Positions 1 to 64,000 of a stretch of 64,000 nt of DNA are shown in pieces (within the stretch, counting starts at the first letter, position 1; the number at the start of each line of letters is the position of its first letter). This DNA is from Rugalucina vietnamica (lineage: Eukaryota > Mollusca > Bivalvia > Lucinida > Lucinidae), in NCBI GenBank assembly GCA_964017185.1, contig OZ024871.1:10036214-10100213 (forward strand), read 5' to 3'. Both the position numbers and the translations under genes were made by a program. The notes under the pieces are model-generated. The model was not told where the DNA came from and did not search any database. It saw only the letters and a program-made list of their open reading frames with translations.

Positions 1-104
1 GGTCTATAAATCCATGAATGGTGTAGAACAACTCGAGTATCAGGACCCAAAAATCCGGGATAGTTGCGAAATATACGTTCTTTTGAGTCAAAGTCACTCC
101 CAAC
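1..104 (-). CDS. XYLT: XylT (minus) exon 13, 5' part only
   Basis: After a CCACAG acceptor the frame reads [20 protein letters not shown] and onward, and is still open at base 1. The DFD triplet is at the place of the DWD motif described in human XYLT1. The rest of the Xylo_C domain and the stop codon lie outside the window. Confidence 0.88.
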
Positions 105-3100
105 CTGTGGAGATATGTATTAAGAGAATTTGAAAGCATTCAATTCAAAAGAATTTTATAAAAATAGAAAGTTAAATTACACAATAATTTACAAGAAAGA
201 ATATTTGCGACATCAACATTTGAGCCGCCCCATGGGAAAACCAACAATCTGCCTAGGCGAAAACAAAGGCGCAGATCAGCTTCGCGGTAACCGCGAAGCT
301 GATCAGCGGCTTTGTTTTCGCTACTCGGATAGTACAATTCCTCTTCTACTTAAATCCGAAATTTCAAGCTTCTAGCTGTTTTCTGTGCTTGTACAGGCCG
401 GTTTGTGTCAGACCGGTTCGGAAACCACATTGTTGGTTTTCCCACGAGGCGGCTCATTTCTTTTTACAACACGTGATTTATTTTTTTTATAATTTTGATG
501 TTATTTTTGTTCTAACACAGATTGGGCATACAAATGTATTTCTTAATGTTGATTTATGGATTATTTGATGTAAACAAAACTGAGATCCTTTATAAGAGCA
601 GTGAGAATATTAATGAGAAGAGGGATGGGCCATATCGCGTTTTCGGCTACCTAAGCCTCTTCAGTGACTCTTTAGATTTGGCAAAACGGAGCCAAAGAGC
701 AATGAGAAATACTGTAATTTTGCAACTTTCAGCAGGATAGTCGATACAAAGACTTGTATTATCCAAACAATGCCAAATATATAAAACGTTGGATAGAAAA
801 ATGAATCTAAACCGATAATAAATTTCTAATTTCTCAGAATACCCTCGCTGATCACAAAGGACTGAAAGGAACATATCATCTGCACTATGGATGATGTATG
901 GGAAGGCTTTTTAGGGCCGCCACACGGCAAAACACCAGCTGTAGTAGTAGCAAATTTAAAACTGAGATCCTTTTAGAGCAGTAGTAGCTTACAGTACATT
1001 TAAAGTAACACGATCTTACTGTCAATGTTTGTATTCTCCCGTTACTTGCACTGGTATTCTCGATCTTGAAACGGTTGATCTTGGAAAATCGACTTTCATA
1101 CAGACAGGATGTATCACCTGGTAGCGTCAATGAATGCTTTACTAGATAACTGTGAAGAAGCAAAACGGCCTAATGACATATCATGGATCTATAACAGAGG
1201 TTGACAAAGTAAGGACAAATCTGCAAAGTGAACTCTCGGTCTTATTGTTACAACGATATCTATTAAAGTAATGGTTTGAGCGAAACGAAAAAGGCTTTAC
1301 TATTATTAGCTATTTCGTCAACGAACGTATTTTAAAGGTCAAAATAATGAATATGAAACATAGTGCCGTCTATCCCATCTCACAAAGCATTGAGTATCTT
1401 ACACAGTCATAGATAAATAGTACAAATCATTTCATGTCTAAAAAGAATAAAAAATAGTTTTACCTCTGGAACTTATCATCTTCGAACAGGACATGCGTTT
1501 CAATCAGCTTAAAACCCAGGAGCACGCATTGTTGTGTGTTTCTTTCGAACTCCTCAGAAGCCTGACGAACCAGCGAGTTACCAAACGTAGTAATGATCTG
1601 TGTTTGAGGACTGGGTTTATCATAGGGACTGTAATGATTCTGCCAGTACAGTGATAATTTGGCATCCTCTGGAATACATGAAACAAAACGAGAATTATCT
1701 GTCAATGGGCAATACTAATCAAGTTCATGAACACCGAGTGACTATTCCGTATTATCAATGCGACATTTATACCTGTATCTTTCGAAGACACGCTATTTCG
1801 AAAGTGTAACTACATCGCCTCGGGACTTTTTGTATAAATATGTATACAGGTGACAAAATTAAGTCAACGGGCTTGAACCATCACTAGCTTCATATTCTGG
1901 CTCTGACAGGCCATTTCGATTTTGTTTGTTTGAAACCAGAGCCAATCACTACATAATTAAGCAATATATAATATTTTTCAAGAAAACACAAATCTGAATT
2001 CCAACATACCTGTATGTATTTTTCTGAGGTTCCTGTCGATTAAATCGTATATTTCTTGATTCACAATGGCTTCAAATTTTCTTGCAAAGAATATGGGGTC
2101 ATCTGTATGATTCTCGATATGGAAAACATAATAACTATCAATTATAATATAATATATTATTAATAATACTAAGACACATTTAAACGTGACATGCAGTATT
2201 CTAAACACGTGATAATAATGACATGTTTAGTTCTTTTTGTTTTATGTTTTGGTGTTTAAAATTTTTGTGCTGTTGGCGCCTAATGTATGTTTTCATATTT
2301 TTAGTTAAGTTGATGATTCATGGACTAGTTAGAGATTCACTACGAGGACCGAAGAACTAACTAAATGTTATTAACCACTGCAGAAGCTGAGGGTGAGGTT
2401 ATGGCCATGTAAAACCGGTTTAAGCCCGCCAGTAACTTTGTGTTACTGATCATTCCAAGGCGATACTTCTGTGGTGGTTATTTTTGTTTTATGTCTTGGT
2501 GTTTGAATTTTTTTGTGCTGTTGGTGCCTTATGTATGTTTTCATATTTTTAGTTAAGTTAAGGTAACTGAGTGGCCACCTATTGGGAAAATAGCTGCTCA
2601 TTCGGCTTACGATATGTTTCATGGTATAAGTACCTGATTGTTAGTTTAGTTTTTCCCACCTCGGATTTTGGAGTGGGAATCTTTTTCTGATTGCGCCTTT
2701 TTCTGATTGCGCCTTTTCCTGATCTTTGCCTACTTGTACTTTTTTTTTACATCATATTTGCTTTATTTCGAGAATACCTAAACCATAAAACGCAACTGAT
2801 ATACGTACAGGTTATTTCTATATTTCAGGGACACCTAGTGCACTTTGTTTGTGGCAAAATCGGCTTGCCCCTCGTCCGAGAATGTTTCAGCGAAAACTTA
2901 GCCCCATTTAGCACTTCCGATTGATTTTAGGGTGAAAAATGACAAAATCATCAAATTTTATTTCAAACCCATTCAACCTTACATCGCAAGCGAATTTCAA
3001 TGTCGAATACCAACAACACAGTGTAAACTCGAAAATTCCACCAGCAACGGAGGCCCGTTTTTGATATGGCCATGGCAAAGGAGAGAAAAACAAACATATA

Positions 3101-6100
3101 GAGTGTATTTTTCCTATAAAATATGGTCGTGTGCGGCTTTTAAACATCAATGAAATGCATCCTTTATTATGTTTAAAGTTGAAGTATGTAGTGCATACTA
3201 TTTTCTGAAACACTAACCTGTATCCGGGCGAAATCATCCTGTCTGAGGTTTTTAGGTGAACAACCACAGAAATCCACCTTCCTGCCCACACAGGTACAGC
3301 CTTGTGATCCCACCCAGTTGATCATGTGTAGGCTAATGTCAATCTGGGTGTCACAAAAATCGCTGTTCTGCAGTAGGATATGGAAATAGGACTGGAAAGA
3401 ATGCACGCAACTTTTATGTAACTTTACCCGAAAACGTAAAGGCCTGTTTACACATTCACCATTTTTGGCTACGGTGCCGCTACGACCGATTCGCCACGAC
3501 TTGTAAAATCGTCGTGTATTGTGGTGATTCGTAGTAGAACCGTGAAGAATCTTGATGAATCGTGATGATTCGGGAAACTCCACGGTAGCGTTATGCCCCT
3601 ATCACACTACGAACCCGAACTCCACGAATTGCCACGAATCGATAAATTTTAGGATTCGTGGAATTTCGTGAACTTTTTATGTTTATTCGACATTGGTTAC
3701 GAATCTGTTAGGACACAGACACGATAGTGTTACGAATATTCGGCAGACTCGGCTGAATTCGGCTGCAGTCACACGAAGTTGGAAAGAATTCTTTACGATT
3801 TACAATTATCTATTGAGGATATGCAGCGCGAAAGTTCGAGAATCAGTTACGAATCAGTTGCGAGTATGACGATAACATGTGCGAATAATAAATATTCGTA
3901 GCTGTTCTTGACAATTCGTGAGAATTTTTCTCAAGATAGTTATAAAAGTTATAATACACCTGCTTGAAATATCAGTTTCATCTTAAATGAAGGACGATGA
4001 CCAATTTCTAATACTATTATTCTATCGGCTATGGCCCAAACACTCATTCGCTGATACATGGGAAACTCTTGTTCATAAATTACAACATAACTACCCATCT
4101 CCGAGTCCCTGACTAGCTTTATCCCTGCAACATTTTTCACCTCTGAGGCTTTATTCTCTCAGAAGTAAAGAAGTTACTGTAGCTTCTCTTCAACAGAACT
4201 GGCTTCTGTAGCGCCCTAAATCATAACAGTGCTTTTCTATGTATCTTTCTCCTGTCCTTTGGTGTACCTTTTTAGTTATATTTCTGTTGTAAGATTCGTG
4301 GACTTCGTGGCGCGTTCCATAGCAATCGGCTAACATTCGTGATATAAACTTCCATATTAAATACCATTAATCTCCAGCTTTAATACAGTCCCTGAGGGGT
4401 CATTCGTGTGCACGAGAGGTCCAGAGAAAATTTTTCCATAAATTGTTAGAGACATATCTGAGGTGCAAGAAAATCGAGGGTGATCGGCTGAAATCATGGT
4501 GCGGTCCGAGAAATCCAAGATGGCCGCCAAGATGGCGGCCGATTTTCTTGAAAATGGCTGTATACATAAAAATAGCTACCACAACATGCTTTTACTTGGT
4601 TTTTGGACGCAACATGATTATATTAGAAGAGAATAGATACAAATAGAATGTTCCATGTCATTTTATTATGGCTTAACATCAAAAATATTTTTCCGGGGCC
4701 TGAAAACCATACAAAATTGGTCAAATTTTGATGAAAATATGAGGATGGGGTACAACTGTTTCCTTCACTGTCACTCATTATTGATAAAATGCTTATAAAA
4801 CACCATTTAAACATTAATTAGTCATTAGGCTAAATGACTAAATTCTATAAAAGGCTTTATTCTGACCCTGATGTCTGATAAAAGTGCCTCAAAAGTGGGT
4901 GGGGTAAACAGACCCTTTTGACAAAAATAACCATTTAATTTAATTAAGTTGTCACAACTTGCTTCTAATTACTTATTTTGACATAAAATGTTTATAATAG
5001 GTAAAAAGTGATACAAATACATGCTCTATGCAATATAACACAATTTTGGTAAGAGAAATCCAAGATGGCCACCAAGATGGCGGCCGATTGTTTTGAAAAT
5101 GGCTGTATACATCAAATTTGCAACCACAACATAATTTTACTTGGTTTTTGGACTCAAAATAATTATATAAGAAGAGAAGAGATACAAACAAAAGGTTTAA
5201 TGTCATTTTATCATGGCTAAAGATCAAAAATATTCTCAGGGGCCTGAACACTACACAACATTTGTCAAATTATGATGAAAATATGAAGAAGTTGTACCAC
5301 TGTTACCTTTACTATCACTCATTAATGATATAATGCTTTATTATGCTTAGAAAACACCTTCTAAACCTCGATTAGACAGTAATTAGCCTATATGATCAAT
5401 TTCTTTGAATGGATTTATTCTGATCATGAATTCAGATAAAAGTGCCTTCAAAATGGGTGGGGTAAACAAACCCTTTCATCAAAAATAAACTTTTAACTTA
5501 ACTAAGTTATCACAACTTGCTTCTTCTTAGCTATTTTTACACAAAATGGATAAAATGTGTTATAAATGCATGCTTTTAAGCCACTTTACCCATCCTTAAC
5601 ACTAAATATCTTAAATTTGTATCAGAAAAACGTAGTGATTTGTCTTATTTAATGTAAATTTCACTCAGTATTCAATTTGATATTTTGCTTGAAGAATGCT
5701 TGTAAAGGGTCAGATGAAGGTTTGTTACCCCAAATTGTACAATTTGGCCCATTCCCACCTTCTTACTGCTTCCAAAAGATCAAATAATTGCATTTTCTTT
5801 GGTATTACTGCAACTGGTGTCGTGCCATGTGGCGCCCCTAAAAGTCACCCCATATTTCATCTATAGTGCAGATTATATTTTTCTTTAGGTCATTTGGGAT
5901 CGATAAGAATATTTGAATTATTTCAAACAGATATGTTAAGTTACATATTCTTAACACTATTTATATAATCTGGCCCCTTTGGGAATATTTGATGTAAAAT
6001 TTTTGGCAATCCTGGCTTTCCTTGCCAGCTTTTCAGGGTCATAGATGAACTGATGAGGGTTCATTACCCAACATTGTACTTAACCCTTTAAATGGATTAC

Positions 6101-9100
6101 TGCTTCCAAAGGATCTAATCATTCTATGTTATTCTTAAAATTAAATCGGAAGTAGGATTAATATAAGTTCTTTACAAGTCTTATATCGTCACCGGTTTTA
6201 GAAAGGTTCAGTACCCGAAATTGCGCAATATGGCCCATATTTCCCCCCTTTGAACGTTTTCATTGCTTCCAAAGGATCAAACTTTTATATTTTATTTATT
6301 TTTATAAGTAATGACCACCTTAGTAAAAGAAATATGGCTATTTTCCATTTATGGTGTTTATTTACCCCACCCATTTAAGACATTTGAATTGAAATCAAAA
6401 TAAAAAAAGAAAAAAAGAAAAAATCATGTGTTTATCATGCTCCTCTTTAAAACTATAAAGCCTTTTTAGCTTACCGGAGCCAAGGGCTTATCAAGTGGGC
6501 TTATAAGATAGCAAGACTCCATGATCAATCGTTGTCCGTCATAGACTTACATTAGGAAAACACAAGACCCAGAGCTTCTATATTGTGTATATAGCAATGT
6601 TTGGTAGTCCAAACAAATAAATATCTGCCATATAGGCTTATAATGGGAAAAGTATTCTCTAAAACCACTGAAGCTAGAGCTTGTATATTCAGTATGTTAC
6701 ACTGTTTAGTGGTACCCTACATATATCTTGCCAATGATGCCCCTGGGTCCAAACTGACTAAGCACCAAGGGTCATTAGCCCCCATAGACTTACAATAGGA
6801 AAGCCATAAAAACCTTCCTCTCTGAAATCACAAAGTCCAGGGCTTTTATATTTTGTGTATAGCAGTGGATAATAGTTCCCTTTATAAATCCTGCCAACCA
6901 TGCCCCTTGGGTCTGCGATAGGCTTATAATAAGAAAAAAAACATGAAAAAAAAATCTTCTTCTCTGAAACCACAATACCCAAAGCAGGGATATCAAGTAT
7001 GCAGCAAAAATGAGGCACAATCAAGCCCATGGGGTCAAATTCGGTCCCATCCAGAGGTTATATATACTCCCATATTCTTACAGTGGTAAAACACACAAAA
7101 ACCTTTTCAGAAACCAGGACGCCTAGAGCTTTTATATTTTGTGTGAGGCAATGTTAAAGAATCCTATTTATAAGCCCTGCCAACCATACCCATGCAGTCC
7201 ATTCAGACTATGCCACCGGGGCCTCATTATTTGCCATTCATATCCTTTTTATTAAAGGAACAAATCTTCTTCTCTGGAACTGCAAGGCTCGAGGCTATTA
7301 CTCGTATACTAAGTATGCAACGATCTTGTATGGTGCTTTACGATACATAGATCCAGTAAAGTATACAAAAGATAAAGTATACAAAAAGCCTCTTCTAAAA
7401 CCATGAGCCTTAGAGCTTTTATATTGTGTGTAGCAATCTTAAGTTATCATCTTTGTTAATCTTGTCGCCCGTGCTCCTTGGGCCCATAAGGACACATCCC
7501 ATGGTAGGAGTCATTAGCTCCCCTTCAAGTAAAAAAGTACAAGTAGGCAGTGATCAGGAAAAGGCGTAATCAGAAAGAAATTCAAATTCTAAATACCGAG
7601 GCGGGAAAAAACTAAATTGACAATTAGGTACGAATACATAGAGAACATATCCTTAACTGGGTGAGCAGTGAGCAGGCGGCCACACAGTTAACCAATTTTA
7701 ACTAAACTTATAAAAACGTACATAAGGTTCAAATAGCAAAGAAATTCGACTCCAAAACACAAAACAAATCGAACCACAACAGAAGTATTGCCTTGGAAAG
7801 ATCATATGTATAAAATTACTGGGGGAGGGGTTTAAATCGATTTTACAGAGCTCTAACCTCACCCTCATATTCTGCAGTAGTTCACAACATTTAGTTAGTT
7901 GTTCGGCCCTCATGGTGAATCTCTATTAAACTAGTCAATGAATCATCAAGGACAAACAAATAAATCATGATAACCACCATGATGAATCAAAATCGAGGAC
8001 TCATATATTCAGTTAGCTGTCAGACGATGAAGATCCCTAGGCACCATATAACTTACTGAAATCCCAAGAAAAAGAAAAACACCAGTTAAACCCATGTGGG
8101 CCAAGCAACAGCAAGAAGCTCTGGCCCCAACCAACTAAAATGAATAGCTTTATGTCGGGGTCTTCATCAGTCATCAGAGTCTGACGCCCGACCCACCTGC
8201 ATGCAATAAAGAAGGCAGCATAGTTATCAAACCACGATTGGGTTAAAAACTTAGCATGCAGACTGTCGCATAACATTTAAGTTACATGTATAACCTTTAC
8301 GTGTGTAACGTGTAATGACTTTTTTCTGAACTGAAAACTGTCAAGATCAGGTGAGCCTCCTCTGGTCTTAGTCATAGATGAATACATGAATGGTAGACGG
8401 AATAATTTCATGTCCATCGGTGCTCCGTTAGACCTATCCACACAGAATTGGAGCAAGATCACAAAATGTATCGGAATGCAGGTTAGCCAGCTGATCTAGG
8501 ATAGTGGGTGACAGTAAAGTAAAAGGCCCTGATCATTGTTTTGTATTATGTCATCACAATTTGTCAGTTTCCTGACATTTTCTGGCCTGTATCATAGTTT
8601 GGTGTTATGTCAGGCAAAGATGGCATATAAAGCATGTTTTTATCCCGCTGGTGTTACATCAGGCAAAAATTGCACATATTCATGTATTTTTATCTCTTCC
8701 TTACTATTAAGAATATAGTATCCAAAATACTAAGCAGACGCAAGTTGTAATAGCTAGCTGAGATTAAATAGTCATTGTTTGTAAAAAGGTGTGCTTACCC
8801 CACCCACTTTTAAGGCAAAGCAAAACCAGAATAAATACATTCAAATACCTTAATTATTAAGGCATCATTACTATTTAATTTTGAGAAAGCTATGATCAAG
8901 CAAAAAATGAAATTAAAGGAAAATGTTGCACACATTTGTCATATTTTCATTAAAATGTGACATATTTTGGACATTATTCTGATCCTGGTCTATGATGTTT
9001 GGCTTAAAGTTTGGGTAAAATTGCATGAACGCATGTATTTGAATCACTTTTTATCTATTTTAAATATTTTATGTCAAAATAATTAATTAGAAGCAAGTTG

Positions 9101-12100
9101 TGACAACTTAATTAAGCTAAATGGTTATTTTTGTCGAAAGGGTCTGTTTACCCCACCCACTTTTGAGGCACTTTTATCAGACATCAGGGTCAGAATAAAG
9201 CCATTTAAAGACCTTAGTCATTTAGCCTAACGACTAATTAAAGTTTAAATGGTGTTTTCTAAGCATTATATCAATAATGAGTGACAGTGAAGGAAACAGT
9301 TGTACCCCGTCGTCATATTTTCATCAAAATTTGACCAATTTTCTATGGTTTTCAGGCCCCGGAAAAATATTTTTGATGTTTAGCCATTACAAAATGGCAT
9401 AAAACATTCTATTTGTATCTATTCTTTTCTAATTAATCATTTTGATTTCAAAAACGAAATAAAAGCATGTTGTGGTAGCTAATTTTATGTATACAGCCAT
9501 TTTCAAGAAAATCGGCCGCCATCTTGGCGGCCATCTTGAATTTCTCGGACCGCACCATGATTTCAGCCAATCACCCTCGACTTTCTTGCACCTCAGATAT
9601 GTCTCTAACCATTTATGGAAAAATTTTCTCTGGACCTCTCGTGCACACGAATTACCCCTCAGGGACTGGAGTACTTCTAACAAACTCGTAGTTAAGTCCT
9701 AAGTCATTCGTAACACTCTTGGCTGATTCGCATATGGATGTGAATTCGTAGATAGTTCTTCCCTTATTCGTATCTGCTTTGGTGTGTATTCGCGACATTC
9801 GTAACGGATTCGCTGTCAATTCGTAGTTGGGTAACAAGCTCCGGAATTCCCGAAAGAGTTACGAATGCATCCGAATCAGATAAGATTCAGACACGATGTC
9901 ACGGAATGCGTTACGACTTTGTTGCGAATTAAATGCGAATTTTTTTGGTCGAAAATTTGGGACCAAAGTTTTGAACAGTTCTAAATTTTGGCCACGAATT
10001 TTCGACTGACCCAAGAACTTACTACGAACTGTAAGAATTAGTTAAGAACTTCACGAATCGTTTACGTTTCAGGTACGAATCGAAAGAAATGTCAAAAGTT
10101 GTCAATTCGTGACGATTCGGGAGACAATTTTTCGTAGTGTGTTAGGGGCATTACGGAAGTTTTAAACTGTTTAAAACATTCGTGGTGAATCGTGGTGGTT
10201 ATTGGGCGTGGCCTAATTCGTAGCGGAGTCGTGCTTATTCGTACTGATACCGTAGCTATATTCGCGGCTATTCATGAGAGATCGTAGCCAGTCGTGGAAT
10301 CTTTGACACCACGAATTCTCACGATTCATCACGAATTGTGTACGGTTGTCCTACGAATCATCCACGGTTTCGCTACGGGGCTACCGCCGTGAATCGTACT
10401 AGTACCGTATCGAACCGTACAAGCACCCTGAGCATTCTTTGTGCCACCGTGGTCAATCCTCGTTGACCGTAGCGTTGCCGTCATGGATCGTCATTGATTC
10501 GCAGCGATACCCTACAGACACCGTACTAATATCGTGGACATTCTTACTGGAATCGTAGTGACACTGAATATTTCCACTTTTCGTCACGATTTATCCCGAT
10601 CCATCCCGAATTTTCTGACAATAGAAATCGGGGTGAATCGTGGTGAATCGTAGAGAAAATCGTGAATGTGTAAACGGATCTTAAAGCACAGACACACTTC
10701 GATCTGCATTCAATTGATACATCAGCAATCATTGAATAGCATGATACGAAAAATGCATAGTGGCAATTGTGAAGCACGAAAATATGCGGAAGTGATGCTG
10801 TTTCGAGCACTAAATGTCCAAAAGCCATTTCAAAAATGAAATATGGCAGCCGATAAACCAGCTCAAACTCTTGATACAACTGAAACAATATCGAAGTCTT
10901 GTAAGGAAGAATGACTCAGGCAAGATATTTCTTACCTCCAGGGGTGAAAATGAATGTTTTGCCCATTCCATCAGCCCATTGATCAATGGGTCGCTCGCTG
11001 TCACTGCATATGTACAGAAACTTCTATGTAAACCAAACCAATCGCTGCCTCCATCGTATATAATGCCTGACGGTAACTTATGTTTTGGTCCCAGTCGCCA
11101 CAGATGGTCGTCGCAGTCATGGAATAGAAACCCAAGTCCTTGCTTATCTATAAAACTGCAAGAAAGAGATTTTTTCAGTTGAACAAAGTCAGATTTATTA
11201 TTACTACAGCTGTAGGCATAAAAGGTCTGTTTCAAATTGATCTGAATTGTAATTGGTACATAGATTACTTAACATCAATTAATACAAAATATTTTATATC
11301 ATTGAATATAGTTTTGAATGAATAAAAACTAAAACTGAGATCCTTCATCCTGTTAGAGCAGCAAAAATATTAATGAGAAAACAGATGGGCCATACCGTGG
11401 TTTCGGCTATTCAAGCCTCGTCAGTGACCCTTTAGATTCGACATGGACCCAGAGTTTGTACCTTTCAACAGGGTAGTTCATACAAAGACTAGTATTATAC
11501 ATATGGGTCAAATGTTGGTTAGAAAATGTGTCTAATTCTGATTTCTCATCATCGCTGATCTCGTAGGACGAAAAGAAAAATACATGTATAATCTGCAACA
11601 TGGGTGATGTACGAGGAGACTTTTTAAGGCCGCCACACGGCACATCACCAGCTGCAGTAATAGAAAATAAAAAATAAAACTGAGACCCTTTAAGAACAGC
11701 AAACATATTAATGATAAAACAGATGGGCCATACCATGGATTCGGCTACTTAAGCCTCATCAGTGACCATTTAGATTTAACATCGGGCCAAAGAGAATTAT
11801 TACAATTTTGTACCTTTCAACAGGGTAGCCAAAGACTAGAATTATCCAAATGGGGCCAAATATATTGAATGTTGGTTAGAAAATGTATCTAAACCGAAAA
11901 TAATTTTCTGATTTCTCATAATATCCTCGCTCATCTCAAAGGACCAAAAGGAAAATATAATCTGCACTACGGATGATGTACGGGGAGACATTTTAGGGCC
12001 GCCATACGACACAACACCAGCTGCAGTAATAGCAAATAAAAATAGAACTGAGATCCTTTAATAGTAGTGAACATATTAATGAGAAAAGGGCTGGGCCATA

Positions 12101-15100
12101 CCATAGTTTCGGCTACTTGAGCCTCGACAGTGACCCTTTAGATTTGATATAGAGCCAAAGAGAATTATAGTAATTGTGTACCTTTCAAGAGGGTAGTCTT
12201 GTATTATCCAAATGGGACCAATATATTAAATGTTGGTTAGAATATGTACAGTATCTTAACCGATAATAATTTTCTTATTTCTCAAAATACAAAGATGATG
12301 CTAGTTTACAGCGAGTTGGCCATCACGTTGGTACAGTGGATGACTTTATCTTACATTTACTTGGGAGTTATTTCTACCTTACCTAAAAGTTTCAGCTTCA
12401 TGAGACTTGATGAAATTAGCACCTTGGTATGATCTGAGAAATTTAGCCAGCACATCTGTAGATCTGAATTACAACACGAAAAGTTAAAAACTCCTGATAC
12501 ATGTAATTCATAGCTGTGTTTGTGCAACAGTAACAAGACATTTTTCTGTGAAGGGCATGGTTGTATTTATACCATTACAAATTGTTAATAAAAACACAAA
12601 AACAGCAAACTTATACTAAGTGCATCGTAGTAACTAAACTAACATTTGTCTAGCATGGTATTCGTTCAGTTTAGTTGCGGGTTTCAAGTACCTCGTGCTT
12701 GAATGAAATGTAAAAAACGTGTAACTCAAATGCTACTGTTAATTAAACGACTTTAATACAAATGCAGAAAACCATACTTGATTGGGTATGCAGATTCGCT
12801 TAAATTAATGAAGTAGTCCCAGGTCCAATCTTTCATCTTGACCAAGGTTCTCATCATGCTATAGGTAGCTTGTAACACGGAAAAGCCACCCCATTCAGCG
12901 GTGTACCTTTCTTTAGCTAATCGTAAATTCGGTAATGTGTTTTCTAGTTCCAGGAGTTCTTGGTACATATACTCTGCTTTCTGAAAGAAAAACAATGCAA
13001 ACTACTTTCTAAAATTTCTCAAAGTGTCAGAATGAAAATTCACCCACAATAACGATTAACGACATCAAGTTCTCGCATTTTTTTAAGAATTAAATTTCAG
13101 GATTGACTCGATAAGACTTAAAACAAAACCATCTCCCTCAGAGCAAGACGGGCACCAAAACATAAGCTAAAGTGTCATGTACAACAAACAAGGGTACAGA
13201 ATAAACAGATAAGATATATACTAGCCAAAACTCTCTCTCAAAAAAAAAAAATCTGAATTCTGTTAACTCCTCTACAAAGACAGACACTTCACCGAGTAAG
13301 AGCAGTGTGAAAACATTTACAAAATTTTCCAAACAGCACGCAGGGTGTTCCACTGAATATCGATACCCCCAGTTTTAACAATCGCAATTTAAAAAAAAAA
13401 AAAACTCAAGACGCTTTTACGTGAGGGCCTTCCGTATTTTTATGGAGACACGTTACAGGCGTATAGGATAGAAAATAAATTTTATGCGACAGGCTGTATG
13501 CTTAGTTTTTAACCCAGTCATGGTTGATAACTATGCTGCCTTCTTTAATTGCACGCCGCTGTTTCGGGCGTCAGACTCTATGATGGTCCCGACTTAAAGC
13601 TGTTTATTTAAGTTGGTTGGGGCCGGAGCTTCTTGTCTGGTGCTTTGCCCACCGGGGTTAAACTGGTGTTTTTCTTTTGCTCCGGATTTCAGTAAGTTAT
13701 TTGGCTCCCAGGGATCTCCATCGTCTGGCAACTTACTCAATCTGTGATGCCTCGTTTTTTCTTCTTCATGGTGGTTATCATAATTTATTTGTTTGTCCTT
13801 GATGATTCATTGACTAGGTAGAGATTCACCACGAGGACCGAACAACTAGCTAAATGTTATGAACCACTGCGGAATGTGAGGGTGATGTTAGGCGCCTGTA
13901 AAACCGGTTTAAGTCCCCTCCCCCAGTAATTTTATACTACTGATCGTTCCAAGGCGATACTTCTGTTGTGGTTCTATTTGTTTTATGTTTTGGAGTCGAC
14001 TTTTTGTGATGTTTGAACCTTATGTACGTTTTCATAGCTTTAGTTCAGCTTGGGTAACTGAGTGGCCGCCTGTTGGGAAATAGGTGCTCACTCGGATTAC
14101 GATGTGCTTTCTAAGTACAAGTACCTAATTGTCAATTTAGTTTTTTCCCACCTATATGTTTGTGGAGTGGAAATTTCTCTCTGGTTGCGCGGCCTTTTCC
14201 TGATCATGCCTATTTGTACCGTTTCACATAAAATTTGACTTTGATTGGCCAAGCTGTTTCGGAGGTGAAGGTGTTCGAATGTTATTGTAATATACATGTA
14301 TATCGCCCCGGGCAGGGGCAGATGAGCCCCTTGCGACCAATAATTTTCAAAATTATCAATATTCAGTCCTACTGCCCATTTCCTGTAAGAGTTTCCCTTC
14401 AAATGACATTTAAACACTTTTCCCCATTCAAATGCATGGAAGATCTATGTTGATATTGCCGTAAAATAGGTCAAAGTCACCACAGGGTCATGGATTATAT
14501 ACACACTGTAGTCACTTTAGTCATTAATGCATCATGCAAGTTTTGTTGAAATCGGTCTACCGGAAGAAGATTTTTGAAGGGTGGGTTTTTACCATATATT
14601 GACATGGTGGCCATCATATATACTTCCTATATTCAAGATTACCTTGTCGACATGAATAAAGATGTAGTGGTCCGGATGGTATATAGCCTTGATAAGTCTT
14701 TTAACCTGTCTCACTGCACGGCCAGCAACCACCAAAGCAAACACAATGCGAACTGGTTTCATTTTCATTATTTCATCAGGTGGGTGAACCAGTTGTACAT
14801 CCCGGTTTCGCATCACTGAAACAGATGCGTTACTTACCTTTTGTGTGGCAGTTCTAGGATTTCATTACGAAAACATGCCCATGCAATAAAGAGAGATTTT
14901 CAAAGATTAACAGTAGAAAAGTTTTGATAGTTTCCTTATTTTTGCTCAAAACATAGATTGTGGGTACACGTTAGTACCTTGGCGAGGCGGTTCTAACAAG
15001 TACCAACAATCTATGTTTTGGAGCAAAAATAAAAAAAGTAGATATACCCCTGCATATCCCAGTTTTGCTGTATAATAGTGGGGTTCAAGGAGGTATACAT

Positions 15101-17888
15101 TACACGGACATGTTTTCGTGATGTAAAAGGCTGCCTCATAATGTCATTCATTGCCATTTACATAAGCCTAATTACAGAAGCAAGCATAAAACCCCCCACA
15201 TCTAAACATTTGGAAAACGATCAGAATTCAGACAGAGCAAGGAATGATGTCTGTTATTGTTAATGAACACAACATCAATGCTTACTTTCTAACAACCCAG
15301 TGCTAAACACTCGGATAGCACCATATCCACCGCAGGACTGGGACCGGTTACAAGGACAACTGAGACTACACGCAGACTCTGGCAATGAACCGTATCGTCC
15401 GTAATAGTTGCCACACCAACACTCCACAGAAAACTGCAGAGCTGCACACGAATAACCTGTAAACAAATTATATTAAAACAAGTACGCGCTATATACAGTA
15501 AGGAAAAATGGCATAAAATATCCAATTGACTGCCTATATTTCTAATATATACTAAGACTTAATCTTGGGATGAATACTATCACCGCCTTGTGTGCAGCCA
15601 CATTTGTTACGGCGCAGATTGACGCAACATCACATGTCACGTGCGGTGATTCTGGTCAACAACCCACTGCCTAGCGGGTATATCTAGTGATCAATCAGAT
15701 AGTTAAACGTCTTTGATTTCAAGGTACTAAAGATTTGCTGCTTTCGATTTTTGACCATCATGATAAACAACAGGATAGTCACGAATATCTTCTCGAGGTA
15801 TTTTACATGTCGTTAGTTTATACCCCCAAGAGATTCAAATAAAAACAAATGTGCCAGTAAAGTTAACTAACCTCCGTTAATACAGATTTCAACACAATTC
15901 TCTGGACTGTTACTTTCTCTCAGTGTCATTACCCAATTACCCACGTCTCTGTTGTCAGCTTTGTCTTTGAAACATCCTGGGTACTGGCCTTTATGATTGT
16001 TACCTGGAAGGTCAAGAACTTAAAGTGATCAGTCGACTTTCTTATTGTAAACAATCTATCTGGGTCTGTGTGCAGCGGGCAAAATTTCTCATCGCGTATT
16101 AGCACCATCTGTTGCAATATTTGATACATGCCGATCTTGCGTAGTCATACATCAAAGAACTCACTGACTGATATTCGAGAAAAACAACAGAGTTTCTCAA
16201 TACTGAGAGACGAAAAACATGCAATTAATATCGTCTTTCCTTCAATCTTCCTTGTTCTGTATACTCTTTTCGAGCTGGTGTCTACTCTTTAATATGTGTT
16301 TTGAGATGATGTGCGTTTAAAAGGTAACTCAGCACCGAGACAAAAAGGGACTACCCCTTTTTAAGTGGACATAATTTTGCCCATCTTGAACCTCGCATTG
16401 TATTATGCTAATACTCTTTCATCAATCAAAAATATCAATTAGTTATCATTAAAACATAAAAGGATGTGTTTCAAGTGAGGCGTTAATTGTGTGATGTACG
16501 TATATGTACCTCTCAGAGGACAGTATCTAGGAATTGTATCTGGCATCAACTTTCCGGCTTTGTCTTGGCACACAATATCAGCCAGCTCTTCTTTACAAAC
16601 CTCGGTCTTCGCCCTCGCAATAGCGTAAAGTGCTTCTTGGTCGGTTATTTTACAGCTGAAGTTTCTTGCGAGGATATCACCAAACCTTTCATCGTTCAAT
16701 AAGGTTTTACTCTTTGCGTCTTTTTGCTTTTCCACATCCTTAATTGGTATACATCGAAAATTTAAAATACTTTATCGAATTTACATATAAGCAATACATA
16801 ACAAATGGCAATTCGATTGCATTCGCTATTCAAAAAGGTTTTGGTTTATGGTAATTTGACACGATTTTGAAACATGAAGAAACATACATTTCTGTTCTTT
16901 GTTCGCAACTAAACGATAAACCTAACCGTGGGTGACGAAAATGTGAAGGAAATGTAAGTATGGCACATGTTGATTCCTGCTCACGAACAATAATGTGATA
17001 GATAACACTGTACCCCTTTTGAGTTCCATAAATCTATAATTATTATACAATTTATACGAAAAATAAGAAACAAATACAGATTGTTAATTTAGTTTTTTCC
17101 CACCTCAGTTTTTGTAGTGGGAATCTTTTTCTGATTGCGCCTTTTCCTGATCTTTGCCTACTTGTACTTTTTTAATTAGATGCCCTCATGGCTTATCGGC
17201 TTCTAGAATCAATTCAATTTGGCACATAACGTGAAATGTAGGGAATACTGTAAGTCCGCTATAATTTCCCGTTGTAGACCTTTGAGTTATGATACATGAA
17301 CATACTTACCTGTTTTGAGTCTAGACTCAATGGACGCCAAACCGCTTGTCAGGGACGATGATAAAATCACCAACTCCTGATTACATTGTTGCATCCATGT
17401 AATTATGAAATCATGCTCATGCAATATACAGATTTTTCTGATGTTGTAAAAATTGAAAATTTTGATATTTTTCTTACTTTTGCTCAAAACATAGATTGTG
17501 GGTACACGTTAGAACCGCCCAAGTTTTTCTATATAAAAGTGGGGAATAAGGGGGTATATACTGCACAGAGATGTTTTCCTGATGTAGACATACTCACCTG
17601 AATTTTGAGTCTAGACTCAATGGACGCCAATCCGCTAGTCAGGGACGCTGATAAAACCACCAACTCCTGATTACATTGTTGCATCCATGTAGACACATTG
17701 TAAATGAGCAAAATCTGAGATCCTAATATTGTTACACAAAAACACAATAATAATAATGTTTTAGAAACACTTGAAACTTTTTCCAACGCAGTAGAACCGT
17801 TTGTAGCATTGGCTGATAAAACAGAGCTGATCGCAGTATTCTCCACTGACATTGAAGTAGCAGCAGAACCTTTTTTTCTGGCAGTCAT
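1..17888 (-). CDS. XYLT: Peptide O-xylosyltransferase, minus-strand paralogue (gene span, 3' end cut)
   Basis: This is a type II Golgi enzyme that transfers xylose from UDP-xylose to serine in proteoglycan core proteins, the first step of glycosaminoglycan synthesis. I assembled exons at 17598-17888, 16510-16738, 15872-16003, 15286-15456, 14643-14815, 12778-12980, 12383-12463, 10936-11155, 3218-3391, 2010-2112, 1464-1668, 1020-1149 and <1-104. All have AG/GT borders and phases that join without a break. The order is: short cytosolic tail, membrane anchor (about residues 43-64), stem, WSC domain (about 176-274), GT14 catalytic domain (from about 289), then the Xylo_C region. A WSC domain is usual in invertebrate members (fly, nematode) and absent from vertebrate XYLT1/2. 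At least 738 residues are seen and the rest of the last exon lies before base 1. It lies head to head with a close paralogue at 19819-28959. Introns are swollen by transposons but no exon is broken. Confidence 0.93.
222..455. mobile_element. MITE family G, copy 1, with 4-bp target duplication
   Basis: This 234-bp element has inverted ends GAGCCGCC...GGCGGCTC and is flanked on both sides by ATTT. Its core is a 31-base palindrome at 274-304 with one central unpaired base. The same family occurs at 32048, 53396 and 56037. It sits in intron 12 of the minus XylT gene. No coding capacity is seen. Confidence 0.85.
575..990 (+). repeat. Family T repeat, single unit
   Basis: This is one copy of a ~350-bp repeat that starts near ACTGAGATCCTTT and ends near GCCGCCACACGGCA and CACCAGCTG. 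Arrays of the same unit are at 11325-12290 and 30930-32000. Confidence 0.75.
1020..1149 (-). CDS. XYLT: XylT (minus) exon 12
   Basis: The exon is 130 bases, phase 2 to 0. It encodes the conserved [20 protein letters not shown] block. The donor ACA/GTAAGA corresponds to the paralogue's GCT/GTAAGA. Confidence 0.9.
1464..1668 (-). CDS. XYLT: XylT (minus) exon 11
   Basis: The exon is 205 bases and begins [18 protein letters not shown]. Its acceptor CAG and donor GTAAAA match the phases of exons 10 and 12. Confidence 0.9.
2010..2112 (-). CDS. XYLT: XylT (minus) exon 10
   Basis: The exon is 103 bases. It encodes the [18 protein letters not shown] motif, very close to the FFARKFEA block that links the GT14 and Xylo_C parts in animal xylosyltransferases. 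Confidence 0.92.
2226..2745 (+). mobile_element. RT-element 3' tail, composite copy
   Basis: A 90-base piece of the tail (2226-2315) is followed by a longer, nearly complete distal tail (2312-2745), so tail segments are joined out of order. The distal part ends in the family terminus TTTGCCTACTTGTAC. It includes the covarying hairpin at 2431-2447. Confidence 0.8.
3218..3391 (-). CDS. XYLT: XylT (minus) exon 9: GT14 domain end
   Basis: The exon is 174 bases, phase 0 to 0. It encodes [20 protein letters not shown] and a [17 protein letters not shown] segment. It is separated from exon 8 by a 7.5-kb intron filled with nested DNA transposons. Confidence 0.93.
3959..4142 (-). other. Unexplained exon-like open frame inside the middle element
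   Basis: About 60 codons without a stop contain segments such as [14 protein letters not shown] and [20 protein letters not shown]. They run into CAG/GTGTAT, a fair splice donor. The composition looks protein-like rather than random. I do not recognise the family, and the upstream acceptor is poor. It could be a captured host exon, a remnant of the element's own gene, or chance. Confidence 0.25.
5560..6470. repeat. Low-copy repeat filler of the inner element
   Basis: This is AT-rich sequence with recurring phrases (TGCTTCCAAAGGATCAAA; TTTACCCCACCCA) and a diverged, reversed family T fragment at about 5800-6000. No open frame of interest was seen. Confidence 0.5.
6545..7500 (+). repeat. Diverged tandem repeat array
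   Basis: At least five irregular units share the words CTTATAAT or CTTACAAT, CTCTGAAACCACAA, AGAGCTTTTATATTTTGTGT and CCTGCCAACCATGCCCC. Spacing is uneven (about 90-300 bases). It lies in the centre of the inner element. Open frames across it are short and not conserved between units. Confidence 0.6.
7535..8340 (-). mobile_element. RT-element tail with last codons of the RT
   Basis: On the minus strand this copy begins in the last RT codons ([16 protein letters not shown]-like region, decayed). It then runs through the whole tail to the CCTACTTGTAC end. It is the youngest layer inside the transposon nest of XylT intron 8. Confidence 0.82.
10936..11155 (-). CDS. XYLT: XylT (minus) exon 8: GT14 domain
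   Basis: The exon is 220 bases and includes the family signature [17 protein letters not shown]. It ends in phase 0 at GAG/GTAAGA. Confidence 0.93.
11325..12300 (+). repeat. Family T tandem array, about three units
   Basis: Units start near 11328, 11673 and 12043, with a period of about 345-370 bases. Each holds a conserved GGGCCATACC...TTTCGGCTA block, a GGTTAGAAAATG block and a GCCGCCA end. It lies in intron 7 of the minus XylT gene. Confidence 0.8.
12383..12463 (-). CDS. XYLT: XylT (minus) exon 7: GT14 domain, 81-base exon
   Basis: This short exon encodes [20 protein letters not shown] and a few further residues. CAG and GTAAGG borders and the 2-to-2 phase fit between exons 6 and 8. I found it by searching for the partner of the plus-strand exon at 24059-24139, which has the same length. 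Confidence 0.9.
12778..12980 (-). CDS. XYLT: XylT (minus) exon 6: GT14 domain
   Basis: The exon is 203 bases, phase 0 to 2. It ends with the family motif [15 protein letters not shown], which lines the nucleotide-sugar site in this family. Confidence 0.93.
13404..14222 (+). mobile_element. RT-element 3' end and full tail
   Basis: It starts in decayed RT codons (LLREGLP-like), passes the last RT block and carries the complete tail. It is inserted antisense in XylT (minus) intron 5. Its hairpin at 13925-13941 has one mismatch. Confidence 0.82.
14643..14815 (-). CDS. XYLT: XylT (minus) exon 5: start of GT14 domain
   Basis: The exon is 173 bases, phase 1 to 0. It holds the first strand-helix unit of the glycosyltransferase fold ([19 protein letters not shown], then HYIFIHVDK). 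Confidence 0.92.
14864..15124. mobile_element. MITE family W, intact copy
   Basis: The ends CATTACGAAAACATG and CATGTTTTCGTGATG are inverted repeats. The centre is a large palindrome built on CAAAACATAGATTGTGGGTA. Relatives are at 17396, 43790, 58575 and 60103-60923. It lies in XylT (minus) intron 4. Confidence 0.75.
15286..15456 (-). CDS. XYLT: XylT (minus) exon 4: WSC domain, second half
   Basis: The exon is 171 bases, phase 1 to 1. It carries the cysteine-rich WSC end ([30 protein letters not shown]). Its length equals that of the paralogue. Confidence 0.92.
15872..16003 (-). CDS. XYLT: XylT (minus) exon 3: WSC domain, first half
   Basis: The exon is 132 bases, phase 1 to 1. It encodes a typical WSC opening ([24 protein letters not shown]). 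Its length and phase equal those of the paralogue. Confidence 0.92.
16510..16738 (-). CDS. XYLT: XylT (minus) exon 2: stem region
   Basis: The exon encodes the Cys-containing stem with the block [20 protein letters not shown], which the paralogue shares exactly. It starts after an AAG acceptor in phase 0 and ends in phase 1. It is 27 bases shorter than the paralogous exon, an in-frame difference near its 5' end. Confidence 0.9.
17082..17172 (+). mobile_element. RT-element tail, terminal 90 bases
   Basis: Only the last part of the tail is present (TTTTTTCCCACCTC...TTTGCCTACTTGTAC), as expected for strong 5' truncation. It lies in XylT (minus) intron 1. Confidence 0.8.
17310..17397 (-). pseudogene. 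XYLT: Duplicated piece of XylT (minus) exon 1
   Basis: This segment encodes [20 protein letters not shown] and a few more residues, almost identical to the end of exon 1. It even has its own donor, CAG/GTAAGT. It lacks a start codon, the membrane anchor and a clear acceptor, and loses two bases before the donor, so it would leave the wrong phase for exon 2. It is most likely a recent dead duplicate inside intron 1. Confidence 0.75.
17396..17588. mobile_element. MITE family W, half copy
   Basis: The copy starts at AATTATGAAATCATG and ends at TTTTCCTGATG, with one half of the central palindrome deleted. It fills the space between exon 1 and its duplicate exactly. Confidence 0.65.
17598..17888 (-). 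CDS. XYLT: XylT (minus) exon 1: start, membrane anchor, stem
   Basis: The ATG at 17888 opens a basic, Ser/Ala-rich tail followed by a hydrophobic segment (residues 43-64). I chose it because the plus-strand paralogue also starts about 30-40 residues before its anchor. It ends in phase 0 at a CAG/GTGAG donor. Compared with the paralogue it lacks about ten residues just after the anchor. Confidence 0.85.
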
Positions 17889-18129
17889 ATTTGAAAAGAT
17901 AACAGAATTGTAAAAAGCTGAATAGTTCTTTAACACGGCGTTGAAAATACAAGTATTAAACCTTAAATCATAATAAAAACGTCGGATCTAAACGAAAGCC
18001 GAGGAGGCAGTCAAGGCTGAATATAATTAAAGTTGCCTTCTTTGTGTTTAGAAGACACTTTTTTTGATGATTCGACGCAGTAGTGATTCGGTATTGTATA
18101 TATGATCATTGTACCGTTGAAATTATTTG

Positions 18130-19320
18130 ACGCTGTCAATAGTTATAAAATAGACATGACATACATTATAAATACTAACGACCCTGGGCATGCGTTCAGA
18201 AAAAGTTCCGCGATATTCTGAACACGCGTCTGCATGCCATCATTGTTAAAAATCTGGGTAGGATGGCAAACTTGGCCATGCTTTTTCGGCACAGTCCATC
18301 GAAGCTTTGATGAGGTCGGAAAACGTAGGTCTACATTATAATCTAGGTATTTCTTTTGTTGTTGTTTTATCGTGACAGTCATGTCCATTGTTATAATCTT
18401 ATACTCTTTTTGGAATCCACACTATCGTTTTAGAATAAGTCCCGCGAATTTCCTTTCCGCTTGTATCTAGAATATGGATGCAGCGATAAATTCTCGTGGG
18501 ATAGTCTCCTTCCTGCACATTCCTGAATTAAATTTGTCAGTTTCACTGCCATTTGTAGCCGGTTTGTCCCCTCTCAGTCTTGTATTCCTGACAGCTATTG
18601 CTCATCTGTACCTGGAGCTTTGTCTGATGGCACAGATTTTCTGCATTACAGGACAGTCGGACAGAACATTGCACTCAATCTGAGGAAGTAATCGATTGCA
18701 TCGTCATTGCTTCTAGGTGGGCGATTGAGCAGGCTAGTAAAATGTTCTGCCCATATCTCTATTTGAGAGATGGTACCATAGCTCTTTGGGCTATAAAATG
18801 ATTTTTATGGCCTCATCGGATTTCGCCATGATCTTCCTATCAGCAAAAGACTGAATTTCTTCAGAAGGATTCTTGTATGTCCCTGAAGTCGATACTTCTG
18901 TGGTGGTTCTTTTTGTTTTATGTCTTGGTGTTTTAAATGTTTTGTGCTGTTGGCGCCTTATGTATGTTTTCATATTTTAGTTAAGTTAAGGTAACTGAGT
19001 GGCCACCTATTGGGAAAATAGGTGCTCATTCGGCTTACGAAATGTTTTCATGGTATAAGTACCTGATTGTTAGTTTGGTTTTTTTCCCACCTCGGTTTTT
19101 GGAGTGGGAATCTTTTTCTGATTGCGCCTTTTCCTGATCTTTGCCTACATGTACCTTTTTGTATGTCCCTGAAGATTAGTCTAGAGTGTTCTTTACATAC
19201 TCTTACCGAATGCCGCCTTCCTGGATACTGAGCTAATATCATGTTCCTTGTGGAGTCGTTGCTTTTCTTCATAAATCATTCTCGTCTTTATCTTTTCTTT
19301 CTTTCTTTCTGGAGAGGCGA
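18130..19320 (-). pseudogene. Decayed non-LTR (LINE) reverse transcriptase fragment
   Basis: Read on the minus strand, short segments match the usual LINE RT order: KNPSEEIQSFADRKIMAKSD, then SDKAPGTDE, then NDGMQTRVQ. Stops and frame changes separate them. The similarity is to the RTE/CR1-like 'GKAPG-DGI ... FHDGMQARV' type; the clade is uncertain. It is interrupted at 18889-19159 by a retroelement tail. Confidence 0.6.
18889..19159 (+). mobile_element. RT-element tail with 15-bp target duplication
   Basis: The 271-bp tail is flanked by TGTATGTCCCTGAAG at 18874-18888 and again at 19160-19174. The flanking LINE sequence resumes across the duplication. This fixes the 3' end of the family at ...GTACCTTTT and shows that a 5'-truncated, tail-only copy inserted by retrotransposition. 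Confidence 0.9.
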
Positions 19321-19818
19321 TTGGTATTTAAGGAATATTTTTGGCCTCAGATGTCGGTTAAATTTAATTTGGAATTTAGATTACGATCACCCATGACGTA
19401 CGCCTTTATCTTGCCCCGGCGCCTTATGGCACTTGTGTATGCTTTCACTAATAGCGTATTGCATACTCCTGTAGTTTCAGCGCTAGCAATTTTAAGCAAA
19501 GTTGAAAAGGTGAAACAGAAAACTACTTCATGCATTAAGATCAACGGATATGCAGAAAATCGTCGTTTATATTGAAACGTCACTGATCCGAAAAGTTTAT
19601 CGGGTTTTACCAAATTAAACATGTTGAATAGAGCAAATAACTTTTTTCACATACTTGTTCTTATTTAAAATATAACGATCTTGATTTTTTAAGCATTATC
19701 GATTGTGCTGATCTTTTTATATCCGACGTTTTAATTATGATTTAGAGCTAAATCTTCGTTATTTCAACACCATGATTAGGAACGGTTTAATATTTTTAAT
19801 TCCGTGGCTATTTCAAAC

Positions 19819-28959
<9,141 letters not shown>

Positions 28960-29389
28960 TATATGTATAGATGAGGTGTGTGTTGGTGAATCAAAATTCA
29001 GAAAGTGCAATGACATTAGTAAATGGTTCATATATCAAAGCATTCCGTCCTATCATTTTCTTTTCAGAGGAAGAGAATATATGTTTATTGAATTCAATAT
29101 TACAAAAATGTTGATACTGACTGCGATTTTTCTTTGTAAAATGGGTAAATCATTTTCATTGTATTGGCATTTCATACTTACCATTGGATATCGCATTGAC
29201 ATCGTTCGTGAATAGACGTGCGTTAGTTCATGCATGTTAGAAGCAGACCAACACGTGTGTTGTCCTATGATTAAGATTAATGTTTTATATTCTGTATGAG
29301 TGTTGTGCATGTATTTTTGCTATATGAGATGTATTTGTTTATATTTTTTCTAGACGTTTTTTGTAGTTTTGACGTTAAATATCGTCGGG

Positions 29390-29395
29390 AATAAA
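29390..29395 (+). terminator. Poly(A) signal of the plus XylT gene
   Basis: AATAAA, 431 bases after the stop codon. It is the only canonical hexamer I noticed between the stop and the repeats that start near 29660. Confidence 0.6.
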
Positions 29396-29667
29396 GTTAT
29401 GAAAGGTGCACAGTATCATGTTGACACACATAAGCCCGTTTCCTTATAAAGTGAATTCACTGTACATAATTTTCCAGCTCTTTCTACTCCTACGAGTGTA
29501 CGTACACTTTCTCCACAGAAGTACAATACGCTGCTTTGTGAGTTGCTTACTAGTCCGTAAGTAGACAACATCACAATACATCATTTTCCTTTTTTGCAAG
29601 TCTCAAAACGAGACAGGTTATATTTCACATAAAATAAAACGTTAAAAAAACTGTTAATTTATAAAAC

Positions 29668-29820
29668 AAAAATAAAACAGAGATCCTTTAAGAGCAGTGA
29701 GCATATTAATGAGAAAGGGGATGGGCCATACCGCGGTTTCGGCTACTTCAGCTTCTTCAGTGACCCTATAGATTTGGCAACATGGTGCCAAAGAGAATTA
29801 ATGTAATTTTGCAACTTCCA
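29668..29820 (+). repeat. Family T unit, left part, split by insertion
   Basis: The unit stops after ...GCAACTTCCA and resumes at 30751 with ACTTCCAACATG. The two halves belong to one copy. Confidence 0.8.
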
Positions 29821-30750
29821 AGGGCGAGGATTAGAGCTCTGTAAAATCGATTTAAGCCCCCCCCCCCCAGTAATTCGTTACTGACCGTTCCAAGGCGGTT
29901 CTGTTGATATTTATATTCATGTTGTGTGTTTTGTCCGTTTGTCTGTCTGTTGTGCTCGTCGGGGTGTTTTTTACTTAATATGGTCGAATTGCTGCCTTTC
30001 TTGTTGCGCTCTTGTTTAGTTTCGTGAATGGTCATCTTGATGAACCAGTGGAAATGCTCTCCTTCCCGCCTAGTATCATGGGCTTTGGGTCGAGGATTTT
30101 GGCTTTATTTGCAGCAACATTTGTAATACATGTGTTAGCCAGTAGAGACCTTGGTTTATTTTTTTATTCTGATCCGTTTTTGGTAGTCGCTGGTGCATTT
30201 TCGCTATACTGATAGATATGGTAATTTCGCTGTCCAAGTGAAAATGGTTTTTGTTAATGATAATGATAATCGCTGTATTTCCGGTGTATTTGGTTGGGAT
30301 TTTGGCTTGGGGTTTTATCAAAAGTTTTTGTTGAATGTGTTCGCCAGTTGAACATTATTTTTGTTTTTATTCAATTTTCTTTCTTTATGATTTCCCCAGA
30401 AGTGGTTTTCGGCGTTGTGCCCAGTAAAAACGTTAAGTTGTGTCCCAGATAGAGTGGTTTGTCTTCATCATACTTGTCCCCTGTTGGAACGATAATCGGT
30501 GTCCCAGGAAAAGTGGTTTATCTTCATTATACTACTGTTTATTGTGCCTATCTCTCTGTCGTACTCGTTCCCTTTCGATCCTGTTGAAACTTAGCCGGAT
30601 GGCTACCTTGTTGGGAAAGAGCTAGTCATTCTGCTCTTCGAGTGTGTTGTCGGAAAATGTTTTGTTGTGTTTTATGTATTTTCTTTCCCACCCGCTGACT
30701 ATGTTGGGACTTTAAGTTTAATTGCATCGATTCGTGGTCCCTCTATTCTT
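29821..30750 (+). mobile_element. Divergent RT-element tail subfamily with 7-bp target duplication
   Basis: The 930-bp insert is flanked by ACTTCCA (29814-29820 and 30751-30757). It starts in the tail block GTAAAATCGATTTAAGCCCC and carries an AGTAA-TTCG-TTACT hairpin (29869-29882). It follows the same order of landmarks as the main tail (TTCTTTCCCACCCG near the end) but is much changed and longer. Confidence 0.72.
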
Positions 30751-32000
30751 ACTTCCAACATGATAGTCGATACACAGACTATTATAATCAAAAGGGGCCA
30801 AATATATTAAACGTTGGTTAGCAAATGAATCTAACCCGATATTAATTTTCTGATTTCTCAGACTACCCTCGCTGATCTCAAAGGACCAAAAGGAAAATAT
30901 AATCTACACTATGGATGATAAGGTTATATTTTTTACATAAAATAAAACAAAATAAAAAAAAACTGTTAATTTATAAAACAAAAATAAAACAGAAATCCTT
31001 TAAGAGCAGTGAGCATATTAATGAGAAAGGGGGTGGGCCATACCGCGGTTTCGGCTACTGACCCTATAGATTTGGCAACATGGTGCTAAAGAGAATTAAT
31101 GTAATTTTTTTTGTAACTTCAAACATGATAGTAGATACACAGACTGTTATAATCAAAAGGAGCCAAATATATTAAACGTTGGTTAGCAAATGAATCTGAG
31201 CCGATATTAATTTTCTGATTTCTCATAATACCAGTACCCTCGCTGATCTCAAAAGACCGAAAGGAAAATATAATCTACACTATGGATGGTGTACGGGGAG
31301 ACTTTGTAGGGCTGCAGTAATAGCGAATAAAAATAAAACAGAGATCCTTTAAGAACAGTGAGCATATTAATGAGAAATGGGATGGGCCATACCGCGGTTT
31401 CGGCTACTTCAGCTTCTTCAGTGACCCTATAGATTTGGCAACATGATGCCAAAGAGAATTACTGTAATTTTTTGCAACTTCCAACATGATAGTAGATACA
31501 CAGACTATTATAATCAAAAGGGGCCAAATATATTAAATAGTCGTCTAAAACGTTGGTTAGCAAATGAATCTAAGCCGATATTAATTTTCTGATTTCTCAG
31601 AATACCCTTGCTGATCTCAAAGGACCGAAAGGAAAATATAATCTACACTATGGATGATGTACGGGGAGACTTTGTAGGGCTGCAGTAATAGCAAATAAAA
31701 ATAAAACAGTGATCCTTTAAGAACAGTGTGCATATTAATGAGAAAGGGGATGGGCCATACCGCGGTTTCGGCTTCTTCAGCTTCTTCAGTGACCCTATAG
31801 ATTTGGCAACATGATGCCAAAGAGAATTACTGTAATTTTTTGCAACTTCCAACATGATAGTAGATACACGGACTATTATAATCAAAAGGGGCCAAACATA
31901 TGAAACGTTGGTTGGAAAATGAATCTAAGCCGATATTAATTTTCTGATTTCTCAAAATACCCTCGCTGATCTCAAAGAACTGAAAGGAAAATATAAAAAT
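30751..32000 (+). repeat. Family T tandem array, about four units
   Basis: Unit starts lie near 30980, 31332 and 31696, after the right part of the split unit. The period is 352-364 bases. Units here are closer to each other than to the XylT intron copies, as expected from local expansion. Confidence 0.82.
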
Positions 32001-32047
32001 ATAATCACAACTATCAGTTCTTTCATATACTTACAATTATAAGATAA

Positions 32048-32281
32048 GAGCCGCCTCGTGGGAAAACCAACAATGTGGTTTCCGAACAGGTCCGACACAA
32101 ACCGGCCTGTACAAGCACAGAAAATAGCTAGAAGCTTGAAATTTCGGATTTAAGTAGAAGAGGAACTGTACTATCCGAGTAGCGAAAACAAAGGCGCTGA
32201 TCAGCTTCGCGGTTACCGCGAAGCTGATCTGCGTCTTTGTTTTGGCCTATGCAGATTGTTGGTTTTCCCATGGGGCGGCTC
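32048..32281. mobile_element. MITE family G, copy 2, with 4-bp target duplication
   Basis: 234 bp, the same length as copy 1 and in opposite orientation. ATAA flanks both ends (32044-32047 and 32282-32285). Confidence 0.85.
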
Positions 32282-32299
32282 ATAACATAAAAAAGGAGA

Positions 32300-32995
32300 T
32301 TATCCAAACTATATGCATATCTTCAAAGCATGGTGGCAACATCTGTAAATTTTCAAAAGTATCGGTATTAAACTGTAGGAGGAGTTGCGCACACAAGGTA
32401 GCCTATATTCATTCACTAAAACGCCCGAAAAAATGACCGAGTTCAAATTGTGAAAAAATGACAAAAAATAATCTGAGGATCATATACCGTATATTCAAAC
32501 CACATGCATATCTTCAGTCCATGTCCATAACAAATGTAAATTTTTAAAAGAATTGGCACGAAGAAGGAGTTGCACACACAAGGTACCCACTGTCCATTCA
32601 CTTTCATTGTCAAAATGCACAAAAATGTCTACGTTCAAAAATTAATCTGAGGATTATATCCAAACCACATGCATATCTTCAAAGCATGGTCATGAAGCAT
32701 CGGTAAAGTTTCAAGAGAATCGGTATTAAACTGTAAGAGGAGTTTGCGCACACAAGGTACCCACAGTCTATTCACATTATCAAGAATTTAAAAGGGAAAT
32801 AACTCTCACAGAATGGGCCCCTGGCCCCTTAAATTTACCTAAAAGAAAAAATCGGGTCCTCTTAATTTTCATATGCAAACCACATACCAAATTTCAAGAT
32901 CCTATTGACCGAGTGCTAAGCGTTACTTACGCACTGCACTGGACTGGACTGGACTGGACGGACGGACAGACCCAAACCAATATGCCCCCTCAACT
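32300..32995 (+). repeat. Tandem repeat, about three 180-bp units
   Basis: Units share GCATATCTTCAAAGCATGG, TCGGTATTAAACTGTA and GCACACAAGGTA. They end with a GGACTGGACTGGACTGGACG run. The array lies just past the 3' end of the transporter gene. Confidence 0.65.
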
Positions 32996-33032
32996 TCTTC
33001 AAAGTATTATTTCTAAACTATCACAAAGTCTT

Positions 33033-33376
33033 TCATATACTCTCCTGATCAGCGAGTGGTGCTAATTCCCTGTCTAGACTGAGTGTCTTTGCTCGACTAG
33101 TATTATAGGCTTTGTATAGTTTACTTTTCCTATGTTTTTTTATCTCAGTCTGCGCTTCATCAAACAGAGGTTCAGTTTCAATGACATTTTCTCGATTCTC
33201 TTTCTCTGTTGGTAGACCAGGTCCATTTTCTGCCTTTTCAGTTTTGTCTTGTTCTAGATTGCTCATATCCGGCATGACAAGCGGCTCTAAGATCATCAGA
33301 AGAGCGGGTATAAGGAGCATCAAGGCTGTTGTATAGTAGGATATTTTCCAGTCACCTGTTACATCTTTTATCCAGC
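33033..33376 (-). CDS. MCT-like exon 6: last helix, cytosolic tail, stop
   Basis: GWIKDVTGDWKISYYTTALM starts the last helices. A charged tail rich in Glu and Lys follows and ends ADQESI with TGA at 33033. Confidence 0.88.
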
Positions 33377-36300
33377 CTGAAAACAAAACGGAACCAAACT
33401 TTTAAACAATCAAAGTAAAACTTTCAACTTAATCTTTAATGAAATCTAAACGCTTTTGTGAAATTTACAGAAGTGATAGCCATATGCGATTTCCTTATCT
33501 TGCATTTCGATAGCTTTGTAGATTGTCGAGCGTTGTCGCTTCCCAAAGTTATTATTTTACTAAGGGTTGCAAGATATAGATCAAAGGAATACACAAATAA
33601 ATCAACATTGCTAGCTCATTCTGTTTCAGTTTGTTGCTAAAAGTTGCCAAAGCATTCGACCTATACTAGTAATATGCATCAGTCTTGTAATATCTCACCC
33701 ATAGCAAACTGGTTAACGCACAAGCCAATGCCTAGTCCCGGTAGCACCAGTCCATACGCAGCTGGAAATTCTTTCATCCCCACTACATCAATAACCATCA
33801 CAGATACAAGACTCCAGAACGCAGCCGGGAATGTGCCTGTTATGGCTGCATAGGCGAACATATAGTATAACTCGTGTATATGAGGCGTTATAAACGTGAA
33901 CACTGCGCTGACTAAATAACAGATTGTGAATATCCATTTAGGTCGTATCCATTTTTTATCGGCAAGCCACCCGGAAAAGATCCGAGCCCATATTTCAAAC
34001 CCTCCTGTTATAGCAACAGCTGTAGCCACGCTCCTCTTATCATATCCAAGGGCTCTGATCTGGGACGGAATGATTATAAGCGTATTTCCATAACCAGCTA
34101 TACAAAACATGAATGAGATCCAGTAATACACGAAACGCGGATTTTTAAATAAACTCAGTTTGAATGACAGTCTTTGATTGTTTTGTCCATTTAGGGCTAC
34201 TTTTGTCTTCTGAGATTTATTTTGTCTCAAAAGTGAATCTGGCTGTCGAAACAAGCAAGCTGCTACGCAAACATTGAGCAATATGGCCCCTACAATGAGT
34301 AGACAGGGCTTGAGAGCGTAGGTTTCTATCAAATACCTGGAATATAGATACAGTTACATCGAAAGACATGACATGGGAAATGTTTCAGTCAGAACATATT
34401 AAGGTGTATGGTTTTCCAAAAGAGAAAGGTGAACAAACTGATACTGCATGATAAGAAAAAGATGAGCCATTTATAAGGCATGACACAGGTGTATCTCTGT
34501 ACCATACTTACGCTTTACCTATGTGGTCAAGGTGTACATTATACATTATACTATCCGGTCCTATCTCTCTCTCTCTCTCTCGAGCGAGCGAGCGAGCGAG
34601 CGATCAGTAAGTATCTAAGTAATCACTCACTTATATAGAACAGAAAATGTTATAGCACCAATTCCACTAGCCGATACGGTGATTCCGTTGGCTAAAGCTC
34701 GTTTCTTCTCGAAGTAGAAACTTATGATAGTAGAGCAGGGGGTGAACGTCAGGCCATATCCGACACCTAGAGCAATAAACAAGGTAACGGCGGGGCGATA
34801 AAGCTTGATATTTTTACTAAATAATGTGAGAAGGAAACAATATAATTTAAAATAAACAGCACCATGAAACGGACGAAATGGAGTCACCTCGTTACATTTC
34901 CTTCGCTGCACATGTGTGTTTTCTTCTGACTACAAACTCTGGAAAGCACATTGTTTCAAGCTTGTGCTTGTAACCAGGGTCTCTATAGAAGGGGTCAAGA
35001 ATCTTTGTCCCGGCTATGTTCAAAATTCTTGTATGTCAGTTTCATATTCACTCGCCTATAAAACATACATTCAAAATTTATAATTAATGTCAATTTACCA
35101 TAATCCTGTTATAAATTCTTTCAATTTTTCTACATCAGAACATGCTACATTATCCAGTCTACATTAATAATAATACTATATAGTTTGGAATTTATATCTG
35201 TTTTGACTTTATATGTACCATTTTCACATTTTTTCATGCATTTTCACAATTTTCTTGAACATTGCACATTTTATTTTGTTGAAATTTGTAAGCTGACATG
35301 ATGCATTGCTTATTATATTGTATTTCATATCTTTAATTGGTTTTTCACGATTTTTACTGTGATAGATTATTTTTTGAGTAAGTGTTTTAACAACTTCTTA
35401 CACTGTCCGTATATATGGTACTTGACATACCTGAGTTTTTGATAATTGGAAAAATCAATGCATAGTTTCTTGACCCCTTCTATAGAGACCCTGTTGTAAC
35501 ATACGAAACTTGTGTTGTCTCAAGAAAAAGATGAAGGCATACATTATAAAATTAGACGATGGCAATAAAAAGCGATATGTTGTCTGAAAACTTACCGTTT
35601 TCTGCAGATTCATAATTGAAAAAGGGGAAAATCGAATCTTCAGGACTAAACTGTGATAATTCTACTTGCCTGCACATAGACCCAGAGAGAGGAAAATAAG
35701 TTCCAGTCTTTCAATAAAGAAGGTACTGCTGTAGCCAATGAATAGAAGCAAACTGCCCGCTATTGCAACTTTCCGAAAAGTTGTTTTTACAGCCAGAAAA
35801 TTTGCAAAAGGTCCTGTAACAAAGCAGATTATTCAGCCTCATACTTCACATCAGAACAGGTACTGGTCATTCTTTGTTAGCGTAGATAATTCAGTAGATG
35901 GCCGAGCTAGTTCCTGACCATTGCTTACCGTTTAGGTTGCATCATTGATGCATCCGAATTTTAGGTCATCTGCCATCTCTTAGTTTTAGTTTTGCTTAGT
36001 CGAGTTAAGACCTTCGTATCCAGTTTTTTGGCAAAGTTTAACGCGCCTTGTAATTCAAGAAGATTGTGCTTCAAGTTATCTATTTATATAATATAGGAAT
36101 TGCGGTTTTTATCCATTGCCATTTTGTGCCATGCATCTAGAAACATAGTGAAAAAATAGACTGTTGAGGTGGTAATGCCCTTGAAGATTGGAAGAAAGGA
36201 ATGAAATCCTTATCCCCATATCACCCATCCCATCGGAGAGTTTTCCGGCGGGTAAATATCGCAATCCGGGAAAAGCTGCCGATGGGAAAATCAGAGCAGT

Positions 36301-39300
36301 TTAAATTGTTGAAGTTAAATTTGTACACAATTTAAGAAAAATATAGTAATATAAATATTCAGTCCATTAATTTTAATCACAAGCTATTTCCCATAAAGGT
36401 TGCATTCTCGAGGTTTGCGTTGAGAATAAATGCACGCGTGGAATTTTAGCGAAAGTTAAAAAAAATAATCAGGCACAAAGTCTATCTTTGACTGTATGTG
36501 ATTTGTGCACAAGTATATGAGTTTCTATTTTCCTCAAGGATGAAAACAAAACCGCCACCACCAACAGCAAAATAAACCCTCGGGAGTTTTGCCCACAGGA
36601 AACCCCCCACGGGAACCCTTCAGTTAACTATTTTCGCCCACTTTACCGGCACAAAACATCAAGAGGAACATCAGACTGCCTACAATAGCTACTGGTCCCG
36701 ACCCCACGCTGTAGTGTTCGTCAAGTTCCGTAAACAGGATCCCGTAAGTCTTCAGGGAACCAACAACGATTAAGTACATGATATAGCATCCTGTGAAAAT
36801 AAAGTGGCTGCATACCAGTCATACATGTAGAGCTATTCATATCGCCGTTTTCATTTATCCACCTGAACACCACAGATACCGAAGCCCCCTTTTTAGATTT
36901 ACATTTTTCTATTGCAAATGTGTTTGTTTCTTCTAAAATTTAAGATAAACGCGATGACTTTGATTTCGATATAATAAAAAGGTACAAGTAGGCAATGATC
37001 AGGAAAAGGCGCAATCAGAACGAAACTCCCACTCCAAAAAGATACAAGTAGGCAAAGATCAGGAAAAGGCGCAATCAGAAAAAGATTCCCACTCCAAAAA
37101 CTGAGGTGGGAAAAAAACAAACTAACAATCAGGTACTTATACCATGAAACATATCGTAAGCCGAATGAGCAGCTATTTTCCCAATAGGTGGCCACTCAGT
37201 TACCTTAACTTAACTAAAAATATGAAAACATACATAAGGCGCCAACAGCACAAAAAATTTTAAACACCAAGACATAAAACAAAAAGAACCACTACAGAAG
37301 TATCGACTTGGAACGATCAGTAACACAAAGTTACTGGCGGGCTTAAACCGGTTTTACAGGTACCTAACCTCACCCTCAGCTTCTGTAGTGGTTCAGTGAT
37401 AAACAAGAAATAAGAAATCATATTAAGAAAATACTAAACATAGATACCAACGTTTAACATGAAAAACGGAAAGCAGAGTGAGCAGCTATTGAAGGTATTA
37501 GGTGGTCACAGTGCTAGCTTGGACAGAACAAGTAAATGCAGAGGGCTAAGTGAACAGCCATTATATTCGGGTGGTCACAAAGCCATGCAACATGAAACTC
37601 GTAATTGGAATAACTTTGATAAGTGTGAACCAGAACAGCAGTACCGCCTTGGTACGGTCAGTTATAAAATAACTGGGGGGCTTAAACCGGTTTTACAGAT
37701 ACCTAACCTCACCCTCAGCTTCTGCAGTGGTTCACAACATTTAGTTAGTTCTTCGGTCCTCGTGGTGAATCTCTAACTAGTCAATGAATCATCAAGAACA
37801 AACAAATAAATCATGATAAACATCCTGATGAATCAAAAACCAGGACTCACAGATTGAGTAAGCTGCCCGACGATGGAGATCCCTGGGCGCCGAATAACCT
37901 ACTAACTCCGGAGCAAAAGAAAAACACCAGTTGGACCCCGGTGGGCCAAGCAACAGACAAGAAGCTCCGGCCCCAACCAACTAAAATGAATAGCTTTAAG
38001 TCGGGGCCATCATAGAGTCTGACGCCCGACCCACCGGCGTGCAATTAAAGAAGGCAGCATAGTTATCAACCATGATTGGGTTAAAAACTAAGCATGCAGA
38101 CTGTCGCATAACATTCAAGTTATAACCTATACGTCTGTAACGTGTTATGATTTTTCCGAACTGAAGAGAAAAATCATTTATTCCTTTAAGTTTCTTTAAT
38201 TTGTAAACAAAGTCACCATAAAATTCAGGTTCCGAAAGGCCCTCACTTAAAAGTGTCTTTAACCCAACATTATATTTGGAAATCAATTCATAGTGTCTAC
38301 GATAAAATTTAGAAAAGGTTTTTCGAAGTTTATGATACCGATAGCCCTGTTGGAGAAGTTTTGCCGTTAAACATTTATTTCGAGCGTTGAAGTCTGTAAC
38401 ATGATTGCAGACTCTAGCAAACCTAATAAGTTGCGAAATGTATACACCATAAGAAGCACGACGAGGAACGTCACCATCCAAAAAAGGAAAATTTACTATA
38501 TCAAAATCAAAGTCATCGCGCTTATCATAAATTTTAGAAGAAACAAATCCATTTGCAACAGAAAGATGTAGATCTAAAAAGGGGGCTTCGGTATCTGAGA
38601 TATTAGCTTTGTTCAACTGAAGTTCAGGTGGATAAATTTGATTGACCATACCTTCAAAATAAGGGTTGTCAATGTTCAAAAGGTCATCGAGGTACCTAGA
38701 TGTGGAATTAAAAGCCTCGATAACATCAGCTTGATTATCATGGTTAAGAGAATCCATGAAATCTCTTTCGTAGCAGTATAAAAATAAATCAGCTACGAGA
38801 GGTGCGCAATTTGTACCCATCGGAATTCCAACAATTTGTCTGTATAACTTGGTCCCAAATCTAATATAAATATTATCAAGGAGATAGGATAAGGCGTCGC
38901 ACACATTCTGACATGACCAAAGGGTATACCGACTTTGGTCAGAGGAAGTGAAAAAAGCCTTTCTGTCATTACATGCCAAATAAAGTGAACCATAGTTTTT
39001 TAATGCCCTTTTGAATGTCCACTCTATCAAATTCAGAAGTTTTTCTTTAATTAGATTATGTGGTAATGTTGTATACAGAGTAGAAAAATCATATGTGGAC
39101 AAGCTTGTAAAACCGAGGTGGGAAAACAAATTGACATATAGAACATATCGTAAGCCGAGTGTGTAGCTTTTTCCCAAAAGGTGGCCACTCAGTTACCCGA
39201 ACTTAACTTAAACTATGAAAACGTACATAAGGTCCAAACAGCACAAAAATGGACTCCAAAACATAAAACATGGAAGCACAACAGAAGTGTCGCCTTGGAA

Positions 39301-40551
39301 CGATCAGTAATATAAAATTACTGGGGGTGGGGGCTTACAGGGTTTTACAGGGCCCTAACCTCACCCTCATCTTCTGCAGGGGTTCATAACATTTAATTAT
39401 TTGTTCGGTCCTCGTGGTGAATCACTAACTATTCAATGAATCAACATGGACAAACAAATAAATCATGATAACACCACCATGATGAATCAACGACGAGGGC
39501 TCACAGACTCAGTAAGCTGCCCGACGTTGGAGATCCCTGGGCGCCGAATAACTTACTGAAATCCGGAGCAAATGAAAAACACCAGTTGAACCCCGGTGGG
39601 CCAAGCAACACACAAGAAGCTCCGGCCCCAAACAACTAAAATGCATAGCTTTATGTCGGTGCCATCATAGAGTAATTTTTCCGTTTTTGAATGGTGACGT
39701 TGCTCGCCGTGCTTCATATGGCGTATACATATTGCAACTTAGTAGGTTTGTTAGAGTCTGCAATCGTGTTGCAGACTTCAACGCGCGAAATAAATGTTTA
39801 ACAGCCAAACTTCTCCAGCAGGGCTATCTTAGACTTCGAAAAACGTAATTGAGAAAATGGCTGTCCATTCGGCTTACATTCGGCTAATCTCCCTTTGAAT
39901 GTTTTTACTGCTTCCAAAGGATCAAACCTTTATATTTTATTTACAATATGTTTATTTAGTATATGTACCTGATTCTTAATTTAGTTTTTTTCCCACCTTT
40001 GTTTTTGGAGAATTCTTTCTGATTGCGCCATTTCCTTATCATTGCCTACTTTTACTTTTCTTAATTTTATCGCAGACACTATAAATTGATTTCCAAATTT
40101 AATGTTGGGTTAAAGACGCTTTTACGTGAGGGCCTTTCGGAACCAGAATTTTATGGTGACTTGGTTTACAAATTTAAGAAACTTATAGGAAGGAATGATT
40201 TTTCCTTTCAGTTCAGAAAAATCATTATATTTTACAGACGTAAAGGATATAACTTAAATGTTATGCGACTGTCTGCATGCTTTGTTTTAGCCCAATCATG
40301 ATTGATAACTGTGCTGCCTTCTTTAATTGCACACCAGTGGATCGGGCGTCAGACTATGGTGGTCCCTACACAAAGCTATTCATTTTTAGTTGGTTCGGGC
40401 CGAAGCTTCTTGTCTGTCGCTTGGCCCACAGGTGTTCAGCTGGTGTTTTTCTTTTGCTCCAGATTTCCAGTAAGTTGTTTGGCGCCCACGGATCTCCGAT
40501 AGCTTATTGAATCTATGAGTATTCGTTTTTATCATCATGGTGGTTATCATT

Positions 40552-40591
<40 letters not shown>

Positions 40592-41208
40592 TATAATTCA
40601 TTGACTAGTTAGCATATCAGTTAGAGATGCACCACGAGGACCGAACAACTTACTAGGCGATACTTCTGTTGTGGTTCTAATTATTTTATGTTTTGGAGTA
40701 GAATTTTTGTGCTGTTTGAACCCTATTATGTACGTTTTCATATCGGGCAACCATCTGTCAGGAAATAGCTGCTAACAGTATATAAAGAAAGAAACTCGGT
40801 CTACAATATGTTTTCTTAATATACTAATTGTCAGTTTAATTTTTTTCCACCTCGGTTTTTGGAGTGGGAATTCCTTTCTGTTTGCGCCATTTCCTGATCA
40901 TTGCCTACTTGTACCTTTTCATGCAAACAACTAGCTCTTTGGCCATTTTCATATTTTTAAGAATAAATATTAACTACCAAAATGGGCGTTGCCATATAGG
41001 TTCTCTGATTACAGATTTGTATATCACACGTTGGCTGGTAGAGCGAAGAGTAAGATCGAAGAGTAAGATCGAAAACCATTTCTTTGAGGATTTATTTCAC
41101 CCAAAGCAAAGTGGCCTATTGAAATTGTTTCTTTATGTGATGTGTACCTGCTAGAATCACCCAGGCGTAACCACCGTCAATATTAGCTTTACCTACGCCT
41201 TCACCCAT
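33033..41208 (-). CDS. SLC16/monocarboxylate-transporter-like MFS protein (gene span)
   Basis: Plasma-membrane carrier of the major facilitator superfamily; SLC16 members move lactate, pyruvate or other small acids with protons, but the substrate cannot be read here. Exons (minus): 41148-41208, 36647-36790, 35670-35813, 34631-34766, 33699-34336, 33033-33376. The phases join to give 488 residues, the usual size. Hallmarks are the N-terminal DGGYAWVI (SLC16 motif, residues 11-18) and YFEKKRALANG near residue 135. Several hydrophobic segments are visible, with a long charged central loop around residues 185-215. The C-terminus is hydrophilic. Intron 3 uses a GC donor. Intron 1 (4.4 kb) holds retroelement copies. 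Confidence 0.88.
33699..34336 (-). CDS. MCT-like exon 5
   Basis: This largest exon (638 bases) covers the central loop and transmembrane segments 7 to 11, with RFVYYWISFMFCIAGYGNTL and WARIFSGWLADKKW (an MFS loop motif). Confidence 0.9.
34567..34604. repeat. (CT)n-(CGAG)n microsatellite
   Basis: A CT run is followed by GAGC/CGAG tetramers, in intron 4 close to the exon 4 donor. Confidence 0.9.
34631..34766 (-). CDS. MCT-like exon 4
   Basis: 136 bases. VGYGLTFTPCSTIISFYFEK then KRALANGITVSASGIGA, a strongly conserved SLC16 block. Acceptor CTCTAG, donor AA/GTGAGT. Confidence 0.88.
34975..35493. mobile_element. hAT-like MITE with 7-bp target duplication
   Basis: The 519-bp element has inverted ends CAGGGTCTCTATAGAAGGGG (right end imperfect by one base outside). 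TTGTAAC flanks both sides (34968-34974 and 35494-35500). CAGGG ends fit hAT elements, although hAT usually makes 8 bp; the class is my inference. It lies in transporter intron 3. Confidence 0.75.
35670..35813 (-). CDS. MCT-like exon 3 (GC donor)
   Basis: 144 bases, phase 1 to 1. It encodes VAIAGSLLLFIGYSSTFFIE and onward. It ends TGTGCAG/GCAAGT, a strong GC-AG type donor; no GT donor keeps the frame. Confidence 0.82.
36647..36790 (-). CDS. MCT-like exon 2
   Basis: 144 bases, phase 1 to 1. It encodes GCYIMYLIVVGSLKTYGILF and a hydrophobic helix. Borders TTTTCACAG and GCCG/GTAAAG. Confidence 0.87.
36980..37397 (-). mobile_element. RT-element tail with doubled terminus
   Basis: The last 57 bases of the tail are present twice in tandem (36980-37036 and 37037-37090). 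The rest extends to the GCTGAGGGTGAGGTTAGG block. Confidence 0.82.
37398..39108 (-). mobile_element. Retroelement copy: RT fragment plus a different 3' tail
   Basis: Truncated RT followed by the shared tail, with a changed distal end: 37398-37640 does not match the usual tail distal to the hairpin at 37660-37674. It is flanked by tail copies on both sides in the same orientation. Confidence 0.75.
37996..39177 (-). CDS. Reverse transcriptase ORF, 5'-truncated, Penelope-like (probable)
   Basis: This frame of 393 codons has the RT core: YDFSTLYTTL (motif A, about residues 29-38), GIPMGTNCAPLVADLF (motif B, 117-132), RYLDDLLN (motif C, 161-168), FLDLHLSV, then a basic C-terminal region with [20 protein letters not shown]. 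Order and spacing recall Penelope-like RTs, but no GIY-YIG nuclease is seen, so the class is inferred. The first ~23 residues come from the tail of a neighbouring copy, so the ORF start is a junction artefact and the RT lacks its N-terminal fingers. It ends at a TAA inside the shared 3' region. Not expected to be active. Confidence 0.8.
   Translation of the reverse strand: MGKSYTLGLRYVLYVNLFSHLGFTSLSTYDFSTLYTTLPHNLIKEKLLNLIEWTFKRALKNYGSLYLACNDRKAFFTSSDQSRYTLWSCQNVCDALSYLLDNIYIRFGTKLYRQIVGIPMGTNCAPLVADLFLYCYERDFMDSLNHDNQADVIEAFNSTSRYLDDLLNIDNPYFEGMVNQIYPPELQLNKANISDTEAPFLDLHLSVANGFVSSKIYDKRDDFDFDIVNFPFLDGDVPRRASYGVYISQLIRFARVCNHVTDFNARNKCLTAKLLQQGYRYHKLRKTFSKFYRRHYELISKYNVGLKTLLSEGLSEPEFYGDFVYKLKKLKGINDFSLQFGKIITRYRRIGYNLNVMRQSACLVFNPIMVDNYAAFFNCTPVGRASDSMMAPT
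39109..39672 (-). mobile_element. RT-element tail directly upstream of the RT fragment
   Basis: Same-strand tail missing its last ~60 bases and fused to the RT fragment at about 39108. The tail-RT-tail order recalls the head-to-tail arrangement of Penelope elements. Confidence 0.8.
39673..40923 (+). mobile_element. Broken plus-strand RT-element copies
   Basis: Pieces are RT middle codons (39676-39845), a terminal tail (39955-40062), then RT C-terminal codons from 40063 (DTINFQI-like decayed, [20 protein letters not shown]) and a tail to 40923. A (TTTC)n microsatellite at 40548-40595 has replaced part of the tail. Frames are broken. Confidence 0.75.
41148..41208 (-). CDS. MCT-like exon 1 (coding part)
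   Basis: It starts MGEGVGKANIDGGYAWVILA and ends at GCAG/GTACAC in phase 1. A TTTCAG at 41227-41232 may be the acceptor of a 5' UTR intron, which would start the exon at 41226. Confidence 0.85.
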
Positions 41209-41817
41209 GTCTCGTGGGCTTCAATGCTGAAACAGATGAGCAAATACCTAATATTCTTGCATATATATTTGTGCGCATAGCTCGTTTTCAATCAAACCAT
41301 GAAATTCAAATCATGAAATTCACGTGCCGTTTAAACATGGGTTTTAGCTAAACTCCGTCGACGGCACGTCACTGTTTTCCGTTGAAACAAAATTACCGAC
41401 GCTCAAGAAATTCCACACTTTTTGGAATATGTTTACGTTGTTAATGCTATTATCAACGAGAACTTAATGGAATGATAGTGAAAATGCATGTATAATGGTC
41501 AAATATGCTGATTTCACTGCATGAACGTTTACCGACGCACCAAGATTCAAACAACTTCGACGGTCGGCGACCGTTGACGCATGAAAAGGCATGTTTGATT
41601 CCCGTCTTATACCATTTTCTTAAAACATCGCAGCTAATTACTCATGATAGTTGCGGATCCGCACCATTTTATTCCTCATATGTTTGGTTGTGCCACGGGC
41701 CCTGCTCGTATATCTGCAGCTGTGTCTTGGTTCAAAGGGACAGAGCAAAAATATGAAAGCTAAATGCAAAAGGGTAACGGACACAATGCATATGGCGTGG
41801 TCGATGCAAAAATGTAA

Positions 41818-41960
41818 GGGAGCGCGGTGGCATAGTGGTAGAGCATCGGACACCCATCGAGAGGTCCTGGGTTCGATTCTCACTGGCGGCACCATGTAGT
41901 GCCCTTGAAAAATTGTTGACTGTGACGTAAAATCTCAATAGAAACAAACAAAGCAAAAAT
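41818..41960 (+). mobile_element. tRNA-derived SINE
   Basis: It has a box A (GTGGCATAGTGGTAGAGC) and box B (GGGTTCGATTCT) at tRNA spacing. A tRNA-unrelated part and an A-rich AAACAAACAAAG end follow. The cloverleaf is imperfect, so it is not called a tRNA gene. Confidence 0.65.
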
Positions 41961-42194
41961 TTATACAGCTGCGTATTTGATACAAGTAAATTATCATTTG
42001 CTTATATTAACTTTTATGTTGCTTTGTATAGCATGATAGCATTGTTTTGTGGTACTGGTCAATTTGTTATCACGGAGATACTAGAGTGACCATAATTAAG
42101 GCCAGGGTCGGCTTTTAGAATTCCTTTTATCACAATTTGACCTCGCGAACTTTATTCTACGTGTCAATGTTATGTCAGGTTGTCATTGTCAGTA

Positions 42195-42201
42195 ATATAA
42201 G
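42195..42201 (+). promoter_or_regulatory. Possible TATA box of the temptin-like gene
   Basis: AATATAAGA lies about 70 bases before the ATG, a workable distance for a short 5' UTR. No other core element is evident. Confidence 0.35.
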
Positions 42202-42266
42202 ATCAAATCGTACTTTTGAGTTTTTCCATTTCTTTTAACTTCATTCGTTAGTGAAAAGAAAGGAAC

Positions 42267-42443
42267 ATGTATACGGTTATTTTTGTGTTGGGGTTATGCT
42301 CAGCTGCATACGCCCACATAGTGTACCAGACAAAGATCCCAAACGGGGATTCGGTTCCAGATCCCTGCTCATCTGGAATCTGGGGCCCAGTAGGACATTA
42401 TAACGCACAGAGACATACGACTGCGAAAAATCCCTTCGGATTG
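42267..42443 (+). CDS. Temptin-like exon 1
   Basis: Signal peptide and first half of the temptin domain. Donor TTG/GTGAGT in phase 0. The following intron is 611 bases and contains a faint remnant of the divergent RT-element tail near 42550-42640. Confidence 0.88.
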
Positions 42444-43291
42444 GTGAGTGTTATTATTTTTATAATAATGCATCTATTGTATGGCTATGATTTTTATATT
42501 GACTGTTTATTCCGTCTGACGGGTATGCGTGTCGTCTTTATAGTTGGTTGATGGCATATGGATGACCACCTCGCTAGGAAAGAAGTACTATTTACCTTGC
42601 TCTTCAAGCGTGTTGTTAAAACTTTTGATGGCTTCATTGTATTTTTCTTTCTTTGGGCTAATTGAAACATCGCGTGATTGTTTTTCTTTCCTGCAATTCA
42701 CCCATGTTCTTCACACGTTTATCAGTGTAAAAAGCCTATCAACAGATTATGTGCATATCATTCCCATTGTATGCAGGGTGAAAATATTCTTCTATAAATG
42801 TCATTCAAACTTAGTAACTTAAATGTGTTTAGTCATAAAATTACAATAAATATTGCATTCCCACTTGAAGGGTTATGGTGCAATTGACATCGTTTTACCA
42901 TAGAAGTACTAAATCTTCTTAGACAATATTAACTTCAATAAACTGGTCCCTACTGATTTAAGGGCTTAAATAAGTAAACAAAAAGAGTTCCCTATACTGG
43001 CATCAAATTTGCCACCTAACACTCCGTAACCTCTGCACTGATTTACTATTCCAGGCGTTCGCCGGTACCGTGCCAGCACATTTCTGGACCAAGGCTCTAT
43101 GTGAGGCTGACTCTGACGGTGACGGCATGACGAACGGGGAGGAGCTGGGAGACCCTCAATGTGTCTGGTACCAAGGACAAACCCCGGCCAGGGCCGCCAC
43201 TGGACATCCTGGCATTTGTGAACCACTTGGATCACCAAGGTGCGCGAATGAGGTCTACTACTGTGGCTGTAAAGGACCAAGTTGTTCATAG
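42267..43291 (+). CDS. Temptin-like secreted protein (two exons)
   Basis: Exons 42267-42443 and 43055-43291 join in phase 0 (TTG/GTGAGT and TTCCAG) and give 137 residues. A signal peptide (1-16, ending AYA) precedes the temptin pattern: YQTKIPNGDSVPDPC, NPFGLAFAG, FWTKALCEADSDGDGMTNGE and ELGDPQCVW. Temptin is the water-borne attractant protein of Aplysia egg cordons, and relatives occur widely in molluscs. The DSDGDGMTNGE loop is a calcium-binding type. The C-terminal tail adds four extra cysteines (CANEVYYCGCKGPSCS) beyond the core, which suggests additional disulfides. The role could be chemical signalling or a shell or mucus matrix protein; the sequence alone does not decide. Confidence 0.88.
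43055..43291 (+). CDS. Temptin-like exon 2
   Basis: Acceptor ATTCCAG. The exon carries the calcium-loop block and the cysteine-rich tail, with TAG at 43289. Confidence 0.88.
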   Translation, partial: AFAGTVPAHFWTKALCEADSDGDGMTNGEELGDPQCVWYQGQTPARAATGHPGICEPLGSPRCANEVYYCGCKGPSCS

Positions 43292-43357
43292 ACTATCAAC
43301 AACGCGTATACGTTCAGTTGTTTATTGTTGCTCATTGTGTTTTAACAGCGTAATTGC

Positions 43358-43363
43358 AATAAA
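43358..43363 (+). terminator. Poly(A) signal of the temptin-like gene
   Basis: AATAAA 67 bases after the stop codon. Confidence 0.75.
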
Positions 43364-43789
43364 GTCATTTTCCTTTAAGCGTATGCCGGTTGTGATTTCT
43401 ACTTTTGAAGGGTACAAGCAAACGATAAATTCATTATTAAATGCATGTTTTGATTTCAAAGACGGGTGTATTTTTAGACTGTGAATTCCTGATCACTGCA
43501 TATGGTGCCATTGAATTTTCATACAGCCATGAATGTGTACTACGGTATGTTATCTGCAGTCCACCAGCAGGCACTCCCGTTATTAGACGAGGGAGGTACC
43601 GTAGCCTTAATCGGCCACATTATTTCCTCTAGATTTACCAGCGGGTTCGAACTTAATTGTGCAAACATTTGCAAACACAGCAGAGCAAGATCAGATATAG
43701 ATCCCGGACGATCGTAGTGGACTCACATCATATTATTTATAACGGTAAATCTGTGACGCAAGTCTACTCGGGATCTATACCCTTTTTCT

Positions 43790-43940
43790 TTGTTGTGTGC
43801 CTCGGCGAGGCGGTTCTAAGGTATATCCACCGTCATTGGTTTGAGCAAAAATAAGAAAAATAAAAAAAAATTACTGAAATTTTTCAATTTTTACAACTTA
43901 AGAAGTTATTATATGGGTGTGTTTTCGTAATGTTAATTAC
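43790..43940. mobile_element. MITE family W, right half
   Basis: CTCGGCGAGGCGGTTCTAAG, then GTTTGAGCAAAAATAAGAAA, then the TTTTCGTAATG end. The left half is missing. Confidence 0.6.
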
Positions 43941-44099
43941 AGCCTAGTGTCTTTGAATTGTATTAATAATTCATGGACCCTCTTTTAATACTTCCATAGT
44001 ATAGGCACTTACATGTATAATGATAATATGATTATTCAGGTAGTCAGTTTTCTAACATTAGAGCGGAAGCAAAGTCAAACTACGATTTTTCACGTTACT

Positions 44100-44846
44100 A
44101 CAACTGTTATGCGACAGTCTGCATGCTTAGTTTTTAACCCAATCACGGTTGATAACTATGCTGCCTTCTTTAATTGCACGCCGGTGGGTCGGGCGTCAGA
44201 CTCTATGATGGCCCCGACTTAAAGCTATTCATTTTAGTTGGTTGGGCCGGAGCTTCTTGTCTGTTGCTTGGCCCACCGGGGTCCAACTGATGTTTTTCTT
44301 TAGCTCCGGAGTTAGTAAGTTATTTGGCGCCCAGGGATCTCCATCGTCGGGCAGCTTACTGAATCTGTGAGTCCTGGTTTTTGATTCATCAGGATGTTTA
44401 TCATGATTTATTTGTTTGTTCTTGATGATTCATTTACTAGTTAGAGATTCACCACGAGGACCGAAGAACTAACTAAATGTTATGAACCACTGCAGAAGCT
44501 AAGGGTGAGGTTACGGCCGTGTAAAATCGATTTAAACCCGCCAGTAACTTTGTGTTACTGATCGTTCCAAGTCGATACTTCTGTGGTGGTTCTTTTGGTT
44601 TTATGTCTTGGTGTTTAAAATATTTTTGTGCTGTTGGCGCCTTATGTATGTTTGCATATTTTTAGTTAAGTTAAGGTAACTGAGTGGCCACCTATTGGGA
44701 AAATAGCTGCTCATTCGGCTTACGAAATGTTTTCATGGTATAAGTACCTGATTGTTAGTTTGGTTTTTTTCCCACCTTGGTTTTTGGAGTGGGAGTCTTT
44801 TTCTGATTGCGCCTTTTCCTGATCTTTGCCTACTTGTACTTTTTCA
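44100..44846 (+). mobile_element. RT-element tail, near-complete
   Basis: It starts in the last RT codons (TTATGCGACAGTCTGCATGC) and runs through the full tail to TTTGCCTACTTGTAC. The hairpin is in the AGTAAC/GTTACT form. Confidence 0.85.
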
Positions 44847-45475
44847 ACGTAGCATTTTATATCATTTTAACAGAATTCATTATTATCTTTATCAAAATGA
44901 AGGCATGCACGCGTGTGAATGCTGACAACGCCCATCGTATTGCGGTGAAATATACGAGTCTTTTGAAGTCGCGAGGCCATATAGGTTTAGTCAACTCCGT
45001 ACGAACAAAGAGACGTTAGACTCGACATCAGTGATTCATTTTTGATTGTGGTGCTACACCGAAAAGTAATCAAAAGTTAAATTCTTACCTTGGCACATTA
45101 AGCCTACCAGTATTGATCCTCTTACATCTTCAATATCATTGATTTAATGTTGCTTCGAGAGTAGGCAGCTTTTAAGGTTTTTTTTTCTCTATTCATTTGT
45201 TCAAACATAGTTGCATGTGACAGTCAGATAATTTTAGAATTAAAACTTCTGTGGTGCTTAACTTATCTAATTTGTCTTTTATTATGAGCTATGTAGTCAC
45301 AGGACCAACGTTCGGTATCCTAAAAACAATTATCAGCAATTATCACATAATCATTGATAACTTTTAAAATACTTCGAGCACGTCGTTATGAGCGAATTTG
45401 TAAATTATGTTTTAGATGAACGTTCACTTTTAAAAGCCAAAAGCAAAACAAATGGGGAAAGCCCTAATTAATCCA

Positions 45476-48400
45476 CACAGCGCAAAAAAGCGACATCATT
45501 TATAGTGCGGTACATGAATCCTGTACGACGCTTAAATCAAACGAAAAATGCACCTTTGTAGGGAAAGGTTGAAATTAGTCTCTAATTAAAGCTTATCTTC
45601 TCTTCTTTCATTTGCCGGTTGTCGTAGTGTCCGGAAAGTGTAGCGTCATATTGTAAAATGGGGAGATAACTCTGTACTAAAATCTTATATAATGCAATAT
45701 TCTAAAGGGTGCATAATGCTAAATCGTCCATATCTCCACTGTTAGTTATCCTAGATGACTAAACATGGTCTCATTCTAAAGCGTAGACATCCCCCTTTCA
45801 TCTACAGGTAAGTTATGCAAATTATCTAATTTGCATATTAAAGAATATTGATAAAATCATTAAAAATGTCATGACAAAGCATGTTTCAATATCATTTAAA
45901 ATAAAAAGTAAATCAATTAAGACCAAAATCACCATTGTGGCGAATTTTGATTGCACCGGTAGATCTTATATAATTTGACAAGTTCTATCGTGTTATGGAC
46001 CTGTAGGAAAATCGTCTCATTTGCATATGTATGAATATTAGTAAAATCCGAGATCATGCAAAAATTGAGGGACTATACTTACAAAAACACATGTACCTGG
46101 GTTGTTGTTAGACATAGGGTTTTGAAAGTTATTTTCCAATGAATGCTCAGACAATGAACTTTTGCACAAATAGTCAGTTATACAATCATGAGATTTTAGT
46201 TTCATGAATATTAATGAAAACGTCAAAATGCAGAAAAAGGCGGAAAAAACTAAGCAGAATACTTACAAAAATGACTTGCACCTCGGCCAGAAATAGCAAC
46301 AGAGTGCTAAAAAGCATGTCAAATTACAGATTATTGTCCCTCCTATATGTTATTTCTTATTGCCGTATCCGGAATGTGTACCGTTATATCGTTAATTGGG
46401 GAGATAACTCTATACCATAACACTTAGAAATACATGTACAATATTTTTTATGTATTTTTTCGCTTTGAGTGCAAAATACTAAATCAATATTATTGCCACT
46501 GCTAGTAATCCCAGACCACTAACCTGGTCTCAGTTTAGAGCTTAAATATAGTTTTTTTTTCATCTGGTTAATGCAACTAATCTAATGCATATTCATGGAA
46601 CATCAATAAAATATCTATAATGAAAGAAAAGCATTCAAACCCCAAATATTTTAGACCCAAAACATTATTGTGGCACATTGCTTTTGTACCAGTGATACCA
46701 TTTGACACATTTGCTAATAACATGGATCTGAATAAGATTATCTTATATTTTATCTTATGATTATTTATGTTTTCCTGCTTCCAAAGGGTCTGACAATTAT
46801 TTTCATTTGCTATTACTGGAGCTGGTGTTGTGCCGTGCGGCGGCCCTAAAAATCTCCCCGTACATCTGCTGATTATATTTTTCTTTTGATCCTTTGGGAT
46901 CAGTGGAAATATTTGGAGTATTTCAAATACAGTGTATATTGTACGTTAAGAATCATCTTCTTAACAGTATTTTGATAATTTGGCCCCTTTGGGAATATGA
47001 GTCTTTGATTTAGACGACACAAATGTAAATTCTTGAAATTGCAGCAAAATGTCTGGCTTTCACTGCCAGTTTTGTAAAGGGTCACTGATGAAGGTTCATT
47101 ACCCAAAATTGTACAATATGACCCATCTTCTCACTTTGAATGTTTTCCTGCTTCCAAAGGGTCTAACAATTTTTTTTATTATCTTATTTACATATCCATT
47201 AATATTTATCAAAACGTCGACTAATCAGGGAAAGTAATGGAATATCTGTCACTAAAGAGATTGGGCTGGTATACGGATATAAAATCTACCTTATAACTGT
47301 AGATCGATTCCTCGCATATATCAAATTGTTATTGTTCAGAGGGACCACCAAAATGCAAAAAGTATGTCCCTGGTAGCGAAACGTTGGAATGACATAACAT
47401 TACAAAATTTCCATTATTTTCTACCCATAATATAATTCATTTGAACGGTGTGAACCTACTAAATTGCTAATTCTCCATTAACAATTGACAAAGTTACTAA
47501 GATTGGTATTATATTAATACTTGGAATTGACAATTTTACCTGGGCTGTACACAAACTTAGAACACTGAAAATAGTATCAAATACATGCTATGGTAATATA
47601 TAAGTCTTACCTGATTTTCAATTTCATGAATATTAATGAAAAATAGAAATTGGTGATAATAAACTTGAAAATTAAATGGGTATACCTACAAGATGACATG
47701 TATCTCAGCAACCAAAAGGTCTGATGTACTGAAATTGGTGTAAAATATTATGTGTAAAATATTACATAGACAATATGATACACCCTGCACTATAAAATAT
47801 ATGTCATATGACTTTCGTTTCATGACTATGAATAAAATATTGAGAAATCGGAGAAATATTGCAGAAAAAATAAGGGGTATACCTATAAAACCAAACGTAT
47901 CTTAGCTAGTAATAACCCTAGAGAATTAGACTTTGCATTTGATAATAGCTACGACAATGCACTATACACATTTAATCTTATTAATGATCATATGAATGTT
48001 TGCTTCATGAATTTTCATGAAAACCACAAAAATATGTGAAAAATCGAGGAAAACTGAAGGGGTATACCAACAAAATCATCTGTTTGTCAGTTGTAAACAT
48101 CCATATATTATTCAAAATTGCATCAAATAATTTCTACGACTACTAGTCTTTGCCATATGGCCAGTTTTACAATATTAATTGGTTAAAAACAAATGTACAA
48201 ATGATTTTGTTTGAGCACAACCTTATTTTTTTCTGTTATGTTAACATTCTCTGATGTTTTACGTATCATTCACTTAATGTTATCTAAAGTGGTTAATATA
48301 TCATACTGCAGGGCAATAGTGCATCACATTAGAAATCCTTTGGTACCATTTACAACACTCTAATTTTTTTGCTACTTGAGATATAAGCGATTTCGTTGGT

Positions 48401-50815
48401 ATAGTCCCTCTGTTTTTGGTGATGTTTTCTTCAATATCTAATGTTCCAATTAATATTCGAACAAAAATACTCAGATGATTTATATATCTTATAACATGGA
48501 TATAGAACATTGATCTAGCAATCAATTTGTACCATTTTCAAACGCTTAGACATTTGGTAGCTGATATTTGTGATTTTGTTGGCATACACCCTTCATTTTT
48601 CTGCGTTTTTTCTCTATCTATTTTGTTTTCGTTAATGTTCGAACTATAAAAAAAGTCAAATAGCTTACATATCTTATTACATGATTATAGGGCATTGTCC
48701 TAGCAAGTACTTGGTACCATTTTCATCACTCTATAGCGTTCGGTAGCTGAGATATAAGCGATTTGGTTGGTATACCCTCTTCATTTTTCTGTGATTTTTC
48801 TTTAATATCTATATTTCATATTCAAATAAAACAACAAGAATTTCAGCTTATCAATATATCTTATTACATGGTTATAGAAAAATGTCATAGCAATCATTTG
48901 GTACCATTCACAAAAATCTAAGGTTTTACTAGCTGAAATATAATCGATTTTGTTGATATACCCCTTCATTTTTCAGTGATTTTTCTCAACACTCTTAAGT
49001 TTTATTAACAATTGAACAATACGTTAGTCAGCCGATTTATATTTCTTAGTATTTGGTTATAGTCAAGTGTCCTAGCAAACAATTTATTCAAATTTCAGCT
49101 CTCTGGGTATATCAGTAGACAAGATGGGTGTGGTAATATAGGTAAACCCCCTTCATTTTTCTCCAATTTCAACAGATTTGATTAAAACAAAAATTAAATG
49201 ACTAAGATATTGTAGAATAAAGTGATATAATTTTGCTATAGCAATCGTTTGATACCAATTTCAGCACTTTAGGGTTTTTGGTTGCTGAGAAACAAGTCAT
49301 TTTGTAGATATTCCCGTTTATTTTATTTTATTTTTTCTCTCCAATTTCAAGTTTTTATTAATATTCATGAAAAAGAAAATCAGGTTAGTTTTATATCAGA
49401 CATGAGGGTGATCTATCATTGTCTTAGCATTCACTTGATACCACTTTCAATGTTCTATGTTTATAAACAGCTCAGATTCGAGTGACTCTGTAACTATTCC
49501 CTTATATTGTACCGATTTTCTTATGTTTTATTAATTTCATGAATATGCAAAACCAATGATTTGAATAATAATATGTATTTATGTAAAAGTTTTATGTCCA
49601 TGTATTACTATTGGAAAAAATGATAATCTTCTAGAGAATAATGTTGATGGTATATGAGTAAGTACACCCCTATTATTTATGATCACATTCGGTGTGGGTT
49701 GAGAAACTATAACATTTACATCATATAAATGTGTTCAGTGTTGAAGGTAACACATTTGGGCATTCTGATATTCTTCTGGCAAAACTGGCCGCCATAAAAA
49801 TGTGTCTAAGAGTGCAAAGTAGATCATATTACCCGCCCCAAAGTATTCAATGGCAAAATATTTTCCCCTAGTTTTTCCTGGTTTTCTAAATTTTCATTAA
49901 TATTCATGAAAATGCTAATAATATAATTTTCATTTAGGTACATGACATCAACAATTTTGTCAAATGGTATTATTGGTGCAATAACAATGTGTCATAGTAA
50001 TAGTGTATATATGAAATAAGTTTATTTTTTGTTTTTATGATTTATACTGTCATTTTGATGAATTAATTAAAATTCATGAATATGCAAATTAGATAATTTA
50101 CATTTTTCTATCATACGATATCAGAAATATGTCTCCGCTTTAAAATGAGACCAAGTTCTGTGATCTATGATAAAAAAACAGCTGAGATATGGCCCGTTTT
50201 CCTTGTGTACCCCCCATTATCTGTTCACTAAAATGTGCGTGTTTTTAAAGGGGGATGCCGTAATTCAAATGGATATAACTCAATAAATAAAAATTGTACA
50301 AAAACGTAGTTTGTATGGCTGAAAAGCTTATGAAATTATCTATACGACTGAAGAAAATTCGCTTCAAAACTGTGTATATGGAATGCGCAAATTAAATTGA
50401 AAATATTCATTTACAACGATTTTATGGGTATATTACGTAATATTACGTAATAACATCGTCTTGGCGTTCAAGGAACCTAAACAGCAACCAATCGCCGCGA
50501 AATACATGTTTGTATTACATAATTTGGAAATGCACGTTGTTCCAAAAATAATTCTATGACTTTTTCTAACGGAAACAACTGTCTGTCGAAACTTGCTTTG
50601 TTATAGTAGGGAGTTATCTCCCCTTTTTCTAATATGACGCTACACTTTTGGAAAGCTACGACAACCGGGAATCAATAGCAGGGGTAATAAGCTTTCATTT
50701 GAGACCAAGTTTGTCCTTTCCCCTTATGGGTGCATTTTATCGCCAAGTTTCAGTTTCATGTACCGTACTATTACATATTTCATAAAAATAATAAGTGTGA
50801 TCCTACTGTGACAAC
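45476..50815. mobile_element. 5.3-kb foldback element built from tandem units
   Basis: The end arms are inverted: at the left CGGTTGTCGTAG then AGTGTAGCGTCATATT then GGGGAGATAACTC (45615-45680), and at the right the reverse order (50600-50670). Inside, degenerate ~190-bp units (GAATATTAATGAAA, GGGGTATACC, ATGTATCTCAGC) run forward up to about 48100 and backward after it. The whole is thus a giant imperfect palindrome. No transposase frame is visible. Confidence 0.7.
46755..47240 (-). repeat. Reversed family T-like fragment inside the foldback
   Basis: It contains GCTGGTGTTGTGCCGTGCGG and ATCTCCCCGTACATC, the family T end read backward. TGCTTCCAAAGGGTCT words occur on both sides. It breaks the regular unit spacing of the left arm. 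Confidence 0.55.
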
Positions 50816-51399
50816 TGGAAAGCTTTATGGGAACGCCACTAGTCTGATCAGATGAGATGATCAGATAACTTGAGTCCCTCGCCAGACATATGAAAGCTTT
50901 GTTGCCACTATAAGCAGGTCGAAAATAAATTCAACCAGAGGTCTCGTAAACGCTCACTTGAGATCTTGTACATGACCCTGAGACAACCTTGGTATAGAAT
51001 ATGAAAATAACCTTCTATCCATTTGCCCATTTTTGCGATGTTTCCCCATTGATTAAATGGCATTTTATCATTTCCCCTATTCTTGCATAGATATCTATGC
51101 GCATAGCTGTTTGAAGCCGTTTTCAACTGGTCGAAAGCCGTGTTCAAACAGCAAAACCCATGTTCAAATCATGAAATTCACGTGCCGTTTGAACATGGGT
51201 TTTAGGCGACGTCATTGGTCAATGCGACGTGACGTGACGCGGCCTTGTGTTCAAACACCTTCCTCGTGATCCATCGAATGTTTGAACACTGAAAACCATG
51301 GTTGATCCATATATTTGATCTTTGTTGTCCGCGCATTGGTGTTTCATGCAAAGTTTCAAATGCATATGCTTTTTGACGGAGAAGATTTCTAATGTATTT

Positions 51400-51915
51400 T
51401 GCTTTTTATAGCCCTGACGGCCATCTTGGTCATGTGACCTGGATCATTTATATAAACATTCATTCTCCCTTTGCAAGAAGGCTACATATGAAATTTTGTT
51501 TTGATTGCTTTATTTTAAAGTACTTGACTATATATATGTGCTTTTGGACTAATTTCGCAGACATATATATTCTGTCCAGTTTCCTATTCCAAGCAAGTTC
51601 TCCTCCATTCATATGGCATAGGCGATACATTTGTAAGCTGATCTTGCTGTAAAATAGGTCAAGGTCACCACCAGGATGATGGTTTATATAAACTTTGTTG
51701 ATCTTGAGACACTGATGCTACGTGCTGAGTTTCAAGATCCTATGCCATCTGAGTGATGTGACTGTCGTTCCCCCTTCCTAAGGATGTTATCAACATGAAG
51801 TTTGGCTTTGAATGGCCAAGCGAATTTTTGAACATTGTGGACGACAACGAAGGCAACGACGCAAGAGAATGCCTATCGTAAAAGCTCACCATTCAGCATT
51901 CGGCTCTGGTGAGCT
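51400..51915 (+). repeat. Dispersed repeat fragment
   Basis: It includes GTAAAATAGGTCAAGGTCACC, a phrase also at 14461-14480 in XylT intron 5. It ends in GACGACAACGAAGGCAACGA and TCGGCTCTGGTGAGCTAAA; a related end is at 55915-56010. Confidence 0.5.
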
Positions 51916-52261
51916 AAATTGCTAAAATGCAGATAAGTCGTGAAGCAAACCTGGTTTTCCATTTTGACCTTGTCTTAATTCCTTAAAATCTAAACATGTA
52001 GTCATTTTGTCAAGTATTCAGTAATTGTGTAATTTTGTGTAATTAAAACCGGCGAACCGATCTTTAAACATATATTGATATATGAGAATGTTTACCATTA
52101 TACTCACTGGAGCGAAGTTATATAATAGTAAACATTAACTTCCTAAACGTCCGGCTTTACTTTTGTATTGATTTCGGAATGACATATGTGTTCGTCTTCA
52201 TTTTTGAATATTAACATTGGGTTACAGAGCAACTACCTAAAACATGATCCTGTCATATCAT

Positions 52262-52600
52262 TTAAGAAAGGTAATCAGGAAATGACGCAGTTAGAACGAA
52301 AGCCCCACTCCAAGAACCGAGGTGAGAAGAAACTAAATTGACAATCAGGTACTCAGAGAACAAACATATCGTAAGCTGAGTGAACAGCTATTTCCAAATA
52401 AGTGGCCGCCTAGTTACCCTGACTTAACGAAATATTTGAAAACGTACATAAGATGTGCAAACAGTATAAAATCCACAGCAAAGCATAAACCAATTTGAAC
52501 CAAACAGAAGTTTCGCCTTTGAACGCCTAGTAATATAAAATAAATGGGTGCTTCAACTACACCCTCAGCTTCCACAGTGGTTCACAACATTTACGGGCGT
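52262..52600 (-). mobile_element. Decayed RT-element tail
   Basis: Landmarks are in the right order on the minus strand (CCTGATTACC, TTCTTCTCACCTCGGTTCTT, AGCTGTTCACTCAGCTTACG) with many changes. Confidence 0.65.
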
Positions 52601-52849
52601 GATCTAACTAGTATGCAAACCGGTAAACGTCAGAATGCTAAATACTAATTGCAAAACACGACGTTATCGTCTTTCACATTGAACATAATGGAAACCTCAC
52701 TGTTTGCAAATTAACAATAATTCACTGTAAACAATTACGCGCGTTTTTGTGACGTCGCACGTAATCATTCATGTCCACCGAGAGCGAGTTCACTGGAAAG
52801 CATTTTAAAGTGTAATCATTTATTTATTAGTCGTGTTAGAATCGAAATT

Positions 52850-53002
52850 TTACTTTACGGTGAATTATCTTTGATTAACACGCGATGTTGTCGGGCAGAT
52901 GCGATATTTAATTCACTCCGGTTGTGCCGTCGTGAATTAATACATCGCAATCTGCCCTCCAACATCCCGCGTTAATCACGATAATTCACCGTAAAGTAAA
53001 AC
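52850..53002. repeat. Large imperfect hairpin
   Basis: TTTACTTTACGGTGAATTAT on the left pairs with ATAATTCACCGTAAAGTAAA on the right across ~150 bases, with further pairing inward. Probably a palindromic MITE. Confidence 0.7.
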
Positions 53003-53395
53003 TAATTCATTAATATTAAATTTTGTATTCGTCTATATTGAAAAACGTAAATTGAGCTTGACCAGCACAACTCCCGAGCATATTGGCTTGAGGAATAGAC
53101 CCCGTGAAATTGTAAATCAAGTCATCTCAACAATCTAAAAATTGACTCAACAATCTAAAAATTGAGGATATACTATTATATAATAATGATATGTATACTC
53201 ATTCAAGAGAGAACGTGCATAAGGCTACCATGTAGCATCAGTAGGCAATGGACATGGGCATTTAGGGTCATGTTGCAAGAGCCTTCCTCAAAGATGTTTC
53301 CTTGTTCACAGGATCAAAAATATAACACGGACACAAATTAAACTCATTTGAATATATATTTTGAAAGACAATAGGTTTAACGGTATCCAACGTTT

Positions 53396-53633
53396 GAGCC
53401 GCTGCATGAGAAAACCAACATTTTGCATATGCGAAAACAAAGACTCAGATCAGCTTCGCAGTAACTGCGACTTCAGCTGATCAGCGCTTTTGTTTTCTCT
53501 GCCTGGATAGCACAATTCCTCCTCTTCTTAAATCCAAAATTCCAAGGTTCTAGCCTGTTCCTGTGACTGTACAGGCTCGCTCGTGTCGGACCTGGTCGGA
53601 AACCACATAGTTGGTTTGCTCATGTACAGGCTC
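53396..53633. mobile_element. MITE family G, copy 3
   Basis: Older copy with the core palindrome mutated. Flanks are GTTT and ATTT, one base short of a perfect duplication. Confidence 0.75.
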
Positions 53634-53643
53634 ATTTTTCATG

Positions 53644-53926
53644 TTAGAAAAAGTCGTCGACTATTACATCAGTATATGGAATATCCTGTAGACAGTCGTG
53701 TATGGCTATAAGGATTTTTATTACTCTCCTATCTAATGCTATTAAATGAGGTTCAGTGAGGATGGGGTTAGTTATATCTCTCTTCATAGATTGTCTCATA
53801 AGAATGCTGAGTCTGTCTGGTCCGAGATACAGTTTAATGAGCTTTAGGAAGGTGGTGTATCGTATCATACAACACTGGTTCAGTGGAGAGAGAATTGACA
53901 TTTCATCATGACTAGGTCGTCCAAAC
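53644..53926 (-). CDS. FAM20C: FAM20 exon e: C-terminal exon and stop
   Basis: 283 bases. [20 protein letters not shown], then [12 protein letters not shown], ends VIVDDFF with TAA at 53644. Acceptor TATATTCCAG. Confidence 0.9.
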
Positions 53927-56900
53927 CTGGAATATAGAAGTGAAAAATACAACATCAGCGCAAGGCCAGTACATACACGAAATGTTATCATAATTATCTT
54001 TTGCTGCCTTCCTCCAACAGTTATGCCAGAGGCGGAAAAACCCATATAAACAAAAGCATGATCCTGAACTTGAAAAAAGGTACAAGTAGGCAATGATCAG
54101 GAAATGGCGCAGTCAGAAAGAAGTTCCCATTCGGCAAACCGAGGGGTGGGAAAAAAGTAAAATGACACTTAGGTAGTTATACCAAGGAAACATATCGTAA
54201 TTCGAGTGAGCAGCTATTCCCCAATAGACGGCCACTAAGTTACCCGAACTTAACTAAAATATGAAAACGTACATAAGGCTCAAACAGCACAAAAATTCAA
54301 CTCCAAAACACAAAACAATTAGAACCACAACAGAAGTATCGCCTTGAACGATCAGTGATATAAACTTACTGGGGGGCTTAAACCGGTTTTACAGGCGCCT
54401 AACCTCACCCTCAAATTCTGTAATGGTTCACAACATTTAGTTAGTTGTTCGGTCCTCGTGGTAAATCTCTAACTAGTCAAGGAATCATCAAGGAAAAACG
54501 AATAAATTATGATCACCACCCAGATGAATCAAAAACGAGGACTCAGTAAGAGATCCCTGGGCGCCGAATAACTTACTGAAACCCGGAGCAAAAGAAAAAC
54601 ACCAGTTGAACCCCGGTAGACCAAGCAACAGACAAGAAGCTCCGACCCCAACCTACTAAAATGAATAGCTTTATGTCGGGGCCATCATAGAGTCTGGCGC
54701 TCGACCCACTGGCCTGCATATATCCTATACGTCTGTAACGTGTTATGATTTTTCTAAACTGAAAAGAAAAAAATCACTTCTTCCTACAAGTTTCTAGTAC
54801 TGTTTAGATGTATCAAACTGCCATTTCTGTATCTACCTAATAGAAATGTATCTACATCTTCTGTTTACTTTCATGCAAGGAGGTCAACGGTCAAAGACAA
54901 AAATGGCATCTCAGGTTTTAATTTCAGGAGTAATTGCAGGTTAATGCTTTGATAGAAAACTTAAAATATAATTTTGCTGAAAAAAATTTATGCACAAAAC
55001 AAACTGCTGATTTGATGTTTTTGAAAGGTAAGCACAAATACAAAAATACTTTAATTTTTCACTTACACGTTACAGACATATAGGATATAACTTAAATATT
55101 ATGCGACAGTCTGCATGCTTAGTTTTTAACCCAATCATGGTTGATAACTATGCTGAGTTCTTTTAATTGCACGATGGTGGGTCGCGCGTCAGACTCTTTT
55201 GATTGCCCCACTTAAAGATATTTCATTTTAATTGGTTGGGGCCTGAGCTTATTGTCTGTTGCTTTGCCCGCCGCGGTTCAACTGGTGTTTTTTCTTTTGC
55301 TCCGGAGTTAGTAAGTTATTTGGCGCCCAGAGATCTCCATCGTCGGGCAGCTTACTCAATCTGTGAGTCCTCGTTTTTGATTCATCTTAGTGGTTATCAT
55401 GATTTATTTGTTTGTCCTTGGTGATTCTATGACTAGTTTGAGATTAACCACGAGGTCCGAACAACTAACTAAATGTTGTGAACCACTGCAGAAGCTGAGG
55501 GTGAGGTCAATCGGCTTACGATATGCTTCATGGTAAAAGTACTTGATAGTTAATTTAGTTTTTTTCCCACCTCGGTTTTTGGAGTGGAACTTTCTTTATG
55601 ACTGCGCCTTTTCCTGATCGTTGCCTACTTGTACCTAGTACTGGAATACAAAAATCTCTTGACAGGCACACGTTTATAGCGTAAAATGATTTATATTGTC
55701 ACAATATATGTGAGTAATTTATTCCGTCATGTCCGACATGAATCGATTTTAATTGGATGACTCATGTAAAAGGAAGTCCAGTATAGCGTCGTTGGATACC
55801 TAGTTGAAATGGACAAAATTTCTCTAACGCATACGCAGCGGAATGTGTTTTTCTTTTCTTCTTTCCATGAAGGCTCTAAGTCAAGTTTGGTTTTGACTGG
55901 CAACTTATTTTGGAGAAGACGGCGGTGGTTGACGGACAAAAGACAGGCAGACATACGCTAGATCAGCTATACTTAAGGACAAGATATTGATGTTGCAGCC
56001 CAGGTGAGCTAACAAGACGGAAATCATTTACAATATGAGCCTGTGCGTGAGAAAACCAACATTTGGGTTCCGACCAGGTCTGACACAAACCGGTTTGTAC
56101 AGTCACAGAAGTAGGCTAGAAGCTTGAAATTTCGGATTTAAGAAGAAGATGCAGTGTACTATCCGTGTAGGGAAAACAAAGGCGCTGCGTCTTTGTTTTC
56201 GCATATGCAGATTGTTGGTTTTCCCATGCGGCGGCTCATATCATTTTCCAGGAATATCAGAAGTGACAAAATATAATAATTATCATAATCATCAGAGCGT
56301 ACACGTATTTTGTAATGATGACTAGTAAAACCAGTTTTCCCACAATAAACTTCATTTTTTCTTACTTTTTCAACTCGAAAATGAAAAAACAAAGTAATTT
56401 TTATTTTCTTCACTGAGGACAAACATGGCAATCACTCGATAGCACGATAGGCTACTTATGGTCATCTTGTTGTAATCATAACTTTAAACAGAATGTTCCC
56501 TTCTATATAGATTGTATTACAATGTGCCTATAAGAAATTGATGACACAATACTAGTAAATTAAATGATCCTTACCCTCTTCCATTATCAAGATGTAAAAG
56601 GAATGTTTCGTTGCCGAAATCGACAAAAGTTTCGTAATGGTGACGGTCCATATTTCCTGAAAATATACAATATGAAATGACAAAAAGTACAAACAGGCAA
56701 TGATCAGGAAATAGCGCAATCAGAAAGAAATTCTCACTCCATTAACCGAGGGGTGGGAAAAAACTAAAATGACAAGTACTTATACCATGAAAACATGTCG
56801 TAAACCGAGTGAGCAGCCATTCCCCAATAGGCGGCCACTCAGTAACCCGAACTGAACTAAAATATGAAAACGAACATAAGGCTCAAACAGCACAAAAATT

Positions 56901-59574
56901 CGACTCCAAAACACAAAACAATTAGAACCACAACAGAAGTATCGCCTTGGAACGATCAGTAATATAAAATTACTGGGGGGCTTAAACCGGTTTTACAGGC
57001 GCCTAACCTCACCCTCATCTTCTGCTGTAGTTCACAACATTTAGTTAGTTGTTCGGTCCTCGTGGTGAATCTCTAACTAGTCAATGAATCATCAAGGACA
57101 AACGAATAAATCATGATAACCTCCTTGATGAATCAAAAACGAGGACTCAACAGACCCAGTAAGCTGCCCGACGATGGAGATCCCTGGGCGCCGAATAACT
57201 TACTGAAACCCGAAGCAGAAAAACACCAGTTGAACCCCGGTGGGCCAAGCTACAGAGTAGAAGCTCCGGCCCCAACCAACTAAAATGAATAGCTTTAAGT
57301 CGAGGCCATCATAGAGTCTGACGCCCGTTCCATCGGCGTGCAATTAAAGGAGGCGGCATAGTTATCAACCATGATTGGGTTAAAAACTAAGCATGCAGAA
57401 AAGAAAAATCATTCTTTCCTTTAAGCTTCTTAAATTTGTAAACCAAGTCACCATAGAATTCTGGTTCCGAAAGGTCCTCGCGTAAAAAGGGTCTTTAGCC
57501 CAACATTAAATTTGGAAATCAACTCATGGTGTCTGCGATAAAAATTAGAAAATGTTTTTCGAAGTTTATGATACCGATAGCCCTGCTGGAGAAGTTTGGT
57601 TGTTAAACATTTATTTCGCGCGCATGATTGCAGACTCTAGCAAACCTAATAAGATGCGAAACGTCACCATCCCAAAACGGAAAGTTTACTATATCAAAAT
57701 CAAAGTCATCGCGTTTATCATAAATCTTAGACGAAACAAATCCATTTGCGATAGAAAGAGGGGGCTTCGGTATCTGTGGTGTTAGCTTTATTCAATTGTA
57801 TTTCCGTGAGGGAAATTGAAAGGAGTTGAGCGCACCTTATTTGTTAAGTAAAAACACGCGAAATGTAAAACGCTCGGAAAATATAAAAGTCAAATCTCTC
57901 ACACACTATGCATTCTTTCATTTTTTGTACAAACTGTCCTTCAATAATTATTGAACTCTACGCACCTGTTAGAAAATCAAAGATATGCATGTCTATGATA
58001 TCTAACAATCTTCGTCCCCTGTTGTATGGCTCTTTTTCCTGAATTTGGTGACAGAGATCATCGTACACCTCCCAGTAAGCTTTGCGGTGTTTACTATACG
58101 ACCGTTTCCACGGATTCCGCCAAGTTTTTCTGGGCGCAATTCTTTCGGGAGGTAGGAATGTTGCGAAGGACCCCTCCACCATCTCGGGGTGTCCACATAT
58201 CGCATGACCCGTATCACAGTAGTAGGAACATGTTCCGTGAAAACAAACATTGTTCGCTGTAATAAAACAAATTATATAAAGACATATGGTATGGTATAAG
58301 ATGTAGTTACATGTTGACTGTTTCGAGTGCATCAGCGCCTTTGCATTGATTATACGTATACGTATTTAATCTAAGTGCTCGAGAGCTACACAAAGATGGC
58401 AAACGCAATTGAAAATAAAATAAATTGAGTATTTAGTAATTTTAAATAAGACAAGATATACATATGTCCTGGGTTTCCTCAAACTACGTAATACACCTTC
58501 TTGCACGATTGTGCAATCATGTTCTTTCATCAGGAATCATTTCCATTAAAACGTGTAACCCATTGAACCCCAAAAGGGGGAATGCAGAAAAGTATATATT
58601 TTTCTTATTTTTGATCCAAAACATACATTGTGGGTACCCGTTAGAACCGCCTCCCTGACGTGTACCCACAAACAATGTTTTGATCAACTTTAAAAATGAT
58701 ACAATTTTTTCCATTGAAATTTTCAATTTTCACAGCTAAACAAATCCCTGTATATTACACAGACAAGTTTTCGTAATGTATTAAAATCACAAATTCGTTT
58801 TTGATACTGATCTTCCAAAAATGAAAAAATTCAAGCTTCAAGCCATCCTTGTTTGATTCAGACCTGGTCAGAAACTCGCAGATCATTTTAAAATACATGA
58901 CTAATGTACCTGGAGATATAAAGAATGTCTTCTTTAGTTTTGATTCTGCTAATCTTTTGATATCACTGGTAAGATTTACTTCCCTCCCAGCTGTGGGAGG
59001 GACCCGATAAAATCCTAGTATTCTGAAACAACAGAAAACAACGACCATGCAACTACCGAAGACTCCTTACAATAATTGTTCCACCTTTCTGTTGGCTTCG
59101 GCCTTACCAATCTTTTTCGAACTTCCTCTTATTTGGGTTTTATTAAACACTTCTAACGTTTTGGTTCTGAATCGACTTTTCTTTTCAACATACTACTTTA
59201 TGTACAGTATATTCTTCTTTGGAAAGAGCTAGCATGTGTGTTCTTAATTCTTTTGTAATATCTTGTATCGTCCTTTCTTTCACGGTTGGTGTCTTTAGCT
59301 GTATCAATTTTGGCTTGCTGATTTTAATAATTATCACGTTAAGTTTTGACACTTTACTATAAACTGTAACATCTAAACAGATGTTAATTTATGTACATCA
59401 GTTGCGGTTGTGCATTTGCACATTCAACAATTTGCTCATCTGATCAAGTTGAGCTTTGAGGGTTTCTTTTACGATACGTACCTGTCTAAATGGAATGCAG
59501 CTATTTCAGCGTTGTGTCGCTCAAAGTCAACAAAATAGAAATGATCTGGCAATGTCTCCTGTTCACGGGGGTAC
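53644..59574 (-). CDS. FAM20C: FAM20A/C-type secretory-pathway kinase (gene span, 5' part missing)
   Basis: Golgi kinases of the FAM20 family phosphorylate secreted proteins (FAM20C at Ser-x-Glu sites) and are tied to biomineralisation; FAM20B instead phosphorylates xylose of the glycosaminoglycan linker. Exons (minus): 59482-59574, 58910-59022, 57966-58256, 56575-56656, 53644-53926. The phases join to give the last ~286 residues of a protein usually near 550. Seen are [20 protein letters not shown], the Cys block [29 protein letters not shown], the catalytic [10 protein letters not shown], the metal-binding [10 protein letters not shown] and [15 protein letters not shown]. The HAICG and KTWRNPW blocks fit FAM20A/C rather than FAM20B. 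The exon that separates active FAM20C from pseudokinase FAM20A (Glu of the small lobe) is outside the window. Confidence 0.88.
54075..54795 (-). mobile_element. RT-element tail
   Basis: Near-complete minus-strand tail in the last FAM20 intron, sense to that gene. Ends TTGCCTACTTGTACC. The RT end is reduced to a few codons. Confidence 0.83.
55065..55638 (+). mobile_element. RT-element tail with internal deletion
   Basis: Runs from CACGTTACAGACATATAGG to TTGCCTACTTGTACC but lacks ~330 bases between GGGTGAGGT and TCGGCTTACG, including the hairpin. Confidence 0.8.
56037..56237. mobile_element. MITE family G, copy 4, with 4-bp target duplication
   Basis: 201 bp with the core palindrome lost. ATAT flanks both ends (56033-56036 and 56238-56241). 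Confidence 0.83.
56575..56656 (-). CDS. FAM20C: FAM20 exon d: catalytic segment
   Basis: 82 bases. [20 protein letters not shown] then HLDNGRG. The Asp of DRHHYE is the catalytic residue and the Asp of LDNG binds metal in FAM20C. Both are kept. Confidence 0.9.
56684..57800 (-). mobile_element. RT fragment plus tail, decayed
   Basis: Minus-strand tail (56684-57395) preceded by RT codons (57398-57800: [13 protein letters not shown]-like, then [15 protein letters not shown] and [10 protein letters not shown]) with frame breaks. It lies in the FAM20 intron between exons c and d. Confidence 0.78.
57966..58256 (-). CDS. FAM20C: FAM20 exon c: Cys-rich and kinase insert region
   Basis: 291 bases. 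[20 protein letters not shown] and [20 protein letters not shown] are the clearest family marks. Ends IFDFLT with donor ACAG/GTGCGT. Confidence 0.9.
58575..58785. mobile_element. MITE family W, intact but diverged copy
   Basis: Two inverted halves around GTTAGAACCGCCTCCCTGAC. The right end TTTTCGTAATG is kept. It lies in a FAM20 intron. Confidence 0.65.
58910..59022 (-). CDS. FAM20C: FAM20 exon b
   Basis: 113 bases. [20 protein letters not shown] to KKTFFISP. Acceptor TTTCAG, donor CCAG/GTACAT. Confidence 0.87.
59482..59574 (-). CDS. FAM20C: FAM20 exon a
   Basis: 93 bases. [20 protein letters not shown] then [11 protein letters not shown]. Acceptor TTTTGCAG, donor ACAG/GTACG. The preceding exon is not within the window. 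Confidence 0.87.
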
Positions 59575-60102
59575 CTGCAAAAGTGAGTCAAAAGTTTCAG
59601 AACTGATTTCTATTTCAGTTTAGAAATTCTCTTAAACTGCCGATTAGGACGTTCGTTCTTGATTCTTTGTTATTTTTTACCCATATTTTTCAAACATAGT
59701 CTAAGTATACACATAACACACTTATCTTAAAAAGTATTTTGAAATAGCATTTTATGAGAATACCTTTTTAGATTATGCTAGATGAAGTGATTATGTCCGT
59801 GTTTGGATTTTTCAACGTCATGCTATTCAGATTTATGTCATATTTAGACGTTCAAAATCAATTAAACGCCCACTTATTTGAAGTGTCTATAGACGATTCT
59901 GTATAAGAATTCCCAGTACAATTATTTGTTTTTTTGTGTCCATATGATATTTTCTCTTGTAAAACAATCTTTAATACAGGTGCAAATATTTTTTCTGCAT
60001 CGATGTTTTAGTGTTTCGTAGGAAATGTGACACTGCTTTCAATTTCAGTGATGGAAATATCAGGGGAGCAGCTGTTACAATCGCCAGGAAATAATTTGCA
60101 TT

Positions 60103-60923
60103 ACGGAAACATGCCCATGCAATGTACAGAGATTTCTTATGTTGTGAAAAATATAAGTTTTCTTTTGCTCCGGAGTTAGTAGGTTATTCGGCGCCCAGGG
60201 ATCTCCATCGTCGGGCAGCTTAGTCAATCTGTGAGTCCTTGTTTTTGATTCATCAGGATGTTTATCATGATTTATTTGTTTGTTCTTGATGATTCATTGA
60301 CTAGTTAGAGATTCACCACGAGGACCGAAGAACTTACTAAATGTTATGAACCACTGCAGAAGCTGAGGGTGAGGTTATGATCCTGTAAAACCGGTTTAAG
60401 CCCGCCAGTAACTCTGTGTTACTGATCGTTCCAAGGCGATACTTCTGTGGTGGTTCTTTTTGTTTTATGTCTTGTGTTTAATTTTTTTTTTTTGTGCTGT
60501 TGGCGCCTTATGTATGTTTTCATATTTCTAATTAAGTTAAGGTAACTGAGTGGCCACCTATTGGGAAATAGCTGCTCATTCGGCTTACGATATGCTTCAT
60601 GGTATAAGTGCCTGATTGTTAGTTTGGTTTTTTCCCACCTCGGTTTTTGGAGTGGGAATCTCTTTCTGATTGCGCCTTTTCCTGATCTTTGCCTACTTGT
60701 ACCTTTCAATAGATTTTGTTTTGTATTTTCTTTATTTTTGTTCAAACCATAGATTGTGGGTACACGTGAGAACCGCCTCGGCGAGGCGGTTCTCACGAGT
60801 ACCCACAATCTATGTTTTGGAGCAAAAATAAGAAAAAATGGGTATATCCCTGTATACCCCAGTTTTACTAAATAAAAATGGGGTACATGGGGGTATACAA
60901 TACAATGACATTTTGACGTGATG
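60103..60923. mobile_element. MITE family W split by an RT-element tail
   Basis: Left end CATTACGGAAACATGCCCAT at 60103. The MITE stops at about 60156 and resumes at about 60707, with its central palindrome (GAACCGCCTCGGCGAGGCGG) intact at 60772-60792. It ends GACGTGATG. Confidence 0.72.
60157..60706 (+). mobile_element. RT-element tail inserted in the MITE
   Basis: 5'-truncated tail, TTTTCTTTTGCTCCGGAGTT to TTTGCCTACTTGTACC, with the AGTAAC/GTTACT hairpin. Confidence 0.85.
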
Positions 60924-61074
60924 GAGCCAAGACACGACAATATAATTATTTATGTCTTCCTTAAGTTCATAAATATGACGCACATCCTTTGCGATTCATA
61001 GGACTTAACTTTTTTTGTCGGATCACTTCTTCTAGTTCACCATGTCATAAACATCATGGACATTATTGCGATTT

Positions 61075-62950
61075 AGATTTGGGACAAATTGTTGGAATGC
61101 CGATGGGTACAAATTGTGCACCTCTCGTAGCTTATTACTTTTTATACTGCTACGAAAGAGATTTAATGGATTCTCTTAACCAATGTAACCAAACTGATGT
61201 TATCGAGGCTTTTAATTCGACATCCAGGTATCTCGATGACCTTTTGAACATTGATAACCCTTATTTTGAAGGTATGGTCAATCAAATTTATCCACCTGAA
61301 CTACAGTTGAACAAAGCCAATTGATACCGAAGCCTCCTTTTTAGATTTACATTTATTTATATTAGATTTGGAACCAAGTTATACAGACACATTGTTTGAA
61401 TCCCGATGGATACATATTGCGCCCCTCTCGTAGATGATCTATTTTTATACTGCTACGAAAGAGAGTTAATGGATTCTCTTAACCATGAAAATCAAGCTGA
61501 TGTTATCGAGGCTTTTAATTTGACTTCTGGGTACCTCGATGACCTTTTGAACATTGACAATCCTTACTTCAAACAAATTTATCCCCCTGAACTACAGTTG
61601 AATAAAGCAAACACCATAAATACCGAAGCCTCATTTTAGACTTACATCATTCTATTGCAAATTGATTCATTTCTTCAAAAATTCATGATAAACGCGATGA
61701 CTTTGATTTTGATATAGTAAACTTTCCGTTTCTGGATGGTGACGTTCCTCGCCGTGCTTCTTATGGCGTATACATTTCGCAACTTATTAGGTTTGCTAGA
61801 GTCTGCAATCATGTTGCGGACTTCAATGCGCGAATTAAATGTTTAACAGCCAAACTTCTTCAGCAGGGATATCGGTATCATAAACTTCGAAAAACCTTTT
61901 CTAAATTTTATCGCAGACACTATGAACTGATTTCCAAATTTAATGTTGGGCTAAAAACCCTTTTACGCGAGGGCCTTTCGGAAACAGAATTTTATGGTGA
62001 CTTGGTTTACAAATTTAAGAAACTTCTTGGAAGTAATGATTTTTTTTAATTCAGAAAAATCATTACACGTTACAGACGTATAGGATATAACTTAAATGTT
62101 ATGCGACAGTCTGCATGCTTAGTTTTTGACCCAATCATGGTTGATGGATATGCTGCCCTCTTTAACTGCACGCCGGTGGGTCGGGCGTCAGACTCTATGA
62201 TGACACCGACATAAAGTTATTCATTTTACTTGGTTGGGGCAGGAGCTTCTTGTCTGTTGCTTGGCCCACTGGGGTCCAACTGGTGATTTTTTTTCTTTTG
62301 CTCCGGGTTTCAGTAAGTTATTCGGCGCCCAGGGATCTCCATCGTCAGGCAGCTCACTGAATCTATTGTCCTCGTTTTTTATTCAAACATACGCAAATAA
62401 ATGTGTTCAACTGGTGTTTTTCTTTTGTTCCGGAGTTAGTGCCAGGGATCTCCGTCGTCGGGCAGCTTACTCAGTCTGTGAGTCCTCGTTTTTGTTTCAT
62501 CATGGAGTTTATCATGATTTATTTGTTTGTCCATGATGATTCATTGACTAGCTAGAGATTCACCACGAGGATCGAACAACTAACTAAATGTTGTGAACCA
62601 CCGCAGAAGCTGAGGGTGAGGTTAGGTACCTGTGAAACCGGTTTAAGCCCGCCAGTAATTTTATATTACTGATCGTTCCAAGGCGATACTTCTGTGGTGG
62701 TTTTTAATTTTTTTATGTCTTGGTGTTTAATTTTTTGTGCTGTTGGCGCCTTATGTATGCTACCATATTTTGAGTTAAGTCTAGGTAACTGAGTAGCCAC
62801 CTATTGGGAAAAATAGCTGCTCATTCGGCTTACGATATATTTTCATGGTACAAGTACCTGATTGCTAATTTAGTTTTTTCCCACCTCGGTTTTTGGAATG
62901 GGAATCTTTTTCTGATTAGGCCTTTTCCTGATCGTTGCCTACTTGTACCT
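61075..62950 (+). pseudogene. RT-element copy: broken RT with duplicated core, plus tail
   Basis: Motif B (IVGMPMGTNCAPLVAYYF) and motif C (RYLDDLLN) occur at 61087-61270. The same stretch is repeated, more decayed, at 61340-61620 (MDTYCAPLVDDLF and YLDDLLN). RT C-terminal codons follow to 62160, then a tail to 62950 with an extra partial copy near 62395-62520. Frame breaks throughout; motif A is absent. Confidence 0.8.
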
Positions 62951-64000
62951 CTCTGTTGCAAATTGATTCGTTTTTGTTTTTGTTTTTTCTAAAATTTATG
63001 ATAAGCGCGATGACTTTGATTTTGATATAGTAAATTTTCCGTTTTGGGATGGTGACGTTCCTCGTCGTGCTTCTTATGGTGTATACATTTTGCAACTTAA
63101 TGGGTTTGCTATCTAGAGTCTGCAATCATGTTACGGACTTCAACGTTCGAATTTAACGGCCAAACTGCTTCAGCAGGGCTATCGGTATCATAAACTTCGA
63201 TAAACATTTCCTAGATTTTATCGTAGACACTATGAATTGATTTCCAACTATAATGTTAGGTTAAAGTCGCTTTTAGTTGAGGGCCTTTCAGAACAAGAGT
63301 TTTATGGTGACTTGGTTTACAAATTGAAGAAACTTATAAGAACGATTTTTCTTTTCAGTTCAGAAAAATCATTACACGTTACAGACGTATAGGTTATCAC
63401 TTGAATGTTATGCACAGTTTGCATGCTTAGTTTTTAACCCAATCATGGTTGATAACTATGCTGTCTTCTATAATTACACACCGGTGGGTCGGGAGTCAGA
63501 CTCTATGATGGCCCCGACTTAAAGCTATTCATTTTAGTTGGTTGGGGCAGGAGCTTCTTGTCTGTTGCTTGGCCCACCAGAGTCCAACTGGTGTTTTTTT
63601 TTTTGTTTTTGTTTTTTTGCTTCGGGTTTCAGTAATTTATTCGGCGCCCAAGGATCTCCATCGTCAGGCAGCTTACTGAATCTGTTGAGTCCTCGTTTTT
63701 GATTCATCAGGATGTTTATTATGATTTATTTGTTTGTCCTTGGTGATTCATTGACTAGTTAGAGATTCACCACGAGGACCGAAGAACTAACTAAATGTTA
63801 AGAACCACTGCAGAAGCTGAGGGTGAGGTTATGGCCATGTAAAATCGATTTAAGCCCGTCAGTAATTTTATATTACTGATCGTTCCAAGGCGATAATTCT
63901 GTGTTGGTTATATTTGTTTTAAGTCTTGGTGTTTAAAAGTTTTGTGCTGTTGGCGCCTTATGTATGTTTTCCTATTTTTGCTAAGTTTGGGTAACTGAGT
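62951..64000 (+). pseudogene. RT-element copy, RT C-terminal part plus tail, cut by window end
   Basis: It begins directly after the terminus of the previous copy (head to tail). RT C-terminal codons with frame breaks run to 63420 and the tail runs to base 64000, where GTAACTGAGT is still ~180 bases from its usual end. Confidence 0.8.

Follow-up and report, generated by a model that had tools for sequence, protein, structure and literature searches.

A head-to-head pair of WSC-domain peptide O-xylosyltransferase genes in the lucinid bivalve Rugalucina vietnamica

Introduction

Xylosyltransferases decide where glycosaminoglycan chains begin. According to the available part of PMC5992326, the fly and the nematode each have one xylosyltransferase gene and vertebrates have two isozymes, which agrees with the copy numbers that the initial annotation of the present locus had given for these animals. 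The two genes that we describe here from a bivalve encode proteins with the same Branch (GT-A) and Xylo_C domains as Drosophila oxt, C. elegans sqv-6 and human XYLT1 and XYLT2 (EC 2.4.2.26), but differ from all of these in forming a linked inverted pair. Drosophila OXT also carries a WSC domain.

Gene conversion between inverted gene copies is a known process, and the available part of PMC3199776 provides a lophotrochozoan precedent in the Dlx pair of Capitella teleta. Like the genes studied here, the Capitella Dlx genes are tightly linked inverted paralogs with evidence of conversion in a part of the gene. They are, however, tail-to-tail transcription factor genes whose 150-bp tract also covers intron sequence, whereas the bivalve pair consists of head-to-head enzyme genes in which the candidate tracts stop at exon edges. 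No published report of this xylosyltransferase pair appeared among the matches listed in a search of the open-licence literature, and the available parts of PMC8478517, PMC6367135, PMC12784826, PMC9351233, PMC11632948 and PMC4122909 contain nothing on paired genes. Searches of microbial contigs with two short peptide patterns, which have little bearing on animals, gave 64 pattern matches in bacterial and archaeal contigs and 33 in viral contigs, none of which was confirmed as a relative.

Results

The window examined here is the whole analysed stretch of 64,000 nucleotides (contig OZ024871.1, assembly GCA_964017185.1), and it contains no N. Rebuilding the gene models from splice sites gave two WSC-domain peptide O-xylosyltransferase genes lying head to head, gene A on the minus strand and gene B on the plus strand (Table 1). 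Every intron has GT...AG borders (12 of 12 in A and 12 of 12 in B) and the start phases of exons 1 to 13 are equal in the two genes. Exons 3 to 12 also have the same lengths in A and B (132, 171, 173, 203, 81, 220, 174, 103, 205 and 130 nt), so that the rebuilt models reproduce all ten of the identical lengths, and the equal phases, listed in the initial annotation. The first two exons differ in size, exon 1 having 291 nt in A and 279 in B, and exon 2 having 229 and 256 nt respectively. A chance resemblance is excluded because the same residue is encoded by 585 of the 724 aligned codons. The earlier statement that both genes look intact is borne out in full for B, which is complete with its stop codon, and for A only up to the window edge, which cuts off exon 13 after 104 nt; the open reading frame of A is uninterrupted that far.

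Table 1. Coordinates in the window of the two genes and of associated features
Feature	Position	Strand	Remarks
Gene A, WSC-domain peptide O-xylosyltransferase	1..17888 (17888 to beyond base 1)	-	3' end cut by window edge
Gene A, exons 1-7	17598-17888, 16510-16738, 15872-16003, 15286-15456, 14643-14815, 12778-12980, 12383-12463	-	
Gene A, exons 8-13	10936-11155, 3218-3391, 2010-2112, 1464-1668, 1020-1149, 1-104	-	exon 13 incomplete
Gene B, WSC-domain peptide O-xylosyltransferase	19819..28959	+	complete, 913 aa, stop codon ends at 28959
Gene B, exons 1-7	19819-20097, 20640-20895, 22092-22223, 22713-22883, 23212-23384, 23636-23838, 24059-24139	+	
Gene B, exons 8-13	25290-25509, 25927-26100, 26544-26646, 26985-27189, 27492-27621, 28345-28959	+	exon 13 includes stop codon
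WSC module of A (exons 3-4)	15286..16003	-	phase-1 introns on both sides
WSC module of B (exons 3-4)	22092..22883	+	phase-1 introns on both sides
Partial tandem copy of 3' part of exon 1, in intron 1 of A	17312..17401	-	probably a non-functional fragment
Spacer between start codons	17889..19818		1930 bp, contains dispersed repeat
5' block of gene A	17890..18030	-	homologous to 5' block of B
5' block of gene B	19681..19817	+	homologous to 5' block of A
Dispersed repeat in spacer	about 18886-19160		between the two 5' blocks
Exons 11-12 of A, candidate conversion tracts	1020..1668	-	low synonymous divergence from B
Counterpart of candidate tracts, exons 11-12 of B	26985..27621	+	low synonymous divergence from A

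In each of the two proteins Pfam recognized WSC, Branch and Xylo_C domains, bearing out the proposed identity as WSC-containing xylosyltransferases (Branch 9.1e-38, Xylo_C 2e-26 and WSC 1.7e-14 in A; Xylo_C 1.1e-33, Branch 4.9e-33 and WSC 1.2e-17 in B). The Branch (GT-A) and Xylo_C matches exceeded the Pfam cut-offs in both, and in A, which is truncated at the window edge, the Xylo_C match is partial. The best solved structure for both proteins was 6ej7, Xylosyltransferase 1 (E 1.1e-141 for B and 4.4e-118 for A), the human enzyme XT1 described in PMC5992326. A third, C-terminal XT1-like stretch was matched in B (residues 809-879); the end of A lies outside the window. The WSC domain occupies residues 186-266 of B and 181-261 of A, between an N-terminal XT1-like stretch and the GT-A domain, a place where human XT1 has no WSC module in our alignments. 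In exon 1 of both genes an N-terminal hydrophobic stretch can be seen by eye, which bears on a type II Golgi membrane protein.

We compared the active sites using human XT1 numbering, which was obtained with an offset of 208 anchored on E529 and D745-D747 and in which C261, C461 and F498, three residues named in PMC5992326, do not fit their letter. Human XT1, A and B share W392, K461, Q462, D494, W495, E529, R598 and K599, and also the cysteines C561, C563, C572 and C574 of the disulfide-bonded active-site flap. In human XT1, E529 is the catalytic base and D494, W392, W495, R598 and K599 belong to the donor site (available part of PMC5992326), so that both bivalve proteins share their catalytic base and UDP-xylose-binding residues with the human enzyme. 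The acceptor flap has changed, with G in place of human R557 and F in place of W571 in both copies, and with Y565 replaced by G in A but by R in B; mutation of R557 alone had little effect in human XT1 (PMC5992326, same part). The first DXD motif (314-316) is absent from A and B, at the second (745-747) A has DFD and B has EFD, and the same source places neither DXD of human XT1 near the donor site. Changes confined to B adjoin active-site residues at two positions (G393S and F600L). Judged by these sequence features, both copies are predicted to be active peptide O-xylosyltransferases.

Across the 724 aligned codons the amino acid identity of A and B is 80.8%. In this alignment dN was 0.115 and dS 0.70, and the dN/dS ratio between the copies, a check that the initial annotation had called for, was 0.17. 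Both copies are maintained by purifying selection, and the view of the pair as maintained head-to-head paralogs stands on this ratio and on the active-site residues kept in both. Neither copy is clearly the faster evolving, because one-sided matches to human XT1 in 511 ungapped columns were similar in number (14 for A only and 10 for B only, p 0.54). We found no residual homology beyond that of shuffled sequences in 11 of the 12 intron pairs; intron 8, whose length is 7544 nt in A and 417 nt in B, aligned via a dispersed repeat only. The 70-bp match of 90% identity in this intron (6229-6298 with 25546-25615), considered as a conserved non-coding element, proved to be that repeat, which has further matches including 39891-39943, 47108-47189 and 6084-6133.

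Synonymous divergence is a mosaic. Against an overall dS of 0.70, exon 11 has a dS of 0.27 and exon 12 of 0.19. Taken jointly, exons 11 and 12 differ at 11 synonymous codons where 27.4 would be expected, and none of 5000 permutations with the amino acids held fixed gave a value as low; these exons were chosen after the per-exon values had been seen, and multiplication by the 78 possible exon pairs leaves the result below 0.02. The spliced exons 11-12 contain identical runs of 33, 36 and 69 nt, the longest being in exon 12. Across exons, synonymous divergence was heterogeneous (p 0.0008) with a run statistic of p 0.0003, while further run tests gave p 0.03 for the longest run and p 0.16 for the poorest 25-codon window. 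Exon 4 alone gave p 0.094 when codons were permuted within amino acids. With exons 4, 11 and 12 removed, the remaining 415 codons still held an unchanged run of 19 codons in exon 9 (p 0.03), and the overall run statistic was p 0.14. Intron 11, which lies between the two exons, is not alignable between A and B, and in exon 11 dS is low but dN is not. No unusual RNA fold was detected in four pieces from both genes (the whole of exon 12 and the first 136 of the 205 nt of exon 11), z ranging from -0.34 to 0.90, and we rejected RNA structure in these pieces as a cause of the low synonymous divergence.

Within exon 11, dN/dS reaches 0.81 in codons 605-650, compared with 0.15 for the other codons (Fisher p 0.008); this region was picked after looking at the data. 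Scans for dense amino acid differences placed the top windows in exon 1 (p 0.06-0.12) and, when exon 1 was left out, within codons 590-648, where the three window sizes gave p 0.31, 0.03 and 0.02. As regards positive selection in exon 11, these values are suggestive only.

The initial annotation had described a divergent spacing of 1.9 kb, and the distance from ATG to ATG is indeed 1930 bp. The approximately 140 bp directly upstream of each ATG can be aligned between the genes (local score 86; the highest among 200 single-base shuffles was 49). These 5' blocks match only each other in the window (68 bp at 76.5% identity by blastn, E up to 0.01), each follows the orientation of its own gene, and they contain a core that is near-perfect between the copies, ATCCGACGTTTT.ATTATGATTTA. 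The repeat in the spacer has 12 other matches of at least 250 aligned columns in the window, at 72-96% identity, as well as shorter ones. Because no similarity is left in the introns while the 5' block can still be aligned, selection has probably preserved this block in both genes, either as 5' UTR or as promoter.

The fragment of exon 1 in intron 1 of A is, over 89 columns, 95.5% identical to exon 1 of A and 77.5% identical to that of B. We rejected it as a functional alternative exon, its donor-like site being out of phase with exon 2, and comparison with the window revealed no extra exon 1 copy at gene B. A tandem array with a 368-bp unit (3.4 copies, 30751-31996) lies 1.8 kb downstream of gene B, and related copies of this unit occur within A (introns 7 and 12) and within B (intron 12). 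Two tRNA-Ser(GGA) predictions of 48.7 bits each fall in intron 7 of gene B (24495-24568 and 24827-24900, minus strand), in what reads as a duplicated repeat. Two SECIS_1 matches of 39 bits each, against a gathering threshold of 35 (21655-21722 and 37954-38021, minus strand), fall within dispersed-repeat copies and are probably a chance similarity of that repeat.

Pieces of several other genes were found in the window. A transporter gene is represented on the minus strand at 33033-34929 (Pfam MFS_1 4.8e-19 for 33679-34353), its neighboring pieces and its monocarboxylate-transporter type having been recognized by eye only, and a temptin-like gene of at least two exons, as would fit a molluscan genome, lies on the plus strand at 42255-43291 (Temptin_C 2.6e-08 and 5.6e-19). 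A Fam20 secretory-pathway kinase gene is partly represented at 53644-58262 on the minus strand (Fam20C 2.3e-27 for 53644-54096). The best match of its upstream piece is zebrafish Fam20C (2.2e-39; xylosylkinase 4.9e-16) and that of its last exon is FAM20A (7.3e-22), then FAM20C (5.5e-20; xylosylkinase 3.3e-15), and an exon between the two pieces was seen by eye at about 56571. We considered and rejected a cluster of successive linker enzymes, since the glycosaminoglycan xylosylkinase (FAM20B type) scores lower in both Fam20 pieces. In the pearl oyster, fam20C reportedly takes part in shell formation.

Discussion

We consider it likely that the locus represents an inverted duplication in which both copies are working enzymes with their own 5' blocks and have undergone exon-limited conversion. 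An ancestral WSC-domain peptide O-xylosyltransferase gene would have given rise to an inverted, head-to-head copy that included approximately 140 bp of 5' flank. Both copies would then have been kept as functional Golgi enzymes, using UDP-xylose to add xylose to serines of proteoglycan core proteins, the first step in making glycosaminoglycan chains. Both are presumably transcribed, each probably driven by its own 5' block, and occasional conversion between the inverted arms, limited to exons, probably kept exons 11 and 12 (perhaps also exon 4) alike as the rest diverged.

This explanation has to be weighed against several others. Inverted duplicates are a recognized type of misassembly, and the pair was seen in assembled sequence rather than in reads, so two alleles, or a single locus assembled twice in inverted orientation, deserve consideration. 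Usual allelic divergence is far too small to account for a dS of 0.70, however, and the introns show no residual homology and are very unequal in length in a window free of N. We regard such an artefact as highly improbable and a haplotype duplication as rejected, given the dS and the unalignable introns: A and B are an old paralog pair, not two alleles or haplotypes. The suggestion that the two genes may share control, when taken to mean a single promoter, was likewise not supported. One bidirectional promoter driving both genes, with co-expression as the reason that the pair stayed together, would fit ATGs lying 1930 bp apart in a spacer that was presumably shorter before the repeat was inserted. 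Bidirectional promoters usually have their start sites within about 1 kb, though, which is less than this spacing, and each gene has a conserved 5' block oriented with itself and separated from the other by repeat sequence, so that we find a shared promoter improbable. Each gene instead seems to own a copy of the control region, because each block follows the direction of its gene, with the dispersed repeat between the two, and co-regulation through the duplicated blocks is possible.

The main rival of gene conversion is constraint on the coding RNA, such as splicing enhancers or an overlapping function, as the source of the low synonymous divergence of exons 11 and 12. Tracts that stop at exon edges beside an unalignable intron 11 are what constraint would lead one to expect, and exon 11 has many amino acid differences in spite of its low dS. 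The folded pieces, on the other hand, have no unusual RNA structure, and with the amino acids held fixed these two exons are strongly unlike the others; we therefore view constraint as possible but unlikely. Conversion limited to exons probably explains the low dS of exons 11 and 12 (perhaps 4), although the unalignable intron 11 means that conversion would need to halt at the exon edges, and this reading is weakened by that intron, by the p value of exon 4, by the mixed run tests and by the dN of exon 11. A division of roles, with one copy as a general initiator of proteoglycans and the other specialized, for example for the mantle or shell matrix, is a tentative idea that we hold to be rather unlikely. 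It is favored by the B-only changes beside active-site residues, by the dense amino acid differences in exon 11, and by leads from other species: a xylosyltransferase, of a type not given, is raised as mRNA and protein in the extrapallial fluid of Mercenaria (available part of PMC8902148), and peptide O-xylosyltransferase entries are present in tables comparing Mytilus tissues (available part of PMC4581086). Against it stand the foreign origin of those leads, the choice of the exon 11 region after the fact, and scans that favor exon 1 and otherwise give mixed p values. The most far-reaching reading, of an ancient molluscan inverted pair with shared copies of a cis-acting block, an exon-sized conversion in Xylo_C, a small diversifying segment, and general versus shell-mantle enzymes, appears to us a long shot.

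Returning to inverted duplication with two working enzymes, the pair is for the most part an ordinary gene duplication of a well-known enzyme, and it raises the question of whether the two copies have divided the work. Its most useful features are the 5' block and the candidate conversion tracts. The block is conserved where the remaining non-coding DNA cannot be aligned and is a concrete candidate for a control element, and the exon-sized tracts of similarity lend themselves to testing gene conversion between inverted paralogs. A clam xylosyltransferase has been connected with the formation of the shell (available part of PMC8902148), and a maintained pair outside the vertebrates provides an independent comparison with XYLT1 and XYLT2 on the division between isozymes.
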